From contig CP086683.1 in assembly GCA_030544685.1 (NCBI GenBank), positions 3,658,001-3,722,000 on the forward strand: a DNA stretch of 64,000 nt. Direction: 5' to 3'. The translations under genes were made by a program, and so were the position numbers. How positions within the stretch are numbered: the first letter of the stretch is position 1; each line of letters opens with the position of its first letter. Origin of the DNA: Pseudomonas sp. B21_DOA. Its GTDB lineage: Bacteria; Pseudomonadota; Gammaproteobacteria; Pseudomonadales; Pseudomonadaceae. The notes under the pieces were generated by a model. That model saw nothing but the letters and a program-made list of their open reading frames with translations, was not told where the DNA came from and searched no databases. Below are positions 1-64,000 of this stretch, piece by piece.

Positions 1-59
1 TGGAAAGATACTTGTAGTTGACAATGACATGACAACATTTAGCGTCGTTGACCCGTCTA
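1..59. other. Left flank of unknown origin
   Basis: No gene or RNA is recognisable here. Together with the next ~55 bases it replaces the expected 3' half of the DUF4406 gene, so a recombination junction lies near position 112-118. The stretch is less GC-rich than its surroundings and contains a TTGACA, but no convincing -10 partner was seen. It could be chromosome, another element, or rearranged phage DNA; too little is visible to choose. Confidence 0.3.
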
Positions 60-301
60 CTATCTGGGGGTCAGATAAAGAGTGTAATATCTGCGGAATT
101 GTAGATCGCTTTCGTTGCAGGCCATCAAGGTGGCGATGTCGAGGCGCATGAAGTCGCTCCAGTTGCCGCCGTCGGAGTTGATCTCGGCGGGGTTTGTAAC
201 GGGGTGGCCGCCGGCTCGAAGCTAGCGGTCATGGAGAGGAGCAGCAGGAAGTTCAGGTCCAGAATGTTGCTCATGGGACCGCTGAGGTAGATGCGCTTCA
301 T
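60..301 (-). pseudogene. DUF4406 (nucleoside 2-deoxyribosyltransferase-like) gene, frameshifted and truncated
   Basis: The start reads MKRIYLSGPMS, the family signature of phage DUF4406 proteins (Rossmann-like fold, related to nucleoside deoxyribosyltransferases). In another frame the conserved stretch GGHPVTNPAEINSDGGNW followed by SDFMRLDIATLMACN is readable at about 112-215. Between the two parts there is a frame change near 245 and an in-frame TAG near 222. After MACN the similarity to the family ends and 18 unrelated codons run to a stop, so the C-terminal half is missing. The ATG overlaps the stop of the upstream gene (ATGA), which fits the leftward early operon. It is unlikely to be functional. 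Confidence 0.75.
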
Positions 302-891
302 GCTGCCTCCTGCTGCGGTTGTTCTTGGCGCAACGCGCCCTGTACCGATTCCACCACCCGGCGCAGATAGTTGAATTCGTGATTCTCCTCGACCGCCTTG
401 TCGCCAACCGGGTAGTGCCACTCATCACCAAACAGTTCAGTCAGCAGCCTGTCGTGATGCCAGCATTCGCTTGGCGACTCGACGCTTCGCAGAGCGTCGA
501 TGTCGTGCCAGAGCTCACGCGCCTCATCCTTGCTCAGCTCATCCAGCTCCCAGTCATGTCGGCCGGTCTGTTGCCGGCGCCGCTGGACGATGCACTTTTT
601 CGCGAAGGTGTGAAGGGCGTTCCCGCTGAACCGCGTACTGCTGATACCGCGATCGAGGCAGTTCAGGACGTAGTGCCAATCACAGTCGGCCACGAACTCG
701 GCCACCGTGCGCGGACCCATGCCGCCCCAGTAGGCGCTCCAGCTGTGGTCCCAGCAATTGACCGTGATTTTGCCCTGGGCGGTCTGATAGCTCGGGTCGG
801 ATTCAGTGGGGCAGTCGCGGCGGCCGAAGTCCTCGAGGAACACGGTAATAGCGTCGAGACGCGGCGCGCCGGTGATCACCAGCTTGGTCAC
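298..891 (-). CDS. Phage early protein of unknown function
   Basis: This 197-residue protein has no signal peptide or membrane segment. It contains an aromatic-rich block around residues 45-60 (WDHSWSAYWGGMG) and several Cys and Trp residues. The block ITVFLEDFG near residue 15, the YWGGMG block and the following AEFVADCDWHY recur in proteins of lambdoid prophages as I recall them, but I know no function for them. The C-terminal third is highly charged. The stop overlaps the ATG of the DUF4406 gene, indicating translational coupling in the leftward operon. Confidence 0.75.
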   Translation of the reverse strand: MTKLVITGAPRLDAITVFLEDFGRRDCPTESDPSYQTAQGKITVNCWDHSWSAYWGGMGPRTVAEFVADCDWHYVLNCLDRGISSTRFSGNALHTFAKKCIVQRRRQQTGRHDWELDELSKDEARELWHDIDALRSVESPSECWHHDRLLTELFGDEWHYPVGDKAVEENHEFNYLRRVVESVQGALRQEQPQQEAA

Positions 892-1029
892 AGTCGAGCG
901 CTCAACCTTCAGCGGCTCGGCCGGTTTGTTTTCTGTGGGGATGACGGATACCTATGCCGGGGCATGCCCGGGCGGTGGAGGGTGGCGAGGGATCAGCTAC
1001 AGTTCAGCGTTCAGTCAATGGAGAAACTT

Positions 1030-1260
1030 ATGAGCTGCTTTATCTGTGGTGGTGCGGCAAGGACTGTCCCTTCGATCGGGGACTATCAAGAAAGAGTGTG
1101 CGCCGGCTGCGGGCATTACCGGATAAGCGGAACAGTGGTTGATCAACTAGAGCGTTTCAACCGCAAACTCGATATAGATCTCATGCGCACGTTTGTTCAG
1201 CGGGATGCAGCTAAAGGGATCGTTCCCAACATTACGACCTATGTGGCAAATATCGAGTGA
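1030..1260 (+). CDS. Small zinc-ribbon-like protein
   Basis: This 76-residue protein begins MSCFICGG and has a second pair CAGCGHYRIS near residue 25. The two CxxC pairs about 20 residues apart look like a zinc ribbon. The start at 1030 was chosen because a GGAG lies at the right distance; an in-frame ATG at 1018 is less well placed. It runs opposite to the early operon and convergently with the methyltransferase, so it may be an independently transcribed cargo gene. Function unknown; the metal site is an inference from cysteine spacing. Confidence 0.65.
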   Translation: MSCFICGGAARTVPSIGDYQERVCAGCGHYRISGTVVDQLERFNRKLDIDLMRTFVQRDAAKGIVPNITTYVANIE

Positions 1261-1263
1261 TTG

Positions 1264-2187
1264 TCAGGCGGCTGCTTTCAGCGCTTCGATGATTCGCTGA
1301 CCGGCGAGCGGCGGAACAGCGTTGCCAGCCATGTGCATGGTCAGCCGGTGGTTGTCGGGACGTAGGGTATCAGCGGGGAACGACATGGCGGCCAGCGCTT
1401 CGTTGGCCGAAAGCATCCGCATTTCATCGCCGCGAACCAGCGCCCAGCGATCCAGCGTAGTAATGGTGCCGATCGGTCGGTTGATATCACGACCGGTCAG
1501 CCCTGAGCCCTTGCCGTAGTAGGGCATGATGAACTGATCACCGAATCGCTCTCGGCCGTTGCGCACCCGGTCCAAAGTGGCCTGCGCGCGCCCTGGCTTA
1601 TCGATTGGTGACCAGCGCCCAGCGTCGAACTGCAGGAAGCTGGCGGCGGGAACGTGCTGTCGCCGGTGCAGTTCGAGCATCAGCGGCGACTTGCTGCGTG
1701 TGCAGACCAGGAACAGACGCACGCGGTGCTGTGGCACGCCGAGATCAGCGCAGTCGACTACGTGCGGCGCGATCATGTAGCCCAACGCTGCCATGGCCTG
1801 CGACCAGGCTGGATACAGTGCCCAGTCCGTGAACTCTTCGACATTCTCAACCAGCACAACTTCGGGCTTGTGGTACTCGGCGGCGGACACAACCGCCCAT
1901 GCTGTCGAGCGGGATGCGTCGTGCTGTGCATTGCCTGACTTTTTGCCCCGGGCTTTCGAATGCCCCTGGCAGCACGGTGACGCGAGCATGATGTCGTGAG
2001 CTGGGACCTTCGACCAATCGGCCTGATGCAGGTCTTGGCAGATGTGGATGGCGTCCGGGTGATTGGCGCTGTGCCACTCGACGGCGACCGGCCAGTGGTT
2101 GGCCGCCCAGATAACTTCGATGCCGGCATTGCGGGCACCAGTGGACCATCCGCCAAGACCGGCGAATAAATCGATTGCAGTGGGCAT
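1264..2187 (-). CDS. DNA (cytosine-5-)-methyltransferase
   Basis: A 307-residue C5-methyltransferase that would add a methyl group from S-adenosylmethionine to cytosine in a specific DNA site. Visible motifs: I, DLFAGLGGWS (residues 6-15); IV, SPCCQGHS with the catalytic Cys before Gln; VI, VENVEEF; VIII, QHRVRLFLV; and the C-terminal GNAVPP (motif X region). The usual PPCQ reads PCCQ. The target-recognition part is short. The start MPTAIDLF at 2187 fits the family better than an upstream in-frame codon at 2220. No partner restriction enzyme is nearby, so it probably protects phage DNA or changes host methylation. Lies in the leftward early operon. Confidence 0.9.
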   Translation of the reverse strand: MPTAIDLFAGLGGWSTGARNAGIEVIWAANHWPVAVEWHSANHPDAIHICQDLHQADWSKVPAHDIMLASPCCQGHSKARGKKSGNAQHDASRSTAWAVVSAAEYHKPEVVLVENVEEFTDWALYPAWSQAMAALGYMIAPHVVDCADLGVPQHRVRLFLVCTRSKSPLMLELHRRQHVPAASFLQFDAGRWSPIDKPGRAQATLDRVRNGRERFGDQFIMPYYGKGSGLTGRDINRPIGTITTLDRWALVRGDEMRMLSANEALAAMSFPADTLRPDNHRLTMHMAGNAVPPLAGQRIIEALKAAA

Positions 2188-2231
2188 GGGGATACCTCGC
2201 CGCGTATTATTTGCGGTCAAAAAGGGGGGAT

Positions 2232-2864
2232 ATGCTCAACGACTACGGGAAAAGTTTGTTTAAACCATGGTGCTCGGTGCAGAACGTTGTGTGGTGTCTT
2301 GCGTTGTTTTACATGGGCTGGCTGTTGGTCAGAATCTACGATCTTAAAAATTCTGATGTTGCCAGTTGGGTCCAGGCATTTGGATCTATAGCTGCGATCT
2401 TGGGTGCTTTTGCTATTAGCAATCGTCAGGCGACACTACAGCGAGAAAGCGTAGCGGCAGCGGAGCTGAAACGGAAAAACAGATTCAAATCGATTATGTT
2501 GCTCTTAGCTGGGAAGCATTTAGATGACATACGACGGCTGAAAAGGGTTGTTCAGGAGGCAAATTATGGTTCGGATCCTTCAGAGGCATTCGAGCCTTAC
2601 ATTAAAAGCGGATACCCCTTGAAGTGGCCTAGCCATCTTGAGGCTCTGAAGAATATCGATATCAATGAGCTTGATGCCAATCACATAAGTGTGCTCATGG
2701 ACATGCAAGTAGCTGCTCAGTTTGCATTGTCACTTTGTGCTCGACTTGAAGATTGGAAGGCATATGGAGACGATGAAGTGGAAGCTATGGAACGCCTTGA
2801 GCGCTTCAGTGATGAAACTCAGGACAACATTCTCTATATCCAGACTGAACCGTGGGACTTTTGA
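2232..2864 (+). CDS. Two-helix inner-membrane protein, probable phage cargo
   Basis: A 210-residue protein with two hydrophobic segments near the N-terminus (about residues 18-36 and 44-62), then a charged cytoplasmic helical domain of about 140 residues. The start at 2232 has a strong purine-rich site (GGGGGGA) just upstream. It is AT-richer than the neighbouring genes and runs against the leftward operon, typical of a cargo gene (moron) expressed from its own promoter. The layout resembles membrane proteins that block superinfection, but no family was recognised; this role is inference only. Confidence 0.75.
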   Translation: MLNDYGKSLFKPWCSVQNVVWCLALFYMGWLLVRIYDLKNSDVASWVQAFGSIAAILGAFAISNRQATLQRESVAAAELKRKNRFKSIMLLLAGKHLDDIRRLKRVVQEANYGSDPSEAFEPYIKSGYPLKWPSHLEALKNIDINELDANHISVLMDMQVAAQFALSLCARLEDWKAYGDDEVEAMERLERFSDETQDNILYIQTEPWDF

Positions 2865-2871
2865 TGGAGCT

Positions 2872-3739
2872 TCAGTCCCCGCAAAAACAATCTATATCTT
2901 CGGCGATATAGTCAAAATTGAAATCGGTCTGACGGGATCGTTGCTCTGCAGACCAGCCCATCGTCTTGTAATCGGCTCGATCCTGTCGAAAGACCTGCCG
3001 GAATCGCTCTTCAGTGCCTGACCACCAGATCACCCGGGATGGGTCATCCATGATGGTCTTGATCAGCTTGCCTTCGTTTTTTCCAGCAGAGGTCGCAGTT
3101 GCCGAAGTCAGAGTCCATTCCCAGATCGAATGGCTGCGCCGTCCAGAACGCACCGACATCCTCCTTGGTGACGCCGGCGGTGTAGGACGGGCACACGTTG
3201 TCCCAGCGGGTGCCGCCGCGATCATTGGCAGCCATCATTCGGTGATACCGCTTCGGCTCGTCGTAGCGAATGCCGACAACGCAATCCCACTCGGTGTATC
3301 CTAGGGCGCGCATGTGTTTCTCGCCGATCTTCACCTTCAGATACGCGGTGCACATGTTGTTCGAGAAGTTCGGCAGCACCGGAGGCAGGTTCTTTTCGGC
3401 CTTCCGGTATGCGGCGTAATACTCGAGCATCATCGTGAAAGGCTCGCCGTTGCGGCTGGCAGTTTCGAAGTCCACCAGCCTGTACCAGGGCGCGTCATCC
3501 GGCTGGCCGTACTTGCGGCACCATTCCATCCAGACGATGTTCACGTTCCAGCGCTTCGCAATCTGGTCGATGAAGATCAGCGTTTCCTCGCGCTCTTTGC
3601 CGGTGTTCTGGAAGAATAGGTGCACATCAGGCGGGAGGGTGCCGCCGTGTGCTTCGAGGATCTTGTAGACCATGTGCCCGCTGGTGCGACCACCGCTGAT
3701 GCCGATCTGGGCCGGGCCGGTGATCAGGTAGGGATTCAT
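2872..3739 (-). pseudogene. Phosphoadenosine-phosphosulfate-reductase-like PP-loop protein, frameshifted
   Basis: The protein starts MNPYLITGPAQIGISGGRTSG; SGGRTSG is the PP-loop ATP-binding signature of the adenine-nucleotide alpha-hydrolase fold. A later CDLCW follows the pattern of related phage proteins annotated as PAPS reductase family. The frame breaks at an A6 run (3077-3082 on the plus strand) right after CDLCWKK, and the rest (GKLIKTIMDDPSRVIWW, to 2872) is in another frame. An A8 run would restore a 289-residue protein. Phage members are thought to act on nucleotides or DNA/RNA modification rather than sulfate assimilation; substrate unknown. May be intact if the run was miscounted. 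Confidence 0.8.
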
Positions 3740-3834
3740 AATTGCTCCAGACAGCCGATTGCCTCGCCGGCTGGCGTGATACGTTGATATGAGGTGATAT
3801 GCTGATTAAAAATTGGTAGCTGGGGGCTTAAGCA

Positions 3835-4781
3835 ATGCAAGTAAATATAATCTCTACCTTACGTTGGCTTAATGTAGATGCTGAGCCGGGGATCTACGAA
3901 ATGATGCCCGGAGTCTCTATCGTCAACGATCGCAAAGTAATCAGGAATCTTCTCGATTCCAAGTTCAAGTATTTTGCCGGGCATATTGAATATGATCACT
4001 TGCTCAATGCTGACCACTTAGTAGTATGTATGCCAGAGCACGTTGATGCATGGGAAGGGTATGATCACAGCGAGCCCTTGCTTTATACATGGCTGATATG
4101 GCTTTCGATGATTATTGAGGACTCTTGGTTAGTGCAAGATAATGCAATAGGCTGTGAGCTAGCGCATTGTAATTTGAAAAATGATGGCCAGGATTATTGG
4201 ACTAGTAACGGATTGTACTCAACCCTATCTAAAGCGAATGGCGAAGCTTTAGTGTCTACGACTTTCACCGCGTCACAAATTGAACAGTGGCGGGATGTAA
4301 GTTTAGAGTTAAGAAGTCACCTCCATGACAAGGGCTTTACCATTTTCCAATCGCCAGTTTCGAAAAAAGCACGCGGTTTGACCGCTTCCTTAGCTTCATA
4401 ACGTCAGCGCGAAAAACTCGTTATCCATCCCTGAAAATTGCTCAGATATGCAGTGCTCTAGAAAGCCTTTTTTCAACAAGCACAGGCGAACTAACACATA
4501 GGCTATCTGAGCGAGTAGCTCACTTTCTAGGTGGTTCAGCTGAGGAGATGGAAGCTACATACCAATTCATGAAGAAGGCCTATGCGATTCGCTCCCAAGT
4601 AACTCACGGATCTCATATAAAACAGTCGGATATCGATGCCTCACCTTCAATAAGCGAAGGGTTGCAGGATATTTGCAGGGAGATTGTATTTAAAGTTCTT
4701 CGCGATCCGACTAAGCAGGAGGTTGTTTACGGATCAAATGAACTAATTGAAGATTACTTTAGAAAACAACTATTTGCTTGA
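3835..4781 (+). pseudogene. HEPN-domain (ApeA-like) cargo protein, frameshifted; possible defence gene
   Basis: Frame one (3835-4401) gives 188 residues. From an A6 run at 4363-4368 the next frame continues without a stop to 4781, giving about 315 residues if one A is missing. The C-terminal ~120 residues carry the pattern of ApeA-type HEPN domains: RFDRFLSFI, then ICSALESLFS, then ERVAHFL, then KKAYAIRSQVTHGS. The last contains the Rx4-6H ribonuclease motif (RSQVTH). The gene is AT-rich, runs opposite to its neighbours and is monocistronic. HEPN proteins of this type are known abortive-infection RNases, so exclusion of other phages is plausible. The N-terminal part was not recognised. Confidence 0.75.
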
Positions 4782-4788
4782 GGTGGTG

Positions 4789-5178
4789 TTACCTATAGCG
4801 CGGGGTGTGTATTTCGTCGTCAGGCTCTGGAGGATCGTCGGCGAGCGACTTCATGCCAGCCTCCCTGATCAGTCGCGACACCTTTTCGGTAACTACATAT
4901 GGTGTCGTGACACTGCGAAGCATCTTGGCCTGGGTTTCGAAGTCGGCGGCGATCAGGTTCATCAGCAGCAGCTGGTAAACCTCCTGCTGGTTGTTGATGC
5001 CGTGCGCTGCCATGACCCGCTTGAGGTCTGGCTTGAACACCCGGGCCACCTCAACCGTAAACTTCTCGACGCCCAATGCAGCGTCCTTTGCTGCTGCCTT
5101 CTCGCGCTTCCTGCGCTGCTTGATGGCTTCCGCTGTCGGCTGCGGCTCTTCCGCCGTCAGTTCCTGTTCCTCGGCCAT
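4789..5178 (-). CDS. Early protein of unknown function
   Basis: A 129-residue soluble protein. Residues 1-40 are acidic then strongly basic (KQRRKREKAAAK), the middle (about 45-95) is predicted helical, and the C-terminus is proline- and acid-rich. The basic helical part could contact nucleic acid, but no family was recognised. It is the first gene of the leftward early operon downstream of the small 5.3-6 kb genes and ends beside the convergent HEPN gene. Confidence 0.7.
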   Translation of the reverse strand: MAEEQELTAEEPQPTAEAIKQRRKREKAAAKDAALGVEKFTVEVARVFKPDLKRVMAAHGINNQQEVYQLLLMNLIAADFETQAKMLRSVTTPYVVTEKVSRLIREAGMKSLADDPPEPDDEIHTPRYR

Positions 5179-5253
5179 GGACTACCTCTTCAATTCCGCT
5201 GGCCGGCAAGTCCAACCAGGTCTGTCGTTTGCGTTGTTGGGTGCGAAAACGTC

Positions 5254-5719
5254 TCACGCTGCGACCTTCACCTGATGCCAGGCGCCGGCGGCGTAGAACA
5301 GCTTCGCGGCTTGGGCTTCGTCCATCGATATCTCGTCGGGAATGGCGATCCAGCCCGAGGCGACCAGATGATTCGGGTTCGCGCTGTTGCGCAGCTCCAA
5401 GTAGTAATGCTCGATGGCATCTGTCAGGCGCTCGACCTTGTAGATGCCCTCGGGCGAGATCTCCACCGACTTGATGTACTCGGCGCCGCGCTCGTCGCGA
5501 CACATGGCGGCGATGTAGATCGTCCAGCGATACGAGAAATCGAATATCGCGTTGGCGATCGCCAGACTGCGGATCTGCTTGCAGCTCTTCCAGCTCGCCA
5601 TGATCTGGCTGCCGCTGGGATCGATGTTCACGACCGCGACAAGGTTGGTGCGCAGCAGCGCCCGGCAACTGCGCTCAGCCCGGGCGAAACCGTTTGTTGG
5701 GTTTGCGTTTCGACTTCAT
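5254..5719 (-). pseudogene. Early phage protein, start and body in different frames
   Basis: A start codon at 5719 overlaps the stop of the upstream gene (ATGA) and reads MKSKRKPNKRFRPG before a stop. The body of the protein is in another frame: it is open from about 5690 (SCRALLRTNLVAVVNIDPSG) to 5254 and includes WKSCKQIRSLAIANAIFDFS. Reading the body alone from a GTG at 5631 gives 125 residues. I infer one gene of about 155 residues with a frameshift near 5685-5700. Function not recognised; the compact alpha/beta pattern is consistent with a small cytosolic phage protein. Confidence 0.6.
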
Positions 5720-5958
5720 AGCGAGTCCGCCATTTTGCGCAGCGCCTTCCGTTCGGCGGCCGATATTGGCTTCGGGCGCCGCTTGAGGACCGTTTCAGGG
5801 TCTATTTTGTTAGAGCGCGGAGGCTTTGGCTTCATGCGGGCGGTTGGCAGCTCTTTGAAGCTGGCGCCGGGCCGCGTCCAGAAGTCAGCCATCGCAGCGG
5901 CGATTTCATCCGACTTAGTCTGTTTTGCGCGAACTGCGTTGAGGTTGAGGCTGATCAT
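5716..5958 (-). CDS. Small basic early protein
   Basis: An 80-residue, highly basic protein: the C-terminal half is rich in Lys, Arg and Pro (KPKPPRSNK, LKRRPKPIS, KALRKM). It sits directly behind the YqaJ gene with only two bases between them and overlaps the next start by ATGA, so it belongs to the recombination module. Such small basic proteins often bind DNA or a recombination partner; this is inference and no family was recognised. Confidence 0.65.
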   Translation of the reverse strand: MISLNLNAVRAKQTKSDEIAAAMADFWTRPGASFKELPTARMKPKPPRSNKIDPETVLKRRPKPISAAERKALRKMADSL

Positions 5959-5960
5959 GC

Positions 5961-6629
5961 TCAGGCTCCTAATCGATGCGCTTGTGCCCGCGCTTTATCC
6001 GCTACTTCGTCAACCATCCGGCCTAGCTCCAGGTTGAACTGGACCAGCTCTTGATGAAGCATCGCGATGTACTCGTCGTCGCGCTTAATGGTCTCGATGT
6101 ACAGGCGGCAGTCTTCATCTTGTCGCGGATCGAACGACAGGAAATCCCACCATTCCCGGCCCGTGACGAACATGCAGCCCTGAACCTGCGGCTTGTGTTC
6201 GTCGGGCATTCCTTCGAGCCAGGTACGGACGTGGACGGCCTCATTGAAAGGGCACTTCGACTCAATGCCGCCGTCTTCGCCAATCAAACCGTCCGGCGAG
6301 CAGCCCAGCCAGTCGTATTTTGGGTGAACCACCAAGCCCGACTTGATGACGGTGTTGCCGGTCAGAATTTCGTAATAGTCGTGACTCGACTGCTCAACCT
6401 CGGTACCCCACGCCATCGACTTGCTGCTGACCGAATGCTTCGATCGGTTGGCCAAGCGCTCGAAGGCAAGCTCGCGCATGTAAGTGGTGCGGGCCGCGAG
6501 CGGCTTGCGCTTCCCGTGCTTGTCGCGATCCCCCCAAGCAATCACATCCTTGAACCTGCTTGCCGTTAGGCGCCCGCTGCGGTCTTGATGCCACTGCTCG
6601 GTGCGCTGAAGGTCTATTGAGGCGTTCAT
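5961..6629 (-). CDS. YqaJ-type viral exonuclease
   Basis: A 222-residue protein of the YqaJ viral recombinase family (PD-(D/E)XK nuclease fold, functional analogue of lambda exonuclease). Visible: LTASRFKDVIAWGD near the N-terminus, WGTEVEQSSHDYYE, the active-site segment GCSPDGLIGEDGGIESKCP (Asp and Glu-x-Lys) and the helical C-terminus. It would resect double-strand ends 5' to 3' to leave 3' single strands for the annealing protein RecT. Its start overlaps the recT stop (ATGA), so the pair is co-translated. Acts in phage DNA recombination and replication after infection. Confidence 0.92.
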   Translation of the reverse strand: MNASIDLQRTEQWHQDRSGRLTASRFKDVIAWGDRDKHGKRKPLAARTTYMRELAFERLANRSKHSVSSKSMAWGTEVEQSSHDYYEILTGNTVIKSGLVVHPKYDWLGCSPDGLIGEDGGIESKCPFNEAVHVRTWLEGMPDEHKPQVQGCMFVTGREWWDFLSFDPRQDEDCRLYIETIKRDDEYIAMLHQELVQFNLELGRMVDEVADKARAQAHRLGA

Positions 6630-7606
6630 TGCTCGCCGCCTTGCACATCGTCGTTCGCATTTCCGTTTGAGCTTTCGTTGAGGGTTGTGAACTCTGCCTC
6701 AATTGTCTGTGCAATCGACTTCAGCTCACCGTGACGTGTCACGCCAATAGCGCCGCGCTGCTGCGGCTTCAACGCCTTCCAGGCCTTTTCGTAGCCATCA
6801 ATTCCTTGTTCTTGAGCGATCTTTTTCAGCTGCTCGAAAAGGTCAGTTGTTGCGTCAGTTGTGTCGCCCTGAGGAACCGACGCAGCTCCCACATCAGCTG
6901 GCTTTTCGTTGGCAGATCGTGGTGTAACATCCGTTTCCGGAAGCGCGTAGCCGTCGTCCAGCTCGTCACGGGTGTACACGCCTAGAATCACGTCGGGGCA
7001 ATACAGGCGTGCCCATTTTTTCAGTGCCAGGTATGCGATCTGCTGCTTCGGATCGTCCGCCCAGAGCGTGGAGTTTCGGGTTCGAGCCTGAGTCATCAAG
7101 GTGGTCAATTCGCGGGGAGCGTCTTCGCCAACGAACGTCGCCCAAACGCGGACGCCGAGGCCCTTCTCGTCGTTGATATTCCAGTTTGGGACTCGGTATT
7201 TCTTCGGCTGCCCGTGATCATCCGTTTGCTTTTTGCTTTCGATTTCACGGAAGTTGCCAATGATCTTGTCCCAGTCGCCAAACCACTCGTAATGGATTCG
7301 ATCAAGGGTCGGCGCTCGCGTGGTAATCACCGCGTTGACGAGCTGTGCTTCATAGCTGAGCTGGCCGCCGTTGACGATGAATGTCTTCTGCGCCACCTGG
7401 AAGGGGTTCATGCCCCATTGCATGGACTGCATGATCACTGCCATGCAGTCGGCAGTGTTGCCGTGAAAATGCTTCGGCAGGGTGGTTTTGCCGCCTGCCA
7501 TGATGCCCGCGAGCTCAGTCATCGACTGCATGCTGTCGCGATTGAGGATCAGGCCCGTCGGGCTGGTGTCCATTGGTACAGTAGCGATCTGGGTTTGAGC
7601 GTTCAT
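6626..7606 (-). CDS. recT: RecT-family single-strand annealing protein
   Basis: A 326-residue RecT homologue. Conserved family blocks are clear: MQWGMNPFQVAQKTFIVNG, LSYEAQLVNAVI, a TLMTQARTRNSTLW block and QIAYLALKKWARLYCPD. RecT anneals complementary single strands made by the neighbouring exonuclease. The C-terminal ~90 residues (from ETDVTPRS) are a low-complexity linker plus an acidic tail. The start MNAQTQIATV at 7606 is preferred over an upstream in-frame codon because of the GGAG 8 bases before it. Confidence 0.95.
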   Translation of the reverse strand: MNAQTQIATVPMDTSPTGLILNRDSMQSMTELAGIMAGGKTTLPKHFHGNTADCMAVIMQSMQWGMNPFQVAQKTFIVNGGQLSYEAQLVNAVITTRAPTLDRIHYEWFGDWDKIIGNFREIESKKQTDDHGQPKKYRVPNWNINDEKGLGVRVWATFVGEDAPRELTTLMTQARTRNSTLWADDPKQQIAYLALKKWARLYCPDVILGVYTRDELDDGYALPETDVTPRSANEKPADVGAASVPQGDTTDATTDLFEQLKKIAQEQGIDGYEKAWKALKPQQRGAIGVTRHGELKSIAQTIEAEFTTLNESSNGNANDDVQGGEQ

Positions 7607-7660
7607 TCCTAACTCCATAGCCGACGACTTTGGCCGGCCTCCGGGTTGATTTCAGGGTTT

Positions 7661-8802
7661 TTAGAACGACAGGGCGCGCAGCCAGGCCGATGCCTCGTCA
7701 TTGGTGACGCAGAAGGCCATGGCCACGACCTCGACCACTTCGCCGGCGCTCGGCATGTTCGAGTCAGCAACTTCGTCAGCCACTGGAACCGGATCAACTC
7801 GCACTGCATCTGCCGGCGCTGTGTCGGTAACGGCGGGTGCTGTGATGACGTTTGCAGCCGAAGCGGGTGCTGCAGCCAGTGCGCGCAAGCGAGCCAACTC
7901 TTCTTGGTCACGCTGATACTGCGCATCGCGTTCGCGCTGCTGGCGCTGCTGTTCTTCTTGCTGCTCACGTTGCTGGCGTTGTTGCGCTTCCATATCGCGG
8001 CGCTGCTGGTCGAGCTCATCCTGCTGCTTCTTCAAGCGCAGGCGATCTTCCTCGGCGCGCTGCTTGCGCAACTCCTCTGCTTCCGCATCGGCGATGCGTT
8101 GCTTCTCACGCAGTTCATCCAGCTCTTTTTGTTGGGCCAGCAGCTTGGCTGCCGCCTCTTCGCGGTCAACAGCAGCCCTTTGCAGTGCTTCAAGCTGATC
8201 AATAGCGTTGTCGCGGGCAATGGTGGCTTCCGCTTCGAACTCGGCGTATTCGTCTGGCAGGATTACCGACTCTTTGACGCTCAGAAGCACGTTGGCAACA
8301 TCGGCAGCGCTACGGCTTGCATATGCAGCGGCGACTGAGCTGAATCGGGTGATTTTTGCTCGGATGGCTTCGATGCGCTCAGCTTCGATGCGCTCGCGTT
8401 CGGCCTTGGCGTCAGCTGCGCGCTTTTCTTCGGTCTTGATGGCTTCGTCGACAGGCGCTTCGATCGCTAGTACGCGATCCTTCAACGCCTCACCGAATTC
8501 CTTCACTTGGTTGACGCGAGCCTGGGCGTCTTTAACCGCCTGTTGATAGGGAATCAGCGCCGTTTTCGTGGTATTGGCCAAGGCGTAGCGGACATCGCGA
8601 ATATCCACGCGAACTTCCTCGCGTTCGCCAAGCCCTCACTTGTAGAGCAGTCGACAACGAGGTTCGCGTAGGTCGTTTCCAAGCGGACGATTTGTTCTTC
8701 ATGCGGCCGATATTCGGCGATATCGGTGACAGCTACTTTTGGCGCTCCAGCGGTCATTTCGATGGACTCTTGCAAAGGTGCTTGTTGGGCTTTTGCGGAC
8801 AT
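7661..8802 (-). pseudogene. Long coiled-coil early protein, frameshifted
   Basis: The first part (MSAKAQQAPLQES, from 8802) reads through ANLVVDCSTSEGLANARK and then loses frame at a GG at 8617-8618 (plus strand CC). One extra G restores AREVRVDIRDVRYALANTTK and a 380-residue protein. Residues ~60-130 are helical (VKDAQARVNQVKEFGEALKD). Residues ~200-280 are a Glu/Gln/Arg-rich coiled coil (runs of QQRRDMEAQQRQQ). The C-terminal ~60 residues are globular. It lies just upstream of recT in the operon. Similar phage proteins accompany RecT modules; a structural or recombination-partner role is inferred. Confidence 0.75.
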
Positions 8803-8845
8803 GACGGTTCCTTGCCGCGCCGAGCGCAGCTTGTGGTGGTGTTGT

Positions 8846-8962
8846 TTATTGAGTGATGCGATCGGCGAGAGCGCTGAGCAGCATCAGGAAGGTGTAAATC
8901 GAGAGGACTCGAAACGAGCCGCGCCGAATCAGAGTGCGCCGAGCGCGCTGAAGGCTGGTCAT
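8846..8962 (-). CDS. Tiny early protein (38 aa)
   Basis: Begins MTSLQRARRTLIRRGSFRV and ends with a short hydrophobic stretch (LSIYTFLMLLSALAD). A basic N-terminus with one possible membrane helix suggests a membrane-associated peptide. The ATG overlaps the stop of the upstream 41-aa gene (ATGA), the same coupling seen through this part of the operon, which is the main support for it being real. Confidence 0.5.
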   Translation of the reverse strand: MTSLQRARRTLIRRGSFRVLSIYTFLMLLSALADRITQ

Positions 8963-9084
8963 CGGAATACGTGGTAGGTGGTGGAGCGCGGAACCTGGCA
9001 AGTGCCCGAGCCGTCTTTCACGATGCCGTAGGCGCCGGCACCGGCAATCAAGATCACAACGAGAAACCAGTACAAGAGATTCAT
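8959..9084 (-). CDS. Tiny single-helix membrane protein (41 aa)
   Basis: MNLLYWFLVVILIAGAGAYG is a clear hydrophobic helix, followed by a short polar tail (IVKDGSGTCQVPRSTTYHVFR). The start overlaps the stop of the 64-aa gene upstream and the stop overlaps the next start, so it sits in a chain of ATGA-coupled genes. Function unknown. Confidence 0.6.
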   Translation of the reverse strand: MNLLYWFLVVILIAGAGAYGIVKDGSGTCQVPRSTTYHVFR

Positions 9085-9275
9085 GGCCGAGCCCTCACCG
9101 CGATGCGTCCGCCTTTCATTGTCACCGACAGGCGCTGCGGGAGGCTGTCGACCAGATCCTCGCGCTTGCGACCGATCACTTCGTTGAAGGGCAGGCCGAA
9201 GCCGAGGATCGCGATGCGGCGCTCGATATCGTCGAACTGCTCATCGACCAGCGATTTCACCAAAGGGGTTGTCAT
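9081..9275 (-). CDS. Small early protein (64 aa)
   Basis: MTTPLVKSLVDEQFDDIERR starts a short, mostly helical soluble protein ending in a basic stretch. It is coupled by overlapping start and stop codons to genes on both sides. No family was recognised. Confidence 0.65.
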   Translation of the reverse strand: MTTPLVKSLVDEQFDDIERRIAILGFGLPFNEVIGRKREDLVDSLPQRLSVTMKGGRIAVRARP

Positions 9276-9505
9276 GCTGCAGCTCCTTGCGAGGCGGTGG
9301 CGTTGTAGGTGGCGTAGATCTGGTCGATGCGAGCGCGGTAGTGACGGTGCTCGCTGTCGTCGATGGCACGAAGCATGAAGGCCAGGGTGATGCAGGATGT
9401 CGCGGCGGCGCTGGCGTTGGGCTTGCCGAGGTCGCGGATCATGTTGCTGATCTCGCCTTCGATCCAGGTCACCGCTGTTTGATGGTCACGCTGCTGGATG
9501 TTCAT
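9272..9505 (-). CDS. Small early protein (77 aa)
   Basis: MNIQQRDHQTAVTWIEGEIS starts an all-helical soluble protein; residues 25-60 form an amphipathic helical region (ATSCITLAFMLRAIDDSEH). The start lies inside the upstream gene and the stop overlaps the next ATG. No family was recognised. Confidence 0.65.
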   Translation of the reverse strand: MNIQQRDHQTAVTWIEGEISNMIRDLGKPNASAAATSCITLAFMLRAIDDSEHRHYRARIDQIYATYNATASQGAAA

Positions 9506-9737
9506 TTGAGCCCCAGAATTCGCCGTAGGCGACCACCGCTGCCGCGACTCGCTTGGCCCGCGCCTTGCGGTCGACGAGCTCTTGAGCTGCCATCAGCGCC
9601 TGACGCTGTGTGAGTTTTTGCGCCACGGCTTCGTAGTCGTGGAAGTCTTCAACCTGCGGCGCTTTCGGGCGCCCCCAGTCGTCGTAGCGCCTATCCCACT
9701 CTCGGGCCTGCGCACTGTCTGCATAGCTGGTTGCCAT
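9486..9737 (-). CDS. Small early protein (83 aa)
   Basis: The start at 9737 (MATSYADSAQAREWDRRYDD) has a good GGAGG site upstream; an in-frame extension to 9785 is less likely. The protein is charged and rich in aromatic residues near the N-terminus, then helical. It overlaps the following gene by 20 bases. No family was recognised. Confidence 0.65.
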   Translation of the reverse strand: MATSYADSAQAREWDRRYDDWGRPKAPQVEDFHDYEAVAQKLTQRQALMAAQELVDRKARAKRVAAAVVAYGEFWGSNEHPAA

Positions 9738-9973
9738 GGTCGCCTCCGTGGTGGCGGGTGTTGATCCAACAAAACTCGGATGCACTCATCCGCTCCGCTG
9801 GTTGCCGTTGGGCGCGGAGGAGTGCATTCGGGATTGGTCGGAGGGAGGGTGGCCCGGTCTCGCTGCTGGCGACAGACCGGGTTTGCAGCGTCAAGTTGTC
9901 TTCGTGCGCTGGGGTGGCCTACCTCATTCGGCCGATGCGCGGTGACATCGACGGCCTACTGTCCGCTGCCTGT

Positions 9974-10147
9974 TCATGGAGTCTCGAGTGAATACTGCAG
10001 GCTTTCTTCGCTACCCAAGTTGAAGCATTCGTCTATTTCATGGTGGTCATCCTCCAATGCGCGCCGTTGGCATCTTGGCGGGCGCTCGCCGGTCTCTGGT
10101 GTTACTGCATGCAGGTGGGCGGTTATAGGCCGCAGCTTCGTCCGCAT
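9974..10147 (-). CDS. Possible small early ORF (57 aa)
   Basis: MRTKLRPITAHLHAVTPETG starts a short reading frame ending SEESLQYSLETP. There is no clear ribosome site at 10147. An internal start preceded by GGAGG (MTTMK..) would join the same C-terminus (IDECFNLGSEES) if one A were missing, so a ~25-residue peptide is an alternative. It is the best candidate gene in the 576-base interval 9738-10313, which otherwise shows only an inverted repeat. Confidence 0.35.
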   Translation of the reverse strand: MRTKLRPITAHLHAVTPETGERPPRCQRRALEDDHHEIDECFNLGSEESLQYSLETP

Positions 10148-10262
10148 CGGGGTGTGATCTGGCCGGGGCTCACCCGGCATTCGGCGGAAGGGTGGCCCTA
10201 TAGGCAACCGGTTGGCACATCCGCTGCCCGAGGCTTAGCTTCAGATCACACCCCGATGCGCT
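10143..10262. repeat. 19-bp perfect inverted repeat around a structured ~80-bp spacer
   Basis: CGCATCGGGGTGTGATCTG near 10143-10161 and its exact reverse complement near 10244-10262 flank about 80 bases. The spacer itself has a GC-rich hairpin (GCCGGGGCTCACCCGGC). In the leftward early transcript this would form a long stem with an inner hairpin. The rest of 9738-10313 has no convincing gene apart from the weak 57-aa frame. Confidence 0.7.
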
Positions 10263-10313
10263 CTCATAGAGAGGATCGGGCAGTTAACGACAGGCTGTCG
10301 TGGCGCTGGTTGT

Positions 10314-10586
10314 TCAGTCGTCGTCGCCGGCTTCGATCATCTTTTCGATGTCGGCAGAGGCCGGCTTCTTCCAGTTTTTGATCTGCCCTGTCTCCAGATC
10401 GATGTTCAACATCAGGTAGTCGCCGTAGTGCTCGCCCGGGAAAAAATCCGGGACATAGCCGGTATAGGCGGCCACCTCATCGCCCTGCGCGTCGTGAAGC
10501 GTTACGCATACCTGATCACGAACCTTCATACAGGTGCGCAACTCGGTCACGTCGACCTGCACCGTCTTTTGCTGGTTGATTTGCAT
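10314..10586 (-). CDS. Early phage protein (90 aa)
   Basis: The start MQINQQKTVQVDVTELR at 10586 is preferred to an upstream extension. The protein is a compact, mixed alpha/beta, acidic protein with a DFFPGEHYGDYLMLNIDLETG segment and an acidic tail. It resembles conserved small proteins of Pseudomonas prophages as I recall them, but no function is known. Confidence 0.7.
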   Translation of the reverse strand: MQINQQKTVQVDVTELRTCMKVRDQVCVTLHDAQGDEVAAYTGYVPDFFPGEHYGDYLMLNIDLETGQIKNWKKPASADIEKMIEAGDDD

Positions 10587-10646
10587 GCTGCTGTCTCCGT
10601 TTGATTTCCCGTCTGGCCCTGTCGCCAAGGCCAGCCAGTGAAATCG

Positions 10647-10832
10647 TCACGCAGCAGCTTTGCAGTCAGCCGCCGTCATTCGATGGCCGTCTTCGCACTC
10701 AATGACGCGCACGCCGCTGGTGAGTCCGCGCTCAGTGTTGAGCCTGTTCGCCTCTCGTATGCAGGCGGCCAGGCTCTCGTCGGCAAACACCTGCAGCTCA
10801 CCCCGCCCGGTGATGTGAATGACTTTGTTCAT
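10647..10832 (-). CDS. Small early protein (61 aa)
   Basis: MNKVIHITGRGELQVFADES begins a short beta-rich protein with two Cys residues near the C-terminus (IECEDGH, ADCKAAA). A GTG six bases upstream is an alternative start. Part of the leftward early operon; function unknown. Confidence 0.6.
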   Translation of the reverse strand: MNKVIHITGRGELQVFADESLAACIREANRLNTERGLTSGVRVIECEDGHRMTAADCKAAA

Positions 10833-10847
10833 CGTCACGCCCTCGTT

Positions 10848-11090
10848 TCATGCAACCTGTTCGAGAACTTTCCGGCTGAAGGCCTGAATGTTCATGTGCG
10901 CCTTGACCGTCATTTCATGGCGCTGTTTGAGGTGGCTTCGCATCGCGAGGTCTGCCATGTCGGCAGGATCAGCCTCAAGTGCTGCGATCGCTTCATCGAC
11001 GCCGCCGAACCACTTTTCCAGAAGCCTTGCGCAGGAAGCGGCGGCTTCGTTGACTACCTCATCACTTGCTTCGAACGCTGAATTGCTCAT
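10848..11090 (-). CDS. First gene of the leftward early operon (80 aa)
   Basis: An acidic, all-helical protein starting MSNSAFEASDEVVNEAAASC, with GGAG at a good distance before the ATG. It is the first clear gene after the pL-like promoter at 11.43-11.46 kb, in the position of lambda N. However it lacks the arginine-rich RNA-binding motif of N proteins, so an antitermination role is not supported. No family was recognised. Confidence 0.65.
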   Translation of the reverse strand: MSNSAFEASDEVVNEAAASCARLLEKWFGGVDEAIAALEADPADMADLAMRSHLKQRHEMTVKAHMNIQAFSRKVLEQVA

Positions 11091-11422
11091 CGTCTTTCTC
11101 CGTTGATTTCCAATGCCGCCTCATCGAAGCGGCATCAGTAAATCTTTGGTCTTTCTCCGCACCCGCTTACCAGGTCATTCACTCAGTTCGGTCAACACCT
11201 CGTCCGCCGTCGCAGTGGGCTGCGCGTGGGCAGGCTTTCGGGCCTGTCGGATCGCCGGTCGCCGGTAGAGGCAAGTGCGGTTTTGTTCATCGGTTTACTG
11301 ACCTCCCACCGATGTAGCCGGGAGTGACCTAACCGGACTGGCCGGGTAGTCGTTCATGGCGCTGGTTGTTAAAGAGCGGCGGGTCTGTCGAGGCCCTTCG
11401 CAGTGGCTGTGTGTCGCTGCGA
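11091..11422 (-). other. Long untranslated leader of the leftward operon
   Basis: About 330 bases separate the promoter from the first clear gene. The leader holds two tiny ATG frames: MNDYPASPVRSLPATSVGGQ (about 11297-11359) and an arginine-rich one beginning MNKTALASTGDRRSDRPES, preceded by GGGAGG. These could be leader peptides or an antitermination region. Nothing else was recognised. Confidence 0.4.
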
Positions 11423-11429
11423 TGAGTGA

Positions 11430-11458
11430 AATATAGGCACTCCCATATTTTGTGTCAA
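11430..11458 (-). promoter_or_regulatory. Leftward early promoter (pL-like)
   Basis: On the minus strand TTGACA (11453-11458) is followed after exactly 17 bases by TATATT (11430-11435), a near-consensus sigma-70 promoter pointing at the leftward operon. A repressor half-site (TCCCATA, 11441-11447) lies in the spacer and the ATGGGTATACCCAT palindrome abuts the -35, so CI binding should shut it off. Confidence 0.85.
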
Positions 11459-11492
11459 TGGGTATACCCATAAAAGTTTCTGCTCCCATATT
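11436..11492. promoter_or_regulatory. Left operator cluster (OL-like, three sites)
   Basis: Three sites about 21-22 bp apart share CCCATA: GGCACTCCCATA (to 11447), the perfect 14-bp palindrome ATGGGTATACCCAT (11458-11471) and CTGCTCCCATA (to 11490). The same motif occurs three times between cI and cro. Two-turn spacing suits cooperative binding of a dimeric repressor. Confidence 0.8.
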
Positions 11493-11544
11493 TTTGCGCG
11501 TAAAAAGCCTGCGCTTGGCACGCTTCATGTAACGTTGATGCTAC

Positions 11545-11961
11545 TTAAACGGTCTGCTGCTCCAAGTCAGAACCGCAATAGCGGCATTTCTTGGCGGCGG
11601 CCTTGATGGTTTCCGCGCAGAAGGGGCAGTCTTTCATTTCTGATACGGGCTCAGGTGCCCGTTGTGTCGATTCCGGAAAATCACTTGCCCTTGCGAACTC
11701 TATGGGGGTAGGCCTGCTCAAAGCCCAGATAAAAGCAGCGACCCAGCCGATAAAGGTCCAGCCAGCGAGAAGATTTAGCGCGAATATCGGCGTGGCCTTG
11801 GGATGTTCCCCGACAGCGCAGATAGCAGGGTAGAAGTACAGCGCGATCGCACAAGGGAAGAAGACGATACTTGCGACCAGTGCAAAGCTGTTGGTGCCGC
11901 TCCCGATCAGGTAGCTGACCAGGCAAACAATTCCGAGCAGAATCAGGCCTACGATCTTCAT
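11545..11961 (-). CDS. Superinfection-immunity-type membrane protein with C-terminal zinc ribbon
   Basis: A 138-residue protein with three hydrophobic segments (about residues 3-22, 26-46 and 62-82). It carries the [22 protein letters not shown] block typical of the superinfection immunity (Imm-like) family. The C-terminus has a zinc-ribbon pair, [19 protein letters not shown] (about 113-131). It lies between pL and the cI region, outside the early operon, so it is probably expressed in the lysogen and could stop DNA entry of related phages. The fused cytoplasmic zinc ribbon is an addition to the basic membrane unit. Confidence 0.8.
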
Positions 11962-12041
11962 TGGTTCCCTCCATCAGTTAAGCTCAGACTTTACCATTCG
12001 TGACTGTGCGCCACCATTGGCGTGAGGGAAGGGCAGGCATG

Positions 12042-12067
12042 AAAAAGCCCGGCGCTGGGCCGGGCTT
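12042..12067 (-). terminator. Rho-independent terminator after the P63C gene
   Basis: On the minus strand AAGCCCGGC, loop, GCCGGGCTT is followed by TTTT. It ends transcription of the 12.1-13.1 kb gene. Confidence 0.85.
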
Positions 12068-12092
12068 GAAGGTTAGCTAAGGTCAAGAGTTC

Positions 12093-13073
12093 TTAGCCTT
12101 CCGCTTGCGGAATTAACTCCATCTCTTGCTGGCCACCGAATCTCGTCGAGAAGCGCGCTTCGTACTCAGAAGCTGACGATGATGATTCCGCCATTTCTAA
12201 AATTCGGCCCATGTGCATTCTGAGTGCACGAGCTCCTATCTCGTTTAAAAATTGGAATAGTTTTTTCTTGCCAGGGTCTTTGTCACGCAAGGCTCTGAGA
12301 AGATCCAAAATCCTTCCACTACTTTGCGCAAGAGGATAGTAAATGTGTCGTCGAGTAAGGTGCATCAATTTCCAAGGCTTGCCGCGAACAGGAATAGGGA
12401 TCTTGTACAAACGATGCCATGCAAGATAAAGCTCATTTGGGAATTCCTGCTCGTACTTGCGGGCTTCATCCTGAACAAATGCTTTGAAAGCCTGGATGAT
12501 CTCGTCGACCTCCGGCTGATAGCCTGCAAGTGCATAAACTAGGTTGGTGATGCCACTCTTAGCTGAGGCATTTACGATGATACGAGCTTGTATTGCGAGA
12601 TGAGCCTGTGTTTTGGACAGCTTATTATCGGAGTCCGCTTGTAATATCGCGTTGCATACGTCAATTAGCACATCTGCGCTGTAGCCGCGAATGGTGACTT
12701 CAAGCTGGTTGGCACCAGGGTAAATCCATTTAAATTCAACAGGATGAGTGATTTTGTGAAGCAGTTCAGCACCAACGTAAGGTGCCAGACTTTTCCTGCT
12801 CATCATCCGCTCGAAATCGTTCCCCCCAGGATTCTTAGCCCCTAATGCGGCGGCTATTCCCCGCTGAGTCATTACTGCAGTCTTATTTTCGTCACCCAAA
12901 ACGTAGCATTCAGCGTCAACGCCAAAGTGCTGCAAAAAATTACCTTTATGAATAGCTTTTAATCCCCAGCGTGCGGCCGCTGCTTTCTTGGCTATAGCGC
13001 TCCTGGCAGTTTTGGGTAGGGAAGCTGCCCGAGCATTCCCGCCTGCAGCTTTGGATTTATTCTTCTCGGACAT
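12093..13073 (-). CDS. P63C-domain protein
   Basis: A 326-residue protein. The N-terminal 40 residues are basic and Ala-rich (NARAASLPKTARSAIAKKAAA), followed by a segment with a MTQRGIAAALGAKNPGGND block. The C-terminal half matches the phage P63C domain pattern: YEQEFPNELYLAWHRLYKIP, then KPWKLMHLTRRHIYYPLAQ and a helical end. Role unknown; the basic N-terminus suggests nucleic-acid binding. It has its own terminator and a long upstream region, and sits beside the immunity gene, so expression in the lysogen is likely. Confidence 0.75.
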   Translation of the reverse strand: MSEKNKSKAAGGNARAASLPKTARSAIAKKAAAARWGLKAIHKGNFLQHFGVDAECYVLGDENKTAVMTQRGIAAALGAKNPGGNDFERMMSRKSLAPYVGAELLHKITHPVEFKWIYPGANQLEVTIRGYSADVLIDVCNAILQADSDNKLSKTQAHLAIQARIIVNASAKSGITNLVYALAGYQPEVDEIIQAFKAFVQDEARKYEQEFPNELYLAWHRLYKIPIPVRGKPWKLMHLTRRHIYYPLAQSSGRILDLLRALRDKDPGKKKLFQFLNEIGARALRMHMGRILEMAESSSSASEYEARFSTRFGGQQEMELIPQAEG

Positions 13074-13230
13074 GCAAGCATCCTCTCATAGTGATGCTTG
13101 CATGATGCTCCTAAAAATATGCGAATTGCAAGCATAAAAAAGCGCCATGCTTGCGAGCTGACGCTTTTTAAATCTACCTGTATGGTTAACCTCACGTTAG
13201 CATACAAGGCTCGCACATCGCTTCCAGCCT

Positions 13231-13452
13231 TCAACTCATTCGTCCGTCATAGAAGTGATTGAGCAGCATCAGCTCTACAACAGCTGCGAAAACGGCCGGC
13301 ACGATAAAGCCAGGACTGAAAACACGCTTGCGAGCCGATGAGCCTCCACCCATCCATCTAATGCCTGTTTCGCTAGCTGTCAGTATGAGGAAAGCCACGC
13401 AGAAACAAGCCCAGACCTTTCCCCAGACGCTAAGATATTTCCATCTGCTCAT
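13231..13452 (-). CDS. Small two-helix membrane protein
   Basis: A 73-residue protein with hydrophobic stretches at about residues 10-28 (VWACFCVAFLILTA) and 47-65 (FIVPAVFAAVVELMLL), joined by a basic loop (SSARKRVFS). It lies between the P63C gene and cI, where lysogenically expressed genes cluster. Function unknown. The flanking intervals 13074-13230 and 13453-13666 show no gene. Confidence 0.55.
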   Translation of the reverse strand: MSRWKYLSVWGKVWACFCVAFLILTASETGIRWMGGGSSARKRVFSPGFIVPAVFAAVVELMLLNHFYDGRMS

Positions 13453-13666
13453 CTCTGTTCTTCCGAATGCTATATCCAGTGTGTCAGCTCGCCCGCTGTA
13501 TGACCTGGTAACTACGGCTAAGAATCATGGTACAGAAACATTCCTTCCTCGCCGGATTCGTTTGAAGCCGTCAGAGCTCGAGCTGCAAGCGCCGTGGTTT
13601 CATGATGGTCGAAATCATAGCGCGGAGGCATGACTAATACGCTAGTCCACCAAGGCTCTCCGTCGA

Positions 13667-13858
13667 TCAGCAGGGAAGCTCGTGACACTGCAGATCATCC
13701 TCATCAGATCTCGGACCGAGCGCAATTCGAAGTGAACTTGTGAGGATTGAAGCCCCAGGGCGATTGTGATGGTTAGCCACCACACATCCATAAGCCTTCA
13801 AAACGCTGACAATCCGATCTAGATCTGACTCATCATTCAAAACGGCCACAACCGGCAT
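13667..13858 (-). CDS. Small phage protein (63 aa)
   Basis: MPVVAVLNDESDLDRIVSVL begins a short alpha/beta protein with an HHNRPGASILTSS middle. It is followed leftward by ~200 bases without a gene and lies about 70 bases downstream of cI. It could be co-transcribed with the repressor. No family was recognised. Confidence 0.55.
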   Translation of the reverse strand: MPVVAVLNDESDLDRIVSVLKAYGCVVANHHNRPGASILTSSLRIALGPRSDEDDLQCHELPC

Positions 13859-13930
13859 ATCGCCCTCCTTTGCAATGCTGATAAAAGTTCCTCGCCCGAC
13901 GTCGCAGCGGCTCTAATAGAGGAGTTCAGC

Positions 13931-14660
13931 CTATCTGGAATACATCGCCCACCAGAACACATGCCCCAGAATCGAGATCTGCTGCTCTTGGATCTGCTGG
14001 AACGTGTAGTCCTCGTCCGGATGCTCATCGCGGTTGAAGCTACGCAGGCGAATTCCGATCGGGATGCGGTAGACCTGCTTCACGCGAAGCTGGCCATTGT
14101 GGTTTATGGCGTACATCTCGCCGTCGACGATATCGCTCAGGAGTTTTTCCCCACGTTCACGCCTACAGTGGCGCCGTCGCGCAGTACAGGCATCATGCTG
14201 TTTCCGCCGACCTTCACGCACTTCGCGTTGCTGAACTGAACGCCGTTGTGGCGCAGATCCTTCTTGTTGAAGCGGAGTCGCGAGTTTGCGTTTTCCTCAA
14301 TCGCAAACCTGCCAGATCCCGCCGCCAGCTCTACTTCATGAAGGAAGGGGACATAGACCTCGTCGTCATCGAGTGGGGTTTCGTCGTCCCAAGTTTCGAT
14401 GGTGCCAAGTTTCACGCTGGGCTGGATGCGTTCAGCCTGATGATCAGGCACACCCTTGAGCATGTCACCGACACCTTCAGCCAGCCACATCGGGGACACG
14501 CCACATACAGAGGCGATCTGAGCTGCGAAGGCGGTAGCCTTCGATTTCCCCTCTCCAAATCGGAGATCGAGGTTTGCGTGAGTCCAGCGCGCTCAGCAAG
14601 CTCAGTCTGATTGAGCTTGGCGTGGCGGCGGGCGGTTTTGAGTCGGTCTTTGAATTCCAT
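13931..14660 (-). pseudogene. cI: CI-type prophage repressor (HTH plus S24 peptidase), two frameshifts
   Basis: Assembled over two one-base gaps (CCCC at 14548-14551; GG at 14139-14140) it gives about 243 residues. The N-terminal HTH_XRE domain reads [20 protein letters not shown], then [19 protein letters not shown]. The C-terminal S24/LexA-like peptidase has the Ser in GGNSMMPVLRDG and the Lys in GQLRVKQVYR. It would hold lysogeny by binding the six CCCATA operators and be cleaved with RecA help after DNA damage. The ATG lies about where transcription from the divergent promoter should start, so the mRNA is probably leaderless. Likely intact in reality. Confidence 0.88.
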
Positions 14661-14667
14661 CCGCGAA

Positions 14668-14696
14668 GTATTACGGGCGCTCCCATACCCTTGCAA
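14668..14696 (-). promoter_or_regulatory. Repressor-maintenance promoter (pRM-like)
   Basis: Minus strand TTGCAA (14691-14696), 17 bases, TAATAC (14668-14673). The expected start point is about 14661, immediately before the cI ATG at 14660, and no Shine-Dalgarno precedes the ATG. Confidence 0.7.
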
Positions 14697-14736
14697 ATCG
14701 GTATTCCCATAACCTATTATATGGGCATTCCCGTAT
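14677..14736. promoter_or_regulatory. Right operator cluster (OR-like, three sites)
   Basis: Three CCCATA-type sites spaced about 21-22 bp: GGGCGCTCCCATACC, CGGTATTCCCATAAC and ATGGGCATTCCCGTAT. They overlap both divergent promoters and match the left operator cluster, as OR and OL do in lambda. Confidence 0.8.
14691..14720 (+). promoter_or_regulatory. Rightward early promoter (pR-like)
   Basis: TTGCAA (14691-14696), 18 bases, TATTAT (14715-14720), pointing to cro at 14748. TTGCAA is self-complementary and also serves as the -35 of the opposing promoter. Confidence 0.75.
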
Positions 14737-14747
14737 GGAGGGGCATC

Positions 14748-14961
14748 ATGAACGCAATTTACAAGGGCCTCGTTGACTACTTCGGCACCCAGGAGGCCAC
14801 CGCCGAAAAGCTCAAGGTTGATCAAAGCACCGTTTCCGGTTGGGTTCGGGGAAGCACGGCATGTCTCCGGTTATTGCCAAGCGAGCGGAGGCGCTGACCG
14901 AAGGTGCTTTCAAAAAGAAAAGCTGTGTCCGTCGTTTCCTTGGGCCGAGATGGCCGCCTAA
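14748..14961 (+). pseudogene. cro: Cro-type repressor, two frameshifts
   Basis: [20 protein letters not shown], then [15 protein letters not shown], is a YdaS/Cro-like helix-turn-helix. The frame breaks in GGGG at 14848-14851; the continuation [20 protein letters not shown] is readable in the next frame. A second break in the A run at 14918-14921 leads to LCPSFPWAEMAA and a TAA. With both bases restored it has 71 residues. GGAGGGG precedes the ATG. It would compete with CI at the right operators and favour lytic growth. Confidence 0.85.
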
Positions 14962-15015
14962 GCGACATCCCTGTCCGCCAATCCGTTGAAGCCAGATTAG
15001 AAGAGAGCAGTCCCC

Positions 15016-15594
15016 ATGCAAACGTCCAGTTCCAGACACCCCGTACAAACCCGTGATCAGGTGCTGGTCGCCCATGCTGCAAACCAGATCGCGCGCACGA
15101 GCCTGAGCCAAGACGACTTCGCCCAGACACTGAGCCGCGAGCTGCACCTGTCGTGCCCGGAAAAGGCCGCCGCCAAAGAGGTCCCGGACTTCGCGGCGCT
15201 GACTACACAGAACGACGTGGCCGAGTTCGTCAAGGCAACCGGCCGCTGGCTCAAGCGTGTTCAGCGCTGGCTATCTGGTGATCAGGAAATGCCGTCATGG
15301 CTGGAAGAGGCCTGGGTGAATGCTCTGGAACCTGAGTTCCGCGACAACTGTATCAACGAGCTGGCCGGCCGCCATGGCTTGATCGGCGCCCGCCAGATGC
15401 AAAGCGACCAATGCGCCAACAAAAGCTTCGGTGCGTTAATCCGCGCACTGGGCGACGTGATTAATACCGGCAGCGAAGTCTTTGACGACCAGGTGATGTG
15501 CGAGGAGGACCTTCCGCACCTGCCGGCGTTCGCCGAGCAATGCCGTCAGGTTGAAGCGCGGGCAGGGAGCTTGGCCGGAAGGCTGAAGCGCTGA
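15016..15594 (+). CDS. Early regulatory-position protein (192 aa)
   Basis: An all-helical soluble protein starting MQTSSSRHPVQTRDQVLVAH. It contains DVAEFVKATGRWLKRVQRWL, a short amphipathic block that resembles toxin YdaT/CII-position phage proteins, though I cannot assign a family with confidence. It occupies the place of lambda cII, immediately after cro, so a role in the lysis-lysogeny choice or host takeover is possible but inferred from position only. Confidence 0.6.
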   Translation: MQTSSSRHPVQTRDQVLVAHAANQIARTSLSQDDFAQTLSRELHLSCPEKAAAKEVPDFAALTTQNDVAEFVKATGRWLKRVQRWLSGDQEMPSWLEEAWVNALEPEFRDNCINELAGRHGLIGARQMQSDQCANKSFGALIRALGDVINTGSEVFDDQVMCEEDLPHLPAFAEQCRQVEARAGSLAGRLKR

Positions 15595-15630
15595 TCGCAA
15601 AACACCGACCGAATCTGAAGATCGCCTGAT

Positions 15631-15650
15631 TTTCCGCGCATGCGCGGAAA
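15631..15650. promoter_or_regulatory. 20-bp perfect palindrome in the cro-rha interval
   Basis: TTTCCGCGCATGCGCGGAAA equals its own reverse complement over all 20 bases. It lies in the 180-base gap before the Rha-type gene and has no T-run, so it is more likely a protein-binding site than a terminator. Confidence 0.55.
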
Positions 15651-15727
15651 TCCTGAGTTCACCACCAAAAAGGGGTCTTTGGGTTCGCACTCTCAAGTAG
15701 CAGCCCCAGAAAGCCCAGGCACAAAAA

Positions 15728-15748
15728 AGCCGACGGTCGAGGTCGGCT
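15728..15748. other. Hairpin just upstream of the Rha-type gene
   Basis: AGCCGAC, 7-base loop, GTCGGCT, preceded by AAAAA. In the leftward direction it has terminator shape. In the rightward direction it would form a stem about 25 bases before the start codon and could affect translation. Confidence 0.45.
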
Positions 15749-15774
15749 GATTCGTAAACTAGAGAGGCCCGATT

Positions 15775-16581
15775 ATGCAGAGCCAACCCAATTCAAGCAA
15801 TACCCCCAAAAGTGTCGCGAGAAGTTTTTCGAATTCTGAAAACGTGTCGCGTACCACGATGTCCTCCCGCGAGATCGCTAACGTCACCGGCAAGCGGCAC
15901 GCCAACGTGAAACGTGACATCGCTGCGATGCTGAAAGAATTGAAATTAGATGTACTCAGTTTTGAGCACATCTATCTGGACGGTCAAAACCGGGAGCAGG
16001 TGGAATACATGCTCGACCGCGAACACACCGACTGCCTGCTCACCGGCTACAGCGCCCCGATGCGCATGAAGGTGATTCGCCGTTGGTGGGAGCTGGAGCA
16101 GCAGCAGGGCGCCCGCGAGCAGGTTCTGCTCAATGGCACCAAGGTCGTCGGCGAGATCGCCATCATGGAGTGCTTCACGCGCCTGCTGAAGCCCGCGCCA
16201 TCTTGCCAGATGGCCATGCTCACGAAGATCGCCCAGAACAACGGTCTTGACCCGAAGTTTCTCCCAGGCTACGCCGTCGACGCCGCGCCAGATGCTACCG
16301 GCGGATCCTCGATGCCCACCAAGTCAGCCACGGCCTTGCTGAAAGACAACGGCATCCGTGTGTCTCCCGCTGCGTTCAACCGCGCACTGGAAACCAAGGG
16401 CTTTCTGAAGAAACTCCAGCGCAAGAACTCCAAACAGGAAATGGTTCCGTTCTGGTCGGTGACCGAGAAGGGCATGACCTACGGCAAGAATTTGACCACC
16501 CCTCAATCCCCACGCGAGACGCAGCCTCACTGGTACGTCGATCGCTTCCTCGAACTGGCCAAACTGGTCGGGAAGGCCTGA
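15775..16581 (+). CDS. Rha-family phage regulatory protein
   Basis: A 268-residue protein. After a polar N-terminus, MSSREIANVTGKRHANVKRD (about residues 29-48) and the following helix match the pRha domain (DNA-binding regulator named from phage phi-80). The middle contains YLDGQNREQVEYMLDREHTD. The C-terminal half (KSATALLKDNGIRVSPAAFN to VTEKGMTYGKNL) is the winged-helix-like domain often fused in Rha/antirepressor proteins. Rha proteins control early phage growth. It precedes the replication gene by one base. Confidence 0.85.
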   Translation: MQSQPNSSNTPKSVARSFSNSENVSRTTMSSREIANVTGKRHANVKRDIAAMLKELKLDVLSFEHIYLDGQNREQVEYMLDREHTDCLLTGYSAPMRMKVIRRWWELEQQQGAREQVLLNGTKVVGEIAIMECFTRLLKPAPSCQMAMLTKIAQNNGLDPKFLPGYAVDAAPDATGGSSMPTKSATALLKDNGIRVSPAAFNRALETKGFLKKLQRKNSKQEMVPFWSVTEKGMTYGKNLTTPQSPRETQPHWYVDRFLELAKLVGKA

Positions 16582-16582
16582 T

Positions 16583-17547
16583 ATGCAATTCACCGTCACG
16601 ATCAATCAGGTGAAGGCGTTGGAGTGGGGGCTGAATTCTCAGCAGGCCCTGCTGTTCGCCTTCGTCTACGGCTGCCCGAGCTGGACCAAGCCAATCAAGA
16701 CTGACGACGGGATCTTCTTCGCGCTGAGCAAGGCCAAGATCATCGAGGAGCTGCCGCTGCTCACTGACAAGCCAGACACTGCTTACCGCATGCTGAAGGC
16801 CCTGGAAGAGGCCGGTCTGATTGAGCTTTCCAGCACTTCGAACATCACCCTGTTTCGTCTGACCGAGAAGGCGATCGAGTGGAATCAGAAACTGGATGGG
16901 TCGGAAAAATATCCGACCCCACCAAAGAACGAAGGTCGGAAAAAATCCGATCTACCTCGGAAAAAATCCGAGCAAGGTCGGAGAAAAATCCGAACAAGGG
17001 TCGGAAAAATCTCCGACAAATCAGGATACCAATCATCAGGGTACCAATCAGGATACCAGTCAGGACTTGCAAGGCAGCCCGGACAAGCCGGCCCGCAATC
17101 TGGTTCTGGTGGTTGATCGCACCGACGCGCCACGGGTCGAGATTCCCGCTGACATGCCGGGCCCAAAGACCAGTCCTGCAAAACCTTCAAGGTCTGGGCG
17201 AACTACGCCATGGCCTACCGCAAGCGCTACAGCACCTGGCCGGTATGGAACGCCAAGGTCGGTGGCCAGCTGGGCCAACTGGTCGACCGCCTCGGCGCCG
17301 ATGTCGCTCACCACGTCGCTGCCCACTTCCTGAAAACCAGCGATGCCGCCGTTCTGCGCAAATGCCACAGCCTCAACGAGCTGCTGGCCAACGCCGAGAG
17401 CTACCACACCCAGTGGGTTACGGGGCAGCGCATCAACGGAACAACCGCGCGCCAGATGGAGCGCACCGAAGCGAACGTCTGCGCTGCCGAGCAAGCCGCG
17501 CAAATGGTCTTGGCCAAGCGCCAAGCAGGGAGCGCAATGAGTACCTT
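16583..17547 (+). pseudogene. Winged-helix phage replication protein, four frameshifts
   Basis: The N-terminal ~105 residues (MQFTVTINQVKALEWGLNSQ to LFRLTEKAIEWN) form a winged-helix domain typical of phage replication initiators. A linker with five SEK repeats follows, then a C-terminal helical domain (CKTFKVWANYAMAYRKRYST onward) ending RNEYL. The frame is lost at CCCC 16917-16920, GGG 16998-17000, near 17168 and at GGG 17528-17530. Adding one base at each gives about 322 residues with every known block in frame. It probably acts like lambda O at the phage origin; this is inferred from domain and position. Confidence 0.75.
16896..17025 (+). repeat. Five imperfect copies of TCGGAAAAATCCGA inside the replication gene
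   Basis: The unit recurs at about 20-30-base spacing and each copy is nearly self-complementary (TCGGA..TCCGA). In the restored frame the copies encode SEKYP, SEKIR, SEKIR, SEKNP and SEKSP. As DNA they resemble origin iterons located inside the initiator gene, as in lambda O. Confidence 0.6.
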
Positions 17548-18334
17548 TGAAATGAACGACCAGCAGGTTGCCGGGCTCGCTGCAGCGATCTGCGCCACCG
17601 CTGAGGCCATGGGTCAGGAAATGAACCCAGGCACCGCGGCGATCATGGCCGAAGATCTCTGTGCCTACCCAGTACCGGTTGTGAAGGCCGCTCTGAAGGC
17701 CTGTCGCTTTGAGGTGAAGGGCAAGTTGGCAATGGCTGACATTCTTCAGCGGGTTCAGATTGCCGACGGCCGGCCGGGAAAGGACGAGGCCTGGGCGATC
17801 GCGATGACCACCAACGATGAATTCGAAACCGTGGTGCTGACGGACGAAATTCAGCTCGCGCTGGCAGCCGCGAAACCTGTCCTCGATGCCGGCGACAAGG
17901 TCGGTGCGCGCATGGCATTCAACAGTGCTTACGAGCGTCTGGTGGGGCAGGCCCGGGAGGACAGCAAGGAAGTGAACTGGCATGTGTCGGTCGGCTTCGA
18001 CGCCAACCGCCGCACACAGGCGATCGCCAAGGCCGTGCAGATGCAGCGAATCCCTCAGGAGCGCGCTCAGCAGTACCTGGCCGACTTGAGTGTCGTGCCG
18101 GTCACTGAAGACGGTCGGGCCGTCGTTGCGCTGCTCACCGGTGAGGTTGCAAGGCCGTCGCCAAAGCTACGCGAGAGGCTCGCCGCGGTGAAGGATTCGA
18201 TGCTTTCCATGCGCCAAGCATCAGCCGAGGAAAAAACAGAAATGCGAATTCAGGCAGCCAATGAGCTGGCGGATCGCCGGGCGCTGCTCATTCAGCAGGC
18301 CGAACAATTGGAAGCAAGGAGTGCGGCTCAATGA
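17537..18334 (+). CDS. Replication-module protein (265 aa), possible helicase loader
   Basis: The start MSTFEMNDQQ at 17537 has GGGAG upstream and overlaps the end of the replication gene in a different frame. Residues 20-85 include MNPGTAAIMAEDLCAYPVPV and a VKAALKACRFEVKGKLAMAD helix pair, similar in style to replisome-organiser and helicase-loader partners. The C-terminal ~70 residues are helical and charged. No Walker motif is visible. Its place after the initiator gene, as lambda P follows O, suggests helicase recruitment; uncertain. Confidence 0.65.
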   Translation: MSTFEMNDQQVAGLAAAICATAEAMGQEMNPGTAAIMAEDLCAYPVPVVKAALKACRFEVKGKLAMADILQRVQIADGRPGKDEAWAIAMTTNDEFETVVLTDEIQLALAAAKPVLDAGDKVGARMAFNSAYERLVGQAREDSKEVNWHVSVGFDANRRTQAIAKAVQMQRIPQERAQQYLADLSVVPVTEDGRAVVALLTGEVARPSPKLRERLAAVKDSMLSMRQASAEEKTEMRIQAANELADRRALLIQQAEQLEARSAAQ

Positions 18335-18762
18335 GTATCGATAAACAAAAACTCCAGAAGCTGCTGTGGGCAGAAGCCGCGTCGTACCGTGCCGACTGTG
18401 CAGACTGGAAGCGCAACACCGAGGCTCTGCAGGACTTCCTCGGGGAAAAGACCGTGGAGGAGGTGGCGCTGGAGCTGCTGGCCGAGAACAACCGGCTTGG
18501 GCAAATCGAGTACGCATTTTCGGAGTGGATCGAGAAAACCGATTGGGTGCAGTCCACCGTGCAAGCGTCCGAACTTGGCCGCCATCGCGCGGATGTGCTG
18601 CGCACACGGATCGACCAGTTCAAGGCCGAGAACGAGGCGCTGCGCAAAGCCATCGCCGACGTCGACGGCGCGCTGGAGCGTGAATACTGGAGCGAGTACG
18701 CCGGGCTTGAAGAAGCTCGCTCCATCCTTGACGCGGCCATTGGCAAGGCGGCTCAGGCATGA
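18331..18762 (+). CDS. Coiled-coil early protein
   Basis: A 143-residue, strongly helical protein (MSIDKQKLQKLLWAEAASYR; later ALELLAENNRLGQIEYAF and TRIDQFKAENEALRKAIADV). The start overlaps the upstream stop (ATGA) and its own stop overlaps the NinB start. Helical small proteins at this place in lambdoid phages are variable and mostly uncharacterised. Confidence 0.65.
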   Translation: MSIDKQKLQKLLWAEAASYRADCADWKRNTEALQDFLGEKTVEEVALELLAENNRLGQIEYAFSEWIEKTDWVQSTVQASELGRHRADVLRTRIDQFKAENEALRKAIADVDGALEREYWSEYAGLEEARSILDAAIGKAAQA

Positions 18763-19229
18763 CTGACAAGATCAGCGTTAACTGCCAGGCCAAGCTCTCC
18801 GAAGCCATCACACGGCTCAGCGCCATGTTCCGCGACAAGAAGTTCGTCGTGGTATCGCTGCGCCCGGGCAAGGACCGCACGCTAGACCAGAACCGGCTGT
18901 GGTTCGCAATGTACAAGCGCATCGCGGAAATGACCCAGATCGGTGATGAGGCTGAAGCCCGGCGCTACTGCAAGCTGCACATCGGCGTGCAGATCCTTCT
19001 GAACGAGGATGCCGGGTTTCAGGCTGAGTGGTACCGGGTGATGCGTCATCTGCCATACGAAACGAAGCTGGACATGATGGGCGAGTGCCATTTGTTCGGC
19101 CCGGATGGCTTCCCCGTGACCAGTCTGTTCAATCGTTCCCAGGGCATTGCCTACACCGATCGCATCGTCGCGCGCTTCGCACCGCAGGGCGTGTACTTCG
19201 ATGATTTGCTGAGCCAGGAGGCCGCATGA
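18759..19229 (+). CDS. ninB: NinB recombination protein
   Basis: A 156-residue NinB (lambda Orf) homologue: KKFVVVSLRPGKDRTLDQNR, LWFAMYKRIAEM, and RHLPYETKLDMMGECHLFG match the family. Orf binds single-stranded DNA and SSB and can replace RecFOR in loading recombinase. The length is typical. It overlaps both neighbours by ATGA and directly precedes ninG as in lambda. Confidence 0.92.
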   Translation: MTDKISVNCQAKLSEAITRLSAMFRDKKFVVVSLRPGKDRTLDQNRLWFAMYKRIAEMTQIGDEAEARRYCKLHIGVQILLNEDAGFQAEWYRVMRHLPYETKLDMMGECHLFGPDGFPVTSLFNRSQGIAYTDRIVARFAPQGVYFDDLLSQEAA

Positions 19230-19828
19230 CAATTGAACGGAAGCAGCCCAAACCGAAGAAATGCCGAGTCGCTACTTGCAGGGCCTCATTTGTCCCGTCG
19301 CGGATGGGGCAGGCGGTTTGCAGTCCGGCCTGCGCGGCGATTGATGCACCGCGCCACATGGAAAAAGCCCGCAAGGCTATCGCCCAGCGCGATCGCCGCG
19401 AGATCCAGGTACGCAAGGAGAAGCTGAAGAGCAGGGCGGATCACCTGCGCGAAGCCCAGGCCGCCGTGAACGAGTACGTCCGCCTGCGTGACGCGCAGCT
19501 GCCGTGCATCAGCTGCGACTCGATGCCGAACGACAACGACCTGATGACCGGCAGTCGCTGGGACGCTGGCCACTATCGATCTGTCGGCGCCTGTCCTGAG
19601 CTGCGTTTCGAGCCGCTGAACATCCACCGCCAGTGCGTGAAGTGCAACCGCAACCTGTCCGGTAACGCGGTCGAGTACCGCATCCGGTTGGTGCAGCGCA
19701 TCGGCGCCGAAACAGTGGCTTGGCTCGAAGGGGCTCATGAGCCCCGCAAGTACACCGTCGAAGAAATCAAAACCATCAAGGCCGAATACCGGGCCAAGAC
19801 CCGAGAACTGAAGAGGGCTGCAGCATGA
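19226..19828 (+). CDS. ninG: NinG (Rap) protein
   Basis: A 200-residue NinG homologue, the Rap Holliday-junction/branched-DNA endonuclease. It has the N-terminal zinc-like cluster (KKCRVATCRASFVPSRMGQA, CSPACAA), the basic helical segment, CISCD, the GSRWDAGHYRSVGACPELRF block and HRQCVKCNRNLSGN. It would resolve recombination intermediates in phage DNA. Start and stop overlap the neighbours. Confidence 0.92.
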   Translation: MTIERKQPKPKKCRVATCRASFVPSRMGQAVCSPACAAIDAPRHMEKARKAIAQRDRREIQVRKEKLKSRADHLREAQAAVNEYVRLRDAQLPCISCDSMPNDNDLMTGSRWDAGHYRSVGACPELRFEPLNIHRQCVKCNRNLSGNAVEYRIRLVQRIGAETVAWLEGAHEPRKYTVEEIKTIKAEYRAKTRELKRAAA

Positions 19829-20369
19829 CCTATCGCAACGTAATTTCCGCCGTGGTCCGCGCGCTGGCTGCGGAGACAATCAGCTCCGCCGGGGCTGCGA
19901 CTTCGAGCCCAGGGTGCAATGCGCCAAGCAGAAAGGGGAGATCGTCGGCAAGGAAGCCGCGCGGCTCCAAGACTGCTGGGTGTTCGGCCGTCTGCACAAG
20001 TCGCTCACGCCGGCGCACTGGCGTGCATTGGTAGCGAAATACTCGACGCACGAAGAGCGCAAGCACAGCGCGATACTCGAGCTGCTGAGTTCTGTGAAGT
20101 CGCCGGCACCGCAACGGTTTCGTGAGTGTGCCGTGCTGACCTGGGCAATACCGCAGGTTGGTGGCACTGACGGTAAGCGCTCGTCTGCAGTCTTGCCTTC
20201 AGCCTGGTACGACATCACCAACTGGGATAACGACGGCAAGCCGGAGTCGACCCGGTACCGGTGGAGATCTTCGATCCGAAAGGCGCTGGACGACCAAGTG
20301 AATGAGGCACTCACAGCGGCGCAGGAACTGCTCGATGCGGAGGGCTTGATCGAAAGTTGCGCTGCGTAG
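19825..20369 (+). pseudogene. Q-position phage protein, one frameshift
   Basis: The start MTYRNVISAVVRALAAETI at 19825 loses frame near 19881; one extra C gives QLRRGCDFEPRVQCAKQKGE and a 181-residue protein. It has a GCDF..QCAKQ cysteine pair and a helical LQDCWVFGRLHKSLTPAHWR block, and ends in a helix (EALTAAQELLDAEGLIE). It is the last early gene, followed by a terminator and the lysis and late genes, which is where lambdoid phages encode the late antiterminator Q. The function is proposed from position; the sequence family was not recognised. Confidence 0.6.
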
Positions 20370-20451
20370 CAAAAAACCATTGCAATGAGTGAGAAAGTGA
20401 GAGAGCATTTACCCATCCTGTCGATCTTGCGCGTAACGGATTGACACAGCA

Positions 20452-20478
20452 AACCCGGCCACTGTGCCGGGTTTTTTG
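20452..20478 (+). terminator. Rho-independent terminator after the early region
   Basis: AACCCGGC-cactgt-GCCGGGTT-TTTT. A late antiterminator would have to read through this site and the ones at 20.95 and 22.1 kb. Confidence 0.85.
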
Positions 20479-20531
20479 CTCTTGAAATTCATCGCGCTAA
20501 CCATATATACGGTGCCATCACCTAACTATGG

Positions 20532-20927
20532 ATGGTCAAGATGCGACACCTCAGAAGCCGCCTCATCAGTATTCTTCAAGATCCTCACACTACCTTTTTG
20601 CCGGACGAAGAAGCTGCGTTTTTAGCTCGTGTACAGCTTTCGAACGGAAGCAAATACGATGACTTCCATGAGCGCATGGCCGAGCAAGGGTTTTCTCAGA
20701 CCATCAAAAGTATAAGCGGGGAAACGAAGCAGCTTCCCGATGCAACGTATTTCATATCTGGCCTACCAGATAAAACCCGTGCTGAAGTTGTATTCGATCG
20801 AGCCAAGAAAGCGGTTGAAAAGCACAAGAAGCTATCGGACCAGATGAATATCCAAGAACACATCATTGTGGTTAAGGCTTCGGACGCCTGGTTTGATCTT
20901 GAAGATTATGAAGAAAAACCAGATTGA
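20532..20927 (+). CDS. Small protein of unknown function between terminators
   Basis: A 131-residue soluble protein: MVKMRHLRSRLISILQDPHT, a middle HERMAEQGFSQTIKSISGET and an acidic end (FDLEDYEEKPD). An internal ATG three codons on is an alternative start. Less GC-rich than its neighbours and boxed by terminators at both ends, so it is probably a cargo gene with its own promoter. Confidence 0.65.
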   Translation: MVKMRHLRSRLISILQDPHTTFLPDEEAAFLARVQLSNGSKYDDFHERMAEQGFSQTIKSISGETKQLPDATYFISGLPDKTRAEVVFDRAKKAVEKHKKLSDQMNIQEHIIVVKASDAWFDLEDYEEKPD

Positions 20928-20945
20928 GACAGTCAAGTCGAAGAT

Positions 20946-20969
20946 ACCCGGCCAAGTGCCGGGTTTTTA
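20946..20969 (+). terminator. Rho-independent terminator
   Basis: ACCCGGCcaagtGCCGGGT followed by TTTT; it ends the 131-aa cargo gene. Confidence 0.85.
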
Positions 20970-21066
20970 TTGCCTTGAATTTACCTGTAGCCAGGGCAGC
21001 CTTCGGGAAGGCCTGGGCGTCGATAGCCGGATAGTGCTACGTACGGAGTCAACACGTGCAGCCCGC

Positions 21067-21558
21067 TCACCCTGACCTCAAACTTGCTTTCAGGGTGCCG
21101 CAAGACAGATCGGCGCTGGGATTGTTTTTGGCCGACAGCTCGGAAAGACGAGCGCGCCTATTCATGGCCTTAAAATCCTTCTTTTCGAAAGTTTGATCGC
21201 CCGCCTGATCATTACTTATCGTCAATACGCCATTCGAAATGGAATACGTTGTTGAAGCGTCACCTTCGGAGTATCTGGTTCGCCACCTTCCCCATTCTCC
21301 GGTGTCATCCATGAACGCTGACCATATAACGCGATCCTCGGACACTTCGCAGCGATATCGGAAGGCGTCCCCATCCGGTCGACGGTAGGAAATTTCCGGG
21401 GTTGATCCTGCGCTTTTTGTTTTCATCGTTTTCGTAGGTCGGCCCATCTCCACCGAGATTGCGGCCTTGCAGATGTCGGCGCTTGAGAAGTCAGCGGCCT
21501 GTGCCGCGACTGATAGTCCGAGTGATGCAAGTAGTGCCAGCGATATTGTTATTTTCAT
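21067..21558 (-). CDS. Secreted protein, probable lysogenic cargo
   Basis: A 163-residue protein with a signal peptide (MKITISLALLASLGLSVAAQ, cleavage likely at AQA-ADF) and two later Cys residues (FRYRCEVSED, ADLSCGTL) that may pair in the periplasm. It runs opposite to the late direction and is flanked by a terminator, so it is probably expressed independently. No family was recognised. Confidence 0.7.
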   Translation of the reverse strand: MKITISLALLASLGLSVAAQAADFSSADICKAAISVEMGRPTKTMKTKSAGSTPEISYRRPDGDAFRYRCEVSEDRVIWSAFMDDTGEWGRWRTRYSEGDASTTYSISNGVLTISNDQAGDQTFEKKDFKAMNRRARLSELSAKNNPSADLSCGTLKASLRSG

Positions 21559-21680
21559 GCCCTTGTCCTTGGGTTGGTGACGAGAAAGTCTAGTCGGTCT
21601 GATTCGCGTCGATGCGTGCGCAGATGACTTTCTGTAGGCGCAATGCCATCATCAATTTTTTTGAGCAGAAGGGAATCGCT

Positions 21681-22064
21681 ATGGTTGGCCTGATCCATGG
21701 TTTTGCAGCATCAGATTGGATTCGAGCGCGCGACACTGCACGTGCAATCCTCATCAAGCAAGCGAGGCGACCCAACCCATTTATCGCTTACTCGGACTTG
21801 GTTGCTCAGCTTCCGATCGCTCTTGAGGCGCATGATCCTCGGCTTAGCGCTCTACTGGATGAGATATCGACGTCTGAGTACGACCAAGGCAGAGGCTTTT
21901 TGACCGCGCTGGTGGTTCACAAAAATGGCTCTGTGATTCCAGGGCCTGGTTTTTTTGAAATGGCGCGGAAGAATGGTAGGGAATTTGATGACAGCGACCG
22001 CTTTTTCATTGATGCCTACACTGAAGTGACTAACTACTGGAAAGCCAATCGTCAAGAGAATTAG
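21681..22064 (+). CDS. Conserved hypothetical protein (127 aa)
   Basis: The start MVGLIHGFAASDWIRARDTA at 21681 has GGGA upstream; the frame is open further upstream but without a good site. The HGF..DW.RAR..AR.IL pattern occurs in hypothetical proteins spread among proteobacteria, as I recall. It ends DSDRFFIDAYTEVTNYWKAN. A role is not known. It precedes the lysis genes and is followed by a terminator. Confidence 0.65.
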   Translation: MVGLIHGFAASDWIRARDTARAILIKQARRPNPFIAYSDLVAQLPIALEAHDPRLSALLDEISTSEYDQGRGFLTALVVHKNGSVIPGPGFFEMARKNGREFDDSDRFFIDAYTEVTNYWKANRQEN

Positions 22065-22093
22065 TGCGTTATTGATTTGACTTTTAGTTCATG

Positions 22094-22120
22094 AGCCTCG
22101 GCATTTGCCGGGGCTTTTTC
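22094..22120 (+). terminator. Rho-independent terminator before the lysis genes
   Basis: AGCCTCGGCA-tt-TGCCGGGGCT-TTTT, immediately upstream of the holin leader. Confidence 0.8.
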
Positions 22121-22207
22121 GTTTTCGGCTCCCCACACCCATTGCCCCGAGCTGGGAGTGCAGCGGACGCCGGATTTATCAATCTCCCCGAGTGGGAGGC
22201 AACCCGG

Positions 22208-22531
22208 ATGCCAAACATGCCTGACAAGCCAGACACATGGGCCAAGATCTGGCTGGCGTTGAGCAATCCGCTCTGGCAGGGCGTGATCATGTCCATCACC
22301 GTATCGTTGCTTCGAGTCATGTACGACGCGAAGGAAACCAGTAAGCGCCGGATTGTGTTCGAGGCGCTGATCTGTGGATCGCTGAGCTTGGTCGCGTCCA
22401 GCATTATCGAGTGGATGGCCTGGCCTTCCAGCCTGTCGGTCGCTGCCGGTGGCACGATCGGCTTCCTCGGCGTGACAGCCATTCGCGAGCTGGTGACCCG
22501 CTTCCTCGGTCGCAAGGCGGATGCCGCATGA
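22208..22531 (+). CDS. Holin, lambda-holin family
   Basis: A 107-residue membrane protein with three hydrophobic segments: about residues 14-36 (IWLALSNPLWQGVIMSITVS), 50-68 (EALICGSLSLVASSIIEW) and 72-90. It matches the phage holin lambda-type pattern with DAKETSKRRIVFEALICG. It would form holes in the inner membrane at the time of lysis. The start at 22208 has GGGAGG upstream; an earlier in-frame codon is less likely. Overlaps the Rz start by ATGA. Confidence 0.85.
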   Translation: MPNMPDKPDTWAKIWLALSNPLWQGVIMSITVSLLRVMYDAKETSKRRIVFEALICGSLSLVASSIIEWMAWPSSLSVAAGGTIGFLGVTAIRELVTRFLGRKADAA

Positions 22532-22914
22532 AGGCCTTCGCTGCTGCAATCATCATCGCCCTGGTCGGCCTGCTCCTCATTGGGATTCAGCAGTCGCGCG
22601 TCGTCGCCCTTCGCGGGGAGGTGGCATTCGAAGCCAGCGAGAAGAAGAAGGCGGTCGATGCCAACCTCGAAAGCCAAGCCACGATCACCACCCTGCGCGC
22701 CGAAGCCCAGCGCAACGCCGATTACCAGAAAGACTTGAACAAGCGGTTACAGGCCAGCCAGGCCAAAGCCAGAAAGGCGGAGAAGAACTTTGAAGAACTC
22801 AAGCGCAACAGCAAGCCTGTTCGTGATTGGGCTGCTCAGCCTCTGCCTGACGGCCTGCGCGGGAAAGCCGGCGGTGGTAACAAAGACAGCGGCGGTAAGA
22901 GTCGAGTCCCCTGA
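22528..22914 (+). CDS. Rz: Rz-type i-spanin
   Basis: A 128-residue protein with an N-terminal membrane anchor (FAAAIIIALVGLLLIGIQQS), then a long periplasmic coiled coil (EVAFEASEKKKAVDANLESQ to KAEKNFEELKRNSKPVRDWA). The LPDGLRG end is typical of Rz. It bridges to the outer-membrane partner Rz1, encoded in the +1-type overlapping frame, and completes lysis by membrane fusion. No endolysin gene lies between holin and Rz. Confidence 0.88.
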   Translation: MKAFAAAIIIALVGLLLIGIQQSRVVALRGEVAFEASEKKKAVDANLESQATITTLRAEAQRNADYQKDLNKRLQASQAKARKAEKNFEELKRNSKPVRDWAAQPLPDGLRGKAGGGNKDSGGKSRVP

Positions 22915-23056
22915 GCTGGTACCCTGTGAGCGGGTAGCGGATGAAGACCTCGCCGACAACGGCCAGCTGTGGGAGCTGAAGAACCAAGCCATCAACCTGC
23001 TCGACACCTGTGCAGATCAGGTGGACGCGCAGATCAAGCGCAGTCAGAGCAAGTAG
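22790..23056 (+). CDS. Rz1: Rz1-type o-spanin lipoprotein
   Basis: The gene overlaps the 3' half of Rz in another frame, as Rz1 genes do. It encodes a lipoprotein signal (LFVIGLLSLCLTACAG, lipobox LTAC near residue 22). The rest is longer than lambda Rz1 and includes SPELVPCERVADEDLADNGQ. The start is probably a TTG at 22790; no ATG is available before the signal. It anchors the spanin complex in the outer membrane. Confidence 0.85.
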   Translation: MKNSSATASLFVIGLLSLCLTACAGKPAVVTKTAAVRVESPELVPCERVADEDLADNGQLWELKNQAINLLDTCADQVDAQIKRSQSK

Positions 23057-23104
23057 GTCGCGACACGTTTCGCGAGAGTGCAAATTGTGTCGCGACACTA
23101 GCAC

Positions 23105-23596
23105 TTACTGACTGTTTGCCCAATTGATTGCGGCTGTGGTAGCGAATCCATAGCCTTTGCTTAGTACTTCGCTGGCCAAGTCTTTGAGTTTCGATGTCGC
23201 ACCGTCTTTCACAGCTGCTGCTAGCGTTCCTCCAAGTGTTTCTCCGCCGAGGCTCGAGGGTGTTGCCTTCAGAATTTCGAGCGCTTTGGCAGTGAGTGTG
23301 CATCTCTCAAATGTGTAGGCATACGCAGAGTCTTGCCGAGAAACGATGTAGCCCGCCTCTATGAGCCATTCGATTGTGTTAGTAAAAAAATCAAAGACTT
23401 CTCCTCCGGCATAGATGCTCGCCGGATCCATCGCCATGTTTGGACTTAAGATTTCGTCGAACTCCATCACGTTTAGGTCAAGAGTGATTGGGAAGCTGTT
23501 GTAAAGCCGGGAGAAGACGACCCCTGTTAGCTGATCGAATCGTTCGATATTGGATTCCGACACCTTTCTGTCCTCTGAGGTCGACAATGAAAGCAC
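23105..23596 (-). CDS. Hypothetical cargo protein (163 aa)
   Basis: Runs against the late genes. It reads IERFDQLTGVVFSRLYNSFP and SIYAGGEVFDFFTNTIEWLI, followed by a winged-helix-like FERCTLTAKALEILKATP and an Ala/Gly-rich C-terminal helix. The start may be the upstream codon at 23596 or the GTG at 23563 (VSESNIERFD). It is bounded by Rz1 and the metallopeptidase gene, a frequent place for added genes. Function unknown. Confidence 0.6.
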   Translation of the reverse strand: MLSLSTSEDRKVSESNIERFDQLTGVVFSRLYNSFPITLDLNVMEFDEILSPNMAMDPASIYAGGEVFDFFTNTIEWLIEAGYIVSRQDSAYAYTFERCTLTAKALEILKATPSSLGGETLGGTLAAAVKDGATSKLKDLASEVLSKGYGFATTAAINWANSQ

Positions 23597-23640
23597 TTCA
23601 TAACCGGCATTCAGTCTTCATTACAAGTGCAAGGTGAGCT

Positions 23641-24264
23641 ATGAGCAGGCCAATGCCGCCGGAGTCGCTGCTCGAACTGTCTGAGCTTTCCAGCTTCGGT
23701 ATTCGCCTGATCCCTGCGCCAGAAGTGTGGGAGTGGCTCCAATCCGAAATCCTTGCCGACACCGGCAGCATCCACAACGAAGACCATGCCCATCTGATCG
23801 ATGCCGACGTGAGAGTCATGTGGGCGTCTGCCGCCTTCACGAAAAAGGGTCGCACGGTAGTAGGTCAGGCCGAGCAGGTAGCATTCCGCGCGGGTGGTTG
23901 GCAGAAAGCCCGGATGGAGCAGCAGATGCTGGATTGGTTCGGCGACGTGCCGGCCTACATCATTACCCTGGCTGCTGACTACTGTGCCCAGTGCTCCGAT
24001 GCTGACTTCTGCGCACTGGTAGAACATGAGCTGTACCACATCGCTCAGGCGACCGATCAGTACGGCGCACCCAAGTTCACCCAGGAAGGATTGCCCAAGC
24101 TTGAGATGCGCGGACACGACGTTGAAGAGTTCGTCGGTGTGGTGCGTCGGTACGGGGCGAGTCCTCAAGTGCAAGAGCTGGTGGACGCTGCAAACACTCC
24201 TGCTGAGGTGGGGAAATTGAACATATCGAGGGCCTGCGGAACCTGTCTGCTCAAGTCGGCCTGA
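23641..24264 (+). CDS. Phage-type putative metallopeptidase
   Basis: A 207-residue protein containing the zinc-protease motif HELYH within CALVEHELYHIAQATDQYG (about residues 125-143), and GHDVEEFVGVVRRYG further on as the probable third ligand region. It fits the putative phage metallopeptidase family found next to terminase genes. Target unknown; maturation or head assembly roles are guesses. It is the first gene of the rightward packaging module. Confidence 0.8.
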   Translation: MSRPMPPESLLELSELSSFGIRLIPAPEVWEWLQSEILADTGSIHNEDHAHLIDADVRVMWASAAFTKKGRTVVGQAEQVAFRAGGWQKARMEQQMLDWFGDVPAYIITLAADYCAQCSDADFCALVEHELYHIAQATDQYGAPKFTQEGLPKLEMRGHDVEEFVGVVRRYGASPQVQELVDAANTPAEVGKLNISRACGTCLLKSA

Positions 24265-24295
24265 TTCTGGACAGGCTCTGGACGGATGAAAATCT

Positions 24296-24757
24296 ATGGC
24301 AGCCCTTCAAAACGACGTGAAGGCCTTTATCGTTCAGGCCTTGGCGTGCTTCGACACGCCTTCACAGGTTGTTGAAGCCGTCCAAAAGGAATACGGGATA
24401 TCGGTGACTCGCCAGCAGGTGGAAACACACGACCCCACGAAGACATCAGGGAAAGGCTTGGCCAAGCGCTGGGTGACGATGTTTGAAGATGCCCGGAAAC
24501 GCTTCCGCGAAGAGACCGCAGAGATCCCGATCGCCAACCGAGCGTTCCGGCTTAGGGCCATGAACCGTTTTGTCGAGCGGGCCGAGACGATGAAGAACAT
24601 CGGTCTTGCCATGCAGATCCTCGAGCAGGCGGCTAAGGAAGTCGGCGACGTCTACGTCAATCGCCACCGGAAGGATGAGCCAGACGATGAGCCGGCGATC
24701 CCAACGCGCATTCAGGTCGACGTAGTGGACGCGAGGAAGCCGAATGCCGAGCCTTAA
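24296..24757 (+). CDS. Terminase small subunit (DUF2280 type)
   Basis: A 153-residue protein: MAALQNDVKAFIVQALACFD, TPSQVVEAVQKEYGISVTRQ and QVETHDPTK form the DNA-binding helix-turn-helix of the DUF2280 family, and RFREETAEIPIANRAFRLRA continues it. It would recognise the pac/cos site and load the large subunit. Overlaps the large-subunit gene by 14 bases. Confidence 0.85.
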   Translation: MAALQNDVKAFIVQALACFDTPSQVVEAVQKEYGISVTRQQVETHDPTKTSGKGLAKRWVTMFEDARKRFREETAEIPIANRAFRLRAMNRFVERAETMKNIGLAMQILEQAAKEVGDVYVNRHRKDEPDDEPAIPTRIQVDVVDARKPNAEP

Positions 24758-26045
24758 CGTTCCGCAGTCGCAGTTCCTCCTCTTGCCCCACAAGTTTCGC
24801 GCATTCGTTGCTGGCTTCGGCTCGGGGAAGACCTGGGTCGGATGCTCGGCTTTGAGCAAGCATTTCATGGAGTGGCCGGGCGTAAATGCTGGTTACTTCG
24901 CACCGACCTACCCGCAGATTCGGGACATCTTCTATCCCACCATGGAGGAGGTGGCATACGACTGGGGGCTGAAGACCAAGATCAACCAGGCGAACCATGA
25001 GGTTCACATCTACAGCGGCCGGCAGTATCGCGGCACTGTGATTTGCCGGTCGATGGAGAAACCGCAAACCATCGTCGGCTTCAAGATCGGTCACGCGCTG
25101 GTCGACGAACTGGATGTGCTGACGTCGATCAAGGCTCAGCAGGCGTGGCGCAAGATCATTGCCCGGATGCGTTATAACCTGCCCGGGTTGAAAAACGGCG
25201 TCGACGTGACAACGACGCCGGAAGGCTTCAAGTTCGTATTCCTCCAGTTCGTGAAGCAGTTGCGCGACAAGCCAGCGCTGAAGGAAATGTATGGCCTGAT
25301 CCAAGCCAGTACTTTCGACAACGAACTGAACCTGCCTGACGACTACATCGCCTCGCTGATGGAGTCATATCCTGAGCAACTGATCCGCGCGTACCTGAAC
25401 GGCCAGTTCGTCAACCTGACGTCCGGGTCGATCTATCACGCCTACGACCGAAAGCTGAACCAGTGTTTCGACACTGTGCAGCCCGGCGAGCCGTTGTTCA
25501 TCGGCATGGACTTCAACGTCGGCAAGATGGCTGCGATCACCCACGTCAAACGTGATCAGGGGCTGCCGCGCGCCGTGGACGAGTTGATGGATGGCTACGA
25601 CACGCCGGACATGATCCGCCGGATCAAAGAAAGGTATTGGGAGCACACTGGCAACGATTACAAGAAGACCTGCGAGATCCGGATCTACCCGGACGCCTCC
25701 GGCGATTCGCGTAAGTCGGTCAATGCCAGCGTCACCGATATCGCCATGCTCAAGCAGGCAGGCTTCACGGTCATCGCGCCGGCGGCAAACCCACCTGTGA
25801 AGGATCGGATCAACGCTATGAACGCCATGTTCTGCAACGCGCAGGGCGAGCGGCGTTACCTGGTGAACCCGTTTACATGCCCGACCTACGCCGACGGCTT
25901 AGAACAGCAGATCTGGGCGCCCAACGGCGAGCCGGACAAGAGCCAAGGAAACGACCACGCCAACGACGGCGGCGGTTACTTCATTCACCGCGAGTACCCG
26001 ATCATCAAACCGGTCACCGCTATCAAAATGGGATACGCCCGATGA
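24744..26045 (+). CDS. terL: Terminase large subunit
   Basis: A 433-residue packaging motor. Walker A is AGFGSGKTW (about 25-33), Walker B is HALVDELD (about 117-124), and the C-terminal RNase-H-like nuclease shows IGMDFNVGK (about 252-260) and later IYPDASGDSRKS. It cuts concatemers and pumps DNA into the procapsid. The length is usual for a DUF2280-linked terminase. Its stop overlaps the portal ATG. Confidence 0.95.
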   Translation: MPSLNVPQSQFLLLPHKFRAFVAGFGSGKTWVGCSALSKHFMEWPGVNAGYFAPTYPQIRDIFYPTMEEVAYDWGLKTKINQANHEVHIYSGRQYRGTVICRSMEKPQTIVGFKIGHALVDELDVLTSIKAQQAWRKIIARMRYNLPGLKNGVDVTTTPEGFKFVFLQFVKQLRDKPALKEMYGLIQASTFDNELNLPDDYIASLMESYPEQLIRAYLNGQFVNLTSGSIYHAYDRKLNQCFDTVQPGEPLFIGMDFNVGKMAAITHVKRDQGLPRAVDELMDGYDTPDMIRRIKERYWEHTGNDYKKTCEIRIYPDASGDSRKSVNASVTDIAMLKQAGFTVIAPAANPPVKDRINAMNAMFCNAQGERRYLVNPFTCPTYADGLEQQIWAPNGEPDKSQGNDHANDGGGYFIHREYPIIKPVTAIKMGYAR

Positions 26046-27460
26046 GCAACGACGTCTCCTTCAAGCGGGCGGAATACGTGGCAGTGCTGGATCGTTGGGC
26101 AACCGTCCGCGACGTATGCGCGGGCCAGCACCGGGTCGTCGATCGGCTGCCGTACATCAATGCACACGACAAGTCGCCGGAGAATCAGGACCGGAATCGA
26201 GCCTATCGCGAGCGCGCTGTGTTTAAGAACGCCACTGGCCATACCAGGAATGGTTTGCTCGGTCTGGCTTTCCACAAGGACCCGACCCTGGTTGTTGCGA
26301 AGAAGCTGGAGTATTTGCAGGACAATGCCAACGGCTCCGGTGTCAGCATCTACCAGCACTCGCAAGGCACGCTGGAAAAGGTGCTTGAGGCTGGACGGCA
26401 CGGCCTGTACGTCGACTATCACCAAGACGACGGCATCGGCGGGCATGCTGTGATCCTCACCTACTGCGCCGAGGAGATCATCAACTGGCGCACTGGCATG
26501 GTGAACGGTCACAGCGTGCTGACGCTGGTGGTGCTTAAGGAGTCTCCCGAAATCCCAGATGGCTTCGGTTTCAAGACGGTCGAGCAGTACCGGGAACTGG
26601 CACTGGAAGAAGACGGGTTCGTGTGCAGGGTCTGGCGCCGCGCAGGTCCTGAGAATGGCGGGCCTCTGGCGGTGACTGAGGAATTCCGGCCTTCGGGCGC
26701 TGGCGGCCGGCTGAAGGAGATTCCATTCACCTTTGTCGGCGCACAGAACAACGACCCGAGCATTGACGAGTCGCCACTGTACGACATTGCAATGATCAAT
26801 CTGGGCCACTACCGGAACAGCGCTGACTATGAGGACAGCGTCTTCTGGTGTGGCCAAGCCCAGCCTTGGATTTCCGGCCTGGATGAGCAATGGCGCGACT
26901 GGATGGAGAACAACGGCGTCTACGTCGGTTCCCGGGCGCCCATGATGCTGCCAGTAGGAGGTGCCTTCGGTTATGCCCAGCCACTGCCGAACACGCTGGT
27001 GAAGGAGGCCATGGCTGACAAGAATCAGATGATGATCGAGCTGGGCGCACGCATGGTCGTGGCTTCTCTCTCGTCAAAGACGGCGACCGAAGCACGTGGT
27101 GATCAGTCTGCATCGACGTCGGTGCTCGCCGGCTGCGTGGCCAACGTCAGCGAGGCCTATACCCGGGCGATCATGTGGTGCTGCACTTACATGGGCGTCG
27201 ACGATGCAAAGGTTGCCTACCAGATCAATCAGGAATTCGTGGAGCTGACGGCAGATCCGCAAATGATCACCGCGCTGGTTGGACTCTGGCAAAACGGTGG
27301 ATTCGCCAAAGCGGATCTTCGGGCATACCTGCGCAAGTTGGGCTTGATTGCGCCTGAGCGTACGGACCACCAGATCGATGGCGAGCTTGCAGAGCAGGGC
27401 GACGGCTTGGGCCTGGACGATGAGGACAAAGTAGATGGCGGCAAACCAAGCAATCCTTGA
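26042..27460 (+). CDS. Portal protein (DUF4055 family)
   Basis: A 472-residue protein. KNATGHTRNGLLGLAFHKDP near residue 60 and SIYQHSQGTLEKVLEAGRHG near 105 are portal-like, and SSKTATEARGDQSASTSVLA is near residue 345. DUF4055 proteins form the dodecameric portal through which DNA enters the head. It follows TerL with a 4-base overlap and precedes the head-morphogenesis gene with a 26-base overlap. Confidence 0.9.
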   Translation: MSNDVSFKRAEYVAVLDRWATVRDVCAGQHRVVDRLPYINAHDKSPENQDRNRAYRERAVFKNATGHTRNGLLGLAFHKDPTLVVAKKLEYLQDNANGSGVSIYQHSQGTLEKVLEAGRHGLYVDYHQDDGIGGHAVILTYCAEEIINWRTGMVNGHSVLTLVVLKESPEIPDGFGFKTVEQYRELALEEDGFVCRVWRRAGPENGGPLAVTEEFRPSGAGGRLKEIPFTFVGAQNNDPSIDESPLYDIAMINLGHYRNSADYEDSVFWCGQAQPWISGLDEQWRDWMENNGVYVGSRAPMMLPVGGAFGYAQPLPNTLVKEAMADKNQMMIELGARMVVASLSSKTATEARGDQSASTSVLAGCVANVSEAYTRAIMWCCTYMGVDDAKVAYQINQEFVELTADPQMITALVGLWQNGGFAKADLRAYLRKLGLIAPERTDHQIDGELAEQGDGLGLDDEDKVDGGKPSNP

Positions 27461-28520
27461 CGCTACGATTCGGCACGCTGTCTTCCTCGAAAAACTGAAG
27501 GTTGGGGAGGTCGGCAAGTTCGCCCCCTTCCTGAAGGAGATCGACCGCTCTATTCGCGACAGGCTCACCCAGTCGGACTTGACCGAGTACAACGTGAAGC
27601 GGTTGGAGGCGCTGCTGAAGGAGGTCGACAGTCTCCTGCTGGGCGTCTTCGACCGCTACAGCGGGCAGCTAAACCTCGACCTAATCGACATCGCCAATTA
27701 CGAGGCTGAGTTTGAAGCGTCGAGCCTGGTCCGGTCAGCGCCGGTTGGTGTCTCGTTGGATGTTGTGGCGCCGACGGCAGCAGCTATTCGCACCGCGGTG
27801 CTGACCAACCCGCTCAGTGTGCGCGGCACCGGTGGCGGCAAGCTGCTGAAGTCGTTTATCAAGGGCTGGACCAGTGCTGAGCGAGAGCGCGTCACCGGCG
27901 CGATCCGGCAGGGCTTCTTTGAAGGACAAACGAACTTCCAGATCATCCGCAACATCCGCGGTACGAAGTCCGCCGGCTACAAGGACGGGATTCTCGCCAC
28001 CACCAACCGGAATGCCAGCACGGTCGTGCACACCGCGATACAGCATGTGTCGTCTCAGGCGCGCATGGAGGTGGCCAATGCCAACATTGACATCGTGTCT
28101 GAAGTCGAAATGGTCGCCACGCTGGACAGCAAGACCAGCCAGCAGTGCCGGTCGATGGACAAGCGACGGTTTCCGGTCGATTCAGGGCCGAGGCCCCCGT
28201 TTCACCCGAATTGCCGTACGACTTTTGTCCTGCTGACAAAGCTTAGCGAAATGTTCGCCAAAGGCGCTACCCGGGCTTCGGTGGGCGCAGATGGAGCAGG
28301 GCAGGTCAGTGCGAGCCTCGACTATTACCACTGGCTTCAACAACAGCCTGCGTCGTTCCAAGATGTGGCAATCGGGCCGGTGCGGGCAAAGCTGTTTCGC
28401 GAGGGCGGTTTGAGCGTCGAGCGCTTCGCAGAACTGCAGCTTGATCGAAACTTCGCTCCGCTGACCTTGGCCCAAATGAAAGGGCTTGAGCCTCTGGCAT
28501 TCGAGCGTGCGGGAATCTGA
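27435..28520 (+). CDS. Head morphogenesis protein (SPP1 gp7 / Mu F type)
   Basis: A 361-residue minor head protein. The N-terminal half is helical (LKEIDRSIRDRLTQSDLTEY). The conserved SPP1 gp7-type domain is visible at about 190-270: TVVHTAIQHVSSQARMEVAN, then TLDSKTSQQCRSMDKRRFPV and PPFHPNCRTT. These proteins sit in the procapsid and help DNA ejection. Overlaps the portal gene. Confidence 0.9.
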   Translation: MAANQAILDATIRHAVFLEKLKVGEVGKFAPFLKEIDRSIRDRLTQSDLTEYNVKRLEALLKEVDSLLLGVFDRYSGQLNLDLIDIANYEAEFEASSLVRSAPVGVSLDVVAPTAAAIRTAVLTNPLSVRGTGGGKLLKSFIKGWTSAERERVTGAIRQGFFEGQTNFQIIRNIRGTKSAGYKDGILATTNRNASTVVHTAIQHVSSQARMEVANANIDIVSEVEMVATLDSKTSQQCRSMDKRRFPVDSGPRPPFHPNCRTTFVLLTKLSEMFAKGATRASVGADGAGQVSASLDYYHWLQQQPASFQDVAIGPVRAKLFREGGLSVERFAELQLDRNFAPLTLAQMKGLEPLAFERAGI

Positions 28521-28552
28521 TATAGGATTGCGGCTCATATCAAGGAGCCGTT

Positions 28553-29017
28553 ATGGATCAGTTCATTCAAAGGAAAATCGAAGAAGCCTTGAAGGGGCTT
28601 TTCACCGCCGTATCAATGCTGCAGGAAGCCTATCCTGGCAAACCTTTCACTCCGGATGGTCGACTTGTCGGCGACATCGGCGAAGTGGTCGCGAGCTTGG
28701 CTTATGACCTGACGCTGAATGAAGGCCTGACCAAGCACCATGACGCCGTCACGCGCGATGGGCGGAATGTGCAAATCAAAACCACCTTCGGCACCAGCCT
28801 CACTTTTCCGGTGCACCATGTGCCTGATTATTACCTCGGCATTCGAATGAATCGGGATGGAACGTTTGAGGAGATCTACAACGGCCCGGGGCGTTTCATC
28901 CAGGCGGCGCTCTCGGGACGGAAGGCCACGAAGACAGGTCTTCATGGTGCGCTAATGCCAATGCTCAAGCGAATAAACCAGACGGTTCTCGAAGAAGATC
29001 GAATACCCAAACGCTAA
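28553..29017 (+). CDS. PD-(D/E)XK-like hypothetical protein (DUF6998 type), head-region cargo
   Basis: A 154-residue protein. GRLVGDIGEVVASLAYDLTL (Glu on a helix) and HHDAVTRDGRNVQIKTTFG (Asp, then Gln-x-Lys) place the charged residues of a PD-(D/E)XK nuclease-like core in order, similar to DUF6998 proteins. It sits between the head-morphogenesis and scaffold genes and has its own terminator just after it, so it is an insertion rather than a structural gene. Nuclease activity is predicted only from residue pattern. A defence or anti-competitor role is possible. Confidence 0.65.
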   Translation: MDQFIQRKIEEALKGLFTAVSMLQEAYPGKPFTPDGRLVGDIGEVVASLAYDLTLNEGLTKHHDAVTRDGRNVQIKTTFGTSLTFPVHHVPDYYLGIRMNRDGTFEEIYNGPGRFIQAALSGRKATKTGLHGALMPMLKRINQTVLEEDRIPKR

Positions 29018-29025
29018 TTCACATC

Positions 29026-29052
29026 AAACCCGGCCAATCGCCGGGTTTTTTT
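29026..29052 (+). terminator. Rho-independent terminator after the head-region cargo gene
   Basis: AAACCCGGCgaatcGCCGGGTTT-type stem (AAACCCGGCcaatcGCCGGGTTT) followed by TTTT. Confidence 0.85.
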
Positions 29053-29095
29053 ATGCCTGCAAAGCGGGCAACACATACCCAAGGGGTGCATCCAC

Positions 29096-29824
29096 GTGGC
29101 AGAAGAAAACGAAATCGACCTGGACAATCCGGCAATCAAGGCCGCTATCGCGACTGCCGTTGAAGCATCCGTTTCAGGGTTGAAATCCAAGAATACCGAG
29201 TTGTTGGGCAAGCTGAAGGACACCACAGGCAAGCTCACCCAGTTCGAAACTCAGTTTGAGGGCATCGACATCGACGCCGTCAAAGGCTTGCTCAGCCGGG
29301 CCGGCCAGGACGAAGAAACCAAGCTGCTGACCGAGGGTAAGGTGGACGAGGTGTTCAATCGTCGCACCGAGCGTTTGCGTGGCGACTACGACAAGCAGTT
29401 GAAGACTGTCACCGCGCGGGCCGAAAAGGCCGAGGCATTCGCCGCCAAGTTCCAGGGCAAAGTCCTGGGCGATTCGGTACGCGGCGCAGCACTGAAAGCC
29501 GGCGCACTGCCGGAAGCAACCGACGACATCATCCTGCGCGCCAAAGGCGTGTTCTCGCTGAATGAAGAGGGCGAAGCGGTCGCCATTGATGAATCCGGCC
29601 AGGTCATCCTCGGCAAAGACGGCAAGACCCCTCTGACACCGCTCGAATGGGCGGAATCTCTGCGCGAAAGCGCACCTCATCTGTGGCCAAGGGCCTCAGG
29701 AACACAAGCCCCGGGCGGGGGTGGCGGCCAGGCTGCATTCAAGCGCTCCGAAATGACTGCCGAGCAAAAGCGCGACTACCAGCGCAAGCACGGCCAAACC
29801 GCATATCTGCAACTGCCCAAGTAA
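29096..29824 (+). CDS. Scaffold protein
   Basis: A 242-residue, acidic, mostly helical protein starting with GTG (VAEENEIDLDNPAIKAAIAT). It has the coiled-coil segment SGLKSKNTELLGKLKDTTGK common in phage scaffolds and GDYDKQLKTVTARAEKAEAF. The C-terminus has a Gly-rich stretch and a basic tail (EQKRDYQRKHGQTAYL) likely to touch the coat. Lies just before the major capsid gene, as expected. Confidence 0.85.
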   Translation: MAEENEIDLDNPAIKAAIATAVEASVSGLKSKNTELLGKLKDTTGKLTQFETQFEGIDIDAVKGLLSRAGQDEETKLLTEGKVDEVFNRRTERLRGDYDKQLKTVTARAEKAEAFAAKFQGKVLGDSVRGAALKAGALPEATDDIILRAKGVFSLNEEGEAVAIDESGQVILGKDGKTPLTPLEWAESLRESAPHLWPRASGTQAPGGGGGQAAFKRSEMTAEQKRDYQRKHGQTAYLQLPK

Positions 29825-29836
29825 GGGGATATACCC

Positions 29837-30799
29837 ATGGCAACGACTGTTAACAGCGATCTGATCATCTACAACGATGAGGCACAGACCGCATACCTGG
29901 AGCGTATTCAGGACAACTTGGACGTGTTCAACGCATCGTCCAACGGTGCGATCGTTCTCGATAACGAGCTGATCCAAGGCGATTTCCGCAAGCGCGCTTT
30001 CTACAAGCTTGGCGGCGGCTTGGAGCACCGTGATGTGAATTCCGAAGCCAAGGTCAACGCCAAGAAAATCGGCGCTGGCGAGGCAGTGGGCGTGAAGGCG
30101 CCGTGGAAGTACGGGCCCTACCAGACCACCGAAGAAGCATTCAAGCGTCGCGGTCGTCCGGTAGAAGAGTTCTCCCAGATCATCGGCGCCGATGTGGCAG
30201 ACGCGACGATCGAAGGCTTCATTGAATACGCCACCGGCGCGCTGAAGGCGGCCATTGGTTCCAACGCCGGCATGGTGGTAACGGCCAACATCGAAACCGA
30301 CGGCAAGAAGACCCTGACCCGCGGCATGCGCAAGTTCGGCGACAAGTTCGGTCGCATTGCGCTGTGGGTCATGCACTCGTCCGCCTACTTCGACATCGTC
30401 GACGAAGCGATCGCGAACAAGGTTTACGAAGAGGCCGGCGTCGTAATCTACGGTGGCCTGCCCGGCACCCTGGGCAAGCCGGTGCTTGTGACCGACAAGG
30501 CACCGGTGGATGCAATCTTCGGCTTGCTGCCCAATGCCGTCGTTATCACCGAGTCCCAGGCTCCTGGCTTCCGCTCGTACGAAGTGAACGACGAAGAGAA
30601 CTTGGCGATTGGCTACCGCGCCGAGGGCACCGTGAACATTGACGTTCTGGGCTACAGCTGGAAGGAGTCTACCGGCGGTTCCAACCCAACACTGGCCGCT
30701 GTCGGCTCTGCTGCGAACTGGGTCAAGCACTCGGACAGCAACAAGGTCACCGCCGGCGTGATGATCAGTCTCACCACCACCCCACCAGAAGCCGGCTGA
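29837..30799 (+). CDS. Major capsid protein
   Basis: A 320-residue coat protein: MATTVNSDLIIYNDEAQTAY, FNASSNGAIVLDNELIQGDF and later ALWVMHSSAYFDIVDEAIAN, then GLPGTLGKPVLVTDKAPVD and the final YSWKESTGGSNPTLAAVGSA. The pattern belongs to the coat family found with DUF4055 portals (HK97-like fold inferred). No N-terminal delta domain is seen, in line with a separate scaffold gene. Confidence 0.9.
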   Translation: MATTVNSDLIIYNDEAQTAYLERIQDNLDVFNASSNGAIVLDNELIQGDFRKRAFYKLGGGLEHRDVNSEAKVNAKKIGAGEAVGVKAPWKYGPYQTTEEAFKRRGRPVEEFSQIIGADVADATIEGFIEYATGALKAAIGSNAGMVVTANIETDGKKTLTRGMRKFGDKFGRIALWVMHSSAYFDIVDEAIANKVYEEAGVVIYGGLPGTLGKPVLVTDKAPVDAIFGLLPNAVVITESQAPGFRSYEVNDEENLAIGYRAEGTVNIDVLGYSWKESTGGSNPTLAAVGSAANWVKHSDSNKVTAGVMISLTTTPPEAG

Positions 30800-30844
30800 T
30801 ACCGGGCTCATTTGCGGCCAGCAATGGCCGCCACGGAGAGAATC

Positions 30845-31294
30845 ATGGAACTAGTTTACAGCAATCAGTTGGGCGACTTCGACCCGAATAAGCGCTACCG
30901 CAATCCTGAACTGTTCCGCTCGGTGGAGCGCGGCGTGACCAAGGTCGTCATCGTAGGCGATTACCCCGAGATCAAAGCGGCGTATGACGCTGCTGAGATC
31001 GAGGTGGAAGTGCAAACCCGCAAAACTCCGGTTACGTCCGCTGCTGGTAAGGAAAAGGCCGCAAAGGGCAAGGTGGCTGCAGGCAAGGACAAGACCGGAA
31101 AAAACGTGCTGACCAGTGGCACCAACGGCACCCTCAAAGACGGCACGAAGGATGAGCCGGTCTACATTCCGAAGCTGGAATCTAATGATCAGTGGATCAT
31201 CATCACCCGCGACGGTGTACGCTTCGGCGAGTTCGTCGGCACCGCCGATGAGGCAAAAGCCGAGGCTGACCGCCTGAACGAAATCAAGGAGTAA
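30845..31294 (+). CDS. Head-region protein with Lys/Ala-rich linker
   Basis: Starts MELVYSNQLGDFDPNKRYRN after GGAGAGA. Residues ~60-100 form a low-complexity Lys/Gly/Ala segment (GKEKAAKGKVAAGKDKTGKN) which joins two small folded parts. The C-terminal part reads QWIIITRDGVRFGEFVGTAD. Located after the major capsid gene, so probably a head accessory or decoration protein. No family was recognised. Confidence 0.65.
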   Translation: MELVYSNQLGDFDPNKRYRNPELFRSVERGVTKVVIVGDYPEIKAAYDAAEIEVEVQTRKTPVTSAAGKEKAAKGKVAAGKDKTGKNVLTSGTNGTLKDGTKDEPVYIPKLESNDQWIIITRDGVRFGEFVGTADEAKAEADRLNEIKE

Positions 31295-31297
31295 ACA

Positions 31298-31798
31298 ATG
31301 CTCATCATCGAGGACGGCACCGGCAAGCCCGACGCCGAAAGCTACGCTAGCGCCGAGGATCTGGCTCTGTACGCCGTGAAATTCGGTACGGTCATTCCCG
31401 CAGGTGTTCCGGACCAGGAAGCGCTGCTGCGCCGGGCCGCCTTGGTGATGGATGGCATGAGCTGGAAAGGCCGCAAGACCAGCAGCGATCAGGCTTTATC
31501 CTGGCCGCGCCGGGGAGTGCTGCTGGATCAGGAGATCAAGCCGGATAACTACCTGCCTGCGCGGATTCAGTATGGCCAGATGGCGCTGGCAGCGGAGATT
31601 CACACCGACGACGTTGACCCGATCGAGAAGCGCAAAGGCGCGATTACAAGGGAACGCGTGGAAGGCGCAGTTGATCGCGAATACGCGGCAATCCCGAACA
31701 CCAGTAGCCGACTGTTACCGGCGGCGCCGGACCGCCCGAGCGCCACGCAGTTTGCTGACTACCTGCAGAAACGTGGCTTGTTTGCTGTCAGAGTTTGA
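31298..31798 (+). CDS. Head-tail connector (DnaT-like family) protein
   Basis: A 166-residue protein: MLIIEDGTGKPDAESYASAE, DLALYAVKFGT, then LLRRAALVMDGMSWKGRKTS and ALSWPRRGVLLDQEIKPDNY match the family listed as putative DnaT-like ssDNA-binding proteins, whose members in this position are head-tail adaptors. It would seal the portal after packaging. Ends directly beside a convergent small gene. Confidence 0.8.
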   Translation: MLIIEDGTGKPDAESYASAEDLALYAVKFGTVIPAGVPDQEALLRRAALVMDGMSWKGRKTSSDQALSWPRRGVLLDQEIKPDNYLPARIQYGQMALAAEIHTDDVDPIEKRKGAITRERVEGAVDREYAAIPNTSSRLLPAAPDRPSATQFADYLQKRGLFAVRV

Positions 31799-32100
31799 TC
31801 AGCCGTTGGATAATTCGTAGGTGTCCAAAAACGGATACCCATCTCTGATGGCTTGATCCCCGTCTTTGATAATCCTCGCAGCCCTTTCCAATTTGTCGAA
31901 AGAGACCGGCTGATCTAGAGGAAGTCTTGCTCTGTCATTTCCTTGGATGGTTTGGTGTCGAACCCTGCTTTCTCAAAAGCATTTTGGTAGGCCCTTCTCG
32001 CCTTGAACTTTTCATCAAGGCTCTCTCCTGTGCCGCGAGTACTCTCATGAATCTCTCGCGAAGTTCGGCTCAGGTCGCTACTGATTTTTCCGTAATTCAT
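31799..32100 (-). pseudogene. Small convergent cargo gene, one frameshift
   Basis: MNYGKISSDLSRTSREIHES starts at 32100. It runs to SKEMTEQDF and breaks at GG 31920-31921; with one base restored it continues LDQPVSFDKLERAARIIKDG to YELSNG and a TGA at 31799, about 100 residues. It is AT-richer than its neighbours and lies on the opposite strand between two connector genes, hence a cargo gene. Function unknown. Confidence 0.6.
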
Positions 32101-32123
32101 ATTTCCTCCTTGGATAATCGCGC

Positions 32124-32492
32124 ATGGCATTTTACGGCGAAATGGCGGTGATGGCTCTGGAGATGATCGCAGAGTTTGGCCAGCCTGTGACCATCAGCAA
32201 GGCGGCTCCGGGCGAATACGACCCGGAGACCGGAGGCGAGTCGCCGGGCGCGCCCATCGAGCAGATCGCTCAGGGCATCCTGCTCGATTTCACGGGTCAG
32301 GAGTTCCAGAACAACAGCCTCATCAAACAGGGCGACAAGAAGCTCAAGATCGCCGCGCAGGGGCTGGAATGGGTTCCGGATCTGCTAGACAAGGTGATCA
32401 TTCAAGGGCGCACCTGGTCAATTGTGCCGCCGTTGAAAGAGGTGAATCCCGCCGGGACGCCAATCCTGTACGAATTGCAGGTGCGGTCGTGA
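32124..32492 (+). CDS. Head-closure / neck protein
   Basis: A 122-residue beta-rich protein (MAFYGEMAVMALEMIAEFGQ; IEQIAQGILLDFTGQEFQNN; GRTWSIVPPLKEVNPAGTPI). The size, pattern and place between the connector and the HK97 gp10-type gene fit a head-closure protein. The stop overlaps the next GTG start. Confidence 0.75.
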   Translation: MAFYGEMAVMALEMIAEFGQPVTISKAAPGEYDPETGGESPGAPIEQIAQGILLDFTGQEFQNNSLIKQGDKKLKIAAQGLEWVPDLLDKVIIQGRTWSIVPPLKEVNPAGTPILYELQVRS

Positions 32493-33085
32493 GTCGCTCA
32501 GGTGCCGGACAGCCCGGCAGCTTCGCCCTGAGCCTGGCCGAGTTCGCCGCTCAGACCGGCGAAGCCATCGACGCCAGTGTGCGCGAGATAATCATCGAGG
32601 TCGGTAGCAGCCTGATCCGCATGTCTCCCGTGGGCAACCCGGAGATCTGGGCGCAGAACGCAGTTGCCTCCGAGTACAACAAGGCTGTCGACGAACACAA
32701 CACTGCGCTGCGCAGCGACCCATCGAACCTGACCAAGGGTGGCAGGCTCGAGAAAGGTCGCAAGCTCAACGACGGCATGGACGTCAAGGCGCCAGAAGGA
32801 TACGTCGGCGGCCGGTTCCGTGCGAACTGGCACATCTCTCTCGGCGTGGTCGAAAGCGTCACTTTCGACGAGGTAGACCCGAGCGGTGCTGAAACCACGG
32901 CGGCGTTGGTCGCGGCAATGAGCGACTTCACCGCCGGGCAGATCGCCTACATCATTAACAACTTGCCCTATGCGATTCCGCTGGAGTTTGGCCATTCGAC
33001 CCAGGCCCCCGGCGGCATGGTTCGGGTAACCGTGGCTCGCTTCCAGCAAATCGTGTTGGAGGCCATCAGGAACAACCAGGTATGA
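32489..33085 (+). CDS. HK97 gp10-type tail completion protein
   Basis: A 198-residue protein starting with GTG (VSRSGAGQPGSFALSLAEFA). GSSLIRMSPVGNPEIW, a GGRFRANWHISLG block and NNLPYAIPLEFGHSTQAPGG followed by MVRVTVARFQQIV match HK97 gp10/Mu gpG-type neck proteins. It joins head and tail. Overlaps both neighbours. Confidence 0.85.
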   Translation: MSRSGAGQPGSFALSLAEFAAQTGEAIDASVREIIIEVGSSLIRMSPVGNPEIWAQNAVASEYNKAVDEHNTALRSDPSNLTKGGRLEKGRKLNDGMDVKAPEGYVGGRFRANWHISLGVVESVTFDEVDPSGAETTAALVAAMSDFTAGQIAYIINNLPYAIPLEFGHSTQAPGGMVRVTVARFQQIVLEAIRNNQV

Positions 33086-33501
33086 GTCATGCAATCATCG
33101 CCTCGATCTACGAGGCAAAGCTGATCGCCTGGAACGCTGCCAGGTCGGAAAAGCTCAAGATCGTTTTTGAGAACATGGCGTATACGCCCGCAGCGGGCGA
33201 GACTTACCTGCGGGCGTTCACCATTCCGGGCGACACGGCCAGCAACACGCTCGGCGGAGACCACCGACTCTATACCGGTGTATTTCAGGTCAGCATTGTT
33301 TGCCCGGCAGGCACAGGTAAAGCAAAAACCAACCCCATTGCCGCCGAGATCATCTCGTTATTTCCGCTTTATGTGCGCGATGTAAAAAATGGTTTCGTAG
33401 TTACGCCCATGACGCCTGTAGATGTCGGCCCAGGCATCACAGGCGATTCAACCTACACGGTCCCGCTGTCGTTCTCATACCGATCCGACACCACGCCATA
33501 A
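33082..33501 (+). CDS. Tail terminator (DUF4128)
   Basis: A 139-residue protein: MSHAIIASIYEAKLIAWNAA, FTIPGDTASNTLGGDHRLYT, GVFQVSIVCPAGTGKAKTNP, AAEIISLFPLY. The pattern is that of DUF4128 tail-terminator proteins which cap the tail tube. Start overlaps the upstream stop. Confidence 0.85.
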   Translation: MSHAIIASIYEAKLIAWNAARSEKLKIVFENMAYTPAAGETYLRAFTIPGDTASNTLGGDHRLYTGVFQVSIVCPAGTGKAKTNPIAAEIISLFPLYVRDVKNGFVVTPMTPVDVGPGITGDSTYTVPLSFSYRSDTTP

Positions 33502-33523
33502 CCCGCCCGTTGGGCAAATCCTG

Positions 33524-33546
33524 AACCCGCCTCTGAGCGGGTTTTG
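33524..33546 (+). terminator. Terminator between connector and tail genes
   Basis: AACCCGCctctgaGCGGGTT followed by TTG; a weak T-run, so it may only attenuate transcription. Confidence 0.6.
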
Positions 33547-33570
33547 TCATTTCTGCAAAGAGGAAAACCC

Positions 33571-34242
33571 ATGTCTGTTTACTTCCCCAACGGGGCGACG
33601 CTTTCGATTTCCAGCGGATTCGCCGCCGCCAAGATTATTTCGGCAATCAGCAACGCCAACCCGGGTGTTGCCACCAGCGCCGCGAACGGCTTTGCCAATG
33701 GCGACATCCTTCTGATCACCTCCGGCTGGGAAGACATCAACGAGCGCGCCGTGCGTGTATCCAACGCGGCGGCAGGCGCATTCACTCTGGAAGGCATCGA
33801 CACGTCCAACGTGGCTTTCTTTCCCGATGGCATCAGCGGCGGTACCGCCAAGAAAGTGACCGGTTGGGTCGCGGTCAACCAGGTGATCGGCAACTCCATG
33901 TCCGGCGGCGAGCAGCAATACTGGACTTACGCGCCGCTCGAAGCGCGCCGTGACAAGCAGATCCCGACCACCAAAAATGCGCAGGCGTTCGCTTTCCAGC
34001 TGGCTGACGATGACAGCCTGGCCTGGTACGAAGAACTGGATAAAGCCGATCGAGAGAAGGAAGTGCGCATCTTGCGTATGTCGCTGCCCAACGGCAAAAC
34101 GATCTATTACGCCGGTTATGCATCCTTCAACAAAACCCCAACGCTGGTGCGCAACGAAGGTGCAGCGGTTTCCTTTGGCTTTACCATCAATGCTGAAATC
34201 ACAGCGTATCGCGCGCCGGTCGCAGCTGGCGGCGGGGCCTGA
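33571..34242 (+). CDS. Major tail tube protein
   Basis: A 223-residue protein: MSVYFPNGATLSISSGFAAA, then GDILLITSGWEDINERAVRV, a middle KKVTGWVAVNQVIGNSMSGG and QQYWTYAPLE, and a C-terminal YAGYASFNKTPTLVRNEGAA. It matches siphovirus tail-tube proteins with the expected length and position. It polymerises around the tape measure. Confidence 0.9.
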   Translation: MSVYFPNGATLSISSGFAAAKIISAISNANPGVATSAANGFANGDILLITSGWEDINERAVRVSNAAAGAFTLEGIDTSNVAFFPDGISGGTAKKVTGWVAVNQVIGNSMSGGEQQYWTYAPLEARRDKQIPTTKNAQAFAFQLADDDSLAWYEELDKADREKEVRILRMSLPNGKTIYYAGYASFNKTPTLVRNEGAAVSFGFTINAEITAYRAPVAAGGGA

Positions 34243-34244
34243 TC

Positions 34245-34625
34245 ATGGCGAAGTTCAAGATTGCGCAAGCGCCCACATTCACCGGTGCGGTGATGGTCCC
34301 GGTAGTTGGCCAAGACGCGGTGAAGGTGGAATTTACCTTTAAATATCGAGACCGCATCGAACTTGCCGCGCTGTTTGATGGATGGAATCAGCGACAAAAG
34401 CAAAGCCTCGAGCAGGTCGGCGACAAGCCTACGATGTCTCAAATCGTTGCGGTCGACACCGAAAACCAAGTTCAGCAGATCAAGGATCTGGTTGTTGGCT
34501 GGGAGTTCGATGACAAGTTCGACGACCAGGGCATCAAGGCGCTGGTGACGTCTTGCCATGGTGCAACCGAGGCCGTGGTAAATGCCTACCAAGCGGCCTA
34601 CGCCAAGGCCCGCACGGGAAACTGA
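34245..34625 (+). CDS. Tail assembly chaperone G-type
   Basis: A 126-residue protein: MAKFKIAQAPTFTGAVMVPV, VKVEFTFKYRDRIELAALFD and LVVGWEFDDKFDDQGIKALV match the phage tail assembly chaperone family (functional equivalent of lambda gpG). It ends with a slippery G GGA AAC directly before the stop (34616-34625), so part of the ribosomes should shift by -1 and make a longer GT protein with the next frame. It binds the tape measure during tail assembly. Confidence 0.9.
   Translation: MAKFKIAQAPTFTGAVMVPVVGQDAVKVEFTFKYRDRIELAALFDGWNQRQKQSLEQVGDKPTMSQIVAVDTENQVQQIKDLVVGWEFDDKFDDQGIKALVTSCHGATEAVVNAYQAAYAKARTGN
34616..34622 (+). promoter_or_regulatory. Programmed -1 frameshift site GGGAAAC
   Basis: The heptamer is placed exactly in the 0 frame as xxG GGA AAC followed by TGA. 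The -1 frame continues LIRAARAMYEPPPNAEKL to 34945. Lambda uses GGGAAAG at the same point of G/T. A pseudoknot or stem was not tested. Confidence 0.85.
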
Positions 34626-34642
34626 TTCGCGCCGCCCGCGCC

Positions 34643-34945
34643 ATGTATGAGCCTCCTCCGAATGCGGAGAAACTTGCCGCATTCGGGTTGGACGCTGAGG
34701 ACCTCGAAGAGGAATTCGAAGTTTGGCCGTGCCTTTGGCCTGCTTTCCTCCTGTTTAACAGGATGTCCACTCAGTGGCGTGTCGGCGCCGGCGGCGCAAT
34801 TGGTCTCGACTACAGCAGCATTTGCGACGTGGCCGGCTTCCTGGGCATCAAGAAAAAGAAACTCGCTGAAATCTTCCCAGACCTTCAGGTGCTGGAAGGC
34901 GAAGCCCTGCGCGTCATGGCAGAGGAAAGGGAAAACAGCCCGTAA
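34643..34945 (+). CDS. GT C-terminal part (DUF1799)
   Basis: In the -1 frame relative to G: MYEPPPNAEKLAAFGLDAED, FEVWPCLWPAFLLFNRMSTQ, a GGAIGLDYSSICDVAGFLGI block and a charged end. This is the DUF1799 pattern. The frame is open back to the slippery site at 34616, so the main product is probably the G-GT fusion (34245-34945, about 233 residues). The ATG at 34643 has no good ribosome site, which supports frameshift expression. Confidence 0.85.
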   Translation: MYEPPPNAEKLAAFGLDAEDLEEEFEVWPCLWPAFLLFNRMSTQWRVGAGGAIGLDYSSICDVAGFLGIKKKKLAEIFPDLQVLEGEALRVMAEERENSP

Positions 34946-34972
34946 ACGCGGGCATCTATTCAAGGTGAGTCG

Positions 34973-37900
34973 ATGAACATTGCAGAACTCGGCGTCAAGA
35001 TCGACTCGGCCGATGCGATTCAGGCCAAAGCCAGCCTGGATGAAATGGCCAAGGCCGGCGGCCGCGCCGAGCAGTCCGCCGTTTCGTTGATGAACGAAAT
35101 GCAGGCGCTGGAGAAATCGCTCTCTACCAACGCCAAGACCACGCAGGATCTCGCAAAACAGCGGGAAGCATTGGCGAAGCTGACCAAGACCGGCGCCTAT
35201 GGCGAGGCTGAGGCCGCGAAGATCTCGGCGCAGCTCGACAAGCAGCAGGTAGCGCTGGCCAAGTCGACGATGGATGAGCAGAAGGCCCTGAATAGCCTGC
35301 TGGGCGCCATTGACCCGGCCCGCGCTGCACTGGCGAAGCTGGATACTCAGGTCGAGCAACTGGGCAAACACTTGGATGCAGGCCGGATCAGCCAGGACGA
35401 GTACAACACCGCGCTAGGCAAGATCGACAAGGACTACGACAAACTCAACAAAACCACCACCGGCTTCGACAAGCTGCGGCTCGGCTCGCGCCAGGCGCAG
35501 GAAAACGTGGTGCAGCTGGGGAATGCGCTGTCGTCGGGCGACTGGGGAAGCGGCGTTCGTGCTGTTGCTCAGTTGGGCGCCGGGGCGGGTGAGGGCGCGG
35601 CGGGCCTGCTGGCGATTCTCGGCCCGCTGGCGCTGGCCACTGCCGCGGTGGGTGGATTGGCATACGCTTTCTACAAGGGGAGCGAGGAGCAAGACAGCTA
35701 CAACAAATCGCTGATCCTGACCGGCAATTACGCCGGTGTGAGTGCTGGACAGCTCGGCGATATGGCGCGTCAGGTGAGCGCGACTGTCGGCACAACTGGG
35801 CAAGCCGCTGAGGTTCTAGCGCTGCTGGCCGGTAATGGAAAGATTGCTGGCGAGAGCTTTACGGGCATCACTCAAGCCGCGGTGTCGATGCAGGAAGCGA
35901 CCGGCAAGGCCGTGAGCGAGACTGTCGCGGAGTTCGCCAAGCTCGCCGACGACCCGGTCAAGGCATCTGCCGCGCTGAATGAGCAGTACCACTATCTCAC
36001 TGCGTCGGTTTACTCGCAGATCACGGCACTGGAGAAGCAGGGCGACCATGCCGGCGCCGTGAAGCTGGCGACCGAGTCGTTCGCTGATGCAATCAACGAG
36101 CGCACGCCGCGAATCCTCGAGAACCTGAGTTTCTGGGAGAAGGGCTACAACGCCGTTGCTCGCGCTGCTGATGGGTTGAAGAACATCGGGCGTAGCGATA
36201 TCGGCGCTGATATCGAGCAGGCCCGCCGTGACTTGGCGGGCGCTCAGGCGGGTGACGTAGGCCTGTTCCAGAATAAGCAGGAGATGATCGATCTCTATCA
36301 AAATCGCCTCAACATGCTGGAGGACCAGCAGGCCGCAGAAGCCGATATCGCCAAGTGGCAGGGTGAGCAGGCGAAGGCACAAGGCGATGCCGTCTCGTCG
36401 ATGGCGAAGATCGACGCTCTCACCAAGTCGGCATGGACGAACGAGCAGAAGCGCACCGAGGCGATCAAGGAGTACAAGCGTCAGCTCGAAGACATCCGCA
36501 AGGTCGCCCCGAACGATCCTCGCCTGAATCAGGCGGCGATCGACAAGAACCTGGCGAACATTAACGACCAGTTCAAGGATGCGAAAACGGCAGCCACTCA
36601 GGTCGATATGACCGGCTTCAACAATGCCAAGAACGACCTGGCAGCTATCAGCACTGAGTACAAAAACGCTCAGAAGGAACTGGACGCTGCGCAGAAGGCT
36701 GGACTTGTCACTCAGGCCGACTACGTCCTGAAGCGTGAAGCGCTCATCGGCAACGAGCGCGACGAAGTGACCGCAGCCTACGAGGCTGAGATCGCTGCGC
36801 TGGAAGCCGCGAAGGCGAAAAAGACCACATCTGCCGCGCAAAGCATCCAGCTGGATCAGAAGATTGCCGATGCTCGCGCCGGCATGGTCAAGGCTCAAAG
36901 GAAGCTGACAGCCAGCTCGAAGTGCTCGCTACCAGCGAAACCGGAAGGCTGGCGAAGCAGGAGCGAGCGATTTCCTCCTACGTTCAGGCCTTGAGCCAGC
37001 AGCAGAGAGCACTGGAACTGGCAGGGCAGCGGGCAGTAGTTGGCGTTGGCCAGGGTGATCGGCAGAACGCACTGAACGGAGAACTGAACAGCCAGCAAGA
37101 CCGGTTTGCTCAGCAATCGCTGGAACTGGACAACCAACGGTCTGACCCGTCCCGCAACATGTCGGAAGAGGAATTCGCTCGGAAGTCGCGGGCGCTCGCA
37201 GATGCGAACAAGACCGCAACCGATCAGATCCGGCAGAACTACGCCGATGTTGAGAGGGCTCAAGGGGACTGGACCAAGGGCGCAACGTCGGCTTGGGCCA
37301 ATTACCTGGACTCGGCGAGCAACATCGCCGGCCAGACGAAAACTCTGTTCGGTAATGCCTTCAGCTCGATGGAGGACGCAGTCGTCAACTTCGCCATGAC
37401 CGGGAAGCTGTCGTTTGCTGACTTCACCAAGTCGATTTTGGCGGACATGGCGAGGATCGCGACGCGCCAGGCCAGTTCAGCGCTGCTGAGCAGTCTCGTT
37501 GGTGCGGCTACCAGCTACTTCACTGGCGGTGGGGGCGGCAATGGACTGGCGGCTGGGTCTGCGGGTGCGACGTCGTCGAATCTCGGCGCGTCCTCAGCGG
37601 GCTACTCAAGCAGCTACTTTCCTCAGGCGCTCGGCGGTGCCTGGTCGTCGGGCGTGCAAATGTTTGCCAACGGCGGTGCCTTCACCAACAACATCGTCAG
37701 CACGCCGACATCTTTCGGGATGGCCGGAGGCAGGGCGGGCGTAATGGGGGAAGCGGGGCCTGAGGCGATCATGCCTTTGACCAGAACCTCCAGCGGCAAG
37801 CTCGGCGTTCTTGCTGCTGGCGGCGGTTCCGGGACAACGATCAGCATCAGCGCGCCGGTCACGGTGGTAACTGAGGACCGTGGGTCTGAAGGCATGCAGA

Positions 37901-38022
37901 TCGACCAGCAAGCGCTATCGAAAAACCTTCAATCGCAAATGCAGGCCGTGGCCGAGAAAGCCGTCGCTGACTCTTGGCGAGCGGGCGGCACCAGCTTTCG
38001 AAATGCCAATGGGAGGGCCTGA
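34973..38022 (+). pseudogene. Tape measure protein, one frameshift
   Basis: With one A restored in AAA at 36897-36899 this gives about 1,016 residues, setting a tail of about 150 nm by the usual rule. The N-terminus MNIAELGVKIDSADAIQAKA is typical; coiled coils follow. There is a hydrophobic Gly/Ala-rich segment near 200-235 (LLAILGPLALATAAVGGLAY). The lambda tail-length domain is seen at about 240-370 (YAGVSAGQLGDMARQVSATV). The C-terminal domain with FSSMEDAVVNFAMTGKLSFA, DFTKSILADMARIATRQ belongs to the lambda tape-measure C family. Stop overlaps the next ATG. Confidence 0.88.
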
Positions 38023-38360
38023 TGGCCATCGAGAAATTCACCTGGCCAACCGAGCGCGGTGAGACACCCGAAATCACCTATCGGGTGCGCACCTCTAAGT
38101 TTGGCGGCGGCTACGCGCAGAATGTTGGCGACGGCCCGAACAACAAGGAGGACTCCTATCCGATCACCTGCTCCGGTCGAAAGGCCAAGGTGCTGGAGAT
38201 CATGAAGTTCCTTGACCGGCACGCCGGTGCGAAGGCGTTTCTGTGGACAACCCCGCTCGGCGAGCTCGGGCTGTTCACCTGCAAAAATCCCGCTCCCACA
38301 CCAATGGGCGGCGGGGTCTTCAAACTCACCGCCACGTTCGAGCGGGCCTTCCGACCATAA
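38022..38360 (+). CDS. Minor tail protein M-type
   Basis: A 112-residue protein: MAIEKFTWPTERGETPEITY, KFGGGYAQNVGDGPNNKEDS, then FLDRHAGAKAFLWTTPLGE and ATFERAF. It matches phage tail protein M, a tail-tip component. ATGA overlap with the tape measure. Confidence 0.9.
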   Translation: MAIEKFTWPTERGETPEITYRVRTSKFGGGYAQNVGDGPNNKEDSYPITCSGRKAKVLEIMKFLDRHAGAKAFLWTTPLGELGLFTCKNPAPTPMGGGVFKLTATFERAFRP

Positions 38361-38369
38361 GGGGCAACC

Positions 38370-39119
38370 ATGCCGCTGATCAGTGACATCCAGGTCCTTG
38401 AACCTGGCAGCGAAGTGCTGCTCTTTGAATTGGACGGCACGGACTATGGCGCGGACGTGCTGCGCTTCCATGGGCACGCGATACCGCACACGCCGGCCGA
38501 GCTGATCGCAGCCGGCGCCGATGCTGACCAACTGCCGGCGAAAGCGATTTACTGGCAGGGCAACGAGTACAGCGCCTGGCCGATGCAGATCGACGGCATA
38601 GAGGCGAACGGCGACGGCACGGCGGTCCGGCCGACATTGTCCGTCGGCAACGTCAACGGGCGCATCACCGCGCTTTGTCTGGCTTTCGAGGATCTGCTCG
38701 AATTCAAGCTGACGATGCGCCACACGCTGGGCAGCTACCTCGACGCGGCGAACTTTCCGGCCGGCAACCCAACAGCTGACCCAACCCAAGAGACGATTGA
38801 GGTCTGGTACATCGACCAGAAGACGAATGAGGACGGGGAGACGGTCAGCTGGGAGTTGGCGAGCCCGGGCGACGTGGGGAACGAGTCAATCGGTCGGCAG
38901 GCCACAACGCTGTGCCACTGGTGCCTTACCGGCGGATATCGCGGGCCGAACTGTGGCTACACCGGGCCCTACGTGACGAAGGACGGTGTCATTACCGACA
39001 ACCCAGAACTGGACGAATGCGACGCCACGCTGGGCAAGGGCTGCATCCCGCGCTTCGGCGAGGGAAACCCGCTGCCGTTCGGTGGCTTCCCGGCCGTTTC
39101 CCTAATCGCACGGAGCTGA
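38370..39119 (+). CDS. Minor tail protein L (Fe-S type)
   Basis: A 249-residue tail-tip protein. The C-terminal domain has the four-cysteine cluster LCHWCLTGGYRGPNCGY and DECDATLGKGCIPRFG, which in lambda L holds an iron-sulfur cluster. The N-terminal MPLISDIQVLEPGSEVLLFE and YWQGNEYSAWPMQIDGIEAN are family blocks. Sits between M and K as in lambda. Confidence 0.92.
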   Translation: MPLISDIQVLEPGSEVLLFELDGTDYGADVLRFHGHAIPHTPAELIAAGADADQLPAKAIYWQGNEYSAWPMQIDGIEANGDGTAVRPTLSVGNVNGRITALCLAFEDLLEFKLTMRHTLGSYLDAANFPAGNPTADPTQETIEVWYIDQKTNEDGETVSWELASPGDVGNESIGRQATTLCHWCLTGGYRGPNCGYTGPYVTKDGVITDNPELDECDATLGKGCIPRFGEGNPLPFGGFPAVSLIARS

Positions 39120-39120
39120 C

Positions 39121-39906
39121 ATGCGAAAGCACATCTTGAATGCTATCCAGGCGCATGCGGCGGCCGAGTACCCGAAAGAGTGCTGCGGCCTGCTGCTGGC
39201 GATCGGGCGCAGGCAACAATACTTCCCCTGCATCAACGTTTCGACTGAGCCGAACGAAGAGTTCCGGATCGATCCGGTGCAGTACGCCGCGGCCGAAGAC
39301 GAAGGCGAAGTAATCGGCGTAATTCATTCGCATCCGGATGCCACCAGCAGGCCGTCGTCGCGTGACCTTGCCATGTGCGAAGCAACGGCGATGCCCTGGC
39401 ACATCCTGAGCTGGCCGGAAGGCGATCTGCGGACCATCGTGCCGACCGGCGAGGTGCCGCTGCTGAAACGGCCATTTGTGCACGGGGCTTGGGACTGCTG
39501 GCAGGTGTGCGCCGATTGGTATAAGCGCGAGTGGGGGCTGGAATTCGAAGCGTTCAAGCGCGCGGATGGCTGGTGGGAGAGCAAGGACAACACCAGCCTG
39601 TACGAAGCGAACTACGAAGCCGCCGGCTTTTACCGCGTCGACCATCCGCAGCGCGGCGACATGATCGTCATGGAGGTAGGTCGGACGGTTTACCCGAACC
39701 ACGCGGGGATCTTCCTCGGCGCTGATTCGGTTCTGCCTGGTGAAGATGCCGCCACGTTTGGCCCTGGCCCGTTCCTGCTGCACCACCTGTATGGCAGGCC
39801 ATCAGAGGTCATTGTCTTCGGCGGGCCTTGGCTTGACCGGACACGCTTGATTCTTAGGCACAAAAACGCACACCCAATCACATCAGCGGCGCAGCCGCAG
39901 GAGTAA
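39121..39906 (+). CDS. Tail assembly protein K (JAMM plus NlpC/P60)
   Basis: A 261-residue protein. The N-terminal Mov34/JAMM metalloprotease-like domain has EYPKECCGLLL and HSHPDATSRPSSRD (zinc motif HxHx7SxxD). The C-terminal NlpC/P60 domain has GAWDCWQVCADWYKREWG (catalytic Cys) and YPNHAGIFLG (catalytic His). It probably cuts peptidoglycan peptides or processes tail-tip proteins during assembly and entry. Only one base separates it from L. Confidence 0.93.
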   Translation: MRKHILNAIQAHAAAEYPKECCGLLLAIGRRQQYFPCINVSTEPNEEFRIDPVQYAAAEDEGEVIGVIHSHPDATSRPSSRDLAMCEATAMPWHILSWPEGDLRTIVPTGEVPLLKRPFVHGAWDCWQVCADWYKREWGLEFEAFKRADGWWESKDNTSLYEANYEAAGFYRVDHPQRGDMIVMEVGRTVYPNHAGIFLGADSVLPGEDAATFGPGPFLLHHLYGRPSEVIVFGGPWLDRTRLILRHKNAHPITSAAQPQE

Positions 39907-39909
39907 ATT

Positions 39910-40044
39910 ATGAGCGAGATAATTAGCAGCAATGCGAAAGATACGGCAGGGCGATCTATCTGGTTCATAGACGAGAACGGCAGCATTTTCATTGCCTCGC
40001 AGGCTTTGAAGCATGCCGCCGTCTCGTTGAAGCTTACTCGTTAG
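39910..40044 (+). CDS. Tiny protein (44 aa)
   Basis: MSEIISSNAKDTAGRSIWFI starts three bases after K and ends HAAVSLKLTR. It overlaps the 3' end of the convergent gene by 11 bases. A short beta pattern is visible but no family. It belongs to the block of added genes between K and I. Confidence 0.5.
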   Translation: MSEIISSNAKDTAGRSIWFIDENGSIFIASQALKHAAVSLKLTR

Positions 40045-40297
40045 GCTTGCCGAATTTCTGCGCGTACTCTTCTTCGGAAAGTGCTACCGGAAGCGCGGCA
40101 CCGGGGAAAGCTTTTTCCCAAATCGCTTTTATCAGCGCGTCGCCATATCCGCCTTGAGCCGAACCGTGCATTGCGACGCCCAGGTATCCCTTGGTCAAGT
40201 CTGGGCTTTGTTGCGCAAGAACATGGGTAAGGGCAAGAACCGCGTTCGTCAATTGCATTATTGCATCATCAATCTGTGTTACAGGCTGCTCACTCAC
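40034..40297 (-). CDS. Convergent cargo protein (87 aa)
   Basis: The GTG start at 40297 follows GGAGG at 7 bases (VSEQPVTQIDDAIMQLTNAV), which is better than the upstream in-frame codon at 40336. The N-terminal half is a helix (AIMQLTNAVLALTHVLAQQS) and the end is acidic. It is opposite to all tail genes, so it is probably expressed in the lysogen. Function unknown. Confidence 0.6.
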   Translation of the reverse strand: MSEQPVTQIDDAIMQLTNAVLALTHVLAQQSPDLTKGYLGVAMHGSAQGGYGDALIKAIWEKAFPGAALPVALSEEEYAQKFGKPNE

Positions 40298-40517
40298 ATT
40301 GACCTCCAGGTCATAAACGCGCCGAAATTGGCGCAATCCCAGTCCTTGGGCTTGCAGGCGAAGGACTGGGGAATCCGTTGCGTGAGGGCAAGAGGCTACT
40401 ATTGGAGAACGGCGGGGCGTTAGTGGTGATTCGTACAGCGGCTAACGCCGGTGCTGATTGTGTGTAGTGATGGCTAGAGGCTATCATTGGGTCTTTAGGT
40501 TATGCCACGGAATATCA

Positions 40518-41135
40518 GTGAAAAAAGCTCTCATCTGTGCTGCGCTGCTACTCCAAGCGTGCAGCTCTCACAGTCCTTCTCCAGCGCCTCCAAAGGTTGA
40601 ATTCGTTGAGGTCAAATATGATCCTGCAACTATGTCACGAGTCAGAATTTACACCGGAGTTTCGTTCCTGGAGGCCAGCTATAGCGTGGGGTATTCCTGC
40701 GAAGCGTTGAGCGCCGAGTTGCCCGTAAGACCCAAGAATAAACCTCGTCCTGAGGCGCATCTACAGCGTGTACAGAACAACTCAAAACTCAGCATCGGGA
40801 TGCCTAACTCATGGTGGCTCACTAACGGAACTGCTCAGAATGAAAAATTTTCAGAAATGGTGGTTCCCGCTGGCAAGCCTTTTGTAGTGGATATCAAATA
40901 CGTCGGTGACGGTGTTTGCATGCCTCCTGCTAGGACATTCGTGCCCGAGCCCGGAGTGGATTACGAGGCACATTTGGTATGGACTAATCAGGCAGGAGAG
41001 CGCAACTCTTGCGTCACAGTCGCCCACAGGCTAGGCGACCTCCCGCCAATCCAGCTTCCTCCAATACGATCAGGCATATGCGTTCAGCCGAATAAGTATG
41101 TGAAGAGCTCCATTACACGCTGGGATTCGAAGTAA
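40518..41135 (+). CDS. Lipoprotein (205 aa), tail-region cargo
   Basis: The GTG start at 40518 gives VKKALICAALLLQACSSHSP, a lipoprotein signal with lipobox LLQAC. The mature part has four Cys residues (GYSCEALS, GVCMPPA, NSCVTV, SGICVQPN), probably two disulfides in the periplasm. AT-richer than the tail genes. Membrane-anchored phage lipoproteins often block the receptor or DNA entry for related phages; that role is inferred. Confidence 0.7.
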   Translation: MKKALICAALLLQACSSHSPSPAPPKVEFVEVKYDPATMSRVRIYTGVSFLEASYSVGYSCEALSAELPVRPKNKPRPEAHLQRVQNNSKLSIGMPNSWWLTNGTAQNEKFSEMVVPAGKPFVVDIKYVGDGVCMPPARTFVPEPGVDYEAHLVWTNQAGERNSCVTVAHRLGDLPPIQLPPIRSGICVQPNKYVKSSITRWDSK

Positions 41136-41181
41136 CGTGCGCCAGTGATATCTTGCACCCCTTTTCCACAGAGTGACCTAC

Positions 41182-41403
41182 ATGAAATTGATCGTAGGAG
41201 CGCTGGCGGTAGTGCTCCTTTTTGGGTGTTCACACAAAAGGCAGCCACTCGATAATCGTGATCCGTGCTTAGATTCCGGTGATCCTGGAAGCCCAGGATT
41301 TAATGCTTGCCTTGACCGCCGCGCCAAGGCTTTAAAGGCCCTACTTGAAGACGGCGGTGAAAACCAGCGTCGAATAATTTCCGATGAAAAAATCGACAAC
41401 TGA
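41182..41403 (+). CDS. Small lipoprotein (73 aa)
   Basis: MKLIVGALAVVLLFGCSHKR is a lipoprotein signal (lipobox LFGC). The short mature part carries DPCLDSGDPGSPGFNACLDR with two Cys. Its signal closely resembles that of the lipoprotein at 41818 (MRTLIGALAVALLAGC). Function unknown. Confidence 0.65.
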   Translation: MKLIVGALAVVLLFGCSHKRQPLDNRDPCLDSGDPGSPGFNACLDRRAKALKALLEDGGENQRRIISDEKIDN

Positions 41404-41488
41404 ATACAATGGAATCGACCACGTGAAATTAAATATCGGAGCGTTTACCTGGGGCAGTGCAGCACCTGCCTTGTCCTCGAGGTTTTAA

Positions 41489-41815
41489 ATGGAGCTGTCG
41501 CGCCTCAACGAGCTCTTTTTCGAGAACAACTGCGTAGCTTCGATGCGGCTCGAAATGGTGGATTTCAAATACAACCTCACGCTGACCATGTCTTCTGCCG
41601 ATGATCCTGAAACCGAGGGCGTGACGGCCGTTTTTCGTGACGTCAGCTCACTGAACCTAAGCGGTTTCGGTGGCGGGCTGACCCAATTCATGGACCTCGT
41701 GGTGACTCGTATCGACGACGGTCTCGATAGAATCAGGTATGAGCTGAGAGATATTGAGGACGAAAAAATTTCGTTCTATTTCTTCACCTTCAGCGTGCGA
41801 GACCATAAGGAGTAA
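41489..41815 (+). CDS. Hypothetical protein (108 aa)
   Basis: MELSRLNELFFENNCVASMR starts a soluble, beta-rich protein with a DFKYNLTLTMSSADDPETEG segment and an acidic C-terminal half. It has no signal peptide and lies two bases before the next lipoprotein gene, so the two may work together. No family was recognised. Confidence 0.6.
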   Translation: MELSRLNELFFENNCVASMRLEMVDFKYNLTLTMSSADDPETEGVTAVFRDVSSLNLSGFGGGLTQFMDLVVTRIDDGLDRIRYELRDIEDEKISFYFFTFSVRDHKE

Positions 41816-41817
41816 AT

Positions 41818-42240
41818 ATGCGGACATTGATAGGAGCGTTGGCGGTAGCGCTGTTGGCGGGGTGTGCAACTTCGCCGACGCCTTCCAATGAAGCCAAGCA
41901 GGCGCCGGCCAGCCAGCTGTCGGCCTACCAGGCCAAGCCATCAGGGGCATATGGGACACTGCAAGTGATCCGCGACTCTGGGCAGACCGGAAGCCTTTGT
42001 TCAATGGCCGTTTTTATCGATGGCAAACAAGCTGCCAAGCTCGATCCGGGTCAGAAGGCATCTTTCTATCTGCCGCCTGATTCGGTTTCAGTTGGCGCCG
42101 CTTACACCGGCTCTGGCATCTGCTCCATGGGTGCGGCCCGAGTGGAGAGGGAAGCGATCGTGAAAGACGGCGCGATCAAGAAATATCGAATTTTCACCGG
42201 GGGCGATGGGCAGATCGACATACTGCCCACGACTCTCTGA
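41818..42240 (+). CDS. Lipoprotein (140 aa)
   Basis: Signal MRTLIGALAVALLAGCATSP (lipobox LAGC). The mature part has GTLQVIRDSGQTGSLCSMAV and SGICSMGAARVERE, giving two CSM units; the fold appears to be a small beta sandwich. A terminator follows at once. Part of the lipoprotein cluster between tail genes K and I. Confidence 0.65.
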   Translation: MRTLIGALAVALLAGCATSPTPSNEAKQAPASQLSAYQAKPSGAYGTLQVIRDSGQTGSLCSMAVFIDGKQAAKLDPGQKASFYLPPDSVSVGAAYTGSGICSMGAARVEREAIVKDGAIKKYRIFTGGDGQIDILPTTL

Positions 42241-42244
42241 ACAG

Positions 42245-42267
42245 ACCGCCTCCGGGCGGTTTTTTAT
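42245..42267 (+). terminator. Terminator closing the lipoprotein cluster
   Basis: ACCGCCtccGGGCGGTTTTTT, followed by ATTGCCTGGAG and the ATG of tail gene I. The same terminator-plus-GCCTGGAG layout recurs at 43.35 and 49.94 kb. Confidence 0.85.
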
Positions 42268-42282
42268 TGCCTGGAGAATGGC

Positions 42283-42890
42283 ATGTGCTCAGCAATTACC
42301 TACACGCCAATGACGAAAGTCATGTTGTCGGGCTCGCTTGCGAAGAAGTTTTTTCGAAGCAAGCCATTCCATCTCGACGGCGGATCGGCCGTGGAGGTGT
42401 TCCGTGCGCTCAATGCGACCATTGATGGGTTCGCCGAGGAAATTAAACGACTGGAGCGCCTTGGACTGAAGTTTGCGATCTTCCGCAATCGCGCAAACAT
42501 CGGAATGGACGGATTCGATCTCGGCGGTACACGGGAAATCCGCATTGTTCCAGTGATTGGTGGCAGCAAGCGTGCTGGCGGGTTACAGACCATTATCGGC
42601 ACAGCGATGATCGCCGCAGCCTATGTGCTGTCATTCACTCCGTTTGCAGCCGCATCGCCGTTTTTATATGCGGCCGGCGCGTCGATGGCGATCGGCGGCG
42701 TCATTCAAATGCTCAGTCCGCAAGCCTCTGGACTGAAGCAAAGCGCATCCCCGAAAACTCTCCGTCCTACGCCTTCGGCAGCTCCAAGAACACCACTGCC
42801 AGCGGCAACCCGGTACCGATCTGCATCGGTGAACGCCGGTGGGGCGGGATGATCATCTCTGCGTCAATCCTGGCTGAAGACAAAGCTTAA
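42283..42890 (+). pseudogene. Tail assembly protein I, one frameshift
   Basis: FHLDGGSAVEVFRALNATID and IRIVPVIGGSKRAGGLQTII, with the membrane-like helices after it (GTAMIAAAYVLSFTPFAAAS), identify lambda I-type tail assembly protein. At CCGAAAA (42751-42757) the frame is lost. One base restores ENSPSYAFGSSKNTTASGNP, VPICIGERRWGG and IISASILAEDKA to the TAA at 42888, total about 202 residues. It works with J at the tail tip. Confidence 0.88.
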
Positions 42891-42939
42891 CGGCCTGGGA
42901 CCGGCCGGTGATACAGTCGCCATTTTCGGAGGGAAGACG

Positions 42940-43293
42940 ATGCAAAGGATTATCGCGGCAGTTTGTTGTGTTGTTGCTCTTGGCGGCTGTACCACATCAC
43001 TCCAAGATATGCGGGCAGAGGGGCCTGAGAAGACTTTCACAACCCAGAAGCCGGAGCAGCAGGTCGCAGAATGCATCCTTTATGCCTGGCAAAACCAGTC
43101 CCTGGCGGGGGTTCACTACGCGGTGAGCCTTCAGCCTCGCCCAGGCGGTGGAAAGTCTGTGGTTAACGCCGGAAACAGAGAGATGGCGGACGTTATCGGC
43201 GAAAAAGGGCAAACCATAGTTCGGTTCTACTCTAGCGGCAGCATGGGATGGATAATCGATCGCCGCGCCGCGAGCGCCAAGACCTGTCTTTAG
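42940..43293 (+). CDS. Lipoprotein (117 aa) between I and J
   Basis: Signal MQRIIAAVCCVVALGGCTTS (lipobox LGGC) with GGAGGG before the ATG. The mature part reads VAECILYAWQNQSLAGVHYA and SSGSMGWIIDRR, and ends in Cys-Leu. It splits the I-J pair and is followed by its own terminator. Candidate superinfection-exclusion lipoprotein; no direct family evidence. Confidence 0.7.
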   Translation: MQRIIAAVCCVVALGGCTTSLQDMRAEGPEKTFTTQKPEQQVAECILYAWQNQSLAGVHYAVSLQPRPGGGKSVVNAGNREMADVIGEKGQTIVRFYSSGSMGWIIDRRAASAKTCL

Positions 43294-43345
43294 AATTTCT
43301 CCATCTGCCCGCAGTCTCAGAAACTCCGCCGCACAGATCACCACC

Positions 43346-43370
43346 TAACCCGCTTCGGCGGGTTTTTTTA
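43346..43370 (+). terminator. Terminator between the lipoprotein and J
   Basis: TAACCCGCttcgGCGGGTTTTTTTA, then CGCCTGGAGGAAACC and the J start codon. Confidence 0.85.
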
Positions 43371-43385
43371 CGCCTGGAGGAAACC

Positions 43386-46300
43386 ATGGGCGCAGCAGCA
43401 CAGATCGACATCCGCGGCGAGAAGGGCGGCAGCAGCAAGCCGAAATCGCCGACCGAAGCCAGCGACAGCCTGCGCTCGACTAACCTGGCCAAGCTGCTGA
43501 TCGCCGTGGGCGAGGGTGAGTTCGACAGCGTCCCGACCGATTACGACATCTACCTGGACAACACACCGATCCGCGATGCCAGCGGCAACTACAACTTCCC
43601 GAACGTGAAGTGGGACTGGCGCCCGGGCTCGGTGGATCAGACGTACATTCCCGGCATTCCGTCCGTGGAGAACGAGACTTCGCTGAACATTGAGCTGCGC
43701 AGCGATTCGCCGTGGGTGCGCTCGATCACCAACACCCAGCTTTCCGCCGTGCGCATGCGTTTGGCCTGGCCGGCGCTGCAACGCTCCGATGACCAGGGCA
43801 ATGTCGGCGGGTACCGGATCGAATACGCGATCGACGTCGCAACTGACGGCGGCGCCTATCAGCAGGTGCTGGTGGACGCCGTCGACGGCAAGACCACCAC
43901 GCGCTACGAGCGCTCGCGCCGCATCGATCTACCGGATGCAACAACTGGCTGGCAGATCCGCGTGCGCCGCCTGACGCCGAACCAAAACACCAACAAGATC
44001 GCCGACACCATGCTGGTGGCCGGTTACACCGAGGTGATCGACGCCAAGCTGCGCTACCCGAACACTGCGCTGCTCTATATCGAATTCGACGCCGAGCAGT
44101 TCACCAACATCCCCGCCGTCACCGTGAAGTGCAAGGCGCGCCGCTGGATGGTTCCGAGCAATTACGACCCGATCGCGCGCACCTATACCGGGACGTGGGA
44201 TGGCTCGATGAAATCTGCCTGGACCAACAACCCGGCGTGGATCACCTACGGCATCTGCACCGAAGACCGCTTCGGCCTGGGCAAGCGCATCAAGCCGTTC
44301 ATGGTCGACAAGTGGGAGCTGTACCGCATCGCCCAGTATTGCGACCAGCTGGTGCCGAACGGCCTGGGCGGTCATGAACCGCGCTTCCTCTGCGACATGA
44401 ACCTGCAGGGCAAGGCTGATGCGTGGACGCTGCTGCGCGATATCTCGGCGATCTACCGGGGCATGACGTACTGGGCGCAGGGACAGCTGGTGATGCAGGC
44501 GGACATGCCGCGCGCGCAGGACTTCGACTATGTGTTCACTCGATCAAACGTCATCGACGGCAAGTTCTCCTACGGCAGCGCCTCGGCGAAAACCCGTTAC
44601 ACCCGGGCGCTGGTCAGCTACGACAACCCGGCGAACAACTACGACACCGACGTCATTCCGTTCGCTGACCTGGATCTGCAACGCCGTTACGGCGACCGGC
44701 CGACCGAGCTGAGCGCCATTGGCTGCACGCGCGCCTCCGAGGCCCAGCGCCGTGGCAAGTGGGCGATCCTCAGCAACAACCAAGACCGCACCGTCTCGTT
44801 CAAGACCGGTATGGAAGGCGTTATTCCGCTGCCCGGGCACATCATCCCAGTGGCGGATTCGCTGCTGGCTGGTCGCGAAGTGGGCGGCCGGATCTCGGCG
44901 GTGGCGGGGCGGGTGATCACGCTCGATCGCGACACCCAGGCCAAGGCCGGCGACAGGCTGATCATCAACCTGCCGGGCGGCCGCGCCGAAGGTCGCACAG
45001 TGCAAAGCGTCAACGGCCGCGCCGTGACCGTCACGGTCGCCTACAGCGAGCCGCCGGTTGCGCAGTTGCAATGGGCGCTGGACGCCGATGACTTGGCGAT
45101 CCCCTCTATCGCGTGCTGCGCACCAAGCGCACCACCGAGGGTGACTACGAAATCAGCGCGCTCCAGTTCGAGCCGAGCAAGTTCGCTTTCATCGACACCG
45201 GCGCCCGCCTGGAAGAACGCCCGATCAGCGTGATCCCGATCACCGTCGTACCGGCGCCGGCGAGCGTATCGCTGTCGTCGACTTCATCGGTTGTGCAGGG
45301 GATGGCCGTGGCCACCATGACCATCACCTGGCCAGCCGTGGACGGTGCGGTTGGCTATGACGTGGAATGGCGCAAGGACAGCGGCAATTGGATCAGGCTG
45401 CAACGCACTGGCATGACCAACGTGGACGTGGTCGGCATCTACGCCGGTGCCTACGTGGCGCGGGTGCGTGCGGTGAGCGCGTTCGATATCACGTCGCCGT
45501 GGCGCAACTCGATCCTGACCAACCTCAGCGGGAAGCAGGGTCTTCCGCCGGCGCTGGCGTTCCTGACCGCAACACCTTTGCTGTTCGGTATCTATCTCAA
45601 GTGGGGTTTCCTGCTGGCGCCGAGGACAGCCAGCGCACGGAGATCTGGTACGGGCCGACGACCGATCTTGAGTCCGCGACCAAGCTGACAGACTTGGCTT
45701 ATCCGCAGAGTGATTTCTCTATGCTCGGCCTGCGCGCCGGTGTGACCTTCTATTTCTGGGGGCGCATCGTCGACAAGATCGGCAACATCGGTCCGTGGTA
45801 TCCGATCGGCAACGGTGTGCAGGGGCAATCGAGCGCTGACGCCGCGGCAATTCTGGAAATGATCGCCGGTGAGATCGGCCGCACGGAGCTGGGGCAGGAC
45901 ATCCTCGACGAAATCGACAAGATCCCGGGGTTGCAGGCACAGATCGATGCGCTGGATGGGCTGAAGACTTATAACCCTGACGACATCTACGAGGAGTATG
46001 ACCTAGTCGTGGTGGGCAAACGGATCTACCAGGCCTCCGGCCCCGTGCCCACCGAAACGCCTCCGCCGAATCCGCTCTACTGGCTCGACGTTGGGCAGAC
46101 GGTGGAAACTGCCAATGGCCTCGCCCAGCAGGTCGCGACCAACACCACCGAGATCACCGAACTCGACGGCGTTGTCACTGCGCAGGCGACAGCGTTCGAG
46201 GCACTGCGCGCATCGTTTCGGGATGACGACGGGGAGGGCGATCTCGCTGACGCGCTGAAAGGTTGGAGCACCACGGCAGCAGCCGCTTCTGAAAGCAAGG

Positions 46301-46950
46301 TCAGGGCTTCTGAGAACTTTGCCAGTGCGCAGAAGATCTCCACGCTGGATGCCAAGGTGGGCGAGAACGAGGCGAACGTGACGGATCTGCGCCAGGTGGT
46401 TGCCACTGACAAAGAAGCCACCGCCCAGGCAATCACTCAGCTCAGCACCACCGTCGGAACGCAGCAAACAGCGATTGAGCAAAACACGTCCATCGTCAAT
46501 GACGTGAACGGCAAGGTCTCTGCGAGTTGGTCGGTGAAGATGCAGTACAACTCAGGGACGGGTCAGTACATCGCGGCCGGTGTGGGCCTGGGTATCGAGA
46601 ACGGACCAGCCGGATTGCAGAGTCAGTTCCTTGTCAGCGCTGATCGGTTCGCCATCGTCAACACCATTGCCGGCGGCGCCATCGCGGTGCCGTTCGCCGT
46701 GCAGGGTGGGCAGGTGTTCATGAACTCGGCGTTCATTCAGGACGGAACGATCACCAACGCCAAGATCGGCAGCTACATCAGTTCCACCAACTACATCGCG
46801 GGCCAGCAAGGCTGGATCCTGAACAAAGACGGCACTCTGGAAATAAACGGCATTGTCCCGGGGCAGGGCCGCTTGGTGATCAACTCACTGAACCTTTCTG
46901 TCTATGACGCCAATAACGTGTTGCGTGTTCGTCTCGGCTATTTGGGGTAA
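43386..46950 (+). pseudogene. Host specificity protein J (tail tip), two frameshifts
   Basis: Restoring one C in CCCC 45101-45104 and one C at 45610-45611 gives about 1,188 residues. Landmarks: an N-terminal hub part (SLRSTNLAKLLIAVGEGEFD), DYDIYLDNTPIRDASGNYNF, the conserved SNYDPIARTYTGTWDGSMKS, a fibronectin-like region (ATMTITWPAVDGAVGYDVEW), and a C-terminal coiled-coil and beta region (VATNTTEITELDGVVTAQAT). J forms the tail tip and fibre that binds the receptor. The C-terminal part differs most among phages and sets host range. Likely intact in the organism. Confidence 0.9.
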
Positions 46951-46953
46951 TCC

Positions 46954-47307
46954 ATGGCTCTATTCGGCCTTCGTGTGTTCAACGAGAGCGGTCAGCTCGC
47001 TATGGACACAAACAGCTCAACCTATCAGGTGATCTGGCAGGGCGTGATCGATTTCAGCGGTAATACGCCCAGCTACACCCTGAACATTCCCGGCTTCAAC
47101 CCGGCCAATTGCGTGTTCATGATCATCCCGACGAGAGCACAGGACGTGCAGCCTTCGGAGAATGACTCGTCGGGGAACCTTCGATCCTATCCATACGTCA
47201 CGACGGCGGTCGGTCAGGTTGTGGTGCAGCCGAAAAACCCCTCGTCTACGACCGGCTTGCAATCGAAAGTTGTCTCGAAGGCCTATGCAATAAGGTTTGC
47301 CACATGA
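46954..47307 (+). CDS. Tail tip / fibre accessory protein (117 aa)
   Basis: MALFGLRVFNESGQLAMDTN is followed by a beta-rich IWQGVIDFSGNTPSYTLNIP. The sequence resembles short proteins behind J in Pseudomonas prophages. It lies 4 bases after J and overlaps the next gene. Probably a virion surface protein. Confidence 0.7.
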   Translation: MALFGLRVFNESGQLAMDTNSSTYQVIWQGVIDFSGNTPSYTLNIPGFNPANCVFMIIPTRAQDVQPSENDSSGNLRSYPYVTTAVGQVVVQPKNPSSTTGLQSKVVSKAYAIRFAT

Positions 47308-47965
47308 GCTACGGTTTTCAGAGCATCAACGATAACTCGTTTGTCCAGATCGACTCCGAAGCGCCACGGCTCTGCATGCTCACCAAAGGTTCCTATTCGG
47401 GGGTGGCGACCGCGACGGCCACATTTTCACGCGCAGTGACCAGCCAAGACCCGCCGCTAGTGTTCATTCGTCCGGACCAGACCGGCGTAATTCAGGTTCC
47501 GTATTCGGTATGGTTCACCGGTGGTCCAGGCAACTGGACTGGGTTTTCGATGAATGCGTCGAAGGTCAACGAGTCGTTGAGCGGTCAATATTTCGTGGCG
47601 GCATGGGCTTCTATGGGGACAGCCACTTACGGTCTGCGCCTGTGGGATCCAAATGGTGTGCTGTGCTACGACAGCGGCGCGCCGGCAGTGGTCGTGACAT
47701 TCGCGGCGGGAAACTGGACGTACATCGGCACAGAGCAGCTTAGCGTCGGGCAGCGCTATATATGGGGATCAACAAGGCGCTGGGTGTAGGCGAATACGTT
47801 TCCATCAATCCTTTCACGATGACCTGTCACAACAACTCATCAGGCGGAAGTTGCGCGCTGGGCGTTGATTACGCCAACGGCCGAATCCTGATGTACAGCC
47901 TTGCCTCGAACGCCTGGACAGATCAGGGGCATCGGCCCTTCCTCTGCGCCAAATTGCTCGCCTGA
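47304..47965 (+). pseudogene. Tail tip / fibre protein, one frameshift
   Basis: MSYGFQSINDNSFVQIDSEA opens a beta-rich protein related in layout to the preceding gene (both start with a short tip-binding motif). At 47771-47772 one A is missing; restoring it joins QRYIWGSNKALGVGEYVSIN to DYANGRILMYSLASNAWTDQ and the end AKLLA, total about 220 residues. Probably a receptor-contacting or accessory tail protein. Overlaps the upstream stop. Confidence 0.7.
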
Positions 47966-47990
47966 GCTCGTCTATTTCTGGAGTTAGTCA

Positions 47991-49196
47991 ATGACCTGGT
48001 ACAAGACCGGGACGGTTTCTGTCGTCCAAAATTCCAACGCAGTGGCCGGCACCGGGACTTCGTTCCTGTCCAACGGGCGCGTAGGTGATGCCTTTCGGGG
48101 GCCCGATGGTGGGTGGTACGAGATCACCAACATCGCCAGCGATACCGCCATGTCGATCTCGCCGGACTACCAAGGCGCGACCAACGCGGCCGGTATTTAC
48201 GCGATCGCTCCGATGCAGGGGTATGTGAAGGCATCGGCGGACGCGCTGCGGGCCCTCGTCAATCAGTTCGGCGCGCAGTTGGCGGCCTTGGGCACCACCG
48301 GTAATTACAACATTCTGCCGCTGGAAAAGGGCGGGACCGGCTCTGATACTTTGGCGGGGGCGAAAAGCAGTCTCGGCATTCTCGATATCCAGACTGTGGT
48401 GCGCGGCGGGACAGGTGCGAATAATGCGCCAGAAGCGCTCACCAATCTGGGCGCGCTGCCGTTGGCTGGCGGTAAAATGACCGGCGCTCTGAACGAGGCG
48501 ACCGTTGTCACCCTTGCCAGTGCGGCCACGGTAAACATCGGCGCCGCCGCTTCGAACATCGTCAGCATCAGCGGGAACACGACAATCACGAGCTTGGGTG
48601 TAATCGCCTCGGGCGCGCGGCGCACGCTGCGCTTCACCGGCAGCCTCGTCCTGACGCACAACAGCTCGAATTTGATTCTGCCAGGTGGCGCAAATATCAC
48701 GACTCTGCCCGGCGATTCGGCTGAGTTCCTGAGTTTTGGCTTAGGGTCGTGGGCGTGCCTTGACTACTCTCGCGCAAGCGGCAAGCCGATCGCTTTCGCC
48801 TACGACCGATCCAACATCCTAGGCGCCCTTGCGCAGGCGGGCGGTGTACCGACGGGCGGTATTATCGAGCGCAGCTCGAACTCGAACAGGTCGTACGTGA
48901 AGTTTGCCGACGGGACGCTGATCTGCACGCAGACGAACCAGGGCTCGCTCGGGTTCTACAACGCGTCGAACATCGGCTTTATCTGGACCTACCCCCATCC
49001 TTTCAGCTCATACAACTTTGCTACGGCGAACATCGTGGGAACGCTTGGTATTTCCCGAGGGGTCACGTCCGTCGGCGCCTACTCTCGCAACGCGACAACC
49101 GCAAACATTTCGGCATTCAGCTTGGGCGGCTTCGCCGGATCTGATGCTACCTCCTTCACTTTCGACTGTTTCGCAATCGGGCGGTGGTACGAATGA
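47991..49196 (+). CDS. Tail fibre protein
   Basis: A 401-residue protein with MTWYKTGTVSVVQNSNAVAG, then TGTSFLSNGRVGDAFRGPDG, a typical fibre N-terminus. Repeats of the LEKGGTGSDTLAGAKSSLG and VVRGGTGANNAPEALTNLG kind follow, ending in NLGALPLAGGKMTGAL. The C-terminal third is a beta-rich tip (GGIIERSSNSNRSYVKFADG, WTYPHPFSS, FDCFAIGRWYE). It binds the cell surface. The stop overlaps the assembly gene. Confidence 0.88.
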   Translation: MTWYKTGTVSVVQNSNAVAGTGTSFLSNGRVGDAFRGPDGGWYEITNIASDTAMSISPDYQGATNAAGIYAIAPMQGYVKASADALRALVNQFGAQLAALGTTGNYNILPLEKGGTGSDTLAGAKSSLGILDIQTVVRGGTGANNAPEALTNLGALPLAGGKMTGALNEATVVTLASAATVNIGAAASNIVSISGNTTITSLGVIASGARRTLRFTGSLVLTHNSSNLILPGGANITTLPGDSAEFLSFGLGSWACLDYSRASGKPIAFAYDRSNILGALAQAGGVPTGGIIERSSNSNRSYVKFADGTLICTQTNQGSLGFYNASNIGFIWTYPHPFSSYNFATANIVGTLGISRGVTSVGAYSRNATTANISAFSLGGFAGSDATSFTFDCFAIGRWYE

Positions 49197-49915
49197 AAAT
49201 TATCTTGAGCCCCCAGCGGCGTGATGATCAATTGGTAGTAACCAAAAGCGGCGAAGTCCTGACCGTCAACGGTTTGGTTTACGACTTCTCGCCGATGGGC
49301 AATGGCGACACTCTGCCGCGTGATGCATTGAACAGCGAGTGGTTCGCCGGGGACGTCGACAAGGTCGATGGGGAGCTGGTGCTGACCCTGTTGCTGCCCA
49401 ACCCATGGAACTACAGCCAGGCACAAGCGTTTCCCGTGCCTCTTCTCAACGTCCCGGACGGCCCCGTCGTCTTCCCCGAACCCAATCCTGTAGAGGAAAA
49501 CGCAGAGCAGCAGGCGCCAAGTCTGGCAATACCCGCGATGGCCTCGGCCGGAGTTATTGACTGGTCGAAGCTGATCACCGCTGCGATGAAAGCGACGGCG
49601 GCAGCGGCAGAGCATCTGGCACAGGCCAAGGCTGATCTTACTGCGCGGAATGCGAGAGCGGTCACCCAGATCGCGCGCATCCAAGACCGGGTCGATACGA
49701 TCGGATTCGGCATCGATATCGGCGAGGCAACTGCGGAGGACGAAGCCGAACAGGCTGCTTTGCTCGTAACGCTCAAGGCTTGGAAAAAATACAAGTTCGA
49801 TTTGGGCAAGGTGACGACGCAGCCGACCTGGTATCAGGCGCCGGTCTGGCCGACCGAGCCGCCAATCCCCGAGATCGTCGCTGCGCCCATGCTCGTCACT
49901 GCCGAGACTGTTTGA
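49193..49915 (+). CDS. Tail fibre assembly chaperone
   Basis: MKIILSPQRRDDQLVVTKSG and LTVNGLVYDFSPMGNGDTLP, then WFAGDVDKVDGELVLTLLLP and NPWNYSQAQAFP are typical of fibre-assembly proteins in Pseudomonas phages and pyocins. The middle is helical. The C-terminus has YQAPVWPTEPPIPE. 240 residues. ATGA overlap with the fibre gene shows coupling. Confidence 0.85.
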   Translation: MKIILSPQRRDDQLVVTKSGEVLTVNGLVYDFSPMGNGDTLPRDALNSEWFAGDVDKVDGELVLTLLLPNPWNYSQAQAFPVPLLNVPDGPVVFPEPNPVEENAEQQAPSLAIPAMASAGVIDWSKLITAAMKATAAAAEHLAQAKADLTARNARAVTQIARIQDRVDTIGFGIDIGEATAEDEAEQAALLVTLKAWKKYKFDLGKVTTQPTWYQAPVWPTEPPIPEIVAAPMLVTAETV

Positions 49916-49934
49916 TCGTAACGGAACCACTTCG

Positions 49935-49954
49935 CCCGCTTCGGCGGGTTTTTT
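49935..49954 (+). terminator. Terminator after the fibre genes
   Basis: CCCGCttcgGCGGG followed by TTTTTT, then AATGCCTGGAG and the hydrolase start codon. Confidence 0.85.
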
Positions 49955-49971
49955 AATGCCTGGAGAAAAGT

Positions 49972-50393
49972 ATGATTCCCACTGAAAAAGACCGCGACAT
50001 CCTTGCGCGAACGATCTGGGGCGAAGCGCGAGGCGAGGGCCCGCCGGGCAGGTTGCCGTGGCCTGGACTATTCGCAATCGCGTGTTCGATGGGAAGGAGA
50101 AGTCATGGTGGGGTGAAGGCTATGCCGGCGTCTGCCAAAAGCCGTGGCAGTTCAGCTGCTGGAACAAGACTGACCCGAACTATCAGTTCCTGATCGGCGT
50201 GAAACAGATACCGTTCCGCGAGCTGGCGCAGTGCCGGATTGCTGCTGACCAAGTGATCGACGGCAAGGTGCCGGATCCGACCGGCGGTGCCACCCACTAC
50301 TACGCCACCAGCATCAAGGCGCCGGCCTGGGCGGCGAAGGCCAAGCAGACACTGAAGCTCGGTCATCACATCTTCTTCAAGGATGTGCCCTGA
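49972..50393 (+). pseudogene. SleB-type cell-wall hydrolase (probable endolysin), one frameshift
   Basis: MIPTEKDRDILARTIWGEAR followed by GEG and, after one missing G near 50043, QVAVAWTIRNRVFDG, SWWGEGYAGVCQKPWQFSCW and ATHYYATSIKAPAWAAK. This is the hydrolase_2/SleB domain of lytic transglycosylase-like wall enzymes, about 140 residues in all, without a signal peptide. No endolysin lies near the holin, so this is the best candidate for the lysis enzyme. Confidence 0.85.
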
Positions 50394-50441
50394 GGCGGAT
50401 GCCGCTATCCTGTTGCTGATCCCAACAAGGCAGGAGGCGGC

Positions 50442-50672
50442 ATGGAAGGTGTAGAACTGAGCCCGAACATTGAGCGCGCTGCAGACAAGCTTCTGGCTGA
50501 GATTGCGCGTGCAGACTCGATGATCATCGCAGCCAAGGCGGGCGCCAGGGCTGAAGGATTTATCTATGGCCTAGAGTCGGCGCGCGCCTTAACCGAGTCC
50601 ACCATCGATAAGCTCTACGTCATCTTCGACAACGCGACCGAGAACCGTCTGCGAGCGCTGACTTCTACTTAG
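50442..50672 (+). CDS. Small helical protein (76 aa)
   Basis: MEGVELSPNIERAADKLLAE opens a fully helical protein with KAGARAEGFIYGLESARALT. It has a good ribosome site (AGGAGG). It sits between the hydrolase and the convergent YedK-type gene. No family was recognised. Confidence 0.6.
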   Translation: MEGVELSPNIERAADKLLAEIARADSMIIAAKAGARAEGFIYGLESARALTESTIDKLYVIFDNATENRLRALTST

Positions 50673-51364
50673 AGCAGGCTGTTTTCCTCGATCGGCTTAA
50701 TCAAATACGGGCCCTGATTGCGGACATTACCCACGGCGCGGTCGACCTTGAACCATCCGAACGCCTCCGATGGCTCGCCCTCATGCAGAACCATCTGCTC
50801 GGCGCGTTCTTTTGGCGTGGCCGGGTCGAGCCATTCGCGGGCAAGCTCTGGCGGCAGAACAACAGGGCGCCGGTCGTGAACATCGACCATGCCGCCGGCG
50901 CTGTCGGCGGTGATGATCACAAAGCCGTCGTGCTCGCCGGGGCCGTGCTCCTCGTTCGGGTATTGGCCGATCGCTGCGCACAGGATTGGGGATTGGTCCC
51001 GGTGCCTGATCAGGTAGGGCTGCTTCTTCGCTTCCCCTTCATCGACCCACTCGAACCAGTTGTTGATCGCGATGATTGCCCGGTGCGGCCAGATCGCGCG
51101 GAAGAACGGGCCATGGGCGACTTTCTCCACGCGGGCGTTGATTGGCGCGGCGCGGTCTCTCGCCCAATGCGGGCGCCATCCCCAGCGAACCATGTCCGCG
51201 TGCAGAAACTCACCTTCCTGGTGGAAGAGGGCCAATTGAGTGGTCGGCGCGGCGTTGTACCGCTCGAGCGGTTGCTCACCCACCGAGTTGATCAGCGCGT
51301 TCGGCATGCTGAGCGCTGCTACGAAGTCGTGAATGCCGCTGTATTGGGTGAGTCGTCCGCACAT
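50669..51364 (-). CDS. SOS-response-associated peptidase (YedK/HMCES family)
   Basis: A 231-residue protein: MCGRLTQYSG with the catalytic Cys at position 2, RYNAAPTTQLAL, NARVEKVAHGPFFRAIWPHR, NNWFEWVDEG (active-site Glu) and MVDVHDRRPVVL (His). YedK/HMCES proteins form a covalent cross-link with abasic sites in single-stranded DNA to protect them. In a prophage it might guard replicating DNA. Runs opposite to the late genes together with the next two genes. Confidence 0.92.
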   Translation of the reverse strand: MCGRLTQYSGIHDFVAALSMPNALINSVGEQPLERYNAAPTTQLALFHQEGEFLHADMVRWGWRPHWARDRAAPINARVEKVAHGPFFRAIWPHRAIIAINNWFEWVDEGEAKKQPYLIRHRDQSPILCAAIGQYPNEEHGPGEHDGFVIITADSAGGMVDVHDRRPVVLPPELAREWLDPATPKERAEQMVLHEGEPSEAFGWFKVDRAVGNVRNQGPYLIKPIEENSLL

Positions 51365-51388
51365 TGCCGTGCCCTTGGGGGATCTGAT

Positions 51389-52114
51389 TCAGCGTAGACC
51401 CGCTGGCGCTGGCTTCGTCACAAAACCTTTTCCGGCGCATGTCGTGCAGTCGTCCCTGGCACCGAAGCGATCGAGGCACTCAGGACAAATGCAGAACGCC
51501 GCCGACTCGATGTGCGGGCGTAACTTTTCAAACGCCCGAAGATCCCGCTCCTCTTGAGCGACCTGCGCCGCATCGACGAGCGCCCGGTAGACGTCAGCAT
51601 CCGCGAGAGGGTGGTGAGTAACGCCGTCAACCATTCGCTCGGTTTCAATAAGTCGGTACCGGCAACCGTTCATCTCCATCGCCAACCCGGCAATCTTTCC
51701 GACCCTACGAGAGATTCCAAGCGACAACCAAACTCCGTCGGGTTCGGAGTACACCTTTCCGTCATAGCCAGAGTAAGCGCCGCGCGGCTCACTCTTTGCG
51801 AAGTTGAATATTGACCGACTGATGGTGCCAAGCAACTGCCCGTTGTCGATGTGCACCACGTCATAGCTCGATGCGCCCCGGTACTGGCCAGGCAAGCTCT
51901 GCAGTTCTTCCACTGCGTGCCAATAAGCTGCGTCGGCCATTTCGTTCATGTCGAACTGCTCGAGCTCGTCGATCAGGCCTTCACTCAGCAAATCCATCGC
52001 CATTTCTCGCAAGGTCGCCCGGTGCGCTTCGGGGCTTTGCTTACGGAAGTCGTGATCATCGAGAGTGGCTCGCCAGCGATCAAGGCGAAGGGATTTTGCT
52101 TGGTTGAAATTCAT
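51389..52114 (-). CDS. Phage protein with C-terminal DnaJ-like zinc ribbon
   Basis: A 241-residue protein. The N-terminal half is helical (MNFNQAKSLRLDRWRATLDD; RATLREMAMDLLSEGLIDEL). The middle has a VHIDNGQLLGTISRSIFNFA segment. The C-terminus has CPECLDRFGARDDCTTCAGKG, two CxxC pairs with the CxxCxGxG pattern of DnaJ zinc fingers. Common at the late end of Pseudomonas prophages as I recall. Function unknown. Confidence 0.7.
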   Translation of the reverse strand: MNFNQAKSLRLDRWRATLDDHDFRKQSPEAHRATLREMAMDLLSEGLIDELEQFDMNEMADAAYWHAVEELQSLPGQYRGASSYDVVHIDNGQLLGTISRSIFNFAKSEPRGAYSGYDGKVYSEPDGVWLSLGISRRVGKIAGLAMEMNGCRYRLIETERMVDGVTHHPLADADVYRALVDAAQVAQEERDLRAFEKLRPHIESAAFCICPECLDRFGARDDCTTCAGKGFVTKPAPAGLR

Positions 52115-52196
52115 GAAACGGGTTCGCTGTACGAGTGCTGTATGTATGTACAGTAATCGAGGCGAAGCCCGTGGGCGAGAGTGAGGCGACGAGCTG

Positions 52197-52406
52197 TCAG
52201 TCGGGCGTCATCAAAACAGCCAAGGTCATTTTGATGAATTCTTCATTCCGATCGAGCGCGGCCAGAGAGCTGCGGACGTTTTCCGCGACGTCGGCGGATC
52301 CGCGCTGCTCGACCCAGAGGGTGAGCTCCATGATGGCGGCTTCAAGAGCGAGCTGGTTTTCATTGATTTTGAAGAGTAGGGAAGGGAGCAGATCAGAGTT
52401 TGACAT
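52197..52406 (-). CDS. Small helical protein at the prophage end (69 aa)
   Basis: The start MSNSDLLPSLLFKINENQLA at 52406 has GAGGAAA upstream. The protein is all-helical with ALEAAIMELTLWVEQRGSAD. An upstream extension of the frame to 52475 is not supported. The following 270 bases up to the att core show no gene. Confidence 0.65.
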   Translation of the reverse strand: MSNSDLLPSLLFKINENQLALEAAIMELTLWVEQRGSADVAENVRSSLAALDRNEEFIKMTLAVLMTPD

Positions 52407-52676
52407 TGGTTTCCTCCTTGGACGAAACCAGAGTAGCAGGGGATTCAATGTCGGCAGAACGCCGGAGAAGGGCAAAGTGCTGGACTATGCAGAGTCGGCA
52501 TAATGCCAGCTGCTCAGTACCCGATAGGATTTCAATCTTTACGTAAAATTTGAGGTCTTTTTTCGGGCCGCAATCATTCTGCGGTATGCGAAAACATTGG
52601 GCCGAATGGCAGTCTTTCGAATCGAATTGCGGCCCAAAAAATCGCATCCAAGCCGCAGCCCGCTTGATTCTGGCGC

Positions 52677-52734
52677 GGGACTTAAAATCCCCGCTCGTAA
52701 GGGCGTGCCGGTTCGATTCCGGCTTCGGGCACCA
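52677..52734 (+). other. att core: 58-nt 3' part of tRNA-Leu(UAA)
   Basis: From GGGACTTAAAATCCCC through the TTCGATTC arm to GGGCACCA this matches the anticodon stem-loop (UAA), variable arm, T arm and acceptor 3' end of Pseudomonas tRNA-Leu. The 5' part (D arm and acceptor 5' strand) is absent; the upstream bases do not fold to replace it. It is therefore the integration core, not a working tRNA. The integrase stop lies 6 bases downstream and phage-type genes lie upstream, which is the arrangement of an uncut attP. Confidence 0.85.
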
Positions 52735-52740
52735 CGAATA

Positions 52741-53856
52741 TCAAGGGCTTGCATGACATACCTCGTGCAAGCCCTTTGTTCTTTTTCCGCAATCAAAAAA
52801 TCTTTTCCGCAATTCGTGACCGTTAGTCACTTCGTAGGGGTGACCTTCATCCCCTCGCATTCTGATGTACTGCTCAGTCATACCGACTGTTGTGTGCCCG
52901 AGCTGGTCCCGAGCCTCTCGGATGCTGCCTGTCGACTCCTCCTTATCCGTCGCTGCTTTAGCTCTCAAGTCGCGCATCTGAAATTCTGCCTTTGGAATTC
53001 CGGCTGCTTCCCTGGCGTCATCGAACCTTTTCCTGAGCATACTGGGCGTCATCGGCTGCCCAGAGTCGATAACTACCAGACGTGTTGATCTGATTTTGTG
53101 TCCGGCCTTTCGCTCCATGATTCGATCGATCACGATTTTGAGTTCACCAATAATCTCGATCCTTCGCTTAGCCCCGGTCTTGCCTTGCTGTACGGAAAGC
53201 TTCCCGTCTTTTATGTCGCGCTCATCCATCTTTAATGTGTCTGCGACTCTCTGTCCTGTTAGATAGAAAAGGTCCAAAGCATCTCTCAATGGTTGATCGG
53301 CATGCTGGTAGGCTCTGGCAAGAACGTCATCTTCGACATATATGTCGCGACCGCTTTCTTTATTGCCCTTCACGCCTGAGCAAGGATTAGCCAGTGAGGT
53401 ATAGCCATTCTCGCGAGCAAAGTTCCAGATGGAACTGAGTAACGCTTTCTCCCGATTTGCACGAATAGGGGCTGTCTTACCGCGATGACGAAGGTACTGG
53501 CTGACATGTTTCGGTTCGATAGCCTCTAGAGGAGCGGGTGGATCGTTGAAGAATAGGAGAAGGTTTTTCAGTTCGCGGGCGTTGTCCTTCTGGGTGGCGT
53601 GGGCTTTTGTGGGAACTACCTCGTTCATATATAGCTCGGCCACGTAAGCAAAAGTAAGAACGGTTTGCGTCAATGCTTGTGAAACTCGGCTTTTTTCGAG
53701 CTTTGCGTACTCCAAGATGGCTAGGCCGTAATCGGTACCTAGCGGGATTTCCTTGCGTGGTTTCCCGCCAGTGTCATAAAGATAATAGATGGTGCTGCCG
53801 CGTTTTCGCTCGCGCAGGCGAGGAATGCTTCCCGGCTTTGTTGGTCTTCGTCCCAT
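52741..53856 (-). CDS. int: Tyrosine-type phage integrase
   Basis: A 371-residue lambda-type integrase. An N-terminal arm-binding part (MGRRPTKPGSIPRLRERKRG) is followed by a core-binding domain. Catalytic residues: Arg in FYLTGQRVADTLK, the second Arg in FQMRDLRAKAATDK (the usual His of HxxR is Arg), His in QLGHTTVGMTEQYIRMRG, and Tyr in the same motif. The 3' end abuts the tRNA-Leu core, as expected for a tRNA-targeting integrase. The DUF4224 gene upstream is directly adjacent. Confidence 0.92.
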   Translation of the reverse strand: MGRRPTKPGSIPRLRERKRGSTIYYLYDTGGKPRKEIPLGTDYGLAILEYAKLEKSRVSQALTQTVLTFAYVAELYMNEVVPTKAHATQKDNARELKNLLLFFNDPPAPLEAIEPKHVSQYLRHRGKTAPIRANREKALLSSIWNFARENGYTSLANPCSGVKGNKESGRDIYVEDDVLARAYQHADQPLRDALDLFYLTGQRVADTLKMDERDIKDGKLSVQQGKTGAKRRIEIIGELKIVIDRIMERKAGHKIRSTRLVVIDSGQPMTPSMLRKRFDDAREAAGIPKAEFQMRDLRAKAATDKEESTGSIREARDQLGHTTVGMTEQYIRMRGDEGHPYEVTNGHELRKRFFDCGKRTKGLHEVCHASP

Positions 53857-54093
53857 TTATCCCACCAAGCGAGGTTGCCAAGTCGGAGCTTCTGGCGCGC
53901 TTGTAGCTACTCCTGTTAGCGCCGAGGCAATCACGCAGGGCCAGCCATTGCGCTTGATGGTGTGACGAACGCCATTGCGCTTCAGCACAGTAATCTGACC
54001 TGCTTTGGTTTTAGCTCCAGTCAGCTCGCAGACCTGTTCATGGCTAAGAAACTGAGTAATTTTGAATCTACCACCGCATGCGTAGTCACCCAT
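53857..54093 (-). CDS. DUF4224 protein, probable excisionase/regulator
   Basis: A 78-residue protein with FLSHEQVCELTGAKTKAGQI and TVLKRNGVRHTIKRNGWPCV, the DUF4224 pattern. Members sit next to phage integrases and probably work as excisionase or integrase regulators with a small winged-helix fold. The TAA directly precedes the integrase ATG. Only 35 bases separate its start from the chromosomal RidA gene, so the usual phage genes upstream of it are missing here. Confidence 0.8.
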   Translation of the reverse strand: MGDYACGGRFKITQFLSHEQVCELTGAKTKAGQITVLKRNGVRHTIKRNGWPCVIASALTGVATSAPEAPTWQPRLVG

Positions 54094-54128
54094 TTTAAGA
54101 TCTGGATATGCAGGTGGTTGTCAGAAGG

Positions 54129-54520
54129 TTATCGCTCTACTGCGACGCACTTGATCTCCACGAGAAGGCCAGGTCGAGCTAATTCACTGACACCAATGCA
54201 GGTCCATGCACAAGTACTTCTCGGAAAGACTTTATCCTTTACGCGTCTGAAAATTGGCATGTGACGGTGCATGTCGACGTGGTAAGTTGTCATTTCTACG
54301 ACATCTTCAAATTTACAGCCACCTGCCTCCAAAACGATCCGAAGATTGTCCCATGCAGCTAAAAACTGCTGCTCAGGTTCTTCAATGACGGATAATTCCG
54401 GCGTCCTGCCTACCTGACCCGCGCAGTAGAGAGTTTTCCTACCTTTACTGCTGGTGCATAACCCGCGCGCTCGTAGATCAATCTCATGCCATCTGGAACA
54501 ATGATCTGACGGTCAGTCAT
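54129..54520 (-). pseudogene. RidA-family (YjgF/UK114) protein, one frameshift; first chromosomal gene
   Basis: MTDRQIIVPDGMRLIYERAG leads to YAPAVKVGK; the frame is lost at TTTTCC 54434-54439. One base gives TLYCAGQVGRTPELSVIEEP and on through LEAGGCKFEDVVEMTTYHVD to GLLVEIKCVAVER, about 130 residues. RidA proteins hydrolyse reactive enamine/imine intermediates; this one has the conserved Arg near STCAW as usual. It ends 35 bases from the integrase module. Confidence 0.82.
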
Positions 54521-54752
54521 GATTGCGGAGCCCCAAGTTAGAACGGTTACGAAAGCTAACTCAGGGGCCAGAGCCGCGTCCACTCAGTTCACTTCTCATC
54601 TATTAATCAACCCCACAGGTGCTTTTAGCCGCTGCTGAGTCTTGTTGAACTCATTACCTAATGTGGCTACCTCGATCGATGCAAAAGGCGCGAGCCGGTA
54701 GCGTTACTGATCAGAAGCATTTCGATGGTTGGTTCGCTGCTAGGCTGGCTCG

Positions 54753-55406
54753 TCAGTTCGTGTCGTCATCACCTTGAAATATATCTGCGTAAAGTCGCGC
54801 GACTGTAGGGGTAAGGTTACGACCGGTAGGAATGAGAAAGTCGGCGTGTGGTGCGAGCCGTTTTACGTAGATGACTTCGTAAACCCTGCGCACGATTCCA
54901 GGTGCTGTTTCTTCCCGGTCCAAGCCAGGCATTATCCCTACCGCTTTGTAACCGGCTTGCTCCAGTGCTTGTTGCATATACGGCGTGCGGGTTGTTGCCA
55001 TGCCATAGATCAGCCCCGCGCCCATGAACGTGCCGATTTTTTCTCCCAGGTCCTGGGCCGCAACGGCCAGTCTGGCTTGTCTGTGCGGTTTGGCTACCGC
55101 GCCGACCCGCCCGAAAATAACGTCAGCACCGTCAATTTTTTCCCACGTGGCGATAGCGACAATCTCATCGTTCTGGCGGACGACGGTAGCGAATATGCCT
55201 CGATCCGGATCGTCTTCGAGCACCACGTTGTCTGCGTAGAACTGCTGGTCCAGAAACGGGCTTGCCAACCCCACCGAAATGGAGGGAAACCATGTCCGGA
55301 AAAAATCTGTCGCGACATTGATCTCCTCACGTTTCAGGTAATCCCAACTGTAGCCATAGGGTAAATCGGTGAAGCTGCGAATTTGCTCGATCGTTGGCCA
55401 TTTCAT
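54753..55406 (-). CDS. GNAT-family N-acetyltransferase
   Basis: A 217-residue protein; the start MKWPTIEQIRSFTDLPYGYS at 55406 is chosen over the upstream frame. The core reads GIFATVVRQNDEIVAIATWE, then VGAVAKPHRQARLAVAAQDL (acetyl-CoA loop region) and AGLIYGMATTRTPYMQQALE, EQAGYKAVGIMPG, a GNAT-like layout. Substrate unknown. The interval 54521-54752 contains no gene. Confidence 0.7.
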   Translation of the reverse strand: MKWPTIEQIRSFTDLPYGYSWDYLKREEINVATDFFRTWFPSISVGLASPFLDQQFYADNVVLEDDPDRGIFATVVRQNDEIVAIATWEKIDGADVIFGRVGAVAKPHRQARLAVAAQDLGEKIGTFMGAGLIYGMATTRTPYMQQALEQAGYKAVGIMPGLDREETAPGIVRRVYEVIYVKRLAPHADFLIPTGRNLTPTVARLYADIFQGDDDTN

Positions 55407-55452
55407 GCGGTTCTGCTCGTTTGTCTGATTGCTTCGATAAGTGGCGCCGGGG

Positions 55453-55785
55453 TCAGGCCCGAGGGTCAGGGTTATTGGCGGGTGCCGGGGCATGCCTGGC
55501 GGCGATCTGCCTGTGGCGCTCGACCACTTCGCCAATGACCAACTGCATCAGCCTCTGCACGATGGCCGTATCCAGCTCGGCCTCCTGAGCAAGTGCTGCC
55601 AGACGCTGGTATTGCTGCTGCTCTCTGGCCTCGTCTACCGCAGGCAACTGATATCGGGCCTTGAGCAATCCGACCTCATCGGTACAGCGAAACCGTTCCG
55701 CGAGCAGGTGGATGAGGGCGGCGTCGATATTGTCGATGGTTTTCCTGAATGTTGAGAGTTGACGCGCGATGTCGGAGTTTTCCAT
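55453..55785 (-). CDS. Chorismate mutase (AroQ/PchB type)
   Basis: A 110-residue helical protein: MENSDIARQLSTFRKTIDNI, DAALIHLLAERFRCTDEVGL, then KARYQLPAVDEAREQQQYQR and a C-terminal VQRLMQLVIGEVVERHRQIA. The Arg in the first helix, the KARYQLPA Lys/Arg pair and the following helix are as in AroQ-class mutases and isochorismate-pyruvate lyases. It could make prephenate or act in salicylate metabolism. In the same direction as its neighbours. Confidence 0.85.
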   Translation of the reverse strand: MENSDIARQLSTFRKTIDNIDAALIHLLAERFRCTDEVGLLKARYQLPAVDEAREQQQYQRLAALAQEAELDTAIVQRLMQLVIGEVVERHRQIAARHAPAPANNPDPRA

Positions 55786-55819
55786 GAATGACCTCGTGAC
55801 AGGTGTTCGAAAGAGCTTC

Positions 55820-56670
55820 TCAATGATTCGTCTGCTGAGCAAAAACCGACCAGTCCTTGTCGCCATCTCCCCTGGCTACCGCCGACGTCATTTTCAATCG
55901 CACGGCATCCGCCGCTGGCAACTCCAGCCCCTTGAGACGACCCGCATCGATCGCCAGATTCATATCCTTGAGGCCAAGCGACAGTTTGAATCCCGGTTCA
56001 AAATTGCTGCTGACGATGTTCCGCCCATAACGTTGATAACTGGGGCAGGCGAACAGGGTCTGGGTCATGAGCTTGATGAAAATCGAAGGGCTCAGTCCGT
56101 GGCGTTGAACGAGCCCGCTGGCTTCGCCCAGCGACTGGATGGCTTGGGTGATCATCATGTTGCCGGCGATTTTCGCGATACAGGCCTGTTCAGGTTGGTG
56201 GCCCAGATACCAGGTTTTTTCCCGAGCAGGTCGAACAGCGGTTGGACGGTCGAGACAGCAGCCTGCGATCCGGCCGCCAGGATATTCAACTCGCCCTTGG
56301 CCGCCACGGCTGGCACGCCGAACACCGGCGCCGCGATCAATGGCATGCCGACGGCTTCATGTTCGCGCTGCAACTCCAACATCAGCGAAGGCGACAAGGT
56401 CGACATCACGACATGCACGCAAGCTTTGTCTGCAGTTTCCAGAACAGCGCTGGCGAGCAGCACTTGCCTGACAGCGGCATCATCGGCCAGAAGAGTGATG
56501 ACCACCTCTTGCTGGAACGCCGAGGCCGGCGATTCGATAACGCTGATGCCTTCGAGATCCTTGATCGCCGCGTGACTGCGGTTCCATGCCGAGACGTGAT
56601 GGCCTGCGCGGACGAGCAGCGGAATGATCGCTCTGCCCATGCTTCCAACTCCGATAAAACCAATCTTCAT
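55820..56670 (-). pseudogene. 3-hydroxyisobutyrate-dehydrogenase-like NAD(P) oxidoreductase, one frameshift
   Basis: MKIGFIGVGSMGRAIIPLLV is the Rossmann GxGxMG dinucleotide site; WNRSHAAIKDLE and LLADDAAVRQVLLASAVLE follow, and SMLPSLM-type substrate motif occurs as MSTLSPSLMLELQREHEAVG. At T6 56215-56220 (A6 on the coding strand) the frame is lost. A7 gives KKTWYLGHQPEQACIAKIAG and NMMITQAIQSLGEASGLVQR, restoring 283 residues with the catalytic Lys in AKIAGN. Diverges from a LysR gene, probably its regulator. Confidence 0.85.
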
Positions 56671-56788
56671 TTGCAGTCTCCGGTTGGTATTCGACGACGG
56701 TGAATGCAGACAAGTATGTCGGGCACGGGATTGCTACGGCACTGCCATTGCTGCACTCTCACTGTTCATTTTTGTACGGGGGCAGAGC

Positions 56789-57649
56789 ATGGACTGGAGT
56801 GATGTGCGGGTCTTTCTCGCGATTGCCCGCAGCGGGTCATTGGGCGCTGCCGCCAAGCTGTTGGGGGTCAGCCATCCGACCGTGGGACGGCGCTTGCAGG
56901 TGTTGGAACAGTCCAGTGGCCAACCCGTTTTCCTGCGTACCAACCAAGGTCTCGTGTTGACCGACAGCGGCGAGAAGCTCTTCAGCCTCGCGCAGGAAAT
57001 GGAGCAAAGTGCGTTGGCCATCGAAAGGCGCCTCGCGGGGGACAGCGCACAGCCCGAAGGTGTGCTGCGCATTTCCTGCGCTGACTGGTTCGCCTGTTAT
57101 GTCCTGGCCCCGGTGCTGAGTGAACTGGGCCGGCGTTATCCATTGATCGTGCCCGAGGTCATTGCCGGGCATCGATTGTTTGATCTGGCTCGCCGCGACG
57201 CCGACATCGCGTTTCGAATCGTTCCGTTCACCGAACCCGATATCGTGCATCGCAAGCTGATCTCCCTGACTTACGGGTTATACGCAGCCGTTGGATCTGC
57301 TGACCCTGAGCCACAGGGCGCCGGGCTGGGTCTGATCACCATGAGTGTTGCCCAGTCCCATTATCCCGATGTGCAGTGGCTGCAGCAGCGTTACCCTCTG
57401 GCGCGTACCGTGTTTACCAGTAGCAGCCGCACAGTCCAGGCGCAAATGTGTGCGCAGGGGCAGGGCGTCGCGGTATTGCCCCGCGCTTTGGGCGACCAGT
57501 TGACGGCGCTGCGTCTGATCGATTCAGATGAACCGCCACCAGGCCGCGACATTTGGATGGGCTACCACCAGGACATGCGCCAGATGGACAGCCTGCGCGC
57601 GCTTGCCGACCTGGCCTCCGTCATGATCGGCACTCAGGCAGGCGTTTGA
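56789..57649 (+). CDS. LysR-family transcriptional regulator
   Basis: A 286-residue regulator: MDWSDVRVFLAIARSGSLGA, then AAKLLGVSHPTVGRRLQVLE is the LysR winged helix. The effector domain follows (GVLRISCADWFACYVLAPVL; LARRDADIAFRIVPFTEPDI; TRTVFTSS-type repeats). The start at 56789 has GGGGG upstream. The 118-base gap to the divergent dehydrogenase gene likely holds its operator. It ends next to the convergent MFS gene. Confidence 0.9.
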   Translation: MDWSDVRVFLAIARSGSLGAAAKLLGVSHPTVGRRLQVLEQSSGQPVFLRTNQGLVLTDSGEKLFSLAQEMEQSALAIERRLAGDSAQPEGVLRISCADWFACYVLAPVLSELGRRYPLIVPEVIAGHRLFDLARRDADIAFRIVPFTEPDIVHRKLISLTYGLYAAVGSADPEPQGAGLGLITMSVAQSHYPDVQWLQQRYPLARTVFTSSSRTVQAQMCAQGQGVAVLPRALGDQLTALRLIDSDEPPPGRDIWMGYHQDMRQMDSLRALADLASVMIGTQAGV

Positions 57650-57650
57650 T

Positions 57651-59108
57651 TCACTCTGCCGGGTGCATGGCCGCCGTTTGCAGCTCTGCAGCAGGTTGGC
57701 GCGCCAGACTCAGGCTCAGTCCTGCGCCTACGGCCAGACAGGCAGCGATGCACAGTACGGCGACGGTGAAGGCGTGGGTGATGGCCGCCGCGTCCGTGTC
57801 CTTGCCCAGAAGCGTGTAAAAAATGCCACCGATGATCGCCACGCTCAGTGCCGTGCTGATTTGCAGGGTGGAACTGGTGATGCCCGCAATCATGCCGGAA
57901 TACGCCGGTGCCACGCGTCCTGTGATCATGCGCATCAATGTCGGAAGGGCCAGTCCTTGTCCGAAGCCGATCAGAAAGAGAATCACGGCAAGGGACAGCG
58001 CAGAGGGCGTGACGGCCGTCGATGTGTGCGCCACGAGCCAGGCCAATAGCACGAACCCCAGCACTTCGAGTGACATTCCGAAGGGATTCACATAAGACCC
58101 CAGCAAACGCCTGAACAGATGGGTGGTGAGCGGCCCGAGCAAAAAACCTGCGCCGAATGGAAGGAAGACCAGACCTGCACTGAGTGGGCTCGTATGCAGC
58201 GCTCCCTGTAAATAGATGGAAAACAGCAGGAAGAACACACCGATTGCGTAGAAGGTCAGTGCGACGAGCAATGCCCGGCCCAGCCCGGGCGCACGCAGTG
58301 CAGCAGGGTTCAGCAACGGCGCGCCTTGCGCTTGGTACAAACGGGCTTCGTAGCGCCAGAACAGCCAGGCAAGCAGTGGCGCCGCCGCCAGCGACAGCCA
58401 GGCCCACAACGGCCAGCCCGCTTCACGTCCCTCGATCAGCGGAACGATCAGCGCCGCAAGCGTCACCATCGACAACAGCGTTCCACCCAGATCCAGCTTG
58501 CTGGTCTGGGGAGCGCGGGTTTCCTTGACCACGGGGATGGCGATCAGAATGACCAGCAACGCAATCGGTAGATTCACCAGAAATATCGCCCGCCAGCCCA
58601 AGTTCATCAGGTTGAGCGAGATCAGAATCCCGCCAAGTGCCTGGCCGACGACCGACGCCAAACCAAACACCGCACCGTACAGGCTCAACGCCAAGGGTTT
58701 TTCCGACTCAGGGAATATCGCCTGCACTGAAGCGAGTGCCTGCGGCGCCATGACAGCGGCCGTCACGCCTTGCAGCGAGCGTCCGGCGATCAACACCCAG
58801 GGTGACTCGGCGACACCGCAGATCAGTGAGGCGACGGCAAAGCCAATCAGGCCGACGAAGAACATTCTCATGCGGCCAAAGATGTCGCCAAGCCGTCCGC
58901 CGGTGATCAGTGTCACGGCATACAGCGCCGCGTAAGAAGAGATGATCAACTGTTCGGCAGAGGAGGCCGTGCCCAGCGATTGCTGAATCGAAGGCAGCGC
59001 TACGTTGACGATGAAGAAATCCAGCGGCGGCAAGAATGCACCGACCAACAGGATGGCGAACATCAGCCAGCGCCGCTGTTCCGGAAGGGCTACTATTTTC
59101 TCAGGCAT
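57651..59108 (-). CDS. MFS drug exporter, DHA2 (14-helix) family
   Basis: A 485-residue membrane protein with about 14 hydrophobic helices. DHA2 motifs: PLDFFIVNVALPSIQQSLG, LITGGRLGDIFGRMRMFFVG (motif A), and SLQGVTAAVMAPQALASVQA. The start MPEKIVALPEQRRW at 59108 has AAGGAGA upstream. It probably exports a toxic compound by proton antiport. Divergent from the SDR gene across a 222-base region with a TetR-type palindrome. Confidence 0.92.
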   Translation of the reverse strand: MPEKIVALPEQRRWLMFAILLVGAFLPPLDFFIVNVALPSIQQSLGTASSAEQLIISSYAALYAVTLITGGRLGDIFGRMRMFFVGLIGFAVASLICGVAESPWVLIAGRSLQGVTAAVMAPQALASVQAIFPESEKPLALSLYGAVFGLASVVGQALGGILISLNLMNLGWRAIFLVNLPIALLVILIAIPVVKETRAPQTSKLDLGGTLLSMVTLAALIVPLIEGREAGWPLWAWLSLAAAPLLAWLFWRYEARLYQAQGAPLLNPAALRAPGLGRALLVALTFYAIGVFFLLFSIYLQGALHTSPLSAGLVFLPFGAGFLLGPLTTHLFRRLLGSYVNPFGMSLEVLGFVLLAWLVAHTSTAVTPSALSLAVILFLIGFGQGLALPTLMRMITGRVAPAYSGMIAGITSSTLQISTALSVAIIGGIFYTLLGKDTDAAAITHAFTVAVLCIAACLAVGAGLSLSLARQPAAELQTAAMHPAE

Positions 59109-59215
59109 AAGGTCTCCTTTCTGAAACCCTTCGGCTCCAGAATATTTTCGATTGCGAGTCATGCTTTGAATAAGCTGACTTCAATCTAAACGATCAAACC
59201 CTGGCTGACGCCTCA

Positions 59216-59244
59216 CATAAATGAACGGCCAATGTTCATTTATG
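59216..59244. promoter_or_regulatory. TetR-type operator between exporter and SDR genes
   Basis: CATAAATGAAC, 7 bases, GTTCATTTATG: a perfect inverted repeat with 11-bp arms, the geometry and ATGAAC/GTTCAT core common for TetR-family sites. No TetR gene is in the window, so the regulator is elsewhere. It is placed to control both divergent genes. Confidence 0.75.
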
Positions 59245-59330
59245 GCAGTGCCGCTGCGCCCCTGCCTCCTCGCAAAATGGCCGCACTGTGGTTCCAGTCG
59301 AGCCACACAACCGAAATCGAGGAGTCAGTT

Positions 59331-60088
59331 ATGTCAGGTAAATTCGCTGATCAGGTCGCAGTCGTCACCGGCGCGTCCACCGGGATCGGATTTGCGATTG
59401 CACAGGGTTTGATTGCCGAGGGCGCCAGGCGCGTTTACATCACCGGGCGTTCTGCAGCCACGCTGGAGGCTGCGGTGGCCAAGCTTGGCGACAGGGCGGT
59501 CGCGGTCATTTCCGATGTCGCGCGCCAGGTTGATCTGGACGAGCTCAAGGCGACGATCGAGGCGCACGACGATCAACTGGACTCAGTGTTTGCCAATGCG
59601 GGTATTTGTGAAAAGAACCCGCTGGGCGAGACCACCGAGGCCGCCTATTTCAACATGTTCGACATCAACGTAAAGGAGTCTTTTTTACTGTACAGACGTT
59701 GATGCCATTGTTGAAAAATGGCGCTTCGATCGTACTGACGGCCTCTATCTGTTCCAGCAATGGCATGGAAGGACTGAGCCTCTACAACGCCTCCAAAGCC
59801 GCGGTACGTTCCTTTGCCAGGACGTGGGCCAACGAACTCAAAGGTCGCAAGATCAGAGCGAATGTCCTGAGCCCTGGCTTCACCCGCACGCCACTGATGG
59901 ATAACGGCTTGAAGATGAGCGAAAGCGACGTCGCCGCGCTGCGTCAGCACGTCGAGCAGATCACGCCATTGGGGTACATGGCCGAGCCTGAAGAAATCGC
60001 CTCGTCGGCGCTGTTTCTTGCGTCGGCCGATGCGAAATATGTCAACGGTGTGGAGTTGATGGTCGACGGCGGCCTGTCGCAGATCTGA
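59331..60088 (+). pseudogene. Short-chain dehydrogenase/reductase, one frameshift
   Basis: MSGKFADQVAVVTGASTGIG (TGxxxGIG cofactor site), FANAGI and, after a missing T in T6 59681-59686, FFTVQTLMPLLKNGASIVLT, ASICSSNGMEGLSLYNASKA (YxxxK active site) and SPGFTRTPLMDNGLKMSESD. Restored length 252 residues. A classical SDR acting on an unknown alcohol or ketone. It shares a divergent control region with the MFS exporter. Confidence 0.87.
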
Positions 60089-60166
60089 CCACGTGCTCAA
60101 CCGTAGCGCAGCCCTCGCGCAGGGCTGCCTTCCTCGCTTATGCGCAGCCCCTGCAGGAACCTCATC

Positions 60167-60673
60167 ATGAACAATGAACAACTGACAGCCCGACTGGACG
60201 CCCTGGAAAGTCGCGCCGCCATCGAGTCGCTGATCAGCGCCTACGCCAATGCTTTCGACCGCATCGACGCCTCGCTTCTTAGCTCAATCTGGCACGAAGA
60301 GTCGACATTGGATCTACCGGGTTTTGGCCAGGCTGGAAACCGTGACGAAATCCTGGCGATGGCGCAAAACAGCTGGCGCCAGATGCCCCATATGCACCAC
60401 TGGATGGCCAACCCGCTGATTGAAATCGAGGGTGACAGCGCAGTGGGCACGGTAGCTGCGGATTGCCTGTTTCATGACATTGAAAAAGGCCCGGTGCAAG
60501 TCAGCGGTCTTTACCACGACAGGTTTGAACGTCGGGACGGAAAGTGGGCCTTCCTGTCACGTCGTTTTGAAATGCATTTCCTGACGCCGTTAAAAGATTG
60601 GGTACCCGCAGCGGGCGAAGAACAGTTTGCACCGTTCGAGCAGCTCAAGGGAACGACAGCGAAAAACGAATAG
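60167..60673 (+). CDS. SnoaL-like (NTF2-fold) protein
   Basis: A 168-residue protein: MNNEQLTARLDALESRAAIE, SLISAYANAFDRIDASLLSS, IWHEESTLDLPGFGQAGNRD and MHHWMANPLIEIEGDSAVGT belong to the SnoaL-like NTF2 superfamily that includes small isomerases and dehydratases. It follows the SDR gene and probably works with it on the same compound. Its 3' end overlaps the convergent kinase gene by 29 bases. Confidence 0.82.
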   Translation: MNNEQLTARLDALESRAAIESLISAYANAFDRIDASLLSSIWHEESTLDLPGFGQAGNRDEILAMAQNSWRQMPHMHHWMANPLIEIEGDSAVGTVAADCLFHDIEKGPVQVSGLYHDRFERRDGKWAFLSRRFEMHFLTPLKDWVPAAGEEQFAPFEQLKGTTAKNE

Positions 60674-62033
60674 TCCCGGCCCTTGGCTGTTCGACACCCA
60701 CGTGGCCGTCATGCAGTTGCATGATGGCCACGACAATGGCGAGGCCAAGCCCGTAGGAGTCGGAATTCTGGTGCCGAGACGCATCGCCACGGTAAAAGCG
60801 GTCGAAGAGTTTGCCCAGGGTTTCGTCGCCCAGCACCGGCCCTTGGTTCTCCACTTCAATCCGGGCACCTCCGTGGGTTTCCAATACCCGTATCAGAATC
60901 TCGGTGCCCTCGTAAGCGTAGCGAACAGCGTTCGCCACCAGGTTGCTCAACGCTCTGCGCAGCAGCAAGGGGTCAGCGAGCACGATACCATCGCCCGTTA
61001 TTTGGAAGCTCATTCGCCGCTCTTCAGCCAAGCCCTCAAAATACTCAGCGATGCGCTGTGATTCGTCATGCAGCGACAGTTGCTGGCGCTCCACTACGGC
61101 TTGCGCTTCATCGGCGCGCGCCAGAAACAGAATGCTTTCGACTATGCGCGAGATCCGTTCGAGTTCTTCAAGGTTCGAAGCGATCAGCGCCTGATACTCG
61201 TCCTCGCTACGGCGTTGGCGAAGGGCAACCTGACAATGTCCCATCAACGACCCGACCGGTGTGCGGATTTCATGGGCAAGGTCGGCGGAAAATTGCGTCA
61301 GTCGCTGATAACCCTGAGCAAGACGATCAAGCATCGCGTTATAGGCGTCACTCAGCTGTTGCAATTCAACCGGCGTATCGGCGCTGTCCATACGGCTGTG
61401 CAGACGCTCAGGCGTTATGGCTGCGGCATGGGCGGCCATTTTGCGCAGCGGACGCAGCCCGCGACGCAATAACAGATAACCCAGCAACGCGGTTGCCAGA
61501 AAGGCAAGGGCCACGGCCAGGTAGATGCGCTCGCGATACGCTGCAAGCATCGCCATTTCCTTGCCCATAAGGTGGGCGGCCGTCAATCGGACTACACGGC
61601 CACCCGACGTCGTGACTACGGAGGCGGCGCGCAGCCTTGTTCCCGAGTCGGTCACGCCGCTGCGCAGATCACTGACGCTCAGCTTTGTGTCCTGGCCGAT
61701 CACCGGCAGTTCAGGCAACGTGACGTTGAGTGGATTGACCTGGATGACCGGTGGCTGCCCCGGCTCTTCAATGATGAAGATGTCGTCTTCGCTGTCGAGC
61801 ATGTTCTTGAAAATCTGCGGGCTGTCGCGCAGCTTTTCGATGGCGAGTTCGTAATGCAGGAGCTTGCGAAAATGCTCCAGACGGCCCATCACCGCGTGAT
61901 CGCTGTAGACCAATACCGAGGCTTTCATCGTCTGATACAGATAGAAGCCCGCGCCGGCCACGGCCAGCATCGCGACCATGGCAAACGCCACGGTCGATCG
62001 CAGCGTCAGCGAGGGTTGGCGTCGGGACCGCAT
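60645..62033 (-). CDS. Heavy-metal-type sensor histidine kinase
   Basis: A 462-residue kinase: helix 1 (STVAFAMVAMLAVAGAGFYL, 13-32), a periplasmic domain of about 140 residues, helix 2 (IYLAVALAFLATALLGYLLL), HAMP, H-box FSADLAHEIRTPVGSLMGHC with the phospho-His, N-box LSNLVANAVRYAYEG, FDRFYRGD and GLGLAIVVAIMQLHDG. It resembles CusS/CopS kinases (heavy metal sensor family), so a copper or silver signal is likely. Overlaps the regulator gene by 28 bases. Confidence 0.92.
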   Translation of the reverse strand: MRSRRQPSLTLRSTVAFAMVAMLAVAGAGFYLYQTMKASVLVYSDHAVMGRLEHFRKLLHYELAIEKLRDSPQIFKNMLDSEDDIFIIEEPGQPPVIQVNPLNVTLPELPVIGQDTKLSVSDLRSGVTDSGTRLRAASVVTTSGGRVVRLTAAHLMGKEMAMLAAYRERIYLAVALAFLATALLGYLLLRRGLRPLRKMAAHAAAITPERLHSRMDSADTPVELQQLSDAYNAMLDRLAQGYQRLTQFSADLAHEIRTPVGSLMGHCQVALRQRRSEDEYQALIASNLEELERISRIVESILFLARADEAQAVVERQQLSLHDESQRIAEYFEGLAEERRMSFQITGDGIVLADPLLLRRALSNLVANAVRYAYEGTEILIRVLETHGGARIEVENQGPVLGDETLGKLFDRFYRGDASRHQNSDSYGLGLAIVVAIMQLHDGHVGVEQPRAGTIRFSLSFP

Positions 62034-62701
62034 GGCCTCACCTCGCAGACATAGCCGATACCGCGAATGGTATGGATCAGCTTGATCGGGTAGGGCTGGT
62101 CGACCTTGTTGCGCAGGCGCTTGACAGCGACGTCCACCACGTTGGTATCGCTGTCGAAATTCATGTCCCAGACTTCCGAAGCGATTTGTGTCCTGGACAA
62201 CACATCGCCGGCTCGACGCAGAAACAGATGCAGCAGGGCGAACTCCTTGTTGGTCAGCACGATCACCTGTTGTTGGCGGGTCACGCGGCGCCGGACCAGA
62301 TCCAGTTCGAGATCGGCAAGGTGGAAATGGTCGGCTTCGCGTACGACACCGCGGCGCAGAATAGTGCGGATGCGCAACAGCAGTTCGGTAAACGAGAAAG
62401 GTTTGATCAGGTAATCATCGGCGCCCAGTTCCAGACCGCGAATGCGGTCTTGCAACTGGTCGCGCGCGGTAAGGAACAGCACGGGTACGTCTTGTCTGGC
62501 GCGCAACAGCTCGATGATCTGAAACCCGTCAATCCCGGGCAACATCACGTCCAGCACGATCAGGTCATAGGTCGTATGCAAGGCCATGTGCAGACCGTCG
62601 GCGCCGTGCTGGGTCCAGTCGACGTTGTAACCGGACTCACCGAGCCCCTTTTTCAGGTACTCACCTGTTTTGGTGTCATCTTCGATCAGCAGGATATGCA
62701 T
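62006..62701 (-). CDS. Response regulator, OmpR/CopR type
   Basis: A 231-residue regulator starting MHILLIEDDTKTGEYLKKGL, the heavy-metal response regulator signature. Phospho-Asp in LIVLDVMLPGIDGFQ, Thr in LFLTARDQ, Lys in LIKPFSFTELLLRI. The C-terminal winged helix has LTNKEFALLHLFLRRAGDVL and TNVVDVAVKRLRNKVDQPYP. The start at 62701 is preferred over upstream codons. It likely acts on the palindrome at 62828. Confidence 0.93.
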   Translation of the reverse strand: MHILLIEDDTKTGEYLKKGLGESGYNVDWTQHGADGLHMALHTTYDLIVLDVMLPGIDGFQIIELLRARQDVPVLFLTARDQLQDRIRGLELGADDYLIKPFSFTELLLRIRTILRRGVVREADHFHLADLELDLVRRRVTRQQQVIVLTNKEFALLHLFLRRAGDVLSRTQIASEVWDMNFDSDTNVVDVAVKRLRNKVDQPYPIKLIHTIRGIGYVCEVRPCGPDANPR

Positions 62702-62827
62702 CGTCAGGCGCGCTCGGGTCTCTTCATGACGGGATTCAGCCCGCGACATCGGTATCTCGGCTGTGCAGTGTAGCGGGATGAACGGGCGCAGTCGGTTACA
62801 TTTCTGTCATTCACCGGCAGGGCTGAC

Positions 62828-62847
62828 GAATGACAAAAATGTCATTC
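62828..62847. promoter_or_regulatory. Probable binding box of the adjacent response regulator
   Basis: GAATGACA-AAAA-TGTCATTC, a perfect 8+4+8 inverted repeat like copper-regulator (CusR/CopR) boxes. A second, weaker copy with the same TGTCATTC half lies at about 62793-62812. It sits between the regulator gene and the divergent periplasmic protein gene. Confidence 0.75.
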
Positions 62848-62916
62848 GGCGGTCATCGTGACGTCCCGATCTGCGGTCGAGGATGGCGACACATCAACCC
62901 ATGAGGAATCGTCGCC

Positions 62917-63525
62917 ATGCAACTCAAAAACGCCCTGTCTACCACGTTCGGTTTGGTGATGCTCAGCGCTGCCGTCATTGCCACCGCCGCCGACATGCCG
63001 GTCATCAAACCACTGCGCGGTACGGTGGAAAGCGTCAGCAACAACACGCTGACCTTCACTGTCCGCTCTGGCGCCCAGCAGACGATCGGACTGACTGACA
63101 AGACCGGTATCAGCCGGGTATCGAAGGCCAATATCGACTCGATCAAATCCGACAGCTTCATCGGCTCGGCGGCCATCCCGCAGGCCAACGGAACCTTGAA
63201 GGCGCTTGAGGTCACGGTATTCGACGCCAGGCTCAAGGGCAGCGGCGAAGGTCATTACGGTTGGCAGAACGCAGACGGCAGCACTGGCACCATGACCAAC
63301 GGCACCGTTGGCAAACTGTCCAAAACTGACGGCCGCACGTTGACCGTCAACTACCAGGGCGGTGAGAAACAAATCGTCGTGCCGGATGACGTGCCTATCG
63401 CCTACGTCGAGCCAGGCAAAGCCGATGAGCTGGTCAAAGGAACGAAAATTGTCGTGTTCCCCGCTGCAGATGGCACCGCACGCGGCATTGCAGTCGGCAA
63501 GGATGGCTTCCAGCCACCGATGTAA
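62917..63525 (+). CDS. Periplasmic DUF5666-like protein
   Basis: A 202-residue protein with a signal peptide (LSTTFGLVMLSAAVIATAAD; cleavage near TAA-ADM). The mature beta-rich part reads LRGTVESVSNNTLTFTVRSG, then GKLSKTDGRTLTVNYQGGEK and GTKIVVFPAADG: two OB/DUF5666-like halves. It is divergent from the two-component genes and shares their box, so it is probably induced by metal. Role unknown, perhaps metal binding or part of a small redox system with the next gene. Confidence 0.78.
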   Translation: MQLKNALSTTFGLVMLSAAVIATAADMPVIKPLRGTVESVSNNTLTFTVRSGAQQTIGLTDKTGISRVSKANIDSIKSDSFIGSAAIPQANGTLKALEVTVFDARLKGSGEGHYGWQNADGSTGTMTNGTVGKLSKTDGRTLTVNYQGGEKQIVVPDDVPIAYVEPGKADELVKGTKIVVFPAADGTARGIAVGKDGFQPPM

Positions 63526-63541
63526 TCATCTGAGAAAGCTT

Positions 63542-63565
63542 GAGCGTTGCCTTCTGGCAACGCTC
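63542..63565. other. Intergenic hairpin
   Basis: GAGCGTTGCC-ttct-GGCAACGCTC, a perfect 10-bp stem with a 4-base loop but no T-run. It lies between the DUF5666-like gene and the cytochrome gene and might stabilise the upstream mRNA end or partly stop transcription. Confidence 0.6.
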
Positions 63566-63596
63566 CGCTACACGGAAGGCTTGCAAGGGGAACCAC

Positions 63597-64000
63597 GTGA
63601 GACAGAAGAAACTGCATCCCTGGCCGGTTCGCCTCACCCATTGGCTCAATGCGGCCTGCATGGTCTGCATGTTCATGAGCGGTTGGGCTATCTACAACGC
63701 CTCGCCACTGTTCAGTTTCAGGTTTCCGGTGTCATTGACCGTGGGCGGTTGGCTGGGCGGGGCACTTGCCTGGCATTTTGCGTTCATGTGGCTGCTGCTG
63801 ATCAACGGCGCAATCTATGTGCTGTACGGGTTGGCCAGTCGTCATTTCAAACGTGAGCTGCTGCCCATCGGCATTGCCGCATTGAAGCATGATCTGACCG
63901 ATGCCTTGCGCTTTCGGCTGGTGCATGAAAAGGGTGTCTATAACGCAGTACAGCGCCTGATGTACTGGATCGTGCTGGCGGCAGGTGTACTGATCGTGAT
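63597..64000 (+). CDS. Cytochrome b561 family protein (partial, 5' part)
   Basis: Begins with GTG (VRQKKLHPWPVRLTHWLNAA) after AAGGGGAA. HPWPVRLTHWLNAACMVCMF, then GWAIYNASPLFSF contains the first haem His and helix 1. Helix 2 follows with AWHFAFMWLLLINGAIYVLY and its His, and the third begins at LMYWIVLAAGVLIV. It is a haem-binding membrane electron carrier, often partner of a periplasmic molybdopterin enzyme. The gene is cut by the window end. Confidence 0.88.
   Translation, partial: MRQKKLHPWPVRLTHWLNAACMVCMFMSGWAIYNASPLFSFRFPVSLTVGGWLGGALAWHFAFMWLLLINGAIYVLYGLASRHFKRELLPIGIAALKHDLTDALRFRLVHEKGVYNAVQRLMYWIVLAAGVLIV

Follow-up and report, generated by a model that had tools for sequence, protein, structure and literature searches.

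An attachment core flanked by mobile DNA on both sides: a probable tandem array at tRNA-Leu(UAA) in Pseudomonas

Why an attachment core should carry phage or other mobile DNA on both sides is the question raised by a 58-nt sequence, here called core 2, in a 64,000-nucleotide stretch of DNA whose named relatives place its source in Pseudomonas. This whole stretch, referred to as the window, corresponds to G000:C1:3658001-3722000 in a one-contig genome of 5.94 Mb. An earlier note on the window had described a tRNA-Leu core with late-end phage genes on its left and an integrase gene and a DUF4224 gene on its right, and had offered two readings: the uncut attP of a permuted prophage, or the joint of two elements in the same tRNA, the second of them nearly deleted. 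The description was borne out; the observation is real and its cause is ordinary. The junction is very probably, to judge from its sequence, the inner boundary of a tandem array of two elements that share the 3' end of tRNA-Leu(UAA) as their attachment site, and the arrangement is of an ordinary, already known kind.

Core 2 and the DNA on either side

Core 2 is identical, over all 58 nt, to the 3' end of an intact tRNA-Leu(UAA) located outside the window at G000:C1:3654118-3654175; within the window, ARAGORN found zero tRNAs. An exact match of 58 nt to a tRNA 3' end beside an integrase gene is evidently not due to chance. To the left of the core lie genes for a tail fibre, an endolysin, and then three proteins matching phage families of unknown function, and to the right lie the tyrosine integrase int2 and the DUF4224 protein, followed 35 bases on by the end of a RidA-like gene (Table 1). 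Mobile DNA flanking an att core on both sides is the appearance of a tandem array's inner site, and core 2 appears to be at once the right att site of a prophage (P1) and the left att site of a second element (element 2). It would resemble an uncut attP because its two arms come from two different elements.

Table 1. Positions of the features discussed, in window numbering unless a genome position is given
Feature	Position	Strand	Basis or remark
Prophage P1, right 52.7 kb	1..52676	+	cores, integrases, PHROGs matches
P1R, right end of P1 before core 2	52401..52676	+	used for typing
Core 2	52677..52734	+	58-nt copy of tRNA-Leu(UAA) 3' end
int2, tyrosine integrase, 371 aa	52741..53856	-	PF00589; phrog_1 integrase
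DUF4224 protein, probable excisionase	53857..54093	-	PF13986; PHROGs 'excisionase'
Deletion scar of element 2	54055..54056	.	sequence comparison
Bacterial cargo of element 2	54056..64000, continuing right of window	.	Pfam; CFBP13508 comparison
RidA-like gene (PF01042)	54129..54583	-	split into two frames; a single 151-aa open frame in CFBP13508
Core 3	G000:C1:3725198-3725255 (67198-67255)		3.2 kb right of window

Short CCGCAAT-like motifs, which may be arm-type integrase sites, were seen by eye on both sides of the cores, but are too similar between the two elements to discriminate them, so that whole end sequences were used for typing instead. Among 50,697 phage records, four match the junction, each only within the tRNA core, and none contains the joint of P1 with int2. 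No published account of this locus was recognised in the available portions of the literature searched.

Three cores and two integrases

Because the inner junction of a tandem array has this appearance, further cores should be sought outward before permutation is invoked. The genome contains three cores in one orientation, starting at 3654118, 3710677, and 3725198. Core 1 forms the end of the intact tRNA-Leu(UAA) and lies 3.9 kb to the left of the window. It is adjoined by a second integrase, int1, of 358 aa, whose identity to int2 is 66-71%, varying with the part compared. The order is tRNA-Leu, int1 and the rest of P1, core 2, int2, the DUF4224 gene, bacterial cargo and the right end of element 2, core 3, and an integrase remnant. 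Core 1 is separated from core 2 by 56,559 bp (P1), and core 2 from core 3 by 14,521 bp (element 2). The remnant to the right of core 3 is broken and resembles the C-terminal end of an integrase in two short pieces (E 1e-7), and the chromosome resumes at about 3728738, a rough placement made by comparison with Pseudomonas sp. CFBP13508. The array thus has its outer core in an intact tRNA and an integrase of its own beside the left core of each unit, and one related genome, CFBP13508, is precisely without one of the units, P1. The earlier note had named in advance an intact tRNA-Leu with a second integrase on the left, and another core to the right of 54.1 kb, as what would speak for simple tandem elements against permutation; both were found.

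P1 measures 56.6 kb and begins at the tRNA-Leu and int1. From int1 onward, the PHROGs matches run through a replication-like protein, NinG, an Rz-like spanin, the terminase large subunit, portal and head proteins, the tape measure, tail proteins, the tail fibre, and the endolysin to core 2, an order that rests on 20 scanned proteins and is the ordinary early-to-late one, with no permutation. P1 is bounded by cores 1 and 2, whereas a permuted prophage would have its ends away from a core. The sole Rfam match at gathering score in the window, a Proteo-phage-1 RNA (RF03044), lies at 20985-21063 in P1, between the replication and lysis regions.

Insertion into the 3' end of a tRNA would restore the tRNA and leave a copy of the core at the far end of the inserted element. 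We infer that element 2, an island with int2 and the DUF4224 excisionase, inserted first, and that P1, with int1, later entered the restored tRNA and displaced element 2 rightward. Each integrase would still act on its own pair of cores. Element 2 has lost the DNA between its excisionase and its cargo.

Comparable arrays have been described, as far as the available parts of the respective papers extend. In Mycobacterium abscessus, two sequential site-specific integrations have been proposed for the tandem prophages prophiT36-2a and 2b at tRNA-Thr; there, too, two different elements share one tRNA attB, and the inner site is the attR of one and the attL of the other, although both units are prophages, whereas the present array pairs a prophage with a gutted island at tRNA-Leu(UAA) (PMC9934374). 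Enterobacterial PICIs form tandem satellite pairs at one site with three related att sites, as here, but with other integrases and other sites; deletion in a tandem of satellite and prophage is likewise discussed for them, and the word Pseudomonas occurs 0 times in the text of that paper (PMC10111431). Tandem insertion has also been proposed to form composite islands in Bordetella petrii, whose clc-like islands GI1-GI3 share with the present array the tandem order and related integrases and att sites, but are conjugative (ICEclc-like) islands (PMC2717098).

Element 2, its cargo and its possible origin

The core lies beside the integrase gene at 17 of 18 named loci encoding relatives of int2, and ARAGORN called tRNA-Leu(UAA) at 14, so that int2 evidently belongs to tRNA-Leu(UAA). 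Likeness to other int2-type elements stops at position 54055, and likeness to the cargo of CFBP13508 starts at 54056; the first codons of the DUF4224 gene derive from the cargo side of this scar. The DNA that follows the excisionase is common to seven of the eight int2-type loci other than ours and that of CFBP13508, the exception being L040, which does not share it at the length shown, while the post-excisionase DNA of element 2 and that of CFBP13508 each match only the other.

In the three relatives scanned (L034, G144, and G029), the excisionase is followed by a CI-like repressor and by a primase of 802-804 aa; Pfam gave an S24 domain for the one repressor tested and a VapE-type assignment for both primases tested. 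A small-terminase gene comes next in G029 (phrog_57; no Pfam match), followed by bacterial cargo that includes xanthine-dehydrogenase-like genes and a caspase-helicase protein; G029 also carries a second integrase fragment, and its element may be composite. The subset of ORFs scanned in G029 and G144 contained neither capsid nor tail genes. In P. siliginis SWRI31, an RHS-repeat protein and a phage-GPD/baseplate-like protein are encoded in the first 20 kb of contig C1, a stretch whose membership of that genome's second element is uncertain. CFBP13508 retains a partial small-terminase gene beside its cargo, 87% identical to that of G029 over 605 bp, and has a different internal deletion. Element 2 is without the repressor, primase, and small-terminase genes of its relatives. 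Element 2 and the CFBP13508 element would descend, through two different deletions, from an ancestral element of the G029 form that carried RidA-type cargo, and RidA lies beside the DUF4224 gene because of the deletion in element 2 between excisionase and cargo. The 999-aa G029 protein with caspase-like and DEAD-helicase domains lies near the right end of its int2-type element (L022:12841-15840).

Element 2 may descend from a phage-satellite-like island, since its relatives carry a CI-like repressor, a VapE-type primase, and, where it was sought, a small terminase. Like Gram-negative PICIs, as described in the available part of their account (PMC11773190), these relatives have an integrase, an excisionase, a repressor-like gene, and a primase; the ORFs scanned in them include no structural gene. 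Unlike those PICIs, they have no identified AlpA and can be as long as about 40 kb, with large bacterial cargo, and element 2 itself retains only the integrase and excisionase, its own repressor and primase having been deleted. The copy in this genome has lost the genes that would test the satellite label. The small terminase of G029 and the P1 protein encoded directly ahead of TerL show no similarity, a comparison that says little either way. The int2-type islands, whose relatives resemble PICI-like satellites, are the part of this locus that might reward a specialist. It is a tentative and rather doubtful suggestion that they form an undescribed Pseudomonas family of phage-satellite-like islands with unusually large, changing bacterial cargo, sharing an attB with lambdoid-order prophages of the P1 kind; in tandem, the excision or packaging of P1 could then move the neighbouring cargo of an element that lacks its own control genes.

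The cargo of element 2, about 12.7 kb long, encodes by Pfam a RidA-like protein, chorismate mutase, a dehydrogenase, a LysR regulator, an MFS transporter, an SDR protein, a SnoaL-like protein, and a two-component system. It matches 59 of 398 genus genomes at E <= 1e-300, our own included, most of them over one part only. A long collinear block at 88-92% identity is present in seven genomes (G082, G257, G211, G350, G317, G163, and G311); in G082 and G257 it forms a 15.7-kb unit, 99.2% identical between the two, outside which no alignment over 300 bp was found in the stretches fetched. In other species, it looks as if the unit were carried by a different mobile element. In G082 (L079/L080), the cargo-related unit is sharply delimited at contig positions 3097171-3112827, with similar sequences at its two ends. 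RidA, in the six genomes fetched, is flipped relative to ours and located at the opposite end of the block. As the block is located elsewhere in other genomes with its RidA end flipped, RidA is not a fixed neighbour of this tRNA; the earlier note had placed the gene correctly, within 35 bases, but had called it chromosomal, and its use as a chromosomal anchor was rejected, the gene belonging to a block that behaves like mobile cargo. The tandem account gives no explanation for the flipped and moved RidA end.

The reading in which the second element was almost wholly deleted, with the chromosome starting at RidA, takes its support from the proximity of RidA to the DUF4224 gene across the scar and from the missing repressor, primase, and small-terminase genes, but is very improbable, as core 3 and an int2-type right end are present 14.5 kb to the right, the cargo shares 98.7-99.1% identity with that of CFBP13508 where the flanking chromosome reaches 89.6-92.8%, and the cargo block is found elsewhere in other species. 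Of the earlier note's second reading, the two elements in one tRNA stand, and the near-total deletion gives way to a unit that extends to a right end and a core of its own.

Two minor features of the cargo region deserve mention. The SDR gene at 59232-60088 is, like the RidA-like gene, split into two frames here and open in the 99%-identical block of CFBP13508, and both splits may be sequencing errors or real pseudogenes. Between its cargo and right end, CFBP13508 encodes a 1270-aa SIR2_2-domain protein (L015:1081-4893, G033), perhaps for anti-phage defence; about 1 kb of other DNA takes its place in our genome.

Relatives: the site without P1, paired ends and other tandems

In CFBP13508 (G033), tRNA-Leu is joined directly to an int2-type element with like cargo, and P1 is absent. 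Its left flank shares 94.5% identity with the tRNA side of our array and 38.6% with the end of P1, and the right flank shares 89.7% with our int2 side and 67.6% with the int1 side, so that the locus is evidently a site empty of P1. It is not a clean ancestor, because the int2-type integrase there is truncated and, over the aligned part, about 10% different from ours. The comparison with relatives that the earlier note had proposed for the RidA locus yielded this empty site, without making RidA a chromosomal neighbour.

Elements in the fetched relatives were typed by which integrase adjoins the left core and which sequence adjoins the right one, genomes with several handles (L043/G067/G149 and L044/G033/G150) being counted once each. 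The ends proved to be cognate: int1 occurs with P1R in all five typed elements of its kind (our own, G011, G066, G081, and G143), and int2 with the other right end, E2R, in all seven of its kind (our own, G029, G033, G035, G067, G140, and G144). No crossed pair occurs among these 12, and the two arms of the core do not derive from one phage type, as they would under permutation; a split of five and seven has a probability of 1 in 792 if the elements are independent, a figure that is in truth weaker because they are related. The count leaves out elements for which an end was untyped or unfetched or whose two ends are on different contigs (G001, G064, G113, G142, G145, G147, G151, G152, and G157, as well as the second element of G143), together with further unfetched ones; the right end of G152 gave a 75% match in one comparison and was absent from the typing comparison. 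P1R-like sequence lies to the left of the inner core in G011, G066, G081, and SWRI31 (G143), with an int1-type integrase at the other end in each.

Other tandems are seen in two of these genomes. In SWRI31, the integrase at one core is 99.7% identical to int1; 54 kb from that core comes the order P1R, core, int2, and excisionase near a contig end, and E2R with a core lies on another contig. In P. brassicacearum 38D7 (G152), the outer core is accompanied by an int1-type integrase (94%) and the inner core, 50 kb away, by an int2-type remnant.

These genomes bear on permutation, in which the phage circle would have been inserted elsewhere, near the DUF4406/DUF4224 region, leaving its own attP uncut at 52.7 kb. 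Element DNA lies on both sides of core 2, as that reading predicts, and the P1R-core-int2-excisionase stretch of SWRI31 aligns with ours in one piece at 90%, like an attP. However, SWRI31 has an int1-type integrase at its outer core and is thus itself a tandem, the intact tRNA-Leu and int1 bound P1 on the left, the genes of P1 run from the integrase through early to late, the ends of the 12 typed elements are never crossed, and CFBP13508 has the site without P1, which together leave permutation with next to no probability. Both permutation and the single deleted element were rejected on the evidence of the wider genome and the relatives. An assembly mis-join of P1 and int2 at the repeated core, with which a listed completeness of 95.32% in one contig and the split RidA and SDR genes would fit as signs of an error-prone assembly, is just as hard to credit, since SWRI31 has the same joint on one contig and both element types occur in full tRNA-Leu contexts in other genomes.

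The tRNA-Leu(UAA) gene is a repeatedly used site in Pseudomonas. The core is matched at E <= 1e-8 in 92 of 119 genus genomes, and 11 of the 119 have at least two matches within 100 kb of each other on the same contig and strand, a count of core matches in which not every pair was checked for an intervening element; three matches occur only in G000. Two matches on different contigs in G060, G083, and G121 were uncounted. In three relatives, the tRNA-Gly/Cys/Leu cluster is split by about 38, 44, and 19 kb (L023/L024 in G019, L028/L029 in G005, and L031/L032 in G021, respectively), either between Cys and Leu or between Gly and Cys, so that the whole cluster looks like an integration hot spot.
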